NCBI GenBank assembly: GCA_011033025.1
Contig: WFMF01000149.1
Coordinates: 186,001-250,000, forward strand
Origin: Beroe forskalii
Taxonomy: Eukaryota; Ctenophora; Nuda; Beroida; Beroidae
Length of the DNA stretch: 64,000 bases
Reading direction: 5' to 3'
Shown here piece by piece: positions 1-64,000 of the stretch. How positions within the stretch are numbered: the first letter of the stretch is position 1; every line of letters starts with the position of its first letter. Under the pieces are notes generated by a model. The model made no database searches. It saw nothing but the letters and a program-made list of their open reading frames with translations, and was not told the origin of the DNA. The position numbers and the translations under genes were made by a program.

Positions 1-59
1 TATGTGCGCGCATGCGCGCGCGCCACGTAAAAATAAGCAAAACGACGAAAACATATGGC

Positions 60-450
60 ACCCTACTGTATGATGAAGTCAAATCTGAAAATTAAAACCG
101 AGTATCGTACTCATACTGAACGTTGAATTAAGCATTGATTCACGCCAAGAGCAGTCTTCCAAATTCGCAATGTGCTATGCCCAGATTAGATTCAATTAGA
201 TTTTGCTTTTGGTCAATCTTAAATAGCTCTTACATTCACATTTTCCGTTATCATTAACTCAGCATTGATTTAAATCTACCGACGTCTGCCACAGATTTAT
301 GAAAAGATGCTATCGGAAATAGTCTCCTCGATGCTAGCCATACCCGTCAGATCTCGAATTTCAAATGAAAACAGTAAACACTTCGTTCGTTCAAACGCTA
401 AAACGCAGCAATCAAAAACGTATCAGAAAGTACTCGCATAGAACTGATCA
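60..450. repeat. Direct repeat copy 1 (about 370 bp)
   Basis: The segment with ATTCACGCCAAGAGCAGTCT, TTTTGCTTTTGGTCAATCTT and GATGCTATCGGAAATAG recurs in the same orientation at about 2,490-2,850. It contains a short open frame of 80 codons (365-607) with no recognisable domain, which I do not count as a gene. The rest of 600-980 holds nothing I recognise. Confidence 0.7.
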
Positions 451-980
451 TAATCTGCACGTGCAGAATATCTGTATCCATAGCAACGGCGCAACTAAGC
501 CCAGCTTAGCCTTCGTTTCTCTTGATATTTTCTTGGCAAGCTCAAATTTAATTGTGGACGGCGGCACATACAAACATTATTCACGTGCGACTTTACTTTA
601 TATATAAGATATTTGGTGATACGCCAAACAGCTAGGAAAAACGAGAGATTGCGGGTATAAAAGAGAGCTGTCAGAAGCTTCTATCACCTGAGTGGTAAAA
701 TGCCTTGTGTAGCAATAAAATTTGTATTTAAACTAAGCAAAAAAAACTTTAATAAGTCACAAACACACGGCACACGGCTTGTAGCTCAGTCCATGGGCAC
801 AGTGATGATATGAGAATTATTGTGGGCTAAGGCTGTTGATAATGGCCGAATCCTAAACTATTCAAATTGCTAATCAAAGTAGAGAAAATATGATCATGAT
901 ATATAGTATGTTTTATGATATAGTATGTTTTATGTTTTATGCCTAATAATAATTTGTTAATTAATAATGGCTGATTGTTC

Positions 981-1662
981 TTAATCGGTAAATAAAATTG
1001 ATGTTACGGTTGAAAGAGCTGTGTTACGCATATTTTCGATAAAGTATGGATCATGTTTAATTTTAACTAAATACTTATCAACATTGAAATTGGAGCTAAT
1101 CCAGTTATCGTCAGAGTCGTCGGATTGCATTCTTAACAAAAATTTTTTATATCTAGTTTTGTACTGTTCAATAGTTGAGGGAAGATTATAAGCTTTGTCT
1201 TTAATAAATGGCAGTAATAAATTCCAAAGCTTTGGACCATGGTACAGAAAATTACTCATGTAGTGATTAGTGGATAAAATTGGAACATAGATTCTTTGCT
1301 TGGCATGATCAATATGTAGTAGGTTGAACAGATACGAGGGTGTTTCTGTTAGGCGGAGGTTTGCTATACAAGTTAACGTGAAATAATTACATAGGTTATG
1401 GATGGTCAAAATACCATTTTCATTAAAAATTCGTTTAGTATGGCCTTTTATATGCTTGTAAATTTTTTTAAATGTTAAATAAGTTACGGAGACACTTCTT
1501 TTGCAGTACAAATAGTTTGTGTAGTTTTGTTTCACTAGCAGCAGTGCCCCAAACTGAGATACCATAGGATAAGTGCGAATTAACTAATGCATTATAAACA
1601 GAGGTACGAATTTTGTCATTAATTATGCGTCTCATATCCCTCAATACCTTTTGATAAAACAA
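981..1662 (-). pseudogene. 5'-truncated LINE fragment (reverse transcriptase C-terminal part)
   Basis: Two overlapping minus-strand frames join by one base near 1,490. They read YNALVNSHLSYGISVWGTA, then LQKKCLRNLFNI, then a long C-terminal region with YHGPKLWNLLL. This is the thumb and C-terminal part of a LINE reverse transcriptase, and the catalytic YADD region is absent. It belongs to a different family from the large LINE downstream, judging by the different C-terminus. It is 5'-truncated at about 1,670, next to a TCAAA microsatellite. Confidence 0.65.
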
Positions 1663-1689
1663 AAATTCGATTTGGGAGGGATAATAATA

Positions 1690-1990
1690 TCAAATCAAAT
1701 CAAATCAAATATATTATGACAATAATCATCTAAAATACTCTCCTCCTTTAGTCTTACGAAAAATCAACTTATCTCAATTAATAATGTCCAAATTATTTCC
1801 TTTCTTACTATTCAGTATAAAGCCCTGTTGGATATAAATTTATGAACTTTTTCTTTGCAGCGAAAGGATTATCCATTAGATACTTATTCTGTCGGGCTTT
1901 ATTTTCTAAATAGCTTGGACCCTCTATTTTTGACAATACTTCATCGGATACTTCCCAAAAATTTCCACTTAATTAATGGGTCGTATGAAA
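1690..1990. repeat. TCAAA microsatellite and dispersed repeat, copy 1
   Basis: TCAAA units are followed by a segment with ATGACAATAATCATCTAAAA and AATTTATGAACTTTTTCT. The same segment recurs in direct orientation at about 2,310-2,490, diverged but clearly alignable by eye. Confidence 0.55.
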
Positions 1991-2000
1991 GTATACCAAT

Positions 2001-2182
2001 GACCCCCTGCTGACCCCCTACTGACCCCCAGCTGACCCCCTACTGACCCCCTGCTGACCCCCTACTGACCCCCTACTGACCCCCCTGGTGAACCCCTACT
2101 GACCCCCTGGTGACCCCCCTGGTGAACCCTTACTGACCCCCTACTGACCCCCTACTGACCCCCTGCTGACCCCCTGCTGACC
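2001..2182. repeat. Minisatellite, 11-bp unit TGACCCCCTAC
   Basis: About 16 head-to-tail copies of an 11-bp C-rich unit with variants (CTGCTGACCCC, CTGGTGACCCC) lie between two copies of the 1,690/2,310 dispersed repeat. On the other strand the unit is G-rich (GGGGGTCAG). Confidence 0.85.
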
Positions 2183-2309
2183 AATTAATGATCTTATATA
2201 TTTTTATCTACTAACCACATACAGAATTGCTGTACGCTGATCAGTCCATGTCTTTATACTTTTATATATAATTCTGTAACTCGAGTTTTTTCCCCCGTGA
2301 ATAAACACT

Positions 2310-2490
2310 AAGTGTTTATTCAAATCATATCAAATGTATAATGACAATAATCATCTAAAATATCCTTTCCCTGTTAATTCTACGAAAGATCAACTATTCA
2401 CAATTCTAAAAGTCTAAATTATCCCGTATAAATCCCAGTAGAACACAAATTTATGAACTTTTTTCTAGCAACAAATGGATTTTCCATTTA
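2310..2490. repeat. Dispersed repeat, copy 2 of the 1,690 segment
   Basis: It repeats ATAATGACAATAATCATCTA and AATTTATGAACTTTTTTCTA in the same order and orientation as at about 1,700-1,860, with scattered substitutions. Bases 2,950-3,430 hold nothing further that I recognise. Confidence 0.55.
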
Positions 2491-2950
2491 AAATTTATTC
2501 ACGCCAAGAGCAGTCTTTCAAATTCGCAATGTGCTATTCCAAAATTTGATTTAGTCCGATTTTGCTTTTGGTCAATCTTAAATAGCTCAAAATTCACATA
2601 ATAATCAATGATTATTATGTGAATTTTGAGCTATTTAAGATTATTAATCATCTCAGCATTGATTTAAATCGACCGATGTCCGCCGCAGATTTATGAAGAG
2701 ATGCTATCGGAAATAGCCACAACGATGCTAGCCATGCCCGTTCTCTATTTTCAGATCTTGAATTTCAAATGAAAAAAGTAAACACAGTACACACCGTTCT
2801 TTTAAACGCTTAAACGTAGCAGTCAACAACGTATCAAATTAAAACCGAGTATCGTACTCATACTGAATTTTGAATTAATAAGTCTTACTAATTCAAAATT
2901 CAGTATGAGTACGATAGTCGGTTTTAATTTTCAGATTTAACTTCATCAAA
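2490..2950. repeat. Direct repeat copy 2 with two embedded palindromes
   Basis: This copy matches 60-450 over most of its length but has two near-perfect inverted repeats. One, at about 2,584-2,638, is centred on AATCAATGATTATT. The other, at about 2,838-2,937, has arms containing AAAACCGAGTATCGTACTCA. In copy 1 each is present only as a single arm. Confidence 0.7.
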
Positions 2951-3429
2951 CAAGAGCAAATTATAATAATCAAAACTTGCCCGGTCCAGCATTACTAAAA
3001 GTTACCAACGAATAATGTTAAATTTTGCTCCTTCATAAACTTTTTGTGAGCTTAGTTTTTGGTTCTGTATTATCTAGCGGGCCCAACGGGCATTTCTAGT
3101 AAATCAATAATATGATAATAATGATAAGAATAGTGATAAATTAACTAAAATTCAAATTATCAATATGATAAATATAAATGATAAGATGATATACGTAATT
3201 CTATGCTGATTTGCAGTATTCGTCGCATGTCCTAACTCTTACTCTCCAAGCACTACTGCTTTTTTGAGAGAAGCAATACATCATGAAATTCTTACCTCTG
3301 TTGTCAATTGTTATTTTATTTGGTTGATTGCTTTGTCATTTGAAAAATCAACTTATGTTTTCGCTAAGTGTTCTCAGTTTCTTTCATAAATTGTTAATTT
3401 TCTAATTCATCATGTCACTCCTGACCTTC

Positions 3430-3455
3430 AATAATAATAATAATAATAATAATAA
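3430..3455 (-). repeat. TTA trinucleotide tail of the LINE
   Basis: Eight to nine AAT/TTA units lie at the 3' side of the LINE. The position and orientation fit the short-repeat tail used by many non-LTR elements instead of poly(A). Confidence 0.6.
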
Positions 3456-3956
3456 GTGTAATTTAGACACCGCAATAAAGCTACAAGCCTATACTCAGCA
3501 GTGTACCAAGAAATAAAGCTGAGATTTAAAAACTAAAGAATCTAACAGGAAATGTTGAAAACCTTAAAGCTAAAAACGCTGTTAACTAATAACTTAATCA
3601 TAGGGAAAGCATGAGATAAAAATCAAATACTAAAAAGGGGCATAGTCAAAGCCTAAATTTAACAACATAAAACTTCATAAAACTGAAAGTGTGAAATAAT
3701 AAAATGTACCCTCAAAAACTAGTACATACTGAATGAACATAATTACAATTTAATAAGTTAGGATAATTTAAAAACAAACATAAATACAGTTAAAATGGAA
3801 AATAACAATATTAAATTTAATGATAACTGTCCATAGATAATTCATTTCAATTCAGTCATTGATAAAGGGAGCATATTTACAAGGGAGGATATTTACAATG
3901 ACATAAAAAGTAAGAACAGTTGAATAAGATAGCTTGCAAATTCGATGAAAATCTAT

Positions 3957-6809
3957 TCATTTGTGAACAATTACTGACTTCCTAGGATCAAATTTCAGTT
4001 CATAATCACATTTCGAGAAGAGGTATGTTTTAAGACTCTTCTTAAAGCTGAGGGTACTTGATGCTTCCTTGATGTATGATGGCAACGAATTGAATATTTG
4101 AGGTCCAATTACACTGAAAGCTCTGGCACCATACTTAGTTTTAGTCCTAGGTACATCCAAACGAATAGAATTACCATGAGATATGTAACCGAAACAACTC
4201 ATGGAGGTAAGGAGGAGCTTGTCCATTCACTGATTTGTATACCAAGAGAGCAACTTTGAAGATTATTCTCTTTCTTATTGTCAGCCAGTGGAGTGTATTG
4301 AGATCCTCGTTCATGTGACTGTATTTGAATTTACCCATAACTAACTTTGATGCTGCATTCTGAATCTGTTGTAACTGGAGCAACAGTTTTTGGCCAATGC
4401 CAAAGTACAGAGCATTACAATAGTTTAAACAGGAAACAACCATACTGTTCACAATCGTCTTTAAATTTTCTTGAGATAGGAGATAGCGGATCTTTGTTAT
4501 TTTCCTGAGAGTGTTGAAACAAATCTTTTTGATAGAGATGACTTGGTTAGACATCGACAATGAACCATCCATTAAGACTCCCAGATTCTTTATTGTTGAG
4601 ACAAATCTAACTGTTATATTTTGATCAAGGAAGGCACCCTGAATCTGAATGTTACCTAGCAAATCCTGGGGTCCAAAAACTATAATTTCAGTCTTTGTTC
4701 CATTGAGCTGAAGGCAGTATTTTGTCATCCACTTTTTGATGTTATGGAAGCAAAATGCTAGTTCTTCTGTGAGACAAAGGTGCTGATTTTTAGGAGTGAA
4801 AACTTTCAGAATTTGGTGGTCATCAGCATACCCATATACTGTGAATCCAAGATTCTTGATCATGTGATAGATTGATCTGATATAAATATTGAAAAGTACA
4901 GGTCCCAATACAGAGCCTTGAGGGACACCAAACTTGATGATTATCTCTTCAGAAGTTGAGTTTTCAATCCTGTTCTCTGGGTTCTACAGGTCAGAAAACT
5001 TCTGAACCATTTTAGCGCAGTTCCAGTGATGCCTAATTCTCTTTCCAGAATTTTCAGAAGAATGCCATGTTCAACAGTATCAAATGCTGCACTCAAATCC
5101 AGCAATAAGACAACAGTTGCACTACGAGAGTCAGAAGCAATCAAAATGTCATTAGTTAATCGTATTAAGAGTGTTTCAGTACTGAAATTCTTCTTGTAGG
5201 CTGATTGCTCTGGAATTTCAAGATTGTTGGCTTTCATATGTTCATTTAGCCTTTTAAGCACAACTCTTTCAATAACTTTACCCACATATTCTAAGTTGGA
5301 AACAGGGCGGAAGTTTTTCAGTTCATTGTGATCTAAGTTACTTCCCTTCAGTAGGGGAGCAATGACTGCTGCTTTTAGCCCATCCATTGACCCCTCCTGC
5401 AAAGACAGATTTACCAGATCAACTAATACTGGGACTAGTACATCAAGATTGTCAGCTAATATCTTACTAGGGAGAATATCATCTGGACTGGTCTTGATAC
5501 TTGTTTCTCTGATTATTTCCAGAATTTCTTTGCTGTTTGTGGGTGTGAACTCAGCCAAGGAGTTCCCATGGAAATCTTCAATTTTAGGTAGGGGTTCAGT
5601 GTCCATGTTGGCACACAGTTTAGCAACTTTTTCAGAGAAATATTTGTTAAAATCAGTAGCAAGTTCAGACATGTCTTGAACTGAGTCAGGAATTTGGTGT
5701 TCTTGATCATGGTCCAATGCATTTTTCACCAATCTGAATAATGTTTTGGGATTGTTATTAGAGGATGACAGGAGTCTTTGGAAATATTGCTTCTTCTTCT
5801 GGTTTGCAAGGTGTGTAGCTTCGAAACAAAGGTCCTTATAAGCTAAATAATCATTTGGTTCTTTATATTTCTTCCAACGTTTCTCAGCATACCTTCTTTT
5901 TGATCTTAGTTGTCTATACTCCTTATCAAACCATGGTGCTTCTTCCATAACAGATATACACTTTGTAACTACTGGTGCATGGAAATCTAGAACATTCATT
6001 ATATTTGATTTCAACAAACTATAACACAACCCAAAGTTACCTGAAACTTTAATTTTTGATAGGGAGTTTTTCAAATCTTCTTTTAAAGCAGTGTTGCTGA
6101 TGCCTGATGTTTTCCTATAGGTCAATTGCTTGAAGTATTTTGTGTCTAGTGCAACTTTGATATTACAATAGATAGGATAGTGGTCAGAACCAAAATTGTG
6201 AATTGAGTCAATTTCGGGCACTGAGAGTGACATTTTCTTGTCAAGTGAGAAGGTGAATATTTGGTCGATAGTTCCACCATTAGTATGAGTGGGTTGGTAA
6301 ACTTGTTTTCTGAAACCATAAGACATGAATAAATCTGTACATTCTTTAACTTTCTTGTCATTAGAGGTTTCAAAGTGAATATTGAGGTCCCCACAAACAA
6401 CAATGTCATCTGATAAAGAGCAGATATGGGATAGTAATTCATCAAGTTCACGAAAGAATATTTTGGAAATAGTTCCTGTTCTGTACAATACAACAAAAAG
6501 GACACATTTGTTTCCACTACTTGTGAAGGAGACACAAGTACTCTCAAAGGAAGTAAACTCAGCTTTGTTGTTAATAACTTCACGGGCTTTAAAGCAGGAT
6601 TTATATACCACAGCTGTGCCACCACCTCTCTTGTTACTTCTATGATTGTGGATGATCATATAACCATGGGACTTAATGGTTGATGTGATTGGGCTATTTT
6701 GAGAAAAAAGCCAGGTTTCACTCAAACAACTGATATCAATGTTCCTGTCTTTCATGGATAGCATGATGTCATCAATTTTATTGTTTAATGATCTGGCATT
6801 ATGAATCAT
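3957..6809 (-). pseudogene. LINE ORF2: endonuclease plus reverse transcriptase, frameshifted
   Basis: ORF2 would encode the enzyme that nicks target DNA and copies the element RNA. The N-terminal endonuclease shows NARSLNNKID, SETWLF (catalytic Glu), GDLNIHF and the closing GSDHYPI. The reverse transcriptase shows motif A (LLLDLSAAFDTVEH), motif B (GVPQGSVLGPVLFN), the catalytic YADD at about 4,830, and KTEIIVFGP. The C-terminal stretch VPRTKTKYGARAFSVIGP is typical of CR1/L2-like elements. Single-base shifts near 4,970 and near 4,195 split it into three open frames. The start lies 38 bases after the ORF1 stop. Confidence 0.88.
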
Positions 6810-6847
6810 TAGAATGAAGCCACTATTGGATTGCTCAGAATGGCTGA

Positions 6848-8200
6848 CTACTTCTTTTGGTAAAAAGGAATACTCCTCTTTAACTTTTCTTGTTCAGCCT
6901 TGAAAATGGGACAGTCAATGGAGTAAGCTGGATGGTTGCAATTACTAACATGCTCATTGTTGTTTGAGTTCTTACAATTAGTGCAGCAAGACTGTGATTG
7001 ATCAGACGAGTCCTTTGTAGGACAGTTCTTAGTTTCATGTGAGCCTGAGCAAAAACCACAGCAAATAGAGGCTTCACATTTGTCACTGATATGGCCAAAT
7101 TTTTGGCATTGGAAGCATCGTTTAACATGAAAAGCATCATATACCTTGCATGTGCCATTACCCAGATAAATTCTATCATTGCAACCATTTGCCATATAAT
7201 CTCTGATTATGTTGCTGACTGATATTGTTGCCCTGCTCAGATTGCTATTCTTTTTGAGCTTGGAGATGGCCAAAATGGTAAATTTTCCCTCATGATCTTG
7301 TGTAGCTACATCAGAACATAATTCCTTTATTGTAGGATTCTGTAAAAAGATTTCATCTCTAAGATCTTCTTTGGAAATGTTGTTGGGTACACCAACTACA
7401 TTCACAGTTGGGGTCTTTGGGGGGAGACTTTGAACTCTATGGTTGGGGGCAGAGACTTTGAGCTTGTCAATAAGAGTTTTTGCTGCACTATCAGAGTTAA
7501 GCACAAGACCAATTTCATCCTTTGAAGTAGAAAATGATTTACTGACTTGAATACCATTCTCCACACATGTTTTACGTAATACTGAGGAATCAATAGTTTC
7601 ACCAGAATTTTCAGATTTTCACCACAAGAACTTTTTTGGTAAACAAATTTTTGGTCCTTGAAGAATTGTTCCAGACATTTTCAACAGGGGTCAAGTTCAC
7701 TGAATTAGTGTCATCAGCTGGCATCAAACGGGAAGTTGAAACATTAGTTGAGTCTAGGAAATGCTTCTTAAGGTCAGACAATTCATTTCGAAACTCAGCC
7801 CTCAAGTTATCTAACTTTTTATCAATTACTTCAACCCTCTTGTCATGGGTAACAACCTTTTTTAACTCACACTCTGTACAACAACTGTTGCACATGAAAA
7901 AGAACTTTCCAAATCTGTTTTCATAGGAACCTGTCCTCTCAAGAGCAGGTCTAAGGTTTGGTCAGAGCATTCAACTGCATGAAAATAAGATTCACATTTA
8001 AAGCATTGAACTGAATATTGAAGAATATCAACCTCTGTTTGACATGCATTGCAAATACCATCGATGATGATGTTGGGAGCAGATGAGTCTCTATCCTGAA
8101 TCACTTCGATGCTTGGAGAACTGCTGCTTGACAAACTCCCTCCACTGTCATGTTCACCCGGGTCACTATCCATCCTCCGGGACTTGTCATTCTTGGTCAT
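6848..8200 (-). pseudogene. LINE ORF1: PHD finger plus zinc-knuckle protein, frameshifted
   Basis: ORF1 would encode the nucleic-acid-binding partner of the retrotransposon. From the ATG at 8,200 there is a Ser-rich leader, then a PHD-like zinc finger (CNAC, then CFKC, a His in YFHAVEC, and the last pair CNSCC). A coiled linker follows, then an RNA-recognition-like region, and finally CCHC-type knuckles (CFQCQKFGH, CCGFCSGSH). The frame shifts once near 7,905, inside the PHD finger before its last cysteine pair, and again near 7,615. In both places a one-base change reconnects the two open frames. PHD-bearing ORF1 proteins are known from some CR1/L2-type elements. Confidence 0.8.
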
Positions 8201-8401
8201 ACCTCAGTTAGTTAATTTAATATGTGTTGTGTTGTAAGTTTAAAACTATAATAACCTATAATAATTATAGTGATTACAATGGAATAATATATACCTAGTA
8301 AATTATAAATTTAATAAGAATTCAGACAATATTGTTTCTATGATATTTAATGAACAGTTGCATGTCACACACAAGTTAACATAGTTAAGATTATCATTTA
8401 C

Positions 8402-8700
8402 CATCTTTTAGTCTGGTAGGTAAGCCTAACTGTCTGAGTTGAGGCTCCATAGAATGAGGTAAATCCAAGGGACCACTGGGTAACTCAACTGTCTCAGTGG
8501 CAACACTACCACTTCTAGCAAAGCAAAAGCGTGAGTGATCATTGAACCAGCCCCTTACAACATCAGTACTTTCATTTGTGAAGAGCAGACCTCTTTTACC
8601 CACTAGCTTGTTAGCAATACTATGTAGATTTGGCTTATATTCAGACTCTTTTGTCCGACCAAGCCCAACAGCCATCACCTTGTTTCTTCCCATGAACAAC
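8402..8700 (-). CDS. MRTO4: MRTO4 exon 3
   Basis: The acceptor TTGTTCAG|GTTG restores phase 2 from exon 2. It encodes FMGRNKVMAVGLG, a GLLFTNES segment and PHSMEPQLRQLGLP, then a donor GATG|GTAAAT in phase 1. The PHSMEPQLRQLGLPT block is the most diagnostic stretch of MRTO4 visible here. Confidence 0.92.
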
Positions 8701-9333
8701 CTGAACAAATTTATTCTCAAGCTGTGTCATATGAAGTCAAATGAAAGAGATCAGAGAATTAATCAATTGATTTAATCAGAGAATGAAATAGAGGGGTCAA
8801 TTTTTTGAGGATTTACCTGCTATTTTTCCAGTCATTTCTTATTTCTTTTAATAGGTTATTTCTCTCATTATGAACTTCAATTAGATATAAACTATTGAAT
8901 TTGTCACAACACTCCTGCACTTCTGTCACCAAGTCTGTCTTAGTTGCATATCCTTTCTTTTTTGTGTTAGTCAGGGAAACTGAAACATTTTAATGGATAC
9001 ATGAAACAGGGATAACTATGCTGTTTTTAATTAATGATAAAATAAATAGTACATAGGCTGAGGAAGCACCAGGTGTCCATGACAAGTGGTGTATTATGAA
9101 TTGAATAAATAAAATATATCAATCAATAAATTAAACATATACTGGTAATTGTATGTGTTGAACTTGATTGCTTAAAGCCTTGACTGAGGGGGACCCCATA
9201 GTAAAACACTTAAAATGCTGGTTATTGTAAAATTGATAATTTCTCTTATATTCTAGTTTCATCAGTTGACAATTCTATTTCAATAGAACTGTCAAAATAA
9301 CTTACCAACTTTATCTCGCTTTGACTTGGGCAT
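8402..9333 (-). CDS. MRTO4: MRTO4 (mRNA turnover protein 4 / ribosome assembly factor), 5' part
   Basis: MRTO4 is a nuclear/nucleolar P0-like protein that binds pre-60S ribosomal subunits and is later exchanged for ribosomal stalk protein P0. Three exons on the minus strand (9,333-9,306; 8,979-8,817; 8,700-8,402) join in phases 1 and 2 with GT-AG borders and give about 163 residues. Recognisable blocks are the start MPKSKRDK, then VSLTNTKKKG, an L10-type segment with RNDWKNSR followed by FMGRNKVMAVGLGR, then GLLFTN and the highly conserved PHSMEPQLRQLGLPTRLK. The last visible donor leaves phase 1, so at least one more exon (about 80 residues in known family members, with the LTPEQARxLKLFG-type region) must lie beyond the left edge; I did not find it in bases 1-8,400. 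The third intron is therefore at least 8.4 kb and contains a same-strand LINE. Identification rests on motif recognition, not on a search. Confidence 0.93.
8817..8979 (-). CDS. MRTO4: MRTO4 exon 2
   Basis: The acceptor TTTCAG|TTTCCC joins in phase 1 to exon 1 and gives VVSLTNTKKKGYATK. A helical segment ending in NDWKNS follows, then a donor AGCAG|GTAAAT in phase 2. This is the N-terminal half of the L10/P0-like domain. Confidence 0.9.
9306..9333 (-). CDS. MRTO4: MRTO4 exon 1 (coding part)
   Basis: The ATG at 9,333 begins MPKSKRDKV. A strong donor (GTTG|GTAAGT) follows, leaving phase 1. The basic start is typical of the family, and the exon is too short to show as an open reading frame on its own. 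Confidence 0.9.
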
Positions 9334-9938
9334 GGCAATGGAGTAGTAACCTTGATATCTCTAGAAGAAATGAATTATCAATATTCAGTAATTAAAACAT
9401 TCCATCAATAAATCTTTTCTTTGTAGAACAAATACAGTCAACTTTCTACTCATCAATAAATCATTAATGTATAATCATGAAAGCACTTAATCTACAATCC
9501 TTAATCTACAGTCCAGATACACAAAATTGGGCAATATATTCTGAATGAATTAATAAAACAAATAATTTACTTTACACCATGATTCAAACACAAATTCCTT
9601 TGATCATATAACAATTGCGATTTAAAGTAGTTGAGAACTTGGTTGATGAGAGACATAGCATTTAATTATCGATTTATAATGTAATAAAGGAAGACAAACA
9701 TGTACAAGGAATATCAATCAATGATAATGAATTTGTATTGATACTGTAGACGTTATGAATGACTGGAACTTTCTCGGCTATTGGGGGGAGTTTCAATTTC
9801 CGCGCTTTGTACTAATTGTCCATGTCCCAGTCCGTATTTACTTTTTTGAGTCCCATTTGTTCCATTTCCTTTGTCCCACCTGTCCCATTTGTTGTTTGTA
9901 CTAAATGTTCAAATTGTCTCAATTTTCCCTGTCCCAAT

Positions 9939-10596
9939 TTGTCTGACGTCGACTCTGCGAGTCGTGGCGCGCGCGCTTCGCGCGCGCGAGGGGGTCAGGC
10001 AACGCCTGACAAGTCCCAATCCACTTTTTTGAGTTTCATGGGACACTAGTGAGACCCCTAAAGTCAAAATATAATGCCGATATTTGTTTGCCGTTGACAG
10101 ACGTAGACCCTCTCGAGAATCAGCGCCGCGCGCGGCACTGATTCTCATCGACGCGGCTGAGCTGGTGTCAGCATGAGCACTCAGCGCCTCAGCGGGTCAT
10201 ACATCGTACGACATGGACAAATCCCTGTTTGCGTTGCGCGTCCTAGTCCTGGCCTCAGAACAGCTCGCGCGACCGGACCGCGACGCGCGTACTTCCTTAG
10301 CCCCGAGCCCACATAGATGTGTGTACACTGTACGCGCGCGGCGCTTCCCTTGCCAAGGGAACTGGAAGCCTAGCGCCGCGCGCGTACACACACCTATGCG
10401 GGCTCGGGGCTTAGGAAGTACGCGCGTCGCGGTCCGGTCGCGCGCTTAACCCAAGGGATCAATCCCTTCATGGGAACCGAACGGAAGCGCGCCGCAAACA
10501 GCTGGATATCCGTGTTTAGCTTAGCAAGGCGCGTACACACAGTCACACACCTATGCAGGTTGTCAGGCGTTGCCTGACACCCTCGACGTCAGACAA
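9939..10596. mobile_element. GC-rich foldback element with nested palindromes
   Basis: Both ends carry the same sequence in inverted orientation: TTGTCTGACGTCGA at the left end and its reverse complement at 10,583-10,596. Each is followed inward by the 17-bp hairpin GTCAGGCAACGCCTGAC (9,994-10,010 and 10,562-10,578). Inside are a GCGCGCGCG hairpin, a hairpin around GAATCAGCGCCG at about 10,115-10,150, and a large palindrome with arms of about 80 bp (10,265-10,346 and 10,359-10,444). Base composition is far more GC-rich than its surroundings. It has no coding capacity and is best read as a foldback or MITE-like transposon. Confidence 0.6.
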
Positions 10597-10697
10597 TATG
10601 CAGGCTAGCTAGAGCTATATATATAGCCTGCAGAGGTGTGTGTGTGTACGCGCCTTGCCTGGCCCCCTCGAAGTTAAGAGTCTTATTTTGAAAAATA

Positions 10698-10772
10698 TGG
10701 GCACGGCAGATGCAGACGTAGACAACGTCTTTCCAATAGCTATTGGAAAAACGTTGTCTACGTCTGCATTTG
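10698..10772. repeat. Near-perfect palindrome, about 35-bp arms
   Basis: The arms read GCAGATGCAGACGTAGACAA and its complement, meeting at CCAATAGCTATTGG with essentially no loop. It would form a cruciform or a long hairpin. There is no open frame, and it lies just outside the foldback element. Confidence 0.8.
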
Positions 10773-10932
10773 CAGTATTTATATCAAAATTAAGCTGCCT
10801 AATTTTTATCGGTATCTGTAAATGTAAAATTAAATAATATAATACAATCAAATAAATTTTATATGGTTAAAACTACATTTAAACTGATAGTGATGATGGA
10901 CGTAACCAGTCTGAAATTCAATCGTGACCATT

Positions 10933-11112
10933 TAGGGATCGTTCACATACTACGTAATCAATTTTTGCCCGATTTTAACCCCCTCCGGCCCTCCCCCTCA
11001 TAATCAAGTTTAGTTTAAAGTAGCTGTATTTGTTACAAATACAATAACATGTATTTGTAACGTAATCATTCGGAACCCCCAGATGATTACGTAATATGTG
11101 AACGATCCCTTA
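10933..11112. mobile_element. MITE copy 1, 28-bp terminal inverted repeats
   Basis: The ends read TAGGGATCGTTCACATACTA and, inverted, TAAGGGATCGTTCACATATT, each continuing into CGTAATCA. The length is about 180 bp with no coding capacity. A TA-type target duplication is possible but not proven. A second, inverted, left-truncated copy lies at about 62,668-62,790. Confidence 0.75.
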
Positions 11113-11149
11113 TCACTATTCAAATCGAAAGTTAGAGCGCATGACTGAT

Positions 11150-11320
11150 AAGTGTGTTCATAGGTTGAAAGCAACAGATCGAAAAGTAGGTCGAAAAGCA
11201 GGTTGAAAAGGTAGGTAGAAAAAAACCATCCAGACTGGGACACAGTAAAATTCTTCATGTCCTTTAGACCTTCTTTTCAACCTGTTGTTTTCGACCTATG
11301 AAGACACATATGCGTGAAAA
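11150..11320. repeat. Imperfect inverted repeat
   Basis: TTCATAGGTTGAAAGCAACA at about 11,158 faces its near-complement at about 11,285-11,305 (AACCTGTTGTTTTCGACC). The left arm also carries three short GTCGAAAAG-type repeats. Bases 11,320-12,200 show only short open frames that I do not recognise. Confidence 0.5.
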
Positions 11321-12215
11321 ATCTTGAACTTAATGTTAAAGCAGGATGCTTATCATCTGTTCTCCATTAGAAAAGCCTAAGAGGGCAAAACAATCTCTGC
11401 GATTTTCCAATTCTTTTTAAAAATCCTAGGTTTTTGTCGTAAACGTATGTGCTCAATTCTCATCAAACGTTACCGTACTATACTAATAAAAGTAAAAATA
11501 AATTCATAATGTTTCTCCCTTTTAAAAACATTTTGTCAAGTGAAACAAGTGTCATGCATCCTACAAAGGTAAATAAAACTAAAAATGAAATTGTTATTCC
11601 TTTTTTAAGTTGTCAGTTCTTGCTTGTAGAACATAGGACTAGGAGTAAAGCCAAAGGAAGCATGCAACTTTCCACGAAGCAACACAAAATGATCAATTTG
11701 ATACGTGCAGCATTTATAATCTGTGGAACCTAAAAACCTAAATACAGTTAAGTTCACCAATGTAGCGAAGTCTCTTTCAGTTTCAACATCAAGGAATAGA
11801 ATATATTCGCGTGCAGAATTTTGGCGGTTTCAGAATTAACGAATTTATCTTTTTCAAAAGTTCAACCCGCTCTTTCTGTATGTGGCTGGAGAAAAATATC
11901 AAGATTTGGAAGGCTAGCAGGCAAAATAAAATAGTGGAGTTTATAATATCATCGCTAACGGTAATATTAAAATCAATTTACCTATTTATACTGAGTGTAT
12001 AAGTACTGCGTGTGGCCAATGGGCAAAGTTTTACCAATATATTATGACACCAGACTCAGAACTGGCTGGAGCACAGATCTCGAGCTGAAATAGACGGTTA
12101 GGCGTCATCAGACATCTTTTACAGCCATCTTCGAATTTGTAGGCATCACTTGCAGTCGTCTGCTATTTGCGGGATGACCAAAAGAGAGTGTTTTATGGTG
12201 CCGTGGGGCTTGGAA

Positions 12216-12305
12216 CCCGTTGTCATGGTACCCGTTGTCATGGTACCCGTTGTCATGGTACCCGTTGTCATGGTACCCGTTGTCATGGTACCCGTTGTCA
12301 TGGTA
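12216..12305. repeat. Minisatellite, six exact copies of a 15-bp unit
   Basis: CCCGTTGTCATGGTA is repeated six times without change. The 15-bp length keeps reading frames open, which explains the Met-Thr-Thr-Gly frame on the minus strand; I do not regard that as a gene. It lies about 280 bases past the last TTC41-like exon. Confidence 0.9.
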
Positions 12306-12588
12306 ACTGATCTGTGAGGTAGCAGTGGTCGCTGTGGAAGCAGAATGGCGTGCACCTACAAGTAAACGAGAATGGATGTCCCGGAGGTGGGTGGAGGTGC
12401 AGGGACGAACCTACGAAACAGAGGGTCAATTCTATTGAAAACAAGGCCAAAGGTACATTTTGGGGTTTTTAAAGGGGCTACAAGTTATGTGGAGGTATCA
12501 GAAATTAGATGATGAAATATTTCCTTGGATTTACGCACAAATAAAGTATTTCCTTGTGTTTACGCACGAATATAATATTTCCTTGTGT

Positions 12589-12711
12589 TCACCTGGCAGG
12601 ATCCTCTTCCAACTCTCTCCGCATCCTGTTCTGACACTTCCTGATCCTACGCTGGATATCCTGCCACACTGACGGCCGGGTGAACCTGCTCTGCCGAATT
12701 TTTAGGGCGAT
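12589..12711 (-). CDS. TTC41: TTC41-like alternative last exon B
   Basis: The acceptor TCATTTCAG|ATCGCC is in phase 0. It encodes IALKIRQSRFTRPSVWQDIQ and a basic tail ending PAR-stop, 40 residues. It resembles exon A residue by residue (IAL.IRQ.R, W.DI.RR, basic end) and has the same acceptor phase and the same AGG-TGA ending, which marks it as a tandem duplicate. Confidence 0.65.
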   Translation of the reverse strand: MALKIRQSRFTRPSVWQDIQRRIRKCQNRMRRELEEDPAR

Positions 12712-15700
12712 CTGAAATGAATAGCGAATTATAGAAAACACAAAATTTATACCTCTTCAATTAAAATTTTCTACAAAAAAGCATCAAAGTCCGAAATATT
12801 AGCACGAACAGATCCAGATAGAATACAACACGTGATACTCAATAAGAAAACATATTCGGTATATTCACAGAGACAGTGCTTCACTACAAAACAAGCGACA
12901 CAGACAGTTTACACAGCTTCACAGGGTCACAAGGAAGACTGTGTGTTTGACTGTTTGACAAGGGTTGACATGATAATTTCACGGTGTAAAACCAGGATCG
13001 ATGAAATCAAGCCATCACTATCCCATGAGCAGCCCAATATAAAACACGAAGGCGGCACATTGCTAAGTCACCTATCTTCACTGCTCGGCACTTTCAACCT
13101 CACTCGTTTCCTACAGTTTTGCTGCCTTCGGGCAATGTCTTTCCAGAACCGCTTACTGTAGCGTTTCTGACGAATTTCTAGAGCAATCTGAAACCTCTCA
13201 CTCGTCAATTGTGTGCAAAATCGAGGGACAAAAGAAACAAAAACAATGGACAATGGACCAGAGGGAAACGAAGACGAGCAAAATAATTAAACACGTCTGA
13301 AAGGTGGACAGACGGTAAGAGGGACTGACAGACTAATAAATGACCAGAAAGAAGACACATATTGGGGAAACGACAGCAGACGGACAGCAGACAGATTAGA
13401 GACAGTCAGCAGACAGACAGCAGACAGACAGCAGACAGACAGCAGACAGACAGCAGACAGACAGCAGACAGACAGCAGACAGACAGCAGACAGACACAGC
13501 AGACAGACAGCAGACAGACAGCAGACAGACAGCAGACAGACAGCAGACAGACAGCAGACAGACAGCAGACAGACAGAGCAGACAGACAGACAGACAGCAG
13601 ACAGACAGCAGACAGACAGCAGACAGACAGCAGACAGACAGCAGACAGACAGCAGACAGACAGCAGACAGACAGCAGACAGACAGCAGACAGACAGCAGA
13701 CAGACAGCAGACAGACAGCAGACAGACAGCAGACAGACAGCGTACAGACAGCAGACAGACAGCAGGCAAACAGCAGGCAGACAGCAGACAGACAGACAGC
13801 AGACAGACAGCAGACAGACAGCAGACAGACAGCAGACAGACAGACAGCAGACAGACAGCAGACAGACAGCAGACAGACAGCAGACAGACAGCAGACAGAC
13901 AGCAGACAGACAGCAGACAGACAGCAGACAGACAGCAGACAGACAGCAGACAGACAGCAGACAGACAGCAGACAGACAGCAAACAGACAGCAGACAGATA
14001 TACAGCAGACAAACAGACAGCAAACAGACAGAAGACAGACAGCAGACAGACAGCAGACAGACAGCAGACAGACAGCAGACAGACAGCAGACAGACAGCAG
14101 ACAGACAGACAGCAGACAGACAGCAGACAGACAGCAGACAGACAGCAGACAGACAGCAGACAGACAGCAGACAGACAGCAGACAGACAGCAGAGACAGCA
14201 GACAGACAGCAGACAGACAGAGAGACAGACAGACAGACAGCAGACAGACAGCAGACAGACAGCAGACTGAAATCAGACAGCAGACAGACAGAGAGACAGA
14301 CAGACAGCAGGCAGACAGCAGACAGACAGACAGCAGACAGACACACACCGCCCACCTCGAAGCATGAGAGCGCGTCCTCCCACTTGTACAACTCCTCGTA
14401 TATCATGCCCAGATGGTAGTTGCACGTGGCGCGCAGCACGTGGTCGTGGGACAGCACCTCGTCGTAGATCTTCAGCGCGTTCTTGAAACACACCTCGCTC
14501 TGACCCCCTGTTCTCCCACTGTCGGTACAGGAAACCCTGGGATAAATAAATATGCTGAGGAAGTTTCGAGAAGACTTTATTTGGTTATTGTTTCATGAAT
14601 TTCTATAGTTTCTGGGGTAGGGGAGGGAAATTCAAGCGCTCGCCATAGTCAGAGAAAACGATTTTTGGAGAAATTCTCTCCAAGGAAGAAGAGGGTTATT
14701 AAACCGAGACATATACTGAGAAATTACTATACTGAGAAATTACTATTTTGAGAGTGGCACTGACAAGTGACAGGGGGTTTCAAAGCGAAACGTTCTATTC
14801 TTGAAAGGCAACATTAGTAATTGACAGTTTTTTTTCTTCTTGCAAGTGTGACTTGACAGTTGATTTTACTTGGTTGAACTGTTTTAACCCTGAATTGGTT
14901 AGAATCTCCGTTAACGAATTCACATAAACCCCACACACCTTTTCTTGCCAGTTGAGTGCCACCAAGGGGTGTCTCCAGCCGTAGTGTCGTTTCCTGAAGT
15001 CGAGTGTCTTGTCGAAGATCCGGTTAGCTTTGGCGAAGAGCGCTGACTTTTCAGCCACGTGCTCGTTAGGGATTTTGTTAGCGCGCTTTGTCAACAACCT
15101 GAGATGAAATACTTGTTTTTCCAATGTGTAACCACATACATATGATATGGAGAGTTCATTATTCAATGATTCTACAGAAGTTTCTAAATAGAGAAATAAG
15201 GTGTATACCTCTAGATCTTCTTATGCCGACACTCTAACAATAAAAGAAAGGTGTGTGCGTTTGAATTTCATTGCCTCACCTTGATTTGTTGAAGCGATAC
15301 ATGTAGTAACCCGGTGACTTCTTGTAGTTACTCAGCATTCCGAACTTATTCTTAGTTTCCCGCAACAGATTCTCTGCTTCATCTGCCAGAAAATGAGGAG
15401 TTTTTAGAGAACCACCAAACAGTGAGAAATTAGAATAAACCTGAACTTAAAAAGTCCCAAATATAACAAAGGTTATATTTGTGATAGCTCAACTTGAAAT
15501 AAATCTTAGCCATCTCCACCCCTTCATCGAACCACTGAAGCTTTTGCTAACCGAGTTGCTTGAGCAGGAGGTAAGTTGACACGATGTTGTTATAAAGGGC
15601 ACACTCCTCTTCCAGCTTATTCTCAAGACTGGAGAGCCGGAGTTTCTCAATGGCCTCGTTGAAGCTGGATCGGGCGTGTTGCCACTCTACTTTGTAGTAG

Positions 15701-18700
15701 TAAACTTTACCCAGTGAGTAATTGATTTGGTAGAGGAGGTCCACTTCCTTGCCTGGACACAGCTTCAAGGCCTGAGTTTCGATTTTTTCAACATGGGAAC
15801 AATGAAATAGCCAACGTGTTTAACAATTTTTGAACTGTAAATTTTGTATTTTGACCACTGCACATTTGAAGATGACAGAATGACAAACTTATTCACACAT
15901 ATTGGAAAGAGTCACAAATGTTTGTAAACTCAGTTCCACAGTTAACAATTGTCATATTCTCACGTGTTTGAGGAGCTGGGTGCCGGGTTCGTAGTCGCAT
16001 ATCTCCCCCAGGAACTGCCCAGCTAACCACGCGGACTTGGACAGTTTGACAACCCTCTCCTTTGAAGAGACGCAGTCCCGCACTTGGGATACCAGCCTCG
16101 CGAGGTCCTCTTCTGCCTGGGAAGGGGATGGGTTAGGGAGATCTTCACAACGCAACAAGACTTGATTTTTAGGGCAAAGTCATGAATTTCAAAGACCCTG
16201 AAATTGAAAAGTGAAAATTGCCACGGCCTGTACAGTAGGTTTCAAATCTAAATCTGAGATGTTACCATTAAAAATCTTGCGGATTATTCACCTGGTCCGG
16301 CGTTTCACCGCACTCTTCTACCGCTCTTATCAGTTCTTTTCTTACCATTCCGTTATACGTCTGAAATTGAAGCAGTTGCTCATGGATTAAGGGATGAGGT
16401 AAAGGGAGAGGTAAAAATAACAGTTTTTGTCTGGAATGAATGATAAGGAATTCGATAATTCTAATAGTTTTAATCTAAATATGGATGAACGATCCTAACC
16501 TCGGCAGGACCCGGTATATTAGGGCATGTTGCTTCATTTCATCCCAGTATCTGAACAGGTCTATCTTGAAAGTGTTGAACTGGTTGATCTCTGAGCTGGA
16601 TCGGAACAGTTCGAAGTAGCGAGGGGTCCGGACTATTTCGTGCAGCTTACCCCACTCGTGAGCCTGGGCCGAGGGTGATAAGTTAGTGAGTCAGAGCCGA
16701 GGGTAATTAATGGGTGAGAGTGAAGCCAAATTATTTTCCGAACAATTCAAATTATAAATTCGATGTCATTAAATCAAAACTACCAACCTGGGACCAGTGC
16801 CAGGGGAGTTCCTCCAGCACCCTCCAATTAGTGGGCTGCGTCTCAAAGTACTTCGCCAGTTTCTGAGGTTGGGTATGTTCGTTAGTTGACGGCAGATGGA
16901 TATATCGTAGCGTGATGTGCTAATTACGTTAAAAAATAATCCAAAATATGGGCAAAAAATGACTGCGTTGCGACTACGATTTCCCCTTTGTGATTTGCAC
17001 CCCCACTGGCACCACCACGAGTAATCATTAATCTGGTGTGATCATATTGAGGAATGGACTGGAGTAATGACCACTCGTATGCTAGTGAAGTAGCCCTAAG
17101 AAGAGCTGTTTAATCGCCAATGAGCTGTTAATCGGTGCCTTAATAATGGGTCAGTAATCTTCTGTATATTATCACATTGATCAAGTCCATCTGAGAATTA
17201 TCGCATCTGTCACAATATCATTAGCATTAGCCTGTTATAACGGACCTCCAATGTTACTTGGGCATGTTTGGTTTGTCACCGTACAACTTCATTAAAGCTC
17301 GGTCTGCCTGTCTTGCCGTTACTTTTTCGAATTTTTCCAAAAAAGGAATGAATTTAGCTCCTCGCTGTGTCTAGTCTAAAAAGTACCAAACCATTTTGCA
17401 GTATTGGGTATAGGCACAAAGATACCATGTCGATCATAGTAATTAAGTAATTAGTCCGAAACAAAACCATGTAACTTTGGGGAAGAACCACTTTATAATT
17501 TTATAATACCTACCGCATGGTGCGTTCTGAATGGTGCCTTTTTGTTCCCCAACACGCAAAAGAAAAATCATATATGGAAAAATTATCTTAATGTACGAAC
17601 TATGATTTCGAATTCTTTTTTGTTTGAAGTCGTCCGTTTGTTACAATCTCAACCAAAATTCGCGGTCTCTGCAGCTGCAGTCTGACGCAATAGCAAGTTT
17701 CAGAATTGTGTTAATCTTAAAAACGAATTCTGTTTTAGTCACACCTGCAGTTTAATTTTAAGTACTCAAAATTGCACTCAACAATGTAATAGTTTGATTT
17801 TTTTAATCATTTAAGTAATGAGTTCTTGTGATCCACGTTTAAGTTTTCGGCGAGGAAATCGTGATGCAAAATAACCCCGATATTGTGTATCAGAGTGTGG
17901 AAGTTTGAAGTTCTACACATACCGTGTGGTACCACAAATAACTACCACATACCGTGTGGTACCACAAATAACTACCACATACCGTGTGGTACCACAAATA
18001 ACTACCACATACCGTGTGGTAGCAGTTGTGTGTCCGTCTGAACATGCTGGGCATCCTCCTCAGTTGGTGGGTGGGGTATCTGGTTGCCCTGGTGACGTTA
18101 ACTTCAGGAGTACCTCCCATCACCGAGCAGAGGACGGCTTTCTGTACACAGCCGTGAGCCAGGGAGAAGATACCCGTGTGCTCCTTTATCAAGGAGTCCT
18201 GCGCGGCTCTGAAGGGGGGATGTTAATCAGGTTTATCGCCGGACTTTTCAAAGAGAGAAAAACTCCGCAAGACTTGTATTGAAACATAAAATACTTAAAT
18301 AGTACTTTGAATGGACAATGGAATAAAATTGATTGAAATTTCAAGACATGTGCCTCAGTGTCTAGTGTCTACTCTCTGTGCACTTGCACTGTTTGTCAGA
18401 TTGTTACATTCAAACCTGTAAAATGAAGCCCAGTCTGCGCTCCTCACTTCGGAAGAATCTCTGTATCCGATCATGTAGAGGGCTCCGAGTATCTCAGTTT
18501 CAGTTAAACCTAGGAGGAGGGAAGAGGATTTTCAGATTCAAATTTGATCACACTGAGTTTCAGTTGAAAAAGGAAGGAAGAAAGATAATCCATAGATTAG
18601 CAGATTGTTGATCTAAACCCACCTCTGCGGCTCATGGCGATGAAGCACAGTGCGTCCTGGACCCACCCAAAGGGTTCTCCTGAGGGGTGGGACTGGAGGT

Positions 18701-21700
18701 TGTCGCTCCACCCGTAGTCCCGACACCACCTGATGAAGATGTTATACCACAGCTCCTCCTGGGTCGGTGCCTGGAAAATAGGAGGGGTTTAGGAGGGTTG
18801 AAAAGGGGCCTGAAAACAAGGGGAGGGTTTAGAGTAAGGTTAAACGCTGCATATACGAGAGGAAAAGAAGGAGGGATTTAGGAGCCAAGGAGGGGTAGGT
18901 GGTAAACGCTGAATGTGCGAGGTTTAGGAGGGGAAGTTAAGAGTGTGAGTAAAAGTCAAATTTGTCTATCTATCTACAAAATTATGGCCAAATTTTTTAA
19001 CTTTAGGAGGGTTGAAAATGGCGCCTGGAAAGAAAGGGGGGAGGGCGGTTTAGGAGGGCAAAATTGATGGATTTTAAACAGCCCTGAGTAATGAGTGTAG
19101 GTAAATATCAAATTTGTAGGAGTTGAATGTAGATTATTCATATCTCAAGAGAGAAGTGGTTAAAAGCGCTGTTCCCTGATTCGGGATATTTTGGTCCAGG
19201 TTCTGTTACTTTGCTGCACATTTCCATCATATTATGAATTCAAATGTTGACCATGTGCAGAAGATGATATCATTATAGGAGGGACAGAAATCATCATATG
19301 ATTTCTTGAGCACGGTATGAAATTGTGTGAAATTACTATCACTTTAAGTGAGGTGTAGTTCTCAGCCAAGTGTATGTGTGTGTGTGTTTGTGTGTATGCG
19401 TGTGGAATTATGTTCTGTTTGCATGCGGTGTCTGTGTTTGATATGTTTGTATTCGTGAAGGCTTGTATCTGTGTGTCAGTGAGTCTGTTTGTGTGACTTA
19501 AAAGTCTTGTTTGTCCGTATGTACGCTTGTTTGCGCGTGTGTTTGCCTGTAAGTTATGAGGTTCGCCTGTAAGTTATGAGGTTCGCATGAGGATCATAAT
19601 GTATACTTGATATGAATAACAATCAGTACACACGGCGTCCGGCACTGCTCACCCTCAAATATGAATAACATTATCCCCCGCTATACAGCCATTGTCAGGG
19701 TGCACTGTGCACCATGCCTCTCTGTACCTTGATATAAGCCTGGATCAGAGAGTGCTTCTTTGGATCAGAGAGTGCTTCTTTTGAAGCAATATGCTCCAAG
19801 GCGTACAAACAAAGGTCGACGGTCGTCGACCATATTATATTTTGTTTTTGGAGAAACGTTCTCGCTTTGTTTTTTAAAAGCGAATTTCATGTACAGCATA
19901 AAGACCCGTTTTTCTGAATCATTGTTGTCTTTCATATATTCGATCTTCTCTAATAAAGCATCATAAATGGTGAAGTTGTTCCTTTGTGTGTGAGTCTCCG
20001 AAAAGGATTTATTTATCTCGCATTCAACGAAAATAAATACGTTTTATTAGCTTTATTGACCCGTATTGTTGTTTGATTGAGCATTGTTGAGCGCTATATT
20101 TGTACTACTGCTGCTCGATTATCCTCATTTCTGATGTTTGCTCGTTTGGTGTCGAACGAATTTTCATAATGACCTCAATTTTGTTCAATTATTAAAGGAG
20201 TCAAGTTGAGTTTTGTTAATCAACTGAGATTATAATCTTGGATAATTGCCAGTTTCCCAGAATTTGCTGATTCAGTTACTCTTTCTCCGTTACCAGTGCC
20301 ATAATGAGGGATATAATGAGGGCACCACAGCTGAGTCCACCCATGAACCTTTTCCATCGCCGGAGAATCAAGAAATACAACGCTGAGTTCTACAAGATCA
20401 ACAAGAACACTCAGGTTATAATAGAAAAGTGCGAAGACAATTCTTCTCTGAAGGAACAGATAAGCGTCTGATTCGTGGACTATCTTTTTTGACCGATCGA
20501 TTACACTTTCAACTCCCACTGCATTGAATGCTGGAGTGGACGAATAATTTCTTAATTCTTAAAGGCCAACTGATCATTTCAAGTTTTTCTACAAATGCTT
20601 GGAATAACATCGTTCATATGAACCATTAAGATTCCGCATATTTTTAGTTTGCATATCTGGACAGAATTGCTGAAAATGACACATTTAAGAACGTGTTGTG
20701 ACGTAGCAGGTGGGAGTTTATAGCTTGAAATTACAGGTAAAAATAATTTAGCTATCAAATGTTGGCTTAAGTACTGAAAAATGATAGTAATTAGAAATCG
20801 TAATATTTATGTTTATTGATCCGAAAATTTGTTTGGATAAGGATTGAATTACCGCATCGCGTCATCAGAAATTACGACTTAACATGCACCAGCTACAGGC
20901 TCTGGAATGCGGCCCTTTTACAGTAGTTTGTATTGTGATATCCCATCGATTCCCACATCATACGTAAGCAGTGATATTTCAGCTTCCTATACTGAGCGCT
21001 GTGTACAATATATAATGCCCGGACTTTGATACATGTTATTAATATAGTGTCGGGCGTGGTTTGGCATTATTATCTCAAAATTTTTTGTAATGATCAGTTG
21101 GCCTTTAAGTGAAGAATTCCAAGAGAACACTGAAATTCCCACCTTCCAGGCTAATATAGCGGGTAAAGTGCACCATGAGATGAAGCAGGAAGACATGTAT
21201 AAAGACATGGAGTTCGAGCTAAACACGGAGAGAGATAAAATCCATGTCAAACTGCAGGATCTCAAACTGAGGTGGGATAACACTTTGGATTACTTCTCAG
21301 CTGGAATTTGAGTCTGTACTAAAATATTTTTTTGTTTTATTGAAGGTTTTAGAAGGATAGCGGTAATTTTCAAATTGATAGCGGGCAGGGGTTCTAAACT
21401 GGATACATCCTTTGGGATGAGCCCCCAGGAAGTATCCCGAAATGTGCATGATAAGTGCGGGTATAAATGTTTTATGAATTCTCCCAGGTTTCAGAGATTG
21501 AAAGAGTTCAGTGAGTGCTACAGTTCAGTGGCACAGAGTCTTCTGCAGCAAAGTTTACTGACAATAGTACTGCCTTGTGTTCTGTATTCTGATATTTGCC
21601 GTGTTTTCTAACATCAAAGTGCCAGCTTAGGAGACAGAAAAAGGCAGCTAAAAGGTAGAAACATGGAATTGCTGAATACAATTTCTTGTTCGAGACTCTT

Positions 21701-24700
21701 ATTACTTCAGTGTTCAGACGCAGTTAATAAACGCTATTATACGAGGAACGTTCAAAGGGAATTTATTATTATATGGATCTTTGATTCATTATATTTCGTC
21801 AATTGTAAATTTGAAATTGTTTTGTCATTTTTTAAAGATTTTGCCATGTAATTGTTAATTTTTTGTAATAAAAACCATGAATTGCTTCACTGCGCTGATG
21901 ATATAAGTTGCAATTCAATTAATGATATTCAATTTTTATGAAATTGCCATTCTCCTTACCTCCACGATGTTGTCTATCTGTGAGTCAACTTCTTCGTAGA
22001 TTCCAAAGACCCTCAGTTCGTTGGCAACCGCCACCTGTGATAGGGAAAAGTTGTGATGTTTAATTCTGGTTAGAGTACAGAGTTCAAAGTTATTTCGTAG
22101 AACAAAAAGTGATGCATTCTTCCGAGGACAACGATTAAATCCCATCGCTTCATGACTAACCAAGTACATGGGGTTATGACTGAGGCTGGTATTGCAGATG
22201 GTATGAAGTTGTTGAGGATCAAGGTGTTTGCAGTAGGTCTCCAGATGTTTCTGAACCACCACGTTCCGCTCTGATACGTCAGTAATACCTCCTAACACGT
22301 GCTCTGTGAAGTTAGCTTCACCCTGAGAAAGGAGGAAGGGTTATGCAATAATTGCGAAATGTTAGTCGTAAACATTCAATATATCGCAAATTTTCTGAAT
22401 GTTTTTTGCCAAACTTTTCAAAGCCATTTTGGTACTCAATTGTTGGTTTATTCCATCAACAAAAGTTATGATAAAGCCGTTGTTATCACTGCTCTGAATG
22501 GAGGAATTGATCGGAAATCGAAAGTATGGAGTGGCTAGACGCACCTTGCTGTTGTAGTTCCGTGTGAAGTAATCGTAGTGTTGTGAGGGAGTGGTGCACG
22601 TGATTATTATCCTGCACGTGTCTGGTATGGAGTTGGGGAGCCACGTGAAATCCTCAATAACGTGGCTGTGGTCGCTGTCTGCCGAGAGGGACTCCAGACA
22701 GTCGATAGCCAGGACAAAACGCTGTTTCTGGATGGCTTGGTTGAAATGTTCGATGTTATCCTGGGAAAGAAAGGGTTATTGAATAGAAAGTACAAACAAT
22801 GATAAGAACTAAATGGGCATAAGAAATAAGAATCGCCATTAACATTTTGCCAATTCTCGAACCATGAGAATTTTACAAGTCGGGCGCGCGCGGGTCGCTT
22901 TGCGCGAGCTATCGTGCTAGTACTTTGTGCGCAAGAAAAACAGACCAAGATTTTACATCTTTTTTCGGTTGAATCAACTGCATAGTGCTTTACTGAGAAC
23001 AATATTAAATTGATGAACTCCAAATAAACACCTGTAAGGCGCTCCACTGTTTGCTGGTGCACTGCGCAGTAAGGGGCACCTCCCCACTCCCCTCCTCCAG
23101 GTTAACCCCCAGAATCTGCAACACATTCTCCAACATATAAAACATGAGGGATAAGTCAGGGAAACGCATTACGCATTACCAGCCAGGAATAGGTGGCAAG
23201 TTACCGCTTCAAGTAAGTCCAAGTACAGACACGTTTAAGTAGGTAATTATTAATTTATGTAACCAAAGAAGAATTGTCGTCAAAGGCGTCAAGGACCAAG
23301 GGAATAACTAGGTCGTTATGGATAAGCCATTGTCTATACTCTATGTATCATTAGTCATTACTCATATAAGAGAGGTCCCTGCTGTAAGTACTGCACCCAA
23401 TGTAGTGAGTTATCAAGGGTACATCTGAGTCGTACTGTAGCGCCCATCTTGATAGCAGTGTGGATTTACCACATCCTTGCTGACCGGTTATCAGTAGGAT
23501 CGGCTGAGGGAGGAAAGGGTTAAAATACCAGGGTCTCAGGGACGACCAACATTCATTAAAATAGGTCCCACTATCGCATGATGTTTGCTTAGTCATGATC
23601 GTCATGTTGTCAAATGGCTGATAATCAAATTACCATTTGTGGCGGGACGCGCTCAGCGCGCGCGTTTGATGTAAGTAAAGACAGTGATGTATGGTGTATG
23701 AATTTGTCGCCGCGCGTTACGCAAAGTAACCGACTGAAGTGCCCGAATTTAATTTTATCCCATGTGTTTAGTCTCAAGTATTACTCGTAAGACTTTTGTC
23801 GTAAACTCGACTGTAGTACAAACCACAACATTTTAATACTATAAATTCAACTTTTATATGGAAAACGTACACAGTGATAGAGCACAGATATAAGTTGGGA
23901 AATTTCAATTTATCGTTGTTCGTACGAGCATATATTTATTTATATGTCGACTGTAGTATATATGTATTTTATCATTTATACAGCAGTAGTAGTATGTAAT
24001 TAACAAGCAATAGATGGACTTGTGCATATTTTAGCTGGTACAGACGCAAGTGTGACGTAAATGAGAGTCACTCGACTCTTTTGCTATATACCAGTAGGGC
24101 GGAACAATTTTAAATTCAAACAAAGAGCTCTTAAACATTAGTAGTTGATGAAGATCTATATACATATATATAGAGAGGGAATGAAATTCCTGAAAATAAT
24201 ACACTCAACGAACTATTTACATGTTACATAACACAGTTTATTTTAAATTTATTACATTCCTTATACAGATGAAGTGTAGTAAGTTATATGCACATGTTTA
24301 CTGAATATGTTGAAGAAGTTATTCAGCTTTAATATATATGTATGCAATACCAACATATTTTATTTAAATCTTTACACCGGTTAAACCTTCGGACGTATTT
24401 TAATCATCTAATTGAAAAACATATTCTATTTCATGCATTTCCAACCAAAGAGCAGTTTACTTGTACAAAAAGTTTATTTCAAAAACCTCGGTTTAAAATA
24501 TAATTGAAAACCAAACATACACATACATTTATTTATTTCCAAACCAAATACACCACCGATTTATTTCCCACCATCAGTCGATACAGTATATATAATTAAT
24601 TGAAGTTTTTCCCTGGAAGAACATAATAATATTATTATCTTTGAGAGATATATTTGTTAAATTCCTGGTCACAGCATTGCGGAGGAATTTCTCATTGGTC

Positions 24701-27700
24701 TACAGAGACGTACAGAGTGTACAAAGTTACCTTTATTAAGGTTTCGTATAGCGATAATCACACACGGTATAACACATTTTACTTTTGGCACATACGACTC
24801 AGTACTCGAAGTATTCGCATTCAGACAGGAATAGACTGCTGTACTTTGGCACACACTAGTTTACTCATATACTACTTAGTTTACTAAAATACCTGCTACC
24901 ACACGATTTACTACTTAACTAAAACAGCCTTTCTACTTTCTGACAAAACAAATATTGGCGAACCAGGTCTTTGAGTCACACAGGCACACTACCCTTGAGT
25001 TGAGCCACCATACTTTCTAGGTTACTAATGAGTATGATAGACCCTTTTCAGGAAATGCTACTCAATACAAGCTTTAGAGCTGATTCCAGATCTTATCAGC
25101 AAGGATTTCTAGTCTTTCCAGGTCTGTAAAGAATCAGACACAAATACAATCAATTTAACTATGGTTACTCAGGGATGTAAACTTTACTCAGACTGTCATA
25201 GTTATAGGGTGGTTCAACTCTTGACCCTTTTATTTTTCCTTCTTTGATAGTTCGCAAAACATGACAGAAAAACATGGCGTACGTCACACACATTAGACAG
25301 ACAACACCCTCAGAAGCCTAATACCCTATTAGGCTACATAGACAGACCACGAATGATAGGTTTTCAAGTGTCATGAAATCATCGCTGACATGCAAACACT
25401 AGTGTAGTTTAATCTATCAGTACGTTTAAATCATTCAGAAGCTCGGCGTCTAATATCCTAGCCAATCGTAAATAGACCACTTCATTACTAATCACCATGT
25501 TCGTGCTGATTGTTCTAGAACCTATTTCTTTAGTGTCTCACAAACCAACCCAGCCCAATGTCCAAATTGAATTTGATTACATCTCAAAAATCAAAACATA
25601 TTCACAAAAATCAAAACATATTCATGTATTCATAATGACTATTTGAATAGGAATAATTACGTATTCATGAGGCTGTTTCAAAATTAATTGCTATTTGCTG
25701 AGCATAACGTTTCTAATCACATCCTGCTTTTCCTACTAATAAGCATCTAATAACATAATGGCCATTCATAAGTCACAAACTCGCAAACAATGAAGCAAAC
25801 ACCTATTGTTAGTATTTGTTAGTTGGATTGACAGATTGTGTGTTGTATTCTGGTATTGTTACGACTGTCAATTGTTTTTGACAAACAAAAAAGCACTGTC
25901 ATTTGGAATGTCGCAACTACATTCCCATCGTGGCTGGTTTTTGTGTCCGTGCTATTGAGTTTGCAATGAGAACATAAGTTTGCAATACAGTAGAACAGTT
26001 GACAAGCTGTAAAAACATAAGGCTGATCAAGTGACCAGAATAAGTCAACTTGAGACAAGCCCTGTGGTTAAGAAGACAATTGCTTGTTGTCTCAGGGCAG
26101 CTTAATCGTGTCGAAAACACGTTCCAAACTTCAGTATTTGTGGTTGTTTTGCTATGATTTCCTCCATATTTTACATGTTTCCAAAATAAACACTTTTGCC
26201 ACGATTTCCTGCATTTTACATGTTTCTAAAATAAACACTTTGGCAAGCAACAGTGACAGCCTCCACAGAGCACTTCACAGGCACAGAGGAGAGGTCACGA
26301 GCAAACAATAGACGTTTTGAAGTGATGTCATTGTCATGGCTTAGAATGGTGAGTTGATGACGGTGAATCGCCTATTTTATTAGTAGGCTTAGGGGACAGG
26401 TAGCCAAGACAATGATTCCTTCGAAGACACTGAACATGATGTAATGGTGTTAAATTTAGAAGGAATGCTAAACGCGTGTGCTGGAATCCGGCGGTGAAAT
26501 CCTTATTATGGGAATGTGTGAGGTAATGAGTCGAGGTGAGGAACAGGATCCCGGAAACCTTGAACCTTCAAAATACCTTCCTGATTTCCTGATTTAGAAC
26601 CTTCAAAACCTGCACATTTCCCTATCTTCCTGATTTAGAATCTCCAAATCTTCCAGATTTTAGATTGTATTTGATACATACTGGATATTTCTGCAGAGCA
26701 TAAACTGCTCAAAAATATTTAAAAAAAGTTGCCGGAAGGGAGGATAAGGATTCTGCAGAAGTTAAGAAAAGAAGAGATTTGTAAATAACTTCTGCTGCAA
26801 AAATAAAACAAAAAGCAGGAAGGGAGGATCCGAATTCTTTAGAGATCAAAAAAGAAAAATAGAAAACAATCATGAGATATGACCCGTCAGAACCTCCAAA
26901 TTTCAAACCTATATGATATCTCTGCAGATCATCAATTGCTCAAAACTGAAAAAAGGTTTTCAAAAGGGTAAGATCGGGATTCTGCAGAACTCAAGAAAAG
27001 ACGATAAAAGACTCCATCGTAGATATAGTGCAATAAGAAGAAGTGAAGTGCTTGTGAAGCGCTATTAAGAAGAAGTGAAGTGCTTGTGAAGTGATGGTTG
27101 CGATTCACACTCAGTTCAGTCCTTATCCACTTATCCACTTCAAGTACACAGACACACATTGATATATTAGAGTATTGTATACTAGAGTATTTCAGAGTAC
27201 TAACATTTCCGGAGGAAGTCAGCTCAATTGTGGGTACTTGGTGAGTACATTAGGAAAAGTACTCTCAGCTTTTTAACCTTGTACTCTGGTTTTTTTAACT
27301 CTACAACCCACGGTGCAGATTCTGTACTGTGGAGTGTGGTCTGAAGTGCTGTGGTTTGATCCACAGAAGTGCTGTGGTATAAGAGTAGTGGATTAGAAGT
27401 ACCGTGCAGCGCAACAGAAGAAATTCAGAGTACTATGCAGAAAACCTTAATTATTTGACCTTCGAGGGATGTTAAATGGTGGCAGAGATTGAAATTTTCA
27501 CTCTCTTCGGTTGTGTTATTTCAAATTTAACAACTCAGGACTTCAGGAATATCTTTAATTTCATATCGTCTTGATATAATATTTGAAATAATATCTCAAA
27601 TGAGTACCGCAACCGCAAAGGCCTTTCAAATGCAGCCACCTTGTAGAGTCACAAGCCTGTCTTCCTTAAGAAATTCATGATCCTTTTAAATCTTTGAAAA

Positions 27701-30700
27701 TAGCATCCGGTTTTAATAATGTCATCATTTACCAGAAATTGAAATGACGTATTCTAATGAAGTGGAGACTGCTTAGCTGTCGAAAGTAGTTCAGAATTCT
27801 TATTAGATATCAAATGGAGCTAATTTTTCATTACTTAAACTGAATTGGAAATGTGATCAGAGACCTGACCTACTCGGTTATCTCAATAAGGAAGTTCTAA
27901 GGTTGAAATTAGCAACGTCACATAATATGGTCACATACGGATTCTAGCATTTAGCTGTCAAGGTAGGTTTTATCAAATATTGGGTGATCCATTATCTGAC
28001 CATCAATGGTGAACAGCCACGAACTTCCACCAATTAAAAGGGAGAGGGATTTTATCTATTTATTATTGTCATAATTTCTTTCTTTCAAAGCCCTTAGTGG
28101 TACCCCACCGTGGGTTTCAATCAATCAGTCGTATCTTTTTACATTGAACAACATCATGTGAAACTATCATAATTCTGTTGCCCTTTTCCTAATTGGCCAT
28201 GGCCATTAATAACTAACCGGTTAATCGATTAAATCACCCTTATAGGAACCACCTACAGTAAAACTTAGGAACACCCCATATCCAAAAAATTTAAAATTTC
28301 CACACAGACCAATTTTTACACTTTCTGAGGCCCGCTCGCTTCGCTCGCAAAGGTTGGCTACATTTTTTGCTAACGTGCTAATATACCACTGCAGAAGCCG
28401 AGTAAGACGTTTTGTGAAAATGAAATTGTCGCCTGATAATGATTTTAATCCTAAATTTACCCGAATTTCAAGGTGCCTGACGTGTGAAATCTAAAACGAA
28501 ATGGATTTCGATTGACAAGCACTAAGCAGGCGTCTGGGGGCGGCAGCCCCCAGAATCCAGACGTTCTGAGTAAATGAAATTTTCATCTTAAAGTGATTCT
28601 TACCCTAATTTTAGCCGAAATTTCAAGGTTCCTGACACAAGAAACTTAAATGAAATAAATTTCGAATGACAAGCAGGGGTCTGGGGGCGGCAGCCCCCAG
28701 AAGCCAGACGTTCTGAGTAGATTAAATTTTCATCGTATAGTGATTCTTACCTTATTTCAGCACAAGGTGCCTGACACAAGAAGCCTTAAACGAAATGAAT
28801 TTCGAATGATAAGCAGGGGTCTGGGGGCGGTAGCCCCCAGAAGCCAGGCGTTCTAAATAGATGAAATTGGCGCCTCATAATGATTCTTGAACCGTAATTT
28901 TAGCCGAAATTACAAGAAACCTAGAAGCCTGATTTCAGCACTTTTCAAGGTCAATGATTGCAATTGATCCACATTTACAGGGTGTTTCAAGACATGTGTC
29001 CAAATTTCAAATGGCTCTCAAAATCTAGCAAATATGACAGTGAAATTTTTGATTTATTTTGTAGGTAAGTGATTACATTTTCAAAATATCCATAAATCAA
29101 ATAACACTAATATTCGCAAGCCTCAGTTGGACCAACAAAATTGAGTAGAGTGTCTAAAAGGTATGCAAAACAGCAAATCTCTTGGCATGCATCAAATTTG
29201 GAAATTTTCAGTTTCAATTGTGAAAAGGATGTCATTGCAAACATCTGGAAACTTTTTGGGCATAAATTCAAAACCTATTGACGTAACAAGAAGATTGTAA
29301 ATCATTGCTGAATCTTTCATTGAATTTCCAGTACAGTTTCAAAATAGTCACACTATTTATGAAACACCCAGTAAATAAGTTGATCATTGGACGCACAGTA
29401 TCTGATAGAAGGTGTGAACACTGGATAAATTTCATAAGTTCATTCAATAACACGAATCTTATCAGTTATCATCAGTTTGTACTTCAACTAATCGCCCTCA
29501 GCATAAGGGGTAAATAAATTTTGAGAACTAGTCAGACAATAATAGAGTTTTTCCTGTCTGTAATCATAATTTCCTGATTAATTTTCCTGATTAATGAATT
29601 TTTTGTAATCATAATTCAAAATACTGTAATCAATTTCTATAATAATTTTCTGTGTTTGCTTCATTAAAATTTCCACCGAAATTATGAAATTTCCTCTTTT
29701 TTTCCCAAATTTCCACGCAGATATCTGCCGGTCTGCTGCGGTTATTGGCGATGGGAGGAACACTCAACACTCCTTTATGTGATACCACGCCCATAACGTT
29801 ACCATACATGGACTTCAGGTTACCATGGTTACCAGTGTCTCATTGTAGCCATAGTAACCTGCACAAAACAAAAGTTTGCACCCAAAAATAGCCACAGCCA
29901 CAACAATACAATGTAGACAATGGAGTTTTGTAACAATAGCTCCAACTCTCTTCGAAGAATGAAGAGTGTTTGCAGTTAAATTACTTGTTTGAAGAAGAGG
30001 TCAGAAGTGTGGTTTTTATTGCAATATTGAACATATCTTCTTGGAGGGGGATGGATGGGCCAATTCCGAACCCCGGCGGATGGGAACAAGTCCTGTTCAC
30101 TCCCCAGAATTGAGCATATCATTCAAGCAATCATAGAATTTTCTTGAATGAAAAATTTATTTAATTCATTCTTCTTAAATGGCTCAGTGGTAAAGATGCA
30201 TATCATTAAATATTATCATATTTTCTATACTGTACTAGTAACATTGAGCCAAAAAATTTTACAGCTCAACAGGTGTCACTACATAAACCGTTTTAATTAG
30301 AGTGTTGAAGTTAGTTTCAAAGTGTGACATCCATTATCAATTTTTTGATCAAATGGTGCACAATTTTGAAACATAGCGCTACATGAATGTGTGATCTGAC
30401 TAAGATGGAACCAACTAAGACACCATTGATCGAACCGGGGCAGTTTTGCGACCGAGGGTTCAGGATTATCCTCGATAAAAACTGAAGCCAATTTATCAGT
30501 CGGTCGTCTTAGACAAACGTTAATCCTCGGTAAATACCGTGGCCGAGGACCCGGTTAATCATTTAGACGTTATCAATAGAATGTCTAACCACCAATGGCA
30601 CGAACCTTGCTGGTGGGCTCGCCAATGGAGTAGGCGTGGCTGTTTAGGGTGTCCAGGAGTCCCAATCCGAAGTCAGCTAACCTGCTGGGGTCCCCGTTCC

Positions 30701-33700
30701 GTGCCTCAAACAGGTGGTGTGAGAGAATCATCTGAAAACAAAGATTGGGTAAATAATCATGTGAGAAATTAAACGAAATTGATACTTTGATAGTTGAATG
30801 AATTAGAAAATTAATTGATTAAATGATTAACTATAATAAAGTGTGCGGGCGAAACTTTTTGAAACCATATTTCCTGCTTTACTGTAATCCTCCTCGAGCT
30901 CTGAATCCGTCCACCCGCTATTCCTCAGACCTCCCTCTCCTTTACTCAGTTCCAAATCCTGAATCTTCCTCGCTCTTTCTCAATACCTGTGATCACTCAA
31001 GTGCCTAATATCTTAATGTCAGCGCCGATCGGCGGCGTATTAGCTTTCCCGTAAAATCACACTGACATTGACCAATCAGCACGCGAGACGACTCTCACCT
31101 CGCGTGCTGATTGGTTTCAGATGGACCTATGGGCAAACTAATATATACGCCGTGTCTACCTTATAAAACCACAGTTGAGCAGATAATGAGCCTTTGCAGC
31201 CCGAGGAGGTGTGAGATTATTAAAATGTGTTGTATAGCTTTTAGCACACTGCACCACAATCTAGAAGATCTCGGGCAGAAAGCAGCCGATTTCGCGTCAT
31301 TAACACCCCATTCTAAGCCTTAATAATGACGTCACTCTACTCTGATAGGAGTTATTCCTGCATTACGATCTAGAGGAGGTAGTGGTTCGAGAAGCCTGTA
31401 CAGTTTTCACGGCGAGCAGTGGTGGGCAGACAAATTGGAAATGGTATATCTATCTACCTCTGGGCGACACGAGCAGGAAAATATAATCTTTGACGTCGTC
31501 CATTTCCGAATCTCAGCCAAGATAACAGCGTCATTCCCACGGATTCTACCTGATAGTTCCCATCCAGTAGAAATCTTAAGACTACTACTAGAATTTATAT
31601 CACGAAATCTGAATATACTGCGGTGCGACAAAAAGTTCATGTTATAGTGACGCAATATTTTCGGGTTTTCCAATATTGGGTGTCGCGGAAAGTATTCTAC
31701 GGTAATTGGAATTTAAACTCTGTTGAATAGTTCCACTATTAGCATATGATCGTACCATGGGATAAAGAGTCCCAGATGTTCTAAAATGGCTCGAAAAATA
31801 GGGCAGTAATCTCTGGAATTTTTTGATACCCTGATCTAAGCTTCTAAGGAAGTACCTACTCAAGAATCGAGATAATGGGTTAGAAACTCTGACCACAAAA
31901 TGTAGAGGGACTGAAAATTCAGCAGAATTGTTTCAGTACATTAAGTCCCGCTTTCAAATTCCAAAAGCGTACACACTTTTGCTGTACACCTGAAGATACG
32001 CCATGCGCACTTAGTCAAACACAAGGAATTCTAAGAATTTGAGATCTGAGTAGCACTTGATATATTGCACTTTATCTCGTAGAGTTGCTACCTCACAGAT
32101 TGTTATCATAAGTTGTTATTTTGCTACTACAGCTGACAATTGACTTCGTCAGAGAGGTTTTCGTCATGCATCAGTTACGTAAGATTACAGTCTTTCATGA
32201 AGCAGAATATTCGATGATTCGACAAAGGAAGATGCTCAGTTTTAGACCTTTCCAATTACCAATTAGCCCATCAAGAAACTTCATTGAGTTCATCTTGCTG
32301 TTCAATGTCAAGAAAGCAATCTGTAGACTAAATATGATATGTTCCGCATATTTTGCAATAAGAAACACCCCTCAGCCAAGAGAGTCCAATATGATATATC
32401 TCGTACTGAAATAGTTTGGATGACAAAAGATAAAATCAGCAGTTGCCCTCCAGAAAGTAAAATAGCTTTTGCATATTGTATATATCTTCTAACATGTGTT
32501 TCATAGAGCGTATATAAATAGCTTAGATATTTCGAAACAAGCCGTTCTTTCAGCTGTGTTTCCTATGCAAAATATTTCAAATCAAGCACCATTTTGATTG
32601 TAGGGCTCACAGGATTTCCTTACACACTCAACTCTAGTCTCTAGTGCAGTTAGTTCTCTTTGAACTGACATTCTACAACTGGCAAAGAGAAGTAAGGATT
32701 GTGCAACAAGTTTATTTGGTTATTTTCAAATTTGGAATAGCATTTCATAAGCTCACGGTAAACTCTTATCGCATATATAATCTTAGCGCAATTAACATTG
32801 ACCTAAGTAAACGACTTAACGATTTCATCATTCTTAATTATCTTAAATTCAAAAGCTCTAAAAACCAAGTTTAGTGATTCTTTTGTCGTCATAATACGCT
32901 GACACCAATGCCTTCAAAAATTAATAAATTTAATATTTCTCTGATAACAGACAAAAGCAATTAAAGGTCCTGAATAAAACACAAGGATTTCACTATTTTA
33001 GGAGATAATTTTGACAAATAATTAGGTTTTTGTAGTAAAGTAAGTATGAAAATAATATCATTCATTTTGTAGGGTTTTATCAATTTGAATAAAACAATTA
33101 CTTCACTTTGTCGTCATATAGCACTATTTGAGGAGGACGGCCATTGAAATTACTCACTATTCCATACTCAATCTTACTAGAAGCCTCCAAGTTCTAGTAA
33201 GTACTTATGATAAACTCTACATTATAAATGGTCCTTTTTCAATAAACAAACTTGAACATTCAATATTCATGCTCAATTGCATATTATCGCCCTTTAATAA
33301 CCTTTATGCTATTGTATGCCCCAGTGAACAGGGATTCCAATTAACTAATTAAATGAACCTAATTACTGTGAAATTACTGTGCAATGGGCAGGGAACCATT
33401 CATATATCTATTGATACTTGTTGCAATAGAAAACTCAACATAGCCTTAAACCAACAATTGGCGGTCGAATGCGATGTAATTTTAAGGCTTGGCGTTTGTA
33501 AATTAGTGATGTCACACACATTTTCGGTGAACTATCCTACATAAAAATAAGCGGCAGATGAAATAAAAAGTTTGTTGTATACAGTTAGTCAGACCTCACT
33601 GTAGTCTATATAATTGTATATAATAGTACATGATAGTAAAGTACGAAGTTTGAGCTCAAATTTACATAAAAAGTTTGATCAAACTCCGGAGAACTTTTCA

Positions 33701-36700
33701 GGAAAATGACCTGCCCTCCTAGAATAATATTTTTAAGTGTATTATTTGCATTTTCATTTTGGAGTCGATCCAAAAAGATTCCCGCCCTGGCCAGGGCGGT
33801 AACCCCCCGCGGTAAAAAGAAAACTGGCCAGGGGTATAAGTTAGAGATTTGAGTGTCACAGGGTGATTCCCGCCCTGGCCAGGGCGGTAACCCCCCGCGG
33901 TAAAAAGAAAACTGGCCAGGGGTATAAGTTAGAGATTTGAGTGTCACAGGGTGATATAATATATAATATATAATATATAATATATAATAATATCATGATA
34001 ATTGGGAGCAAATTTGGAAAGCCGAGATGTCAAGAACGGGAAATGGTAGAGCCATGATCGAGGTCAGGTTTCGTTTATCTAAGATGGGAAAATGTTATAG
34101 GCTATAAGAGAAGTTCTGGTGACGTCATTTTCACGTCACTATGACGTCATCAACTTAGCGAAATTTTCTTGTTTTTTAGCGAAAATAGGTCGTTTTCGAG
34201 CGCATTTTTCACCAAGACGGAATGGAGATAGCTCAAAAATGTTTGAAAATCGTTAGTTGGAAATTTAATGAGCTTTCAGAAAATCATATGGATCATTGGG
34301 CTATCTCGTTTTTTCATCGAGATATACGCAGTTTTCTAAGGTGCGGTGAAAAATTAATTTCCAAATTATAGCATTTGGGGGTCCGAATAACGGGGGTCCG
34401 AATAAAGGGGGTCCGAATAACGGGGTTCTGAATAACGGGGGTCCGAATAACGGGGGGTCCGAATAACGGGGTCCGAATAACGGGGTCCGAATAACGGAGG
34501 TCCGAATAACGGGGGTCCGAATAACGGGGGTCCGAATAACGGGAGTCCGAATAACGGGGGTCCGAATAACGGGGGTCCGAATAATGGCAGTCCGAATAAC
34601 GGGGGTCCAAATAACGGGGTCCGAATAACGGGGAAATATACGATGGACTAGTGAAGCACGTGAGTTCACGCGGACGTTTTGTAGAAATTAGGGGATTTGA
34701 AGAAATTGATATTTACACGGGATTTTCGACATGATCACGTTGAAATGAGTTTAAATACGATTAATGCACGTGAAATTAGATTGAATTGCTATATTTCAGC
34801 ACGTGAGTACACACGGACGATTTGTAGAAATTAGGGGATTTGAATAAATTGATATTCACACGGGATTTTCGACTTGGTTACGTTGAAATGAGTTCAAATA
34901 CGACTTATGCACGTGAAATTAGATCTGGTTGCTATATTTTTAGCACGTGAGTTCACGTGGACGATTTGTAGAAATTAAGAAATATAACAATTCTAGTAAT
35001 TGCAAGTTAGAATAACGTAGTTTTGGACTTCGTCAGGGTGAGTTATGTGGGTTAGACTTGCGTGTGGGCTAGTAACGTGGGTTCTGACTACGTGAGGGCA
35101 AGTTACGTGGTTCCAAACTGCCTTTGGGCAAGTAACATGGGTTCAAACTACATACATCTGTCAAGATATCACCACCAAAACCGTTGGACGGTTGGTCTAG
35201 TAACCCCCCGCGGGTTTGGATGTGACAACGGAACCTGAAAAGAGACAATATGGGCTGATCACATCCAAACCAGCGGGGGGTTACTAGACCAACCGTCCAA
35301 CGGTTTTGGTGGTTTATAATATATAATAATATATAATATATAGCATGATAATTGGGAGCAAATTTAAAACGATGAGATGTCAAGAACGGAAAATGGTAGA
35401 GTCATGATCGAGGTCAGGTTTTGTTGATCTAAGATGGGAAAATGTTATAGGCTATAAGAGAAGTTCTGGTGACGTCATTTTCACGTCACTATGACGTCAT
35501 CAACTTAGCGAAATTTTATTTCTTTTTTAGGTCATCTTTGTGCGCATTTTCACCAAGAAGGAATGGAGATAGCTCAAAATGTTGAAAAATCGTTAGTTGG
35601 AAATTTAAAGAGCTTTCAGAAAATCATACGGATCATCGGGCTATCTCGATTTTTCATCGAGATATACGCGATTTTCTAAGGTACGGTGAAAAATCGATTT
35701 CCAAATTATAGGTCAAAACTGAAACGAGTGAGATGTACCAAGTATCTTGAGATGAGACCGGTCAAAGTATGCTGTACTTAGGCGGAATTGTCTTATAGGC
35801 TATATGAAAAGTTGGTTTGAGCCTATTTGGGTGCTGTGATGACGTCATCAAAATCGCGTAAAACCACTAAAATAGCGTATTTTGCGATAAAACGCTATTT
35901 TGCGCTACTTTGAACATCTCTTACTCAAAGAGTTTTCATCGGATTATGTTTTACTTCGATATTTTGCTTTTAGATCTCGAGATTTAGCTATAAAAATAGT
36001 TTCAAGGTGATCGGTCGAAATATGTTGTCATGTGAAGCCCTTAAAAATTGAGCTGCAAAATGGTTGAAATTGCGTTTATGACGAAAAATTGTACTGTAGT
36101 CCTATTCTGTGATACGATGGTGAACTAATAATGGTTTCTTCATGTCTAGCAGTGACTATATGTGGGAAATATACGATGAAATAGTGAATCACGTGAGTTC
36201 ACGCGGACGTTTTGTAGAAATTAGGGGATTTGAAGAAATTGATATTTACACGGGATTTTCGACTTGATTACGTTGAAATGAGTTTCAATACGACTATTGC
36301 ACGTGAAATTAGATCTGGTTGTTATATTTCAGCACGTGAGTACACGCGGACGTTTTGTAGAAATTAGGGGATTTGAAGAAATTGGTATTTACACGGAATT
36401 TTCGACTTGGTTACGTTGAAATGAGTTCAAATACGACTAATGCACGTGAAATTAGAACTGGTTACTATATTTCAGCACGCGAGTTCAAGTGGACGATTTG
36501 TAGAAATTAAGAAATATATCAATTCTAGTAATTCCAAGTTAGAATAACGTAGTTTTGGGCTTCGTAAGGGTGAGTTACGTGGGTTAGACTTTCGTGTGGG
36601 CAAGTAACGTGGGTTTGGACTACGTGAGGGCAAGTTACGTGGGTTCAAACTGCGTTTGAGCAAGTTACATGAGTTCAAACATAAATCTGTCAAGATATCA

Positions 36701-39700
36701 CCACCAAAACCGTTGGACGGTTGGTCTAGTAACCCCCCGCGGGTTTGGATGTGACAACGGAACCTGAAAAGAGACAAAGTGGGCTGATCACATCCAAACC
36801 AGCGGGGGGTTACTAGACCAACCGTCCAACGGTTTTGGTGGTTAATATCTGAGTATATTTTCTATTTAGGAATTAGGTGTTGAGTACATTTTGCATTATG
36901 TACCAGCTGTGAACAATTCAGTTTCATGTCGAAAATGGAATTCGGCAACTGTCGTTGGGAGCTTTTATGTATAAGCGATAATTATCGCAGAAAAGCGGTA
37001 ATTAACGCTTTATTAGAAAAAGGTCGTTAATAAACCGCTTCCGGAGTGTTTTCAAGGTCAAGAAAAAAGCGCTATATTACCGGTAATTACCAGTTTTTAT
37101 TGACACCGACGACAAAAAAGCAAAAATAAGCGATAATTGACTAAAAATAAGCGATTATGAGTGATATTAACGCTAAGTTACCGCTTTTTCCCTTCAGATT
37201 ACCGCTTATAATCGCTCAAGGAGCGGTTTTTCCCTATCGTGAATGAAGCGCTTATAATCGCTAGATCAAAAGCGATTATAAGCGATGATTAATGGAAGTT
37301 CGCCCACCAAAAACATGATCCAAGGAGCATTACGCTGTCATTAGCTTCAGAAGCTTCAGACTATTTTACACATTATTAGGTAAAAATATTCCGTCCAATT
37401 GTGCCGAGGAATAATTAAAACTCCATTTTAGACAGATGTCTCGTAGGTTTGTCTTTTAGGTTGGTGATAATTTTAGATAAGTTGACAAGGAACTCAATCC
37501 AGAATGCGCAGAATGACTTCCAATTCGAAATCGCGCAAGAAAAGTTTCAGTCAGGAGACAAGTGAAACGACAAAGTTAAACAATGCCCACAACTTGAACT
37601 TCTACAACTAACAAGATTAGATATTTAGATAGTTAGATATATCAGATTAAATTTGAATAATGAAACGAATCATCTCCAATTATCATTAATTAGTTAAGAT
37701 AAGAACTAAGTGATATGAATAGGTTGTGTGTCAGTTGTAGGTTCTAACTTTCTAACCAATAAACTTTACAGAAAGTATGAATATGATGAATGATATATTC
37801 ATTGATTCATTGAAATATCACAAGAACACGACGTTTAAATTGTTACAATTAATAATAATGATATTAATAATAAAATTTTTCCATTTGGAAACTAATATAT
37901 TCAAAAACGTGCACCTAAACCACTTTACTTTCAACGCTGTATTAAGTTTAAATTCAAAAGTTTGTCATATCATTGGAGACAACTTTGACTTCTCGCATTA
38001 TACTTCTCTGTTTCTGAGTCGGTGTCTTTTGCAAGCACGTTCACAAATCTATCTCTCTTTTGTAGTGAGCCACAGCTAACAACTTCGCCCCTACTGATAG
38101 CCCACTTTTGATATTGTTTTTCAGTTTTTCGACTAGTTCAGCTCTCGCTCTACCGTCTGCAATCGTTCTATCCGGGGCAACATAGACTTTTTTTCTACCT
38201 GGTTATAGATGTTCTACTCGACTACTCGTCCTACTTCTGATTAAATTGACGAAGAAATCCCTATTCTACACGCCATGTCTGAGCATTTGTCAGCAGTCAC
38301 AAAGTTATTGGTGGAAACTGGCAAACTCTGGCGGATTTCACTGTAAATCGGCAAAAGAGTTCACTGCAAAATTGTTAGCCAAACAATTTGAACATTTTAT
38401 TGTTCACAGTTTTTTAGCTGGGGAAATAAGGTTTACACTTGCAAAATGAAAAAGCACCGACACAGGCAAAAGACCGTTTGCTGCTGGCAACGGGTGAACT
38501 AAAGTTCACAAAAGTGAACTAAAGAGGTAACTGGATGATAATTTGCCCCGAATTCATCGTTCAGTTATACACAAGAACACAAAAATCTGTACACAACTGA
38601 GAATAAGACACACCAGTACTGCATGGTATGTAGATAAGAATGCTGCAAAGACACATCCAACAGCTACTCCTATTGAACCCACACCCATCATAACAAATGC
38701 TGCACTTGCCATTCTTTTTGTCCCAAAGAAGCACTTATCAGTCTCGATCAGACTTAGATCAATCCTGGAAATACAAAAAGCTAAGTTGACTATTCCAATT
38801 CCAACAGCTATACAAATCATGTCGTCCAGACGAAGTAGAACAAGCAAGTAAGAAGCAGCTATAACTGTGGAAACTATTGGGTGAATGACCCTGAAGGGTA
38901 TGTGTTTCAGTAGGAAGAACCCTGCAATCCGCCCCAGCATCTTGACACCCCCAAATATGAGAGCCAGGATTAGAAACTGCATCCCATTCACATTAGCATC
39001 TTTCTTGTGCAGGTTAACTTGATTACTATATCTCATCAGCTCGGGTGCTAGGATTATGCTTCCCCAACCTTGTAGGTAATTTATGAAATTTGCTATACAG
39101 GCCTTAAATAGTCTACATTTAAAGTTAGGAACTTCTCCATCATCCTCAGCAGGTTCAGTTTCTCCTGCAGATTCAGTTGGAGCTTTGATATCTCCTGCAG
39201 ATTCAGTTGGAGCTTTGATATCTCCTGCAGATTCAGTTGGAGCTTTGATATCTGTATTTTGGGCGTCTGACAGAGCAGTGTGCAGCAGGATGATTGGAGG
39301 TATCAGCGAAGGGATGGCAGCACTCACCAGAAGGACTCTCCAGCCCAGGAAATCAAGCAGCAGATATCCTAAGATTGCAGACCATGCAGCACCGGCAGAA
39401 AACACAATAACTGTTACGAAAGATCCTGCAGCGAAAACGTCATATGCTGAAACTTCCGTTGCCACAAAGATTCTCACTACAGTGAAGTTTAGTCGCACAC
39501 ATGCGCCTCTGATGCACCGGGAAATCAAGAGGACGTCGATATTTGGAACTAAGGCTGAAAATATAGTTCCAAAGATGGTTGCATATAAGGAGAACAGAAG
39601 AACACGTCGCCTGCAGAACCTGAAATGTTTGTCGCACTTTATTGGTAATCAATGACCATGAAAAATGAAGAAACACCAAATTGGAACTTGCATAAAAAGT

Positions 39701-42700
39701 TCAATAAAAACATGGATAGTGCCACATGAATTCATTATTTCATGAGTGATAAACTGATGAGTACCTGTATCAACTTATTAATTTTTATTAGGCTATTATG
39801 GAATTTGGAAGGAAAAATATCGGTTGTGTCTCTCTTTTTTGTTTATAATAGAGGCTGGAATTTCGTGATGAGACCAAAGAGCCATCTTTTGACCAACGAA
39901 CCTTCCTAGGAGAGGTACAAAGACCAGACTGGAGAATGCCATGGCAACTGCTGTGCTGACAGCAAGCAGGTTCTCCTGCATTCTGGTTACACCTAACTCA
40001 GTAGCAACAGCTTGCGTGAAAACACCTGAGCATTGCAGAGGTAACGATAAAGGTCTAACGATAAAGGTAGCGTTTTCGGGTTTAACCTTAAACAAGATCC
40101 ATTTCAAAAGGCCTACTTTTAATTTCAAAACTTATATTTAACATGAAATATTTTTACAATGTCATTCAGGTTTAAACATTCAGACGATAAAGGTCTAAAT
40201 CTTCACAATCTAGGTATTTACGTATTTTCCAGCACTGTCACATTAAAGTTTTGAGCTAGACACAGTAGAGTGCAAACAATTAATGATAATCAGTAGAGAT
40301 AAGATTGGATAGCAATGATTTAGTAATAATTGATTCATTGATTAATTATTCATTTCTTAATTTAGTAGTATCAAATTCTATCTTCAAATACCTGCAATAT
40401 AAATCTCAATTGCATCGCCGAATACGGTGCACCACGCAACAGCATATAGAAACTTGTCTCGTCGTGTAAGCTTGAGATTTGAGAAATCAACTGATGCTAA
40501 GCCTGTCTTTGCCTTCGCGGCGTTCTCCAATAACGGTAAAGCATTATCATTTTTCGTGGATTTTTCAGTCATATTCTTTTCAGTCCCCCTGAATATGTTG
40601 AATCAATGGGTTTACGAAACTGCAAGGGGCGAACTGAAGCGAAAGCATCAGACCAGTATCCAGTATCAGTGCACCACGCAAGATACACGCTTTAAAACGC
40701 CGGCGTGTTACACTCAGAGTAAATAAGTAATAAGAGTTAATCAGTAAAAAGCTAAAGTGGCATGTAGTCGGCGTGGTACTGCTGCACTCGGCAGTTGGCG
40801 TGATACTGGTCTAACAATACCTTTCCGAAACAAAAAAATGATTTCAAGAAACAAAAAAGATCGAAGAAACCAAAAAAGATATGTATGTATGTATGTAGAT
40901 GCGCTTCCGAAGATGCGCTGTGCCGAACGACAAGACTCCTCACATTTAACAATTAAGTCTGAGGAGTAACGGTCGTGCCGCGAGCGGCGAGGCTGATATG
41001 TTGGCGTGCCAAAAAGTCTAAATAGCAGAGGGCAGGTGACTATGCAAACCATTGAACGCTTAACTATAAGTGCCAGTTGGGTAATAAACCCCAATGGCCT
41101 CAACTCAAGTTATCTGCCTAACTGGCTTGAGCCGAAAACATATGCTCAATTTCTTTTTTAAGGCGATGAAAAAGGCAAAGGCTTCTCCTCCATTTTCTTA
41201 TTTACTACTAGTATCCAGGACAAGAAATGGACAAGAATGTCCTGTATCTGAATCTCTTGTATGGGGGACCAGAATCAAACCCTTTTGTACTGTTGTTTCG
41301 TATTGTGGGTAAACATACTAAATTCCCTTATTTGGTGTGTTACACAGGCAGTTCGAAATGCACCCCATGTGCCCCTGGTGCACAATGCCCAGGTCCGTGC
41401 GGCACGCAGACCAAAATAAATAACATGTATATAAGGCGTACGCCATACAAACTCAAGCCGTGCACACCGTGCACACTGCAGTTCAAACAGTCGTCTTTAA
41501 TAATTCGATGTTATTAATATGATTGGATGGACCAAGTAAATTTAATTATTAGTAAGAGAACCTATCATTCTATAATTTGTTGTAAAAATTTGTTAGGTGA
41601 AGAGATATAAACTACCATATTTGTATTATACATAAAAACGAATTTTTGATTGGGCAGAATCCCTAAATTAACGGTTTAAGTTCCTGCGATGCTAAATGGT
41701 ATTTGGTAAAAGAGTGAGTTCCCTTTTATGGTGAGTTGATGTACTTAATGGAATGTTATAAAGTATTGGTTGAACATGATGAATATTGGATATCCTTATT
41801 TGATGGTTAAAACAAAGTTACGTAGTATTGGATAACCGAGTAATTTCCCTTTTTTGATATTCTAACATCCTACTATTCTACATGTTATAACAAGTGAAAG
41901 GTTATTATGTCGTGTTAGGTACATTTATACAGATTTAGTTCTAATTTATTATTATTTATTATTCTATTAATTGATAAAGATACCTATTAAGTATTATGTT
42001 ATATAATATTATAATACTAGGTGACTAGATTAAATTCCTATTTTTAGTTTGTTTATATCATATTTTACTTTGTTTCTACTAACTTTACTTATTTGTGATA
42101 TTGACATAATTTTATGTATTATTGGGTAACAGACTAAATTCTCTTATTAAGTTGTTTATGTAATATTACAAATTAATGAGTGAGTACTGAGCGGATTATT
42201 CTCAGGTTATTAGCTTATTTGTTAAGTTGTTATGTTAATAATAATAATAATGTAGCATGGTGAATGGTGATGGATGGGCAGATTTGACTCTCTAATTTGA
42301 TGTAACAACTTGTTGATTATGTTATTGGGTTAACAGGGCAAATTGCATTATTTGATGGGTTAATATGATAATAGTATTGTGTTATGAATTATTGGGTGAA
42401 CTAATAAGTTTCCTCAATAGTATGTCTTCATATAATATATTTATATTTAGTATTGGGTGAACATAGTTATGAAGTTCCCTAGGTGCGTTGATTTGATGTT
42501 AGATGTATTATAAGGTAAAAATATTATTTTTTTCCTGTGATGCTGTGATAGTTAGTACTACACTTCTATGAAGTATTGGATGAACCTAGACAGTGAGAGA
42601 TCCCTTATTTGGTGTGTTACTAAACTTTAATATGTTACAACTCAAAGCATTCCTTGTGATAGGCATCATTACAGAATTATAGCATTAATAGTACAGGGTG

Positions 42701-45700
42701 AGTAAGCTTAACTTCCTTTTCCTAATTTTTGTATGTATTATATTGGTATGTTATCTAGCATTGGGTATACAGCGATTCCCTTATTTGGTGTGTTTGCCTA
42801 GTAGTGGATGTGATCAGTTTATTTGATAATTGATGTTTAGTAACGCAATGTAGTGGATTATTGGGTGAATAGACGTAATTCTCTTATTCCATGTTTATAT
42901 AGTAATGTAACGTAATGTAGGTACTGTAGTACAGCGAAATTCTAGTGTGTGTTGATAAACTGTTTAGAGTTGGGGTGAAAAGACTAAAATCCCATATAAT
43001 TCCTGTGATACAATAATTTTGCATGTAGTGTTGAATTGGGTAGTCAGCATGAAATCATTATTTGGTGAGTTAATATAATGTTGCAGTGTTGCTTATTGTT
43101 GGTGGATAAAGTTAATTCCTTTTTGATACTATAGGATTACATAGTAAAAGCAATGATGTTCTCTTTATTTGATGTGTTAAGTGCATTATTTTGTCTAAAA
43201 CAAGTTATACTGTGTTATATTGTGTGTTTTTATAATCGAAGTTGCGAGTGGTATAGCGTGTTGACGGGAGTAATATTGTCATGGTGTGATCAGGATTCAG
43301 CAGTTACCATCAATGTGTAGTGTTGTCATGGGGCTTAGCAATGCACTGTTGTTTAACCCACCCCATTCTGTCAAATAGTAACAGATAGAATTATGTTGCC
43401 AATCACTAGTAAGGTGATTGGGGTTGAGAATAGCTGTGCTATGGCTTTTTATGGTGAACTGAGCTTAAATTATTGCATAATATTTAATGGGTGGAAAACT
43501 TAATTCCTCTAGTTTAGGTATGTTGATAATAAAATATTACATAGTGTTCAATAATTAAAGGTAGATTTCTTATTTGATGTGTGATGCCATATTAATGCTT
43601 TTATTTTTGTTGTGACAGTTTACAACATTGTAGCATATTTGATTAAAGGCAAATTAGTAGCATTGTGAGAATATTGTAGAATGGTGATCATGATTCAAAA
43701 GTTAGGTGATCATGATTCAGAGTTAGGTCAATGTGTGCAGTGTTGTCTTTCATTTGTCTTGAAGCTTAAATGCTGTTATTTCACAGCACACTTTTCTGAT
43801 AAAACCAATAACTTGAATGGTGTTTGCCGTCACTAAAATAGTGGTGGGGCTTAGAAATAACTTTTTATGGCTTGTGGTGTCTTGGCTGACAGGTATAGTT
43901 TTTCTTGGGCTTTCTCTGAGTTTTGGGTTTGGGGCTGCTCTCGGGCTTGCATGGGTTTTGTGACCTCATATATACTCTTGAGACAGCTTTGTTTAATCTG
44001 AAGATAGGGTGACATTTGTCGCCCATGGTTCATTGTGCTCGATGCTGCAAGGCCAGTTTCGGGTCGCCATTGGAGGGGAGAGCAATTGACCCCACCAAAA
44101 AAGATACAACAAATAATTAAACGAATTAAGCAAAAGGATAGGGGTTCAAAGTATCGTCCGTTATAAAAGCTGAAACAATATCTGTTAGCAATTTCAGATA
44201 CCCTTCTGTCAGAGCGACAAGTTGAAATACCACTATTATTAGTAGTAATAATGTAAGAGTATAATATGAAAGGGTTAGAACTATAAGTATTGTAGTGAAA
44301 TTATAATGGTCTGTGATGAGCGAAAGTAGACAAGTGGGTTCGTAACAACTTAACAAGTAAGTATAATTTCATATAACAATAATAACAGTTTTGTAGATCA
44401 CAGTGGTCTAACAGATTGTACTGTATCTAAAGTTTCCAACCCTATGATTGGACCCTATTTCCCTATGTCTCATTGTGATTGGTTCTCCTTCTCAAAGCTT
44501 CAAAGGAGAACCAATCTCAAGTGCTTTGTAACCGCTCAATTCTCAAAGACACTCAATTCTCAAAGACACTCAATTTTTTATAGTAAACACTCAATTTTTT
44601 ATAGTAAACGATGTTGACCGGTCCGAAGGGAAAGTTATAATTACTTTCAATTGTCTTGGCTCAACTTCTTGTGCACTTAATCCTTAAAACAGTAAAACTA
44701 GGTAGTAGGTACTATAAAGTGTATGTCGATTGAATTGTATAACAACGTCAATATTTCTCAAGCTAAGACGAAACAAAATAGAAAGATCATCAAGTGTGTA
44801 ACGCCTTAATAAAGGACGCGCATTTATTGGAAAATTGCGGGCACATTCAAACAAGTGACATTCCACCAACGTGTAAACTGTGCAACGAATGTCAAGTTTA
44901 CAAAACACCAAAACAAGAAGCATCACGCCAAAGCAACAAAATATCATTTGTATACGGTCGTGTATCATAATGTAGACATTTTGGTTTGGGGGACGGAAGT
45001 TCGACAACCCAGAAGTTCGACAACCCAGAAGTTAGACACTGTCGAGCTTAAGGGCTGTCGGACTTCAGTCTGTTGACGACCGGAAGTTCGACACCTGATC
45101 CTGCTGTCGAACTTCTGGCTGTCGGACTTCAGTCTGTTGACGACCGGAAGTTCGACACCTGATCCTGCTGTCGAACTTCTGGCTTTCGGACTTCAGTCTG
45201 TTGACGCCCGGAAGTTCGACAAGCTCCACACCTTCCCTTACCGTAGAGAACCGGTAAAAGTATTGATTTGATAAGGTTAACAGTAGTACTCGTTATGTGA
45301 CCTTCGATAAGGGGACAATAGAACTCAGGACACAGGGTGTAATCATGTGATCCACAGGATCGTAGCTGACACTATCCCATACCGGTTGTTCGGCGCATAT
45401 ATCGTGTCTTCGGAGAGGTTACGTCATACGAGAGGTTCATACCTCTACTAACTACGACAGGAAGTTAAAGGAGGGGATCTTAGTGGTTTGTGACCCTCCA
45501 AGTGCATCAGTTGCCAGTTATGTGAGTTATGTGAGCACGCCCATCGACTGACCCTCCCAGCACCCTGTGGGGATCTCCCGATCCAGAGTTCACCCTGGTT
45601 TGCCGCCGCGAACTCAGAGACCCCCGACCTAGAGTCTCCCGACCTAGAGTCCTATGGATATGTGTCACATATAACTCTGCCAGAGTTATATCGGACACAT

Positions 45701-48700
45701 ACCCATCAAGGGGTACCCTGGGAAGCTCAACCTCCACCTGAACTCCTCGTCACCAAATTCACCGCTCAATTCTCAAAGACACTCAATATTAGTAAACGAT
45801 GTTGACCGGTCCGAAGGGAAAGTTATAATTAATTTCAGTTGTCTTGGCTCAACTTCTTGTGCACTTAATCACTGTAAAACAGTAAAACAAAGGGTTCATA
45901 ATCCCAGGGGTTCTTATAATAGCCAACCATCACAATTGGCAGAATTGGCTTACCGTTTAATTGCTCAATAATTAAGGAGGTGTATTTATAAAGGTTGTAA
46001 TTTGGGGATTTTTCGGAAATCTAGTATTGTATAATTCGCACATAAGCTACCAGGCTTGGAGCGCGGCAAATGGTTATTGGGTTTAGGGGCTAATAGGAAT
46101 TTATAAACTCCGCTTCGCCTTCGACTCTATGAGGGCAATTATGTTGTACTGTACCAAACTCGTGGTACAATAGGTATTCTATCATCTATACTAATATTGG
46201 AAGTGACCTGATAAATAGATAATGTATTACCTGCGCATAACAACAACGCTGTTAAAACGTTAAGTGCAAGAGTAAATGAAAACATGTCGAGAAATCCTCC
46301 TCTGCGATGAGGACACGAATAACCTCTTGAAGAAATGTCTGCTAGAAATAAAGAAACTCCAGAGTCTGGGGTTATGAGGACCAAGAGGTGAAGTGGTCTC
46401 CTGAGTCATGTACCACGGGAAAATTGAGAGCAGTTGGCAGCCGGGAAAATTGAGAATGCTGTAAATCGCTTGTATGTTGAGAGCATGAATTATGCAATAT
46501 TATGCAATAGAGCAAAACCAGCCAGCCCAGAATTTTGGGCATGGGACTACACGGCCCCCACTAAGGGGGGGGGCAGGCCCCCCTAGTTTTCAAAAGGCCC
46601 CCTGTAGAAGCGGTTTATTAATAATAACGACATTTTTCTAATAAAGCGGTAATAACCGCTTTTTTGTGATAATTATCGCTTATTGATTAAAAAAAGCTCC
46701 TAACGACAGTTGCCTAAAAATCTATGTGAGGAGGCCCTAATATTGACTAAGGCAAAGTATATTTCTGCATATTCTACAAGCTGAGGTTTCTTATTATTTT
46801 CCAACTATGTTGAATGGTAAAGTTGTCCATTCTTCTCAGGGCCACACAACCTCCGATTCTGATCGTCAAATATTCAACTCTTTAATTCTCACATCCTCTT
46901 TTTATCAAATTCTAGACTTAGCAGTTACCCCTTCTTTTTCTTAACTTCTCTTACCTCTCGTTTCCCTCAATTCTCTTACCTCGTCGTTTGCCTCAACTTC
47001 TCTTACCTCTCGTTTCCCTCAACTCTCTTACCTCTCGTTTCCCTCAACTTCTCTTACCTCTCGTTTCCCTCAACTCTCTTACCTCTCGTTTCCCTCAACT
47101 TCTCTTACCTCTCGTTTCCCTCAACTTCTCTTACCTCGTCGTTTCCCTCAACTTCTCTTACCTCTTGTTTCCCTCAACTTCTCTAACCTCGTCATTTCCC
47201 TCAACTCTTTTACCCCTCGTTTCCCTCAACTCTTTTGCCTCTCGTTTCCCTCAACTCTCTTACGTCTCGTTTCCCTCAAAGTCTCTTACCTCGTCGTTTC
47301 CCTCAATTCTCTTACATCGTTGTTTCCCTCAAAGTCTCTTACCTCGTCGTTTCCCTCAATTCTCTTACCTCTCGTTTCCCTCAACTTCTCTTACCTCTCG
47401 TTTCCCTCAACTCTCTTACCTCTCGTTTCCCTCAACTTCTCTTACCTCTCGTTTCCCTCAACTTCTCTTACATCGTCGTTTCCCTCAACTTCTCTTACCT
47501 CTCGTTTCCCTCAACTCTTACCTCTCGTTTCCTCAACTCTCACCTCGTTTCCCTCAACTCTTACCTCTCGTTTCCCTCAACTTCTCTTACCTCGTCGTTT
47601 CCCTAAAACTCTCTTACCTCTCGTTTCCCTCAACTCTCTTACCTCTCGTTTCCCTCAACTTCTCTTACCTCTCGTTTCCCTCAACTCTCTTACCTCTCGT
47701 TTCCCTCAACTTCTCTTACCTCTCGTTTCCCTCAACTTCTCTTACCTCGTCGTTTCCCTCAACTTCTCTTACCTCTTGTTTCCCTCAACTTCTCTAACCT
47801 CGTCATTTCCTCAACTCTTTTACCCCTCGTTTCCCTCAACTCTTTTGCCTCTCGTTTCCCTCAACTCTCTTACGTCTCGTTTCCCTCAAAGTCTCTTACC
47901 TCGTCGTTTCCCTCAATTCTCTTACATCGTTGTTTCCCTCAAAGTCTCTTACCTCGTCGTTTCCTCAATTCTCTTACCTCTCGTTTCCCTCAACTTCTCT
48001 TACCTCTCGTTTCCCTCAACTCTCTTACCTCTCGTTTCCCTCAACTTCTCTTACCTCTCGTTTCCCTCAACTTCTCTTACATCGTCGTTTCCCTCAACTT
48101 CTCTTACCTCTCGTTTCCCTCAACTCTTACCTCTCGTTTCCCTCAACTCTCGTACCTCTCGTTTCCCTCAACTCTTACCTCTCGTTTCCCTCAACTTCTC
48201 TTACCTCTCGTTTCCCTCAACTTCTCTTACCTCGTCGTTTCCCTAAAACTCTCTTACCTCTCGTTTCCCTCAACTCTCTTACCTCTCGTTTCCCTCAACT
48301 TCTCTTACCTCTCGTTTCCCTCAACTTCTCTTACCTCGTCGTTTCCCTAAAACTCTCTTACCTCTCGTTTCCCTCAACTCTTACCTCTCGTTTCCCTCAA
48401 CTCTCTTACCTCTCGTTTCCCTCAACTTCTCTTACCTCTCGTTTCCCTCAACTTCTCTTACCTCTCGTTTCCCTCAACTCTCTTACCTCTCGTTTCTCTG
48501 GAGTGAGGTTGTGGATCCTCTCGTTTACCACCGGTGGCAGGTGCGGGAGTCTCACCATCGTGTCACTGTCTGAAATGAAATAAGAAGGTGTCACTGTCTG
48601 AAATGAAATTATTAGGTGTCACTGTCTGAAATGAAATAAGTAGGTGTCACTGTCTGAAATGAAATAAGTGAGTGAAATGCTGATAAAATAACTTCGTTTA

Positions 48701-51700
48701 GGAGGGAGATTTCTCAAAAATTTGAGAAATAATGAGCATGTTAAGATGGAAAATTTCCAAAAGATTGCGTTGTGAATGTTGCCTAATACTTAGTCGTCAT
48801 AACTTCATACAGCCGCTGGAATATACATAGTGCACTGATTTTATGGCCAAATTAATGCTTTTGTTGTCAGCAAGATTGAATATACGGTGAAAGTAAGAAG
48901 ATGGCATGAGTTTCATGTAGAGAATATACAGTGAAATGTGCCTGACAATGAACTAATAAAATCGTATCCTGAAGACCATACCAGGGTCCAGGCCTACCAA
49001 CAAACTCATATTTAAAATCAATTTTCAGCTGTAAAATAACCCTCGGATCAGTTGAAATCTTTCGAATGAAGCCCGATTTAGAATGAAGGACGATGTTCTT
49101 GCCAGTGATTTAAGACATGTTTAAGCAGGAACGTGTTGTGTTTATGTATTAGTAACGTAGCAACTTGTCAACAAAAGGAGTCAAACAGGGCTAATAGCAA
49201 GTTCCAGCAGTAAGCTCCTATTGTTAGGGGTTAGGGCCATTGTGTAGAGCATAATGGGGGTTATTATAGTACTGATCATATTATAATATTCTGCTTTGAT
49301 TATTCTAGCAAAAGAACTCTGCAAGTCTCCAGGGTGTAAAACACTGCCCGACTCGAATTTTAATAAAAACATAATGTAATTTTTTTGTTCAAATTTTGCT
49401 ACAATGCTACGTCGAAATAATATTTTTCCGGGTCTAAAAATGGAAAATACTCAATCACCTTTATTTCCCATGGAAGAATTTACGAGAAAGAAATCAATGC
49501 ACTGATAAAAAGGAGCATAGAAAACGTGAGAAACTAACTGCTAACAAAAATATGTCTCTTGATTACAGAAAGAATGACATCAAACTACGTCAATTACAAG
49601 CAATAGATCGAAATCACTTGCATTGATACATATGAAAAGCAAAAACAAAATTATTTGACTGTCGAATGAGTGAGGAGTGAGCTAAGTTTTTAATTTTTAA
49701 CATCAGACAATAACTAAATAAACACGCCCATGAATTAAGGCGCGGTCGTATAAAGAGATTGGAATCACTGATTAATTCTATGTCAACTAAATTAACATTC
49801 AAATTACAGAAATTATCAAAACAATCAGCATTCAACTCGGTTTAGCGTGATGATACTCACCTTTATAATCAATCTCAATGGCAGCCTTCAGATCTCTCAA
49901 CAGAATATCACCCAACTCTTTGGCTGATGAGAAGGTCGCTACTTTCTGGGATGCTCTGATCTTGTCTTTCAACCTCACAAGCTTCTCAGAGGACTTAGCG
50001 TTCTCTACACAGTAGATTTGACGTTGTTCCTCTGTGAGAGTAGATTATTATCGAAGGCGAATTACTACTATCTTCGTAACTTTTTTTTGACATTGACCAG
50101 CGCGTGAGTTGACCATAAACTTGCGCGCTGATTGGATGCTGAAGGATCCAACGGGACAATACGCCGTCGACATTTAGGGCTGACATTATGAAGGTTTAAA
50201 GAATAAAAACGTTGTTGAGTTTGTGAATATAAATCAAAATAACACTAGGAATATTCTGGAGCCTTAATTAAGGTTGTTTCAAATTCCTGGAAAAATGCGT
50301 AAACTGGTACAAAAGCATGATGCTGATTAAAAATTTCAATCAGCATCATACTTAATGCATCATTCTTAATGGATCTTTACAATACAGAGGTTTAATTTGG
50401 AATCTTACTTGGGTTAACTGTGAAAAGTTGATTAATCAGCCAGAAGACACTAAGCTTAATTTACGCTTGCTTCTTCAATCTTTATTAGTTTATTCACTAC
50501 ACTGCATCCAGTTTTACAATAAATTTCACTGCGGTTAATAAGCTTCAAAAACTTTAATTCTGGCCGTACTGCATCCATTTCACACTAACAAAATAAGTGT
50601 AGTTTTCCGTCTCCTGAATCGTTTATCACACAACCCTCCCTCTCTACAGTCATAACAAAGCTAGCTCCAGCGAGGAATGCCATTATTCTCAGTCCTATGA
50701 ATTCCATCTGAATAATCCTCTGACCAGCCCTGATATAAGAGCTCAAACACAAGCTCCAGAAAGCGTCCACAAACAATAGGCGAGTGAGAATGTTGTCTTT
50801 ATCATGGTTTAGAATGATGAATTGAGGGCGTTGAAGCGCCTATTTGTCATTCCAGAACTTATATTATCAGGTGTGTGCCGTGTGGGGTGTGGTGTAGGAG
50901 TTAATAGGTGCTTCGCAATTTAGAAACTGATTTTAAAGTCTGAGATTATTATCCATGTTACATTATCGAAGCCTCGGAAATAATGAAGCTTATTTTAGAA
51001 TTTCTCTTTATAAGTTTTAATAGAGTCAGTCTGTTTTAGCTATTATCTGACGCGCTATAAAAGGTCTTATTTCCTAATTTTACGGAGAAATTCGGACTGT
51101 TTCTCATGAACATTACAGGTCTCTGTTGGTGATTATAGCCTCAAAATTGAAATAAAGCGGGAGATTTCCCCATATTTGACATTTGGGATTTCAGTTTGAA
51201 TTCAGTTTTATTTAGCAGAGTCAGGACAAGCATTTTTGTCCTTTTTTAGATATTTATTTGAGATCTCAGTAAACAATTACGGTTTGGCTATTTCAGTCCA
51301 CAATCAGCCATTCAAACCACAGTCTGAAGACTTCAGACTCTAGAAATAATATGCCTCAGACAGCCCACAACAACTCTACAACTTCCATGGAGAGTTTACA
51401 GCAAAGATTCCTGGAGACTTCTTTGTATTTGTGCAGACTGCAGAAGTCTGTCTTTTCCATCACTCCTCCTTCTGTAGCCTCCCACACTGAATTTGGAGGG
51501 AGCTATATCAGGACATGATCTAACTTTGCAAAGAGTTTAATAGAAGAGTAGGAGGAGTAGGAGGAGGAGAGGGAGGGAAGGGCTATTATATATCCCTTGT
51601 CATCATCATAAACCTCTATTATTTATGTATGTATATATTCGGATTATCAAGGCTATTAAACATGTGTAGTGGGAGCCTAATCGACTAATTGGGCGAAAGT

Positions 51701-54700
51701 AAAACTATAAACTATCGGGAACTTATCCTTGATCAATGCATTAATACTTCGGTGAAGTTAGCATGGTTAAATCATCGTGATGATAGACCATTGATTATTA
51801 TACAGAAAGTGCGTACCTTATCATGCAATCATAATCCATAGCAAAATTATAGTTCGAAGTCAATATAAGAATTATTCATTGGATCTTTTGAAGCTATACT
51901 AGAACGATATTAATCATTATTTTTTGCTTCAGAACTACAGTATTCCGAAACATGATTAATGAAGTAATGTGATAATTTCACTTTTGACGCACACTCACTC
52001 AAGTGCTTTTATCCCTTCATCAGAGAATTGGGCTCTATGCTTCATCAAAAGAGCCATCGCAATAATTCACAGTTCTTTAGAAATACACCAGCCCAGACTC
52101 AGATTTTCATTCCACTATTCTCAGAAATGGTCAATGGAGTGCGTGGGTGAAGAATTGAACACTTATTGGCAGCATGTGAATGAGCAACCCAAAGTAAATA
52201 ATGACATCATCAACTCTCCACTCTGCTCCCTGATTATGACATGATCAACTCCCCACTTTGCCCCCTGATTATGACATCACTATCTCCCCACTTTGCCCCT
52301 GATTATGACATCACCAACTCCCCACGCTGCCCACTGATAATGACGCCACCAACTCCCCACTTCGTCCCCTGATAGTGACATCACAGTAATTTGAATGTTG
52401 TTTTACATGTTCAACTCCCCACTTTGCCCCCTGACTATGACATCACTATATATCAGCAATGTGAATGTTTGGAGTGAGAGAGCTACTAGTACTGTTACTA
52501 CGCTTGCACATGGGCTGACAGACAGCCTCGCTAACTGGAATACAGACAACAAATTATCATTAAACAGAGAGGGGGAGAGAGACTTGGAGAGAGAGAGTAT
52601 TGTTAGATACTTAGATATATCATATTATGGAGAGACATGGAAATCAGATTAGAGAGAGGACTTAGGAGGAAGCAGGGGAGGGGAAAGTAGACATGAGGAA
52701 AGCTGGGGAAATTTAGAAAGATTGGCGAGGAAAATAGGGCTAGCAGAGCTTGAAAGGACTTAAAAAGAGGGGTAAGGGGCACCAGATTGAAGAAATAGAC
52801 ACAGCTTGCACTTATTAACAACCGCCATGATTTAATGTTGAAGCATTTAAAGCTGGCTTCAATTAGCCATTGATGTTACTATTGCTGTCGCGAATGAGTA
52901 TTTTCGTTATTTTCGCTTTAATTCTCTTACTGCAGACGAATTCGTGACTAGACGGGGCCGGGGGAGGAGGGTTGGGAGAGTGAACCACGTTAAAAGTGTG
53001 GGTTGGGTCCTTGTTTCCGGACTAAACTGAGACATATTGGGGTTGTACGGTGCCAAGCTTCTGTAAGTTAGTCTAATAGTCGTAGGCGAGATATTAATGG
53101 AGACTTCAGTTGTTGCAGGTTAGTCTGCAATTTTTTATGAAGGAGCATTTGTAATGTTTATGAAGGAGCAGCCCCCTGATCCTTATCCCAGACACAGACT
53201 CCAGACTCATGAAGAGCTCATGTTTGTATGTATGTATACAGACACAGGGACAGACTCCTGGAGCTGATCTATATATTATACAGACACAAGAACTCGATGA
53301 CTTCATGCATTCAACATGAGGAGCTATTGGTGTTGCAGAGTCGAAGACAGGACTGCGAAGGTCGTGCAGCTTTATTGAAATTCTCAACAATCAGCAATAA
53401 ATGTAGATTGTTGTTCTTGAAGGGAACTCTTTGACTAAGGTTTAAAAGTTGTGTTGGGCAATGCATTCTCCGAGTTGTGGCAGCAATACCAAGTAAGGAT
53501 ACGAAAGTTTTATTGCAAATCTATTTTCTTGCAAAGAATAATATTTTGAAGCTTTAATAAATCCAAAAAATATGAGACACACTTCTCGCTGCTCCGTTAT
53601 TATTATGTGTGTCAGAGATAACATTAGGCAGCATAAAATGCAATTAGAGACGGCAGAGTTTTATGAGCAAGATAAGAAAGTGAAAAGTGTGCCACTTTAC
53701 ACCGCGGAGTGCGCCGAATTATAAAACGTCGTACATGAAGAATATGCGTTTTACCGTCTTCCCTCCACCATTATAAACCATGATAATGACGCCACTCTCA
53801 ATCGCCTATCATTTTCAGATGAACTGTAATATAGTGGAAGTGTGACCGGAAGGTGTGTGGCAGAAGGGGTGGAAGTTTGCCACAGACTACAGAGCAAAGA
53901 TAAAGTGCAGATGTTTGACTTTATATTATACCCTTTAATTATTATCATTATTCAATTGGGGCAGCATAAGGTGGCAGACCCCAGACATCCGCAGGAGCTC
54001 CAGCTACTAGAATTACAATTTAGCAAAAAATATTCGAGGTTTTAGATGAAATTGAGGATTTTTAGCTGCAAGAACTCACCAAATATGGATTAGGGTAGCG
54101 TTATAATCATTATTATCTGTGATAATTGCACCAAAGTTTACTACAATCTGCTAAAGTACTGAGTACACAAGTACAGAGATCAGAAGGTTCTAGAACTTGA
54201 GATTATCTTGCAGCGATAATGTGGAACTTGTCAATAATTAGTGCCAATAATTACATGTCACACAGGGGGAAACAGATGGTTGATACTGACGCCATTATCA
54301 TGATTTATCATGATAAATTGATGCTGTAGAGGTGCCAATCATTCCTGCTCAGCTCTTAGTGATCCAGTGGATGGGCTAGCGATAAGACACTGGTGGTTAT
54401 TCTACGGCTCATTTGTGTGCTAACTGCTGTGAAGTGATAAGGAAGTGCCGGGGTCTGATTATTTGACACAGAACATTCTCTAGACATCATGTCTCTTGTC
54501 CAACGCCAGGATTCCTAGTGATCTGGTCAAGGGTAGACTCAGCAGTCTGGTCGATTAGGAATGGACTTTTAGTGTAGGTACAGTATTAACTATACACAGT
54601 ATACATTATACATTTTATACACTGTACTATACATTCTATAAGACATTCTATAGTGCCCCCATTCTGTCAATTTTCTAACCAAACGTAATGTATTCACTCT

Positions 54701-57700
54701 GATAATATTATAATTCGTAGCGGTTAGACATACTTTAACTCCACTAAATTCCATGTCTAACATGCACTACAGCTGTATATTCAGTGTGTATTGTGTAGTT
54801 TGTACGATAGAACATGGTATACAGTAACAACACATACACATATTATTGTGTACGTGTCCTTCATAATATCATTAGTATGCAGGGTTATTATTATTACACC
54901 GATGTAAAAACAAGAGCGGATGCATGTACATGCCGATACATGCATACATACTCTGATTACTGACAGTGACAGAATTCGTTAATTGTTTGAGGAACTCTAC
55001 TCCTTCACCGGACTCATTTCAGCAGTTTATCCTTTATATGGGGGTGGAAGGGACAGTTTAGCAGTTTATATTCCTCATAAATTCATGTTTCTATCGTCTT
55101 AATCCCACAGCTAAATAACCTTGATCCGACGGTTCGACTTGAACAATATAAAGTGTTTGGTGGGTAGGAACTCCCGGGGGTGTAGGTTTCTTGGGCTAGG
55201 GAGCCGAAAAACCGTGTGCGGTACATTTTGTGCCTCATAATCACCCTTGCCCAACTGATGACCCTTTGTTAGCCCAGAGCACTTGTTGGTTTTTTGGCCT
55301 TAAATTATTATTAAATTCATTGAATCTCCTTTATTCATACATTTTGACACTTGCATAAATCTATGAGCATGATATGAGCATGATATTAAATTACTCCTTT
55401 ATTATTTTTGTTTACTAACTATAAAGACTTGGTGAACAGACTTCAGCACTTCTGTACTGTAGTTTGTAGATAAAAATACATCAGGGCAGTGAGTGGGCTT
55501 GACCGGGGACTAAGTGCCTCACTTGACACGATACCTGTCGGCAGTAATGCGTCAGGGCTGGTTTTCAGGTCGTCTCCTAGCTTAATTAGGTTAATTAGGA
55601 ATTTGATTTATTTTATTTATTTTTGCTAGCACCATAGACGTCCTGGCTTCCTCCTATGACGACAGAAATGCTGGTTCACCATGTCTTATTTTTTTTTGAA
55701 CCCAGGTTGTTACCCTTTGCGTGTGTCGGTTGGAAGGAACAGTGGTTGCGTGACTTTGGTTGGTTAGTAACTGGTTTTTGTTCTCATTTAGGTTTTATTG
55801 TTTTTCAACTCTTCCTCTTCTCTCTTTCCTTTTATATGCTTTTTAAGTCTTCCACGTTCTATTATTTATATTTTTCCTTTTTTAATTCTATATTTTCTAT
55901 ACATTTTTTAACTTATTAAAAGCTTTCTTGTTTCATAAAACTGTGGTTTTCTTGCCATGAAAACTGGTACCTTAAAAAACTGCGGTTTTGCTGATTGCAA
56001 CGTGCTCAGCATTTTCATGCTCTATTCCGTTTTTCTTTTCATACGTCTCAGTAAAGTTTCTTGTTTGTGTGTATGTTTGTATGTAAGTGTATGGGGGTGT
56101 GTGTTTGTCACGTTTTCTTCTATGTAACGCCTCATTTGTGTTTATATTCATTGTGACTCTTTTTACTCGCCTGTTAATTTGATTTCATTCAAATTTCATT
56201 CAATCCTCCCTCCTTTGTTTTCTCTATCTATTTTTATATCTTACTTTGCGGGTGCCAAATCTCATAGACATACCACTGCTGGAGTGTATTATTCTGTTAG
56301 ACTCGGTGTCTCGTGTTTTATTTTTATCCTTATACCTTTGGTTCTACGTTGTTTGCTCTCCTTGTTCAACTTGAGGTTGCTGTCATGAAGTGAGTATGAA
56401 ACTTAAACCAGTTGTGAGTCACATGATTGTCAGTTTCTTATTATTTAACATGCTTTTCATATATTTGTGTGTTCTTATTTTGAGTTTGGTTTCAGTTCGG
56501 GATGGATGCAGTGCAGTGTGATCACTGTCTGTGTCCATGGCTCCCGGGGGTGTAGGTTTCTTGGGCTAGGGAGCCGAAAAACCGTGTGCGGTACATTTTG
56601 TGCCTCATAATCACCCTTGCCCAACTGATGACCCTTTGTTAGCCCAGAGCACTTGTTGGTTTTTTGGCCTTAAATTATTATTAAATTCATTGAATCTCCT
56701 TTATTCATACATTTTGACACTTGCATAAATCTATGAGCATGATATGAGCATGATATTAAATTACTCCTTTATTATTTTTGTTTACTAACTATAAAGACTT
56801 GGTGAACAGACTTCAGCACTTCTGTACTGTAGTTTGTAGATAAAAATACAAGAATATTGCAGAGCACAGTGATATACTCCCTAGAAAACCTACAACATGA
56901 GAAGCAGTGTAGAAACATGCTTGGCATTCCGCCAGAAAGCAACCAAACATTCCTCTATCCTAGATAATACCTGATGCTGTCGTATATATCGCGTTACAGA
57001 GTAAGCAGCACTTCTGTACTTTGGTTTGTGGATCAAAATATAATTCAGATTGTAAAACTTGAAAGTAAGAATAAACCCATTGGCCATTGCCACATTTTTT
57101 CATAATCATGGTGCTTCTGACCTAGTTCTAATACATCTTTACATCGTACGGACTTTAAATTTGGTAATTTTTATAAATCACCAAATTTGAATTCATAGTC
57201 CAAATTACCAAACCTAAAGTCCAAATTACCAAACCTAAAGTCCATGTGATGTATCGGAACCCGATCAGAAGGACAGATCATTGCTCCACATAATCAGTCA
57301 CTTACCGAATTGTAGCCAGGAAAAGTAAACCGATATATACGGCGTCTATAGTTACTTCTTTACTTCGTTACAAAATCAGAGGAATTTCAACAAAAGTCAG
57401 ACACACAAGTGGAGATATTTAAACAACCAACCAAAAGTGAATATTTAATTTGCAAATTACAAGGAAAAGTGTTTGTTCAGCGGTAGACAAAACAGAATGT
57501 TTTAAAGTGCTGTTTATTACAATAGAGGGAAGGAATTGTTGATTGATTACGTCATCAGAAAGAAAGGTAATGATTTCACAAACATACAGTGTGAGAGGGG
57601 ATTACCTCAGGCGGGACTTTTTTAGAAATTACGTGAACTGTACTCAGAGTGGTGAGTAGGTGTACTATTTATAGTTCTCACTATTCTCGATAGAGTCGAT

Positions 57701-60087
57701 CTGGTGGCTGAAGGTCTTTTGGTGCAGTAAATAGTTAACATGGCCCCTCAATACCCAACGCAATTAATAACGAGTCAAAGGGAAAATTGGTGCATTCAAT
57801 TTCAAAAAGTCTGGATTTTTAGCGTTTCCAGGCCTTCTGAAAGAACGGAAGTTCGAAACTACGGAAGTTTCAACGATTCGAACTTCCGTTGTTTGAGCTT
57901 TTCTCCTCGTTGACGAATGACGACGGAAGTCAAAACTGTTCAATTTGTTCTAACTTCCGCAGTTTTGGCTCGAAGGTCTTTTGGTGCAAGAAATAGTAAA
58001 GTTGGTCCTTCAAACTTTCAAAATCCAGTGCGAATACAAAAGCAATAAAATATTTGAGTATTTGGTGCATGTATTTTCGAAAAGTCGGAGTTTAAACTTT
58101 TACCAGGTCCCTTCGGGCCCTGAAATGACCGTGTAGATCAGGCTATTGAAGAATTACAACTATAATTTCACTTCAGATTCTGATATCCATCTACTGATAT
58201 AATTTGACTTGATCAAAGATTGGATAAGAGCCAAGAGGATGAACGAACCACCGTAGCACCGTCTAGTGTCTACCCACTTTAGGTAAAATTGCTGTAGAGT
58301 TTCGTCACAAAATAACCGAGTGCAATCTGTCACTTTGCTTGTGCTTCCACCAAAAAATAATAATAAACCCTTTTCACACTTTATAAAATCACTGATTGAG
58401 TTCCTAGAATCGTCACTATTTCCCAGCTTTGCATAAGTTGCAATTGCCTAGGTCTGCAGCAACATTATACTATTTCGTGCATGTTCCATTGCCCATGTTT
58501 GACTAACATTACCTTATTTGGTAATAGTGTCTATATCTGGTCTAGATCTGTCACACGCCAACTAAAGCCCTACAATAACACACACTCTATTTGTGCATCA
58601 TATTGTAATCAATACTCCACAACATGTGTAACTATTTACGGTGATTTAACTATGCAATTAATGTTCTGCACAGGACCCCACCCTGAAAGTAGATACATCT
58701 CATATAGACCCACTGTAAACCAATACACCCCACACTGAACTCTGATAATGACGTCACGGCGTTGTCATGGCAACACCACACGTTACCTATCATAGTGACG
58801 TCATGGTAACGCCCGGTGACAGACCAAGGATCAGAGGTTTTCCTGCTCATGACGTAGAGAGAAGATAGAGTTGTTTGTTTTCTAAATTTAGAATCTGAGC
58901 TCGTTTTTCCATATGATCAAGGAGGAAGGTGTGTAAACACGGTACGGAAATATAATCAAATGAGATTATTACAATTTATTCTAGACTTTTCACAGTGTGC
59001 TTTGATATCACCGGATACCTAATAAAGGGTGTGATTTCCTGAAATTTACAGTACATTCACACTGGTGCTCCTTTGTAAACATTATCAGTACTCCTTTGTA
59101 AACATTATCAGTACTCCTTTGAAAACTTTATCAGGAATAATAATAATAATAACATTTTCTTGGAGGAGGGATGTAGAGGTTCCATATACTCAAAGTATAC
59201 ACATAATATAGCATGAAGCCATATGTCTACAGCATTAGGATTATAATGCAGGGATTTATCTATAGTGTCACATACTAGGCTGGCATATATAAGAACTTAC
59301 AAGAGATGAATCTATAAAAATATACACAATATACAGGGCATAGGGACTTCAGAAGTTATATTAAAAAGTATAAAGCCCAGAAGTATCCCAAGAACCGTTA
59401 AAGTGGCCCATCATTCGTGGCTTCGTGGGAATCTAATGTAGAAAATGTTAGCACTTAAGCGCAGTGTTAACATATATCCCTACTACAAACATGTGTTGTT
59501 GTTGTTGTTGTTGTACATTGGTCTACTGGGAGACAAGATGACCGCTGAATATGCGCCCAATAACAATTAATAGTAATGAATAAAATGAATATTATTCTCA
59601 GACACTAAAACATAAACCGGCAGATTTTAAAGGGTTCATGTTTGTACGTGAAAAATACCACCGGAGCGTTTGTTTTGAGTTTTAGAATCATTTTATGGGT
59701 TTGAACATAAAATATCCGATACTGAAGTCCTCATGACTTACAACAGAAAACATACATCGAATAGTGAATCATAGATGAATTTTAACTCTATCAGCTTGAA
59801 GAAGCTACAAATCAAACTGTATGGCGGAATACTCGCAATGGTTAGGACTTCGTTACAGTTTGTTGGCCTTTTCTTTGAGTTCAATAGTTCTTTGCATTGT
59901 TTTTAATTCAATTCACAAGACAAAAACAAAACAAACCTCTGTAGGCCCGTCCGGGAATTTCTTCTTCACGTAGTCCTGATCTCTGAAGTAAAAGAAGGAT
60001 CTGGGTGCAATCTGAGTGCTCTAGAGCAGAGATAATCTCCAGTTCTGTGATACTTTTATCCTTGTGGGAGTAAATCCACGTGTGGCC
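12589..60087 (-). CDS. TTC41: TTC41-like STAND NTPase/TPR gene (DUF4062 end, P-loop NTPase, TPR), N-terminus beyond window
   Basis: This is a single minus-strand gene of more than 47 kb. Twenty internal exons and two alternative last exons give about 970 residues. The order matches TTC41/Gnn, a relative of nephrocystin-3: a DUF4062-type end (ITELEIISAL, SFFYFRDQDY), a linker helix, Walker A GQQGCGKST, Walker B FVLAIDCLES, the STAND-like segment FTWLPNSIPD, then WVQDALCF, NWRVLEELPWHW and TPR-like helices to the end. Successive exons agree in phase except at one junction (16,500/16,360) and at one acceptor that appears to lack a base (23,144). One exon (59,937-60,087) has an internal one-base shift. 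The biochemical role of TTC41 is poorly known; nucleotide binding and protein scaffolding are expected from the family. Nephrocystin-3-like proteins are the main alternative. Exons are listed separately. Confidence 0.78.
13068..13187 (-). CDS. TTC41: TTC41-like alternative last exon A
   Basis: The acceptor AGGTTTCAG|ATTGCT is in phase 0. It encodes IALEIRQKRYSKRFWKDIAR and a basic tail ending EDR-stop, 39 residues, which completes the last TPR helix (DALSCFE-IALEIR). It is homologous to exon B at 12,589-12,711. The AGGTGA at the stop could also serve as a splice donor, in which case this would be internal. Confidence 0.65.
   Translation of the reverse strand: MALEIRQKRYSKRFWKDIARRQQNCRKRVRLKVPSSEDR
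13385..14342. repeat. Minisatellite, 11-bp unit GCAGACAGACA, about 0.95 kb
   Basis: More than 80 head-to-tail copies with a few variants lie in the intron after exon 14,356-14,499. Because 11 is not a multiple of 3 and the unit has no stop in any frame, several long Cys/Leu/Ser/Val or Gln/Thr/Asp frames span it; none is a real gene. Confidence 0.97.
14356..14499 (-). CDS. TTC41: TTC41-like exon: TPR repeat, last common exon
   Basis: The acceptor GGGGGTCAG|AGCGAG has a poor pyrimidine tract but is in phase 0. It encodes CFKNALKIYDEVLSHDHVLR and YHLGMIYEELYKWEDALSCF. The donor TTCGAG|GTGGGC is in phase 0 and is followed about 15 bases later by the large minisatellite. The open frame that runs on into the minisatellite is spurious. 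Confidence 0.85.
14939..15098 (-). CDS. TTC41: TTC41-like exon: TPR repeat with HYGWRHPLVALN
   Basis: The acceptor CATCTCAG|GTTGTT completes phase 2. It encodes LLTKRANKIPNEHVAEKSAL and RIFDKTLDFRKRHYGWRHPL. The pattern AL+.R...YG..HP..A is that of kinesin-light-chain/NPHP3-type TPRs. The donor GAAAAG|GTGTGT is in phase 0. Confidence 0.87.
15280..15382 (-). CDS. TTC41: TTC41-like exon: TPR helix DEAENLLRET
   Basis: The acceptor TTCTGGCAG|ATGAAG completes phase 1 and gives EAENLLRETKNKFGMLSNYK and GYYMYRFNKS. The donor ATCAAG|GTGAGG leaves phase 2. Confidence 0.82.
15552..15771 (-). CDS. TTC41: TTC41-like exon: TPR repeat
   Basis: The acceptor AACTCAG|GCCTTG is in phase 0. It encodes LLYQINYSLGKVYYYKVEWQ, then ARSSFNEAIEKLRL and ECALYNNIVSTYLLLKQL. 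These are classic TPR helix pairs (LG..YY...W..A...F..A). The donor CTCG|GTTAGC leaves phase 1 and joins the next exon as QLDEAEN, so the TAG just after it is intronic. Confidence 0.85.
15964..16116 (-). CDS. TTC41: TTC41-like exon: first TPR-like helices
   Basis: The acceptor CTTCCCAG|GCAGAA and donor AAACAC|GTGAGA give 51 codons in phase 0. It encodes ARLVSQVRDCVSSKERVVKL and LAGQFLGEICDYEPGTQLLK, a helix-turn-helix pair with TPR-like spacing. Confidence 0.8.
16292..16360 (-). CDS. TTC41: TTC41-like small exon: NGMVRKELIRAVEE
   Basis: This 23-codon exon lies between AATTTCAG|ACGTAT and GACCAG|GTGAAT, encoding TYNGMVRKELIRAVEECGET. Its only open frame is phase 0, in conflict with the best donor of the exon before it. 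Confidence 0.65.
16500..16663 (-). CDS. TTC41: TTC41-like exon: helical segment before TPRs
   Basis: The acceptor GGCCCAG|GCTCAC is in phase 0. It encodes HEWGKLHEIVRTPRYFELFR and KIDLFRYWDEMKQHALIYR. The best donor (CCGAG|GTTAGG, at 16,500) leaves phase 2, which does not fit the next exon. A weak donor CGG|GTCCTG, 11 bases earlier, would restore phase 0. One of them is wrong, or a base is missing. Confidence 0.75.
16788..16862 (-). CDS. TTC41: TTC41-like exon: YFETQPTNWRVLEELPWHW
   Basis: This 25-codon exon is in phase 0 between AACCTCAG|AAACTG and TCCCAG|GTTGGT. The segment LAKYFETQPTNWRVLEELPW is one of the clearest family signatures here; nephrocystin-3-type proteins have the same YF...R..ELPW arrangement before their TPR region. 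Confidence 0.88.
17910..18025. repeat. 30-bp tandem repeat carrying a splice donor, four copies
   Basis: The unit contains ACCGTGTGGTACCACAAATA followed by ACTACCACAT. On the minus strand every copy contains CACACG|GTATGT, identical to the donor of exon 18,013-18,208. The repeat straddles that exon-intron border. Confidence 0.93.
18013..18208 (-). CDS. TTC41: TTC41-like exon with repeated in-frame donors
   Basis: The acceptor CCCTTCAG|AGCCGC completes phase 2 and gives AAQDSLIKEHTGIFSLAHGC and later FRRTHNCYHT, ending at ACACG|GTATGT in phase 0. The helix KEHTGIFSLAHGCVQKAVL matches the family region just before the LAKYF segment. The same donor recurs at 17,983, 17,953 and 17,923, each 30 bp on and in frame. 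An earlier donor (TGCTCG|GTGATG) is possible, but it drops residues that fit the next exon. Confidence 0.75.
18416..18509 (-). CDS. TTC41: TTC41-like exon: GLTETEILGALYMIGYR
   Basis: The acceptor CTCCTAG|GTTTAAC is in phase 1 and the donor TTACAG|GTTTGA leaves phase 2. It encodes a short winged-helix-like unit, LTETEILGALYMIGYRD, then SADWASFY. The phases agree on both sides. Confidence 0.82.
18623..18770 (-). CDS. TTC41: TTC41-like exon: ELWYNIFIRWxxDYGW helix
   Basis: The acceptor TTTTCCAG|GCACCG is in phase 0 and the donor CGCAGAG|GTGGGT leaves phase 1. It encodes QEELWYNIFIRWCRDYGWSD and GWVQDALCFIAMSRR. Degenerate copies of its acceptor recur in the purine-rich repeats at 18,775-19,075. 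Confidence 0.85.
18775..19080. repeat. Purine-rich degenerate tandem repeats next to an acceptor
   Basis: About four diverged units contain GGAGGGTTTAGGAGGG and GGTTGAAAA, two of them with GGCGCCTGGAAA or GGGGCCTGAAAA. On the minus strand these read CTTTCCAG|GCGCC and GTTTTCAG|GCCCC, like the true acceptor at 18,770. Bases 19,080-20,260 hold a TG-rich stretch (19,370-19,560), a 20-bp tandem pair around 19,741-19,780, and nothing I recognise as coding. Confidence 0.6.
20304..21611 (+). CDS. Small plus-strand coiled-coil gene nested in a TTC41-like intron
   Basis: Three exons join cleanly: 20,304-20,414 (donor ACTCAG|GTTATA, phase 0), 21,150-21,271 (acceptor CCTTCCAG|GCTAAT, donor CTGAG|GTGGGA, phase 2) and 21,488-21,611 (acceptor TCTCCCAG|GTTTCA, stop TAA). 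The product is about 118 residues, mostly charged helix: RRRIKKYNAEFYKINKN, KVHHEMKQEDMYKDMEFE, HVKLQDLKLR-FQRLKEFSEC. I do not recognise a family; a coiled-coil subunit is the most one can say. The start (ATG at 20,304, with further in-frame ATGs at 20,316 and 20,343) and the end are uncertain, and further exons may exist. It is antisense to the host intron and carries a MITE in its first intron. Confidence 0.45.
20563..21104. mobile_element. TTAA-flanked MITE (piggyBac-like), 542 bp
   Basis: The terminal inverted repeats begin AGGCCAACTGATCATT and end with its complement, AATGATCAGTTGGCCT. Both sides are flanked by TTAA (20,559-20,562 and 21,105-21,108), the target duplication of piggyBac-type elements. 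There is no coding capacity, so it would depend on an autonomous element elsewhere. Confidence 0.75.
21612..21959. other. Non-coding stretch
   Basis: This is AT-rich sequence between the nested plus-strand gene and the TTC41-like exon at 21,960. An AATAAAA near 21,870 could serve as a polyadenylation signal for the plus-strand gene, but this is only a motif match. Confidence 0.3.
21960..22034 (-). CDS. TTC41: TTC41-like exon: VANELRxFG helix
   Basis: This 25-codon exon is in phase 0 between TATCACAG|GTGGCG and GTGGAG|GTAAGG. It encodes VAVANELRVFGIYEEVDSQI. With the previous exon it reads NPMYL-VAVANELRVFG, the typical end of the STAND NTPase lid. Confidence 0.85.
22161..22322 (-). CDS. TTC41: TTC41-like exon: winged-helix/lid part of the NTPase
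   Basis: The acceptor CTTTCTCAG|GGTGAA and donor TACTTG|GTTAGT give 54 codons in phase 0. It encodes ERNVVVQKHLETYCKHLDPQ and SLSHNPMYL, the helical lid that follows the nucleotide-binding core. Confidence 0.82.
22545..22760 (-). CDS. TTC41: TTC41-like exon: Walker B region
   Basis: The acceptor TTTCCCAG|GATAAC and donor AGCAAG|GTGCGT give exactly 72 codons in phase 0. It encodes HFNQAIQKQRFVLAIDCLES (Walker B, Asp after the hydrophobic strand), FTWLPNSIPDTCRIIITCT and a Tyr-rich end. WLP followed by a second hydrophobic strand is a hallmark of STAND/NACHT ATPases. Confidence 0.88.
23032..23144 (-). CDS. TTC41: TTC41-like exon between Walker A and Walker B; acceptor appears to lack one base
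   Basis: The coding frame MFYMLENVLQILGVNLEEG is clear and ends in phase 0 at TTACAG|GTGTTT. It starts in phase 1 at 23,144, where the intron should end in AG; the sequence reads CCCTCA|TGTTTT. A branch-like CTGAC lies just upstream. A single missing G would give a normal acceptor and correct phase. An alternative acceptor inside (GTTGCAG|ATTCTG, exon from 23,115) is canonical but drops conserved-looking residues and is out of phase with the Walker A exon. Confidence 0.65.
23362..23503 (-). CDS. TTC41: TTC41-like exon: Walker A
   Basis: The acceptor CCTCCCTCAG|CCGATC is in phase 0. It encodes PILLITGQQGCGKSTLLSRW (GxxGxGKS, the nucleotide-binding loop) and then ITHYIGCSTYSRDLSYM. The donor ATATGA|GTAATG leaves phase 1. 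Confidence 0.85.
26325..26380. repeat. Dispersed repeat family (CATGGCTTAGAATG), copy 1
   Basis: GTCATTGTCATGGCTTAGAA, GTGAGTTGATGACG and GAATCGCCTAT recur, diverged, at 50,790-50,860 (same strand) and inverted at 53,770-53,815 and 61,128-61,180. The function is unknown. Confidence 0.5.
28480..28900. repeat. Tandem repeats of about 130-150 bp, each with a GC hairpin
   Basis: Three units each contain CTGGGGGCGGCAGCCCCCAG, a perfect hairpin stem, followed by a GACGTTCTGAGTA-type stretch, GTGATTCTTACC and CCTGACACAAGAA. The third unit has GGTAGCCCCCAG. The preceding 28,320-28,350 has CCGCTCGCTTCGCTCGC. Confidence 0.75.
30606..30731 (-). CDS. TTC41: TTC41-like exon upstream of the P-loop
   Basis: The acceptor TGTTTTCAG|ATGATT and donor CAAG|GTTCGT bound 42 codons, phase 0 on both sides. 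It encodes MILSHHLFEARNGDPSRLAD and, later, SHAYSIGEPTSK, running straight into the P-loop exon as EPTSK-PILLITG. The intron before it is 17.8 kb and holds a transporter gene. Confidence 0.8.
30732..33776. other. Intron stretch without recognised genes
   Basis: Apart from the MITE-like element at 31,013-31,150 I see no repeats of note and only short frames without domain signatures. Confidence 0.4.
31013..31150. mobile_element. MITE-like element, copy 1
   Basis: It contains an inverted repeat CCAATCAGCACGCGAG / CTCGCGTGCTGATTGG and outer sequence TTAATGTCAGCGCC. A related, shorter copy lies at about 50,088-50,190, ending GGGCTGACATTATG, which looks like the other terminal repeat. Confidence 0.45.
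33777..33952. repeat. 88-bp tandem duplication
   Basis: There are two essentially identical copies containing the hairpin CCCTGGCCAGGG, then CCCCCCGCGG and ACTGGCCAGGGG. The copies start at GATTCCCGCCC (33,777 and 33,865). A TATAATA microsatellite follows to about 33,990. Confidence 0.92.
33994..36842. repeat. Two tandem 1.3-1.5-kb repeat blocks, each ending in a foldback
   Basis: The blocks start at CATGATAATTGGGAGCAAAT (33,994 and 35,344). They share a segment with GACGTCATTTTCACGTCACT, then 2.3 copies each of a roughly 145-bp unit with CACGTGAGTTCACG and ACACGGGATTTTCGAC. They end in an inverted repeat with 55-bp arms (35,171-35,313 and 36,700-36,842) containing ACCGTTGGACGGTTGGTC. Block 1 also has a 15-16-bp minisatellite (34,376-34,640); block 2 has a different 400-bp insert (35,710-36,150). 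Confidence 0.85.
34376..34640. repeat. Minisatellite, 15-16-bp unit GGGGGTCCGAATAAC
   Basis: About 17 copies vary in G-run length. Minus-strand frames rich in Arg-Tyr-Ser-Asp-Pro are a consequence and not a gene. Confidence 0.93.
36950..37300. repeat. Dispersed repeat rich in AAGCGATAATTATCGC-like motifs
   Basis: Many short inverted motifs are built on GCGATAAT/ATTATCGC and AAGCGGTAATTA. The first part (ACTGTCGTTGGGAGCTTTT ... AATAAACCGCTTC) recurs in inverted orientation at about 46,608-46,705. Confidence 0.65.
37301..38553. other. Sequence downstream of the transporter
   Basis: AT-rich. A 100-codon plus-strand frame (37,777-38,079) has no recognisable domain and weak codon character; I do not call it a gene. 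Confidence 0.3.
38554..39619 (-). CDS. Transporter exon 3 (last)
   Basis: The acceptor CATTTCAG|GTTCTG completes a Trp codon and gives WFCRRRVLLFSLYATIFG. Nine to ten further helices and a TAA or similar stop at 38,554 follow. The 30-bp triplicate at 39,163-39,252 lies in the cytoplasmic central loop and keeps the frame. Confidence 0.85.
38554..40572 (-). CDS. SVOP/SV2-type major facilitator transporter, nested in a TTC41-like intron
   Basis: This is a membrane transporter of the SV2/SVOP/organic ion branch of the major facilitator superfamily; the substrate is unknown. Exons 40,572-40,392, 40,025-39,875 and 39,619-38,554 join in phases 1 and 2 and total 1,398 nt, 465 residues plus stop. Residues 38-60 carry DKFLYAVAWCTVFGDAIEIY, the SV2-type first membrane helix with its acidic pair. 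Exon 2 has a loop-2/3 motif-like PLLGRFVGQK, completed by FCRRRVLL in exon 3; GWRVLLVSAAIPSL follows helix 6. A central loop has three exact copies of DIKAPTESAG, then six C-terminal helices. It is shorter than typical SVOP (about 550 residues). It lies wholly inside a 17.8-kb intron of the TTC41-like gene on the same strand. Confidence 0.82.
39875..40025 (-). CDS. Transporter exon 2
   Basis: The acceptor ATGCTCAG|GTGTTT completes GGT. It encodes VFTQAVATELGVTRMQENLL, a membrane helix and PLLGRFVGQKMAL. The donor CTTTG|GTCTCA leaves phase 2; it is weak but is the only one that fits the next exon. Confidence 0.72.
40392..40572 (-). CDS. Transporter exon 1
   Basis: The ATG at 40,572 begins a Lys/Asn-rich cytoplasmic leader (MTEKSTKNDN). 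The RDKFLYAVAWCTVFGDAIEI helix follows, then a donor GCAG|GTATTT in phase 1. I found no better upstream start. Confidence 0.75.
40573..41530. other. Upstream region of the transporter
   Basis: No clear promoter motif can be defended. Short overlapping frames on both strands around 40,740-41,500 lack domain signatures. Confidence 0.3.
41560..43720. repeat. Long degenerate tandem array, about 90-110-bp period
   Basis: The words TATTGGGTGAACA, AATTCCCTTATTTG and GATGTGTTA recur in this order more than fifteen times with many substitutions and indels (examples near 41,770, 42,120, 42,325, 42,395, 42,450, 42,575, 42,760, 42,860 and 43,030). It has no coding potential. It looks like an old, decayed satellite inside the TTC41-like intron. 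Confidence 0.65.
44684..45007 (-). pseudogene. Possible LINE C-terminal remnant
   Basis: The minus-strand frame has CKLDIRCTVYTLVECHLFEC, then NFPINARPLLRR and LSILFRLSLRNIDVVIQF. The pattern C..C....T..H/E C..F...R followed by a hydrophobic end resembles the C-terminal zinc region of some LINE reverse transcriptases. No reverse transcriptase core is present. Confidence 0.35.
45003..45225. repeat. 64-bp tandem repeat with GAAGTTCGAC hairpins, three copies
   Basis: The unit contains TGTTGACGACCGGAAGTTCG, ACACCTGATCCTGCTGTCGA and ACTTCTGGCT. GGAAGTTCGAC and GTCGAACTTC within each unit are mutually inverted and can pair. Confidence 0.88.
46608..46705. repeat. Inverted copy of the 36,950 repeat
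   Basis: GAAGCGGTTTATTAATAA, AATAAAGCGGTAATAACCGC, GATAATTATCGCTTAT and GCTCCTAACGACAGTTGCC appear in this order, the reverse complement of 37,043-36,952. A poly-G/C stretch (46,555-46,605) precedes it. Confidence 0.65.
46930..48486. repeat. Minisatellite, 25-26-bp unit carrying a splice donor, about 60 copies
   Basis: The unit reads TCTTACCTCTCGTTTCCCTC followed by AACT or AACTTC; some units have CGTCGTTTCC. On the minus strand each unit holds CGAGAG|GTAAGA, the donor of exon 48,487-48,569. Larger blocks (about 47,200-47,600 and 47,820-48,240) are themselves near-duplicates. The long Phe/Pro/Leu/Ser-rich frames here are spurious. Confidence 0.96.
48487..48569 (-). CDS. TTC41: TTC41-like 83-bp exon flanked on both sides by splice-site repeats
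   Basis: The acceptor CATTTCAG|ACAGTGACAC is in phase 1 and the donor CGAGAG|GTAAGA in phase 0, giving DSDTMVRLPHLPPVVNERI and NLTPEKRE. Its 3' splice site is the first of four 28-bp repeats and its 5' splice site is the first of about sixty 25-26-bp repeats. Both phases agree with the neighbouring exons, which supports the choice of sites. Confidence 0.75.
48559..48668. repeat. 28-bp tandem repeat carrying a splice acceptor, four copies
   Basis: The unit is GTGTCACTGTCTGAAATGAA followed by ATAAGTAG. On the minus strand each unit contains CATTTCAG|ACAGTGACAC, the acceptor of exon 48,487-48,569; the first unit is the functional one. Confidence 0.93.
48669..49860. other. Intron between two TTC41-like exons
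   Basis: No coding or repeat signal that I recognise, beyond short frames. Confidence 0.4.
49861..50002 (-). CDS. TTC41: TTC41-like exon: helical linker before the NTPase
   Basis: The acceptor TAGAG|AACGC is in phase 0, and the donor ATAAAG|GTGAGTA leaves phase 1. It encodes NAKSSEKLVRLKDKIRAS and FSSAKELGDILLRDL, a charged helical segment that in this family follows the FYFRD block. Confidence 0.8.
50088..50190. mobile_element. MITE-like element, copy 2
   Basis: It shares GACATTGACCA, TGCGCGCTGATTGGATG and ACGCCGTCGACATT with the 31,013-31,150 element in the same orientation. It lies about 85 bases upstream (in gene direction) of the TTC41-like exon at 50,002. Confidence 0.45.
50191..52124. 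other. Intron stretch
   Basis: It contains an inverted pair around CATGATGCTGATTAAAAATT / AATTTCAATCAGCATCATAC (50,317-50,355) and a dispersed repeat copy near 50,790-50,860. I see nothing coding. Confidence 0.4.
52125..54038 (+). other. Plus-strand exon-like islands (possible nested gene)
   Basis: Four short islands look exon-like. 52,125-52,193 (TATTCTCAG|AAATGG ... CCCAAA|GTAAAT) is phase 0 and encodes KWSMECVGEELNTYWQHVNE. 53,242-53,360 (ATACAG|ACACAGG ... GCGAAG|GTCGTG) encodes HRDRLLELIYILYRHKN. One ends at 53,904 (AAA|GTGCAG) and encodes VEVCHRLQSKDK. 53,965-54,038 (GGGCAG|CATAAGG ... TTCGAG|GTTTTA) encodes DPRHPQELQLLELQFSKKY. They are charged and helical, but phases do not all agree and no family is recognised. 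Confidence 0.25.
52195..52445. repeat. Minisatellite, about 35-37-bp unit
   Basis: Six to seven diverged copies of CAACTCCCCACTTTGCCCC followed by TGATTATGACATCA begin right after the exon-like island ending at 52,193, i.e. at its putative donor. Confidence 0.9.
55171..56850. mobile_element. Element bounded by two identical 310-bp direct repeats (LTR-like)
   Basis: Bases 55,171-55,480 and 56,541-56,850 are identical over all 310 positions as far as I can compare them. The repeat starts CTCCCGGGGGTGTAGG and ends GATAAAAATACA, so a 300-bp unit inside it starts TG and ends CA. The 1,060-bp interior encodes no gag, protease or reverse transcriptase; its 87-codon frame (55,656-55,919) is unrecognised. 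I see no convincing primer-binding site or target duplication, so a short non-autonomous LTR element or a recent duplication are both possible. Confidence 0.6.
57000..57045. repeat. Diverged fragment of the 310-bp repeat end
   Basis: GCACTTCTGTACTTTGGTTT and GTGGATCAAAATATA resemble the last 40 bases of the 310-bp repeat, with substitutions. An older relative therefore lies about 150 bp beyond the second copy. Confidence 0.5.
57835..57970. repeat. Inverted GGAAGTTCGA motifs
   Basis: ACGGAAGTTCGAAACTACGG faces ATTCGAACTTCCGTTG, and a second pair (ACGGAAGTCAAAACTG / TAACTTCCGCAGTTTTG) follows. The core word is shared with the tandem repeats at 45,003-45,225. Confidence 0.6.
59493..59514. repeat. 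TTG microsatellite
   Basis: Seven TTG/GTT units in intronic sequence. The rest of 57,250-59,936 shows short repeats (TTTGTAAACATTATCAGTAC twice near 59,070-59,110) and no coding signal. Confidence 0.8.
59937..60087 (-). CDS. TTC41: TTC41-like exon: end of DUF4062-type domain, with one-base frameshift
   Basis: The acceptor CCCGCAG|GGCCAC opens HTWIYSHKDKSITELEIISAL. After about position 60,022 the matching frame is one base over and reads STQIAPRSFFYFRDQDYV, then FPDGPTE and a donor GAG|GTTTGT. The FFYFRD block is typical of DUF4062-NACHT proteins. The exon is 151 nt; removing one base gives 150, which keeps phase 0 to the next exon. The preceding exons are not visible in 60,100-64,000. Confidence 0.72.
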
Positions 60088-63000
60088 CTGCGGGAGGGGT
60101 TGTCACGGAGGGTTTGTCATGGAGGATGTTGCAAGAGAGAAAGTTGCTAGGGAGGGTTGTTAGGGCTTGGTTGCTTGAGGAATTGTCAGGGGATTCAATA
60201 GAAGATTCAAATATGGTTATTGGACATTGGTTAGCTAAACTGCTTTAAATTAGTGGTTGTTGACAAGAGATGGGTGTGTTAACTTGTTAAGGAAAGGTTG
60301 CTATAAGAATTGATGTCCGGAAAGACCAATTATTTTATCATTTTACTGCTTCATTTGACAGGTTCGTTAGATTTGTTTTCGTAATTCGCTGCTTATAGCA
60401 ATTTCATCATTCACGCCATCAGCTGTACGAATGTGGGAATCTTCAGTTTGTCAATATGATGCAGACTCTTTTTTTGATATGACGATGATTATGCTATTAT
60501 ATTTGACACAATTCCTGCAGTGACGATCGTTGGATGACATTTGCTGCTATTTTTAGTTAGATTTAACAAGTTTGAGCCTGAAAACAAAACAGCACTCACA
60601 CTCGGTATTTGCACTTACATGACATTTGAAAATACCTCATACTTGAGACGCGCATGAAAAATATGCGCTTCTCGGTGATTGAATCAATATTCTAAACCGT
60701 GTTGAAACGATGTTACTTGGAGGCCTACCTACTATGTAGTCAATGGCATACATGGGCTCTGAAGCTTGTGTCACTATAACGTAAGCCACACACAATACAC
60801 ATAAAACAGTAAGGTGCTAAGAGTGACCGAGAGACCCACGCCCTTTAATGTTATGGGTACACGCCCCGATTATAGACATATCGATTTACCATTTCCATCA
60901 AAAAATACATCCCAAAACCCTCAGTAGACAGTACAACTATTGGTGTGAAAATTACCATCTCCAAACTCTCCTAGAAAGCTAGAATGCAGAATATAAATAG
61001 ATCAAGATGGAGATTGGAGGTCGGCTGCTATAAATTCTATGCGGACAGGGATGTCTATGATTCAAAAACCCATGGCTACATTGTCCAGAAATGGCATTCA
61101 TTAAGAATTCCAGCACTTACACGCCCAAGTTCATCATTCTAAGCCATGATAATGACATCAGTCTGACCTGTCTATTTGCTGAGTGAAATCAATAGATCTA
61201 TGACAAAAAGTCAGGTACCGTATGGCTCTAAATGAAAGTTGAGCAAGTTTTAGCTTGCCTTATAATAAATGGGTTTGTAAAATATCCATCCCTATTGTAA
61301 TACTTGGAACAATTGAACAACATAATATACGCTTCAAGTCTTATGGAGGCAATGACATATCAATACTGTACTAAGGAAGGACATATAATATTATTTCCAG
61401 CAATTGCCTGGATACATAAACAAGCAGACTTATTCCCATATTCTGCTGATGCTTCATATGGGCATGATATGTACAATATTACCAGTGGAAACCAGCATTT
61501 GTCTTAAAATGAAAAAGGAACAGTCGGGTATTTCGATCTTTTACATGATCTTCATGCTTGAGGAAATCCATGAACAGATATGTTTCAAATAATTATGGCT
61601 TGATTGGCGATATTATTTTAAAATTCTCCAGTTATATCTACTGGGGGGAACATGTTCATTCAAAACTTCTTCGTAGTTGTAATTTTATATTGATGAGTCT
61701 ATTCAGTGAGATTCACATTGAGCTGTAGTGTACCTGATCCCGATTTGTCTGTCTAACTACCCATTGAATCCAGCATAATGATGACTGAGACCTTTAATCG
61801 AGAACAGGTGCAGAGCTGTACATTCCAGTCATTATTACAGTTCACTATCTGCTCCTTCATAATATATGCGACATGCTCCTTTATAAACAGCTTGCACTCC
61901 TTTACAAAATGAATGACAGGTGTTGGTACAGATCACTATATATAACCCTAGTTACACGAATCTATGTACCGAAACTAACAAAACTATTATTTAATTCCAG
62001 TAGATCTGCAGCTGTATGAAGGCCCCATGAACATGCTATAAGTATCTACTATCCTCACTTTCATACCATCTTACGCAATAGGTACCAGGTCAGGGCTATT
62101 ATAGTGCATGGAAAAGGAGCTGTGACGTTCAATGATAGAGTCTTATGTCATCAGGTCAGTCATATTACAGATCCATGTGCTAAGCACACGTGTCATTATG
62201 GATGGAAAGAAATTAGGTGAAACACTTGGTAGGGAACATGCCAGGTAATGAACACGTTATGTTATGGCTTCTAGGTAATGAATATATGCTAGATAATGAA
62301 CATTGGGTATACAGAATATATTCCTTGTGGATATTCATTATTCTTAGGATGTAATGAACTGATGGCTGCCATCAGATGGCTGCCGTTCATCACAATTTCT
62401 TTATCTCAAACATATTTCGATTGTTTAAATAATGTGATAATGAGTACATTCACCCCACTTCATACCTAAAAGGATATGACCCGATTTACCTGCGGTTCCA
62501 TTGTTTTAAATAATGTGGTAATTCAGGACATGCCAATATCTCGGCAGAAATACCCTACTCCTCTATCAAACATGTATTCGAGTTTCTGGGTGGATAATCA
62601 GATGATATTATCTTTGATCAAATAAGTTCTTTGTAACAATGCGATAAATACATCTTCTGACATATTACGAGGGGGGTTCCGAATGATTACGTTACATGTT
62701 ATTGTAACAAATACAACTACTGTAAACTTGATTACGAATGAAGTTAAAATCGGCCAAAAATTGATTACGTAATATGTGAACGGTCCCTTAGTGATAACTT
62801 CTGATAATCGACACCATGATATTATCTTTGATGAGGATCTTGTAGCAGCACGAGTTTAAATTTTACAAGGGTAATTTATTAGGACAAATACTGCGGATCT
62901 CTGACGCAAAACTAATCAAAGGCTTCCTGGTTTCGACTTGTGCATGAATAATGAATATATAATGTTCCGATATTGGAATGAACTTCAATCCACCCTAATG

Positions 63001-64000
63001 GAACACCGAGCATTTACAGTTTACACTGACATATCGTCAGCCCAGTAATTATTTTACTATTACTTCTGCTTATATATTAAACCAAGTGACATCCGTTTTA
63101 ATGAAATGCTGACGACACCTTTTAAATTTGCAGAGCTTACGCAAGATCCGGAATCCTGGTACATTCTACCGTTATTTCATTACGATATACCTACGGTAAA
63201 ATTCAAAAATACATCAAAATGAAATTTGTACGTCATAATGAAATCAAAATTAATTAATGCACTTGATGCTGAGTTATTTATAGCGTAATCAAAACATAAT
63301 ATATGATGATTATGGGAAGATGTATTTTATTCACCGAAACAAGAAACCATGTATTACGTAACTTTCTAATTTTCTCCATTTTGATATTTCTTCCGTGAAA
63401 ATGATCAATGATACAATCCTCCCATTAGAAACTCCTATTTGACCAGGAAATAAACCCAATTATCTCCATCTCCACCGATGATTGTAATAGACCCCACTTG
63501 TTGTAATGTGTGCTCAGATCGCCACACAATATTTGAATGTGTGCGAGGAGGGAAGAGTTGAGATGAATTGCTTGCAGAGGACCATGTAATGAGTCAGGAG
63601 TACGATAAGTGCTTGTAAACACCAAACATGGTGCTCTCTTTAAAACAGTATATTAATGATACAAGTATATTAAGTTAATATAAGTACCTTTTCCTGATAT
63701 ATATGTATTTATATATTTGACGAGGAAGACTTTTTGATGAAGGAGCACACATTACGTCTTGGTGGGGGATGATATATTATTATCATCATCCGGACATGTT
63801 GTGGTGAAAATACTGTAATTAATTAGTTTTAAAAGAGGAGATGATGTTATTTTTCTCCACCGGTGTTTTGAAACGGTATATATGTTCCACGAATTAATCA
63901 GTACAGCTGCACCACAGCGTGAATCATCTAGAATAGGACATTGCCATGACCTCGTGGAAAATAAATTTGATGACACTTGGCACTAAAATTAAGGATATGA
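60088..64000. other. Upstream intron or intergenic sequence
   Basis: The expected N-terminal DUF4062-type exons were not found here. Contents are AT-rich sequence, a MITE copy (62,668-62,790) and a dispersed repeat copy (61,128-61,180). Frames such as 63,425-63,625 and 63,752-63,976 lack domain signatures. Confidence 0.4.
62668..62790. mobile_element. MITE copy 2 (inverted, one end truncated)
   Basis: It contains GGGGTTCCGAATGATTACG, TGTTATTGTAACAAATACA and the intact end ATTACGTAATATGTGAACGG. This matches the reverse complement of the 10,933-11,112 element; the other terminal repeat is missing. Confidence 0.7.

Follow-up and report, generated by a model that had tools for sequence, protein, structure and literature searches.

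In the ctenophore Beroe forskalii, the 5′ splice site of an 83-bp coding exon forms the first unit of a 61-unit minisatellite that straddles the exon–intron junction, the unit carrying the last 9–10 bases of the exon. Copies of the exon's own splice sites flank it on either side, and like arrays stand at the ends of other exons in the genome. The favored explanation, with a probability of roughly two in three, is that duplications across exon ends are tolerated, and that the minisatellite was born from an exon–intron boundary and grew neutrally behind the first donor. The window referred to below is the whole stretch of DNA analysed, 64,000 nucleotides of contig WFMF01000149.1; its main features are listed in Table 1, together with those found elsewhere in the genome.

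The TTC41-like gene and its 83-bp exon

A TTC41-like protein of Bolinopsis microptera (P0001) is the better of two protein relatives of the predicted gene (63% identity over 55% of the concatenated query). Residues 115–1092 of its 1094 are collinear with the minus strand, running from 60090 to 13071 with gaps between the tblastn matches, and this collinear homology over most of the protein length identifies the gene as TTC41-like. The 83-bp exon, which an earlier note on this DNA had attributed to such a gene, aligns with P0001 residues 222–250 at 72% identity (tblastn), and the alignment runs on into the next exon, in agreement with that attribution. The alternative that the exon had been misread was ruled out by the same homologue aligning through it.

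Splice-aware joining places the acceptor of the exon (TTTCATTTCAG|ACAG) at 48569 and its donor (CGAGAG|GTAAGA) at 48487, and the intron from this donor to the exon at 30731 measures 17,755 bp, matching the 17.8 kb reported earlier. The joined protein (...NLTPEKRE|MILSHHLFEARN...) matches that of P0001 (...NLKPEKREMILAHHLFEARN...) without a gap. The junction scores 175.0 with the first-unit donor and 136.7 with the runner-up, which lies in a later unit; the comparison is made at the protein level, with junctions fitted to the Bolinopsis protein sequence and not to its gene structure. This fit upholds the earlier reading of the first array unit as the donor of the exon, and suggests that the first donor is the one used in this animal.

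Table 1. Exons and arrays of the TTC41-like gene, and like arrays elsewhere in the genome (window coordinates unless a contig handle is given)
Feature	Position	Strand	Basis and detail
TTC41-like gene as mapped by P0001	13071..60090	minus	tblastn, P0001 residues 115–1092 of 1094
Preceding coding exon	49861..50029	minus	tblastn, splice-aware joining; within P0001 residues 164–221; donor AAAG|GTGAGT
Acceptor array, 28 bp × 3.9, TTTCATTTCAG|ACAGTGACACCTACTTA	48560..48669	minus	TRF, splice-aware join; last copy is the homologue-fitting acceptor, its last 10 bp exonic
83-bp coding exon (SDTMVRLPHLPPVVNERIHNLTPEKRE)	48487..48569	minus	tblastn and splice-aware joining; phase 1 in, phase 0 out
First-unit donor GAG|GTAAGA	48481..48489	minus	splice-aware join; the donor fitting the homologue's protein
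61-unit donor array, unit AAACGAGAG|GTAAGAGAAGTTGAGGG	46946..48496	minus	TRF and unit splitting; first 9–10 bp of the first unit exonic
Following coding exon (MILSHHLFEARN...TSK)	30606..30731	minus	tblastn, splice-aware joining
Second donor array, TACCACACG|GTATGTG four times	17916..18021	minus	TRF, 3.5 copies, 100% matches
11 bp × 87 TGTCTGCTGTC array	13372..14340	minus	TRF, splice-aware join; starts 16 bp past exon end at 14356
Kelch-gene intron, ~171 bp	C191:154908-154737	minus	five units between six AGGYAA sites
Coding-like exon end at array start	C2:1095, C3, C55, C98, C110, C122 minus, C153		read by eye
No exon beside array (2/12)	C122 plus, C154		read by eye
Array longer than examined flank (3/12)	C1:1948, C2:441, C67		also C44, from the GGTAAG pattern

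Composition of the donor array

TRF reports the donor array at 46925–48496 with a 51-bp period and at 46946–48496 with a 26-bp period (60.8 copies). Splitting at an AAACGA anchor yields 61 units, of 26 bp (24 units), 25 bp (16), 27 bp (13), 23 bp (5), 24 bp (2) and 20 bp (1). The array extends for about 1.54 kb directly past the exon end, so that both its place and the statement that it fills the next ~1.5 kb of the intron stand, and exon and array adjoin, as had been claimed, on a single contig of 391,665 bp as assembled. Chance occurrence of the array is excluded because the window contains 61 copies of GAGGTAAGAG at no more than one mismatch, 57 of them within the array, versus 3.1 expected.

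Read in the direction of transcription, the consensus unit AAACGAGAG|GTAAGAGAAGTTGAGGG consists of nine exonic bases, encoding K-R-E, and the first 16–17 intronic bases. Purines make up 82% of the array on the transcript strand. GAG|GTAAGA is kept in 47 of the 61 units, and not in every unit as the earlier note had it; the variants are GAT|GTAAGA (four), GAC|GTAAGA, GGG|GTAAAA, GAG|GTTAGA and GAG|GCAAAA (two each), and GAG|GTACGA and GAG|GTGAGA (one each). About sixty donor-like sites are indeed present, with GT in 59 of 61 units and GC in two. The array contains 21 distinct unit sequences, and units 13–34 recur as units 37–58 with 19 of 22 identical; growth therefore proceeded partly by block duplication.

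Further arrays of the gene and their effect on the reading frame

The second donor array of the gene (Table 1) is built of 30-bp units, three of them complete and the fourth partial, with donors at 18013, 17983, 17953 and 17923. It is in frame, and skipped units would each add VCGSYLWYHT, once to three times. The donor is absent from the unit of the 11-bp TGTCTGCTGTC array.

At the 83-bp exon, donor 1 alone among the 59 with GT yields an open frame through to the following exon, and the other 58 lead to a frameshift or stop: donor 2 shifts the frame, and a TGA is common to all longer exons from the third donor on (six donors being listed individually and the remainder taken from the overall count). 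The tandem acceptors behave likewise, the innermost being the single productive one of four and the other three giving a frameshift or stop. Since only the inner donor/acceptor pair is productive, protein output depends on the use of this pair. The earlier proposal that the array could blur exon length is possible as such; however, because all GT donors but the first disrupt the frame or bring in a stop, the use of downstream donors would be noise or poison and not a source of useful isoforms.

Like arrays elsewhere in the genome

Like arrays were sought in the genome (216 Mb in 1,134 contigs) and in a 264-kb survey made up of the window, 100 kb of C191 flanks, 80 kb of C1 and 20 kb of C673, the last picked by a donor-pattern match. 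In the survey, an exon end of SNRNP25 has the same architecture (GACAACAAG|GTGAGA, 26-bp unit); its DNK|IRV junction is backed by Mnemiopsis and Bolinopsis proteins, and its intron measures ~304 bp. The Kelch-gene intron consists wholly of array units; four of its six AGGYAA sites read AG|GTAAGCT, and the downstream exon starts with GTAAGCT, like the donors. This intron is a candidate for recent intron gain by tandem duplication.

Across the genome, AGGTAAG occurring three times with gaps of 8–38 bp gives 1,355 matches versus 541 for the reversed pattern, both figures counting overlapping matches and not arrays. The AGGTAAG matches listed fall into 12 clusters (C2:441651-443743 counted as one), and all 12 upstream flanks were read by eye, not blinded. 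Seven of the 12 start at a coding-like exon end, the last bases of which lie within the unit. Two clusters show no exon, and in three the array extends beyond the flank examined. Counter to a class of exon-end arrays, the less specific pattern of three GGTAAG shows no genome-wide excess, with 4,827 matches against 5,976 when the motif is reversed.

Two of the seven exons are confirmed by homology: that on C55 as a lamin (Pfam LTD, 2.8e-8; lamin-B2, 5.3e-5), and that on the minus strand of C122 as Raf/KSR, for which the next exon was found and the GQ|VYEG junction is ungapped versus RAF (E 7.7e-13). The C110 exon weakly resembles a papain-type protease, with four papain-type chains at E 0.18–0.89 only, and the C3 exon, without a named relative, continues in frame into a following exon. 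The calls at C2:1095, C98 and C153 are based on the reading frame alone; the C2:1095 exon has no match in Pfam or PDB, and the C98, C110, C153 and C3 exons have none in Pfam. A rule that every unit carries 9–10 exonic bases held for the first four arrays (three of TTC41, one of SNRNP25) and was broken by C110, Raf/KSR and C153, the arrays of which share about 29–35 exonic bases with the exon, mismatches allowed; these figures leave out Kelch, lamin and C3, which gave negative offsets in the next-copy comparison.

At least 45 open codons precede the first donor in seven of nine determinable genome-wide arrays, versus 41% of 44 single-copy AGGTRAG sites, a modest contrast in which some of the 44 sites are probably real donors. 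Seven arrays with the reversed motif in the unit showed no evident exon when read by eye, not blinded.

Outside these clusters, C673:77766-77874 and 81316-81481 hold a pair of related arrays whose 25-bp unit includes a donor, with no exon seen alongside. At C1:132245-132545 (plus), 36-bp units with a donor (GAG|GTAGGC) and TACTAAC stand right after a coding-like exon, in a region that looks duplicated, as similar open frames lie ~3 kb apart.

Origin of the donor array

The neutral origin would proceed as follows. A short tandem duplication would have captured the final 9–10 exonic bases together with 16–17 bases at the start of the intron, and the duplicated boundary would then have grown to 61 units, partly via block duplication. 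The first, upstream donor would still end the exon correctly, which is why boundary duplications would survive, and the extra exon tails and donors would leave with the intron. The donor array would be neutral or only mildly noisy, and the acceptor array before the exon would be its mirror image, with the last copy used. As the exon tail AAACGAGAG present in the unit is conserved as coding sequence (K-R-E), the exon came before the array. The Bolinopsis protein (...EKREMIL...) fits a junction exactly at the first donor. Neutral expansion is the best supported of the three effects considered in the earlier note, and the donor array is probably neutral. Counter to this, a cluster of equal donors could move use downstream.

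The retention of GT in 59 of 61 units, with donor columns steadier than columns 17–27, is as expected if the donors mattered. Among distinct units, changes versus the consensus number 12/189 in the donor columns and 64/231 in columns 17–27, where the units differ in length and the alignment is uncertain; the donor columns are no better conserved than the adjoining AAACGA columns, which have 5/126 changes (Fisher P = 0.45). The columns give no clear indication that the donors are under selection, and recent homogenisation makes the column test weak. These figures bear on the proposal that the array is a functional U1 platform, on which dozens of U1 snRNPs, close to where the 17.8-kb intron begins, would hold the 5′ end or keep early polyadenylation sites silent until transcription reaches the distant acceptor. 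The array holds 46 U1-consensus sites (at least 7 of 9 matches) versus 10 in the other 16.2 kb of the intron, and its donor has seven contiguous U1 matches, equalled by one other among the 15 donors listed for the gene; the pairing was scored against the textbook U1 5′ end and not that of this animal. ATTAAA (46886) and AATAAA (46619) lie 60 and 327 bp beyond the array, and the intron contains 14 AATAAA, a setting compatible with the earlier idea of a U1 sink, but the donor columns do not stand out from AAACGA, and like arrays occur in the short introns of Kelch and SNRNP25, where such help seems needless. A U1 platform, in either role, is accordingly regarded as unlikely. A splicing switch, in which downstream donors add tails with a frameshift or stop and lower or tune TTC41 output via poison isoforms, is the least probable of the explanations weighed. 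It would account for the loss of frame at 58 of the 59 GT donors and three of the four acceptors, but the same outcome is the default for random units.

Another rival is that minisatellites are dense in the genome and that some happen to touch exon ends by chance. The 264-kb survey contains 88 arrays (12–80-bp units, at least 2.5 copies), and AGGTRAG lies in five of these 88 TRF units versus 1.3 in shuffles, a weak enrichment in which two of the five units are on C673, chosen by its donor-pattern match, and one is the TTC41 donor array itself; GTRAGT shows no excess in the TRF units (3/88 versus 3.2 in shuffles). Within the TTC41 gene span, three of 14 arrays (at least 2.5 copies) straddle a splice junction, whereas random placement gives a mean of 0.09–0.45 when 10–60 exonic bp are tolerated (P from 0/3000 to 0.007); with the original donor array left out, two of 13 straddle (P = 0.003–0.07 at the same tolerance). 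Free overlap with exons, with 300 exonic bp tolerated, makes three of 14 unremarkable (P = 0.14, or 0.30 without the original donor array). The excess in this gene is suggestive only, as the choice of gene followed from the finding itself and the outcome depends on the tolerance. The reversed GGTAAG control, at least as common as the motif itself, also speaks for coincidence; the surplus of the 7-mer AGGTAAG over its reversed control (in overlapping matches) and the arrays that begin, as read by eye, at coding-like exon ends among the listed matches speak against it. Coincidence is considered improbable, marginally more so than the U1 platform, and the neutral growth of a duplicated boundary remains the preferred account.

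Implications

Whether the genome harbors a recurrent process that tandemly amplifies exon–intron boundaries, with a class of intronic minisatellites that descend from and start at real junctions, is a more tentative matter, for which the odds are put slightly below even. By taking the first donor, the spliceosome would hide duplicated exon tails from selection, so that exon ends would become birthplaces of repeats. Such a process, if real, would be a continuing source of alternative exon ends and, where the unit holds both splice signals as in the Kelch gene, of new introns. A genome-wide class of exon-end arrays would offer a simple route to intron lengthening, exon-end shifts and perhaps intron birth, with splicing acting as a shield that lets repeats grow. 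The presence of about sixty near-identical donors beside one exon offers a natural test of how the spliceosome selects one 5′ splice site among equals and of the link between U1 occupancy and donor use, and variation of copy number among individuals would tie minisatellite mutation directly to splicing.

Relation to known systems

The minisatellite of human IFI6 starts near the end of an exon and has about 26 units of 12 nt, which give in-frame extensions. The TTC41 array differs in having 61 units of ~26 bp and later donors that would break the frame; the second donor array of TTC41 is like IFI6 in that it would give in-frame variation (VCGSYLWYHT). According to a report on IFI6 (G1P3), the minisatellite supplies several splice donors, and two downstream repeat units make isoforms (PMC4526556). 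At least one such array has thus been described already, a point on which the earlier note had been undecided, and the TTC41 array is similar to it in starting at a coding exon end and in having units that resemble the donor consensus. The present case differs in that a tandem acceptor is found too, and in that further genes of the same genome carry like arrays.

Internal tandem repeats at exon–intron boundaries of primate-specific human genes were described in 2009; according to the passages concerned, they have units of ~30 bp and can alter splicing or form novel introns in paralogues (PMC2812944). Those passages describe variable repeats with a mean of four units in human segmental-duplication genes, whereas the donor itself as the amplified unit, a feature of TTC41, is absent from them. 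For potato RdRp, an intron is reported to have arisen when a piece of exon containing AGGT was duplicated in tandem (PMC4974935); the Kelch intron looks similar, with its five units, six AGGYAA sites and an exon resuming with GTAAGCT, and no such gain is claimed for TTC41. Among the matches listed from open-licence papers, no ctenophore splice-site array was found, nor a description of an exon with both splice sites amplified or of a genome with recurring arrays of this type. The donor minisatellite is of a known kind, and what is new here is its size, its two-sidedness and its recurrence (SNRNP25, Kelch, lamin, Raf/KSR).

Other features of the window

No structured RNA family was matched anywhere in the window. 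LINE-like open frames lie at 4171-7618 on the minus strand, among them a frame at 4941-6893 with endonuclease and reverse transcriptase domains (Pfam Exo_endo_phos, 7.9e-12; RVT_1, 3.1e-12). A gene neighbouring TTC41-like has named relatives in Mnemiopsis leidyi (84%) and Bolinopsis (81%). On the minus strand, both 13193-13071 and 12717-12601 match the C-terminal residues of the TTC41-like protein (FQIALEIRQKRY... and FQIALKIRQSRF...) and are possible alternative terminal exons. Within the 17.8-kb TTC41 intron, and on the same (minus) strand, lies an MFS transporter gene (38554-40602; Pfam MFS_1, 1.2e-11, at 38554-39648), which holds three 30-bp coding repeats at 39161-39253 (TRF, 3.1 copies, 100% matches).
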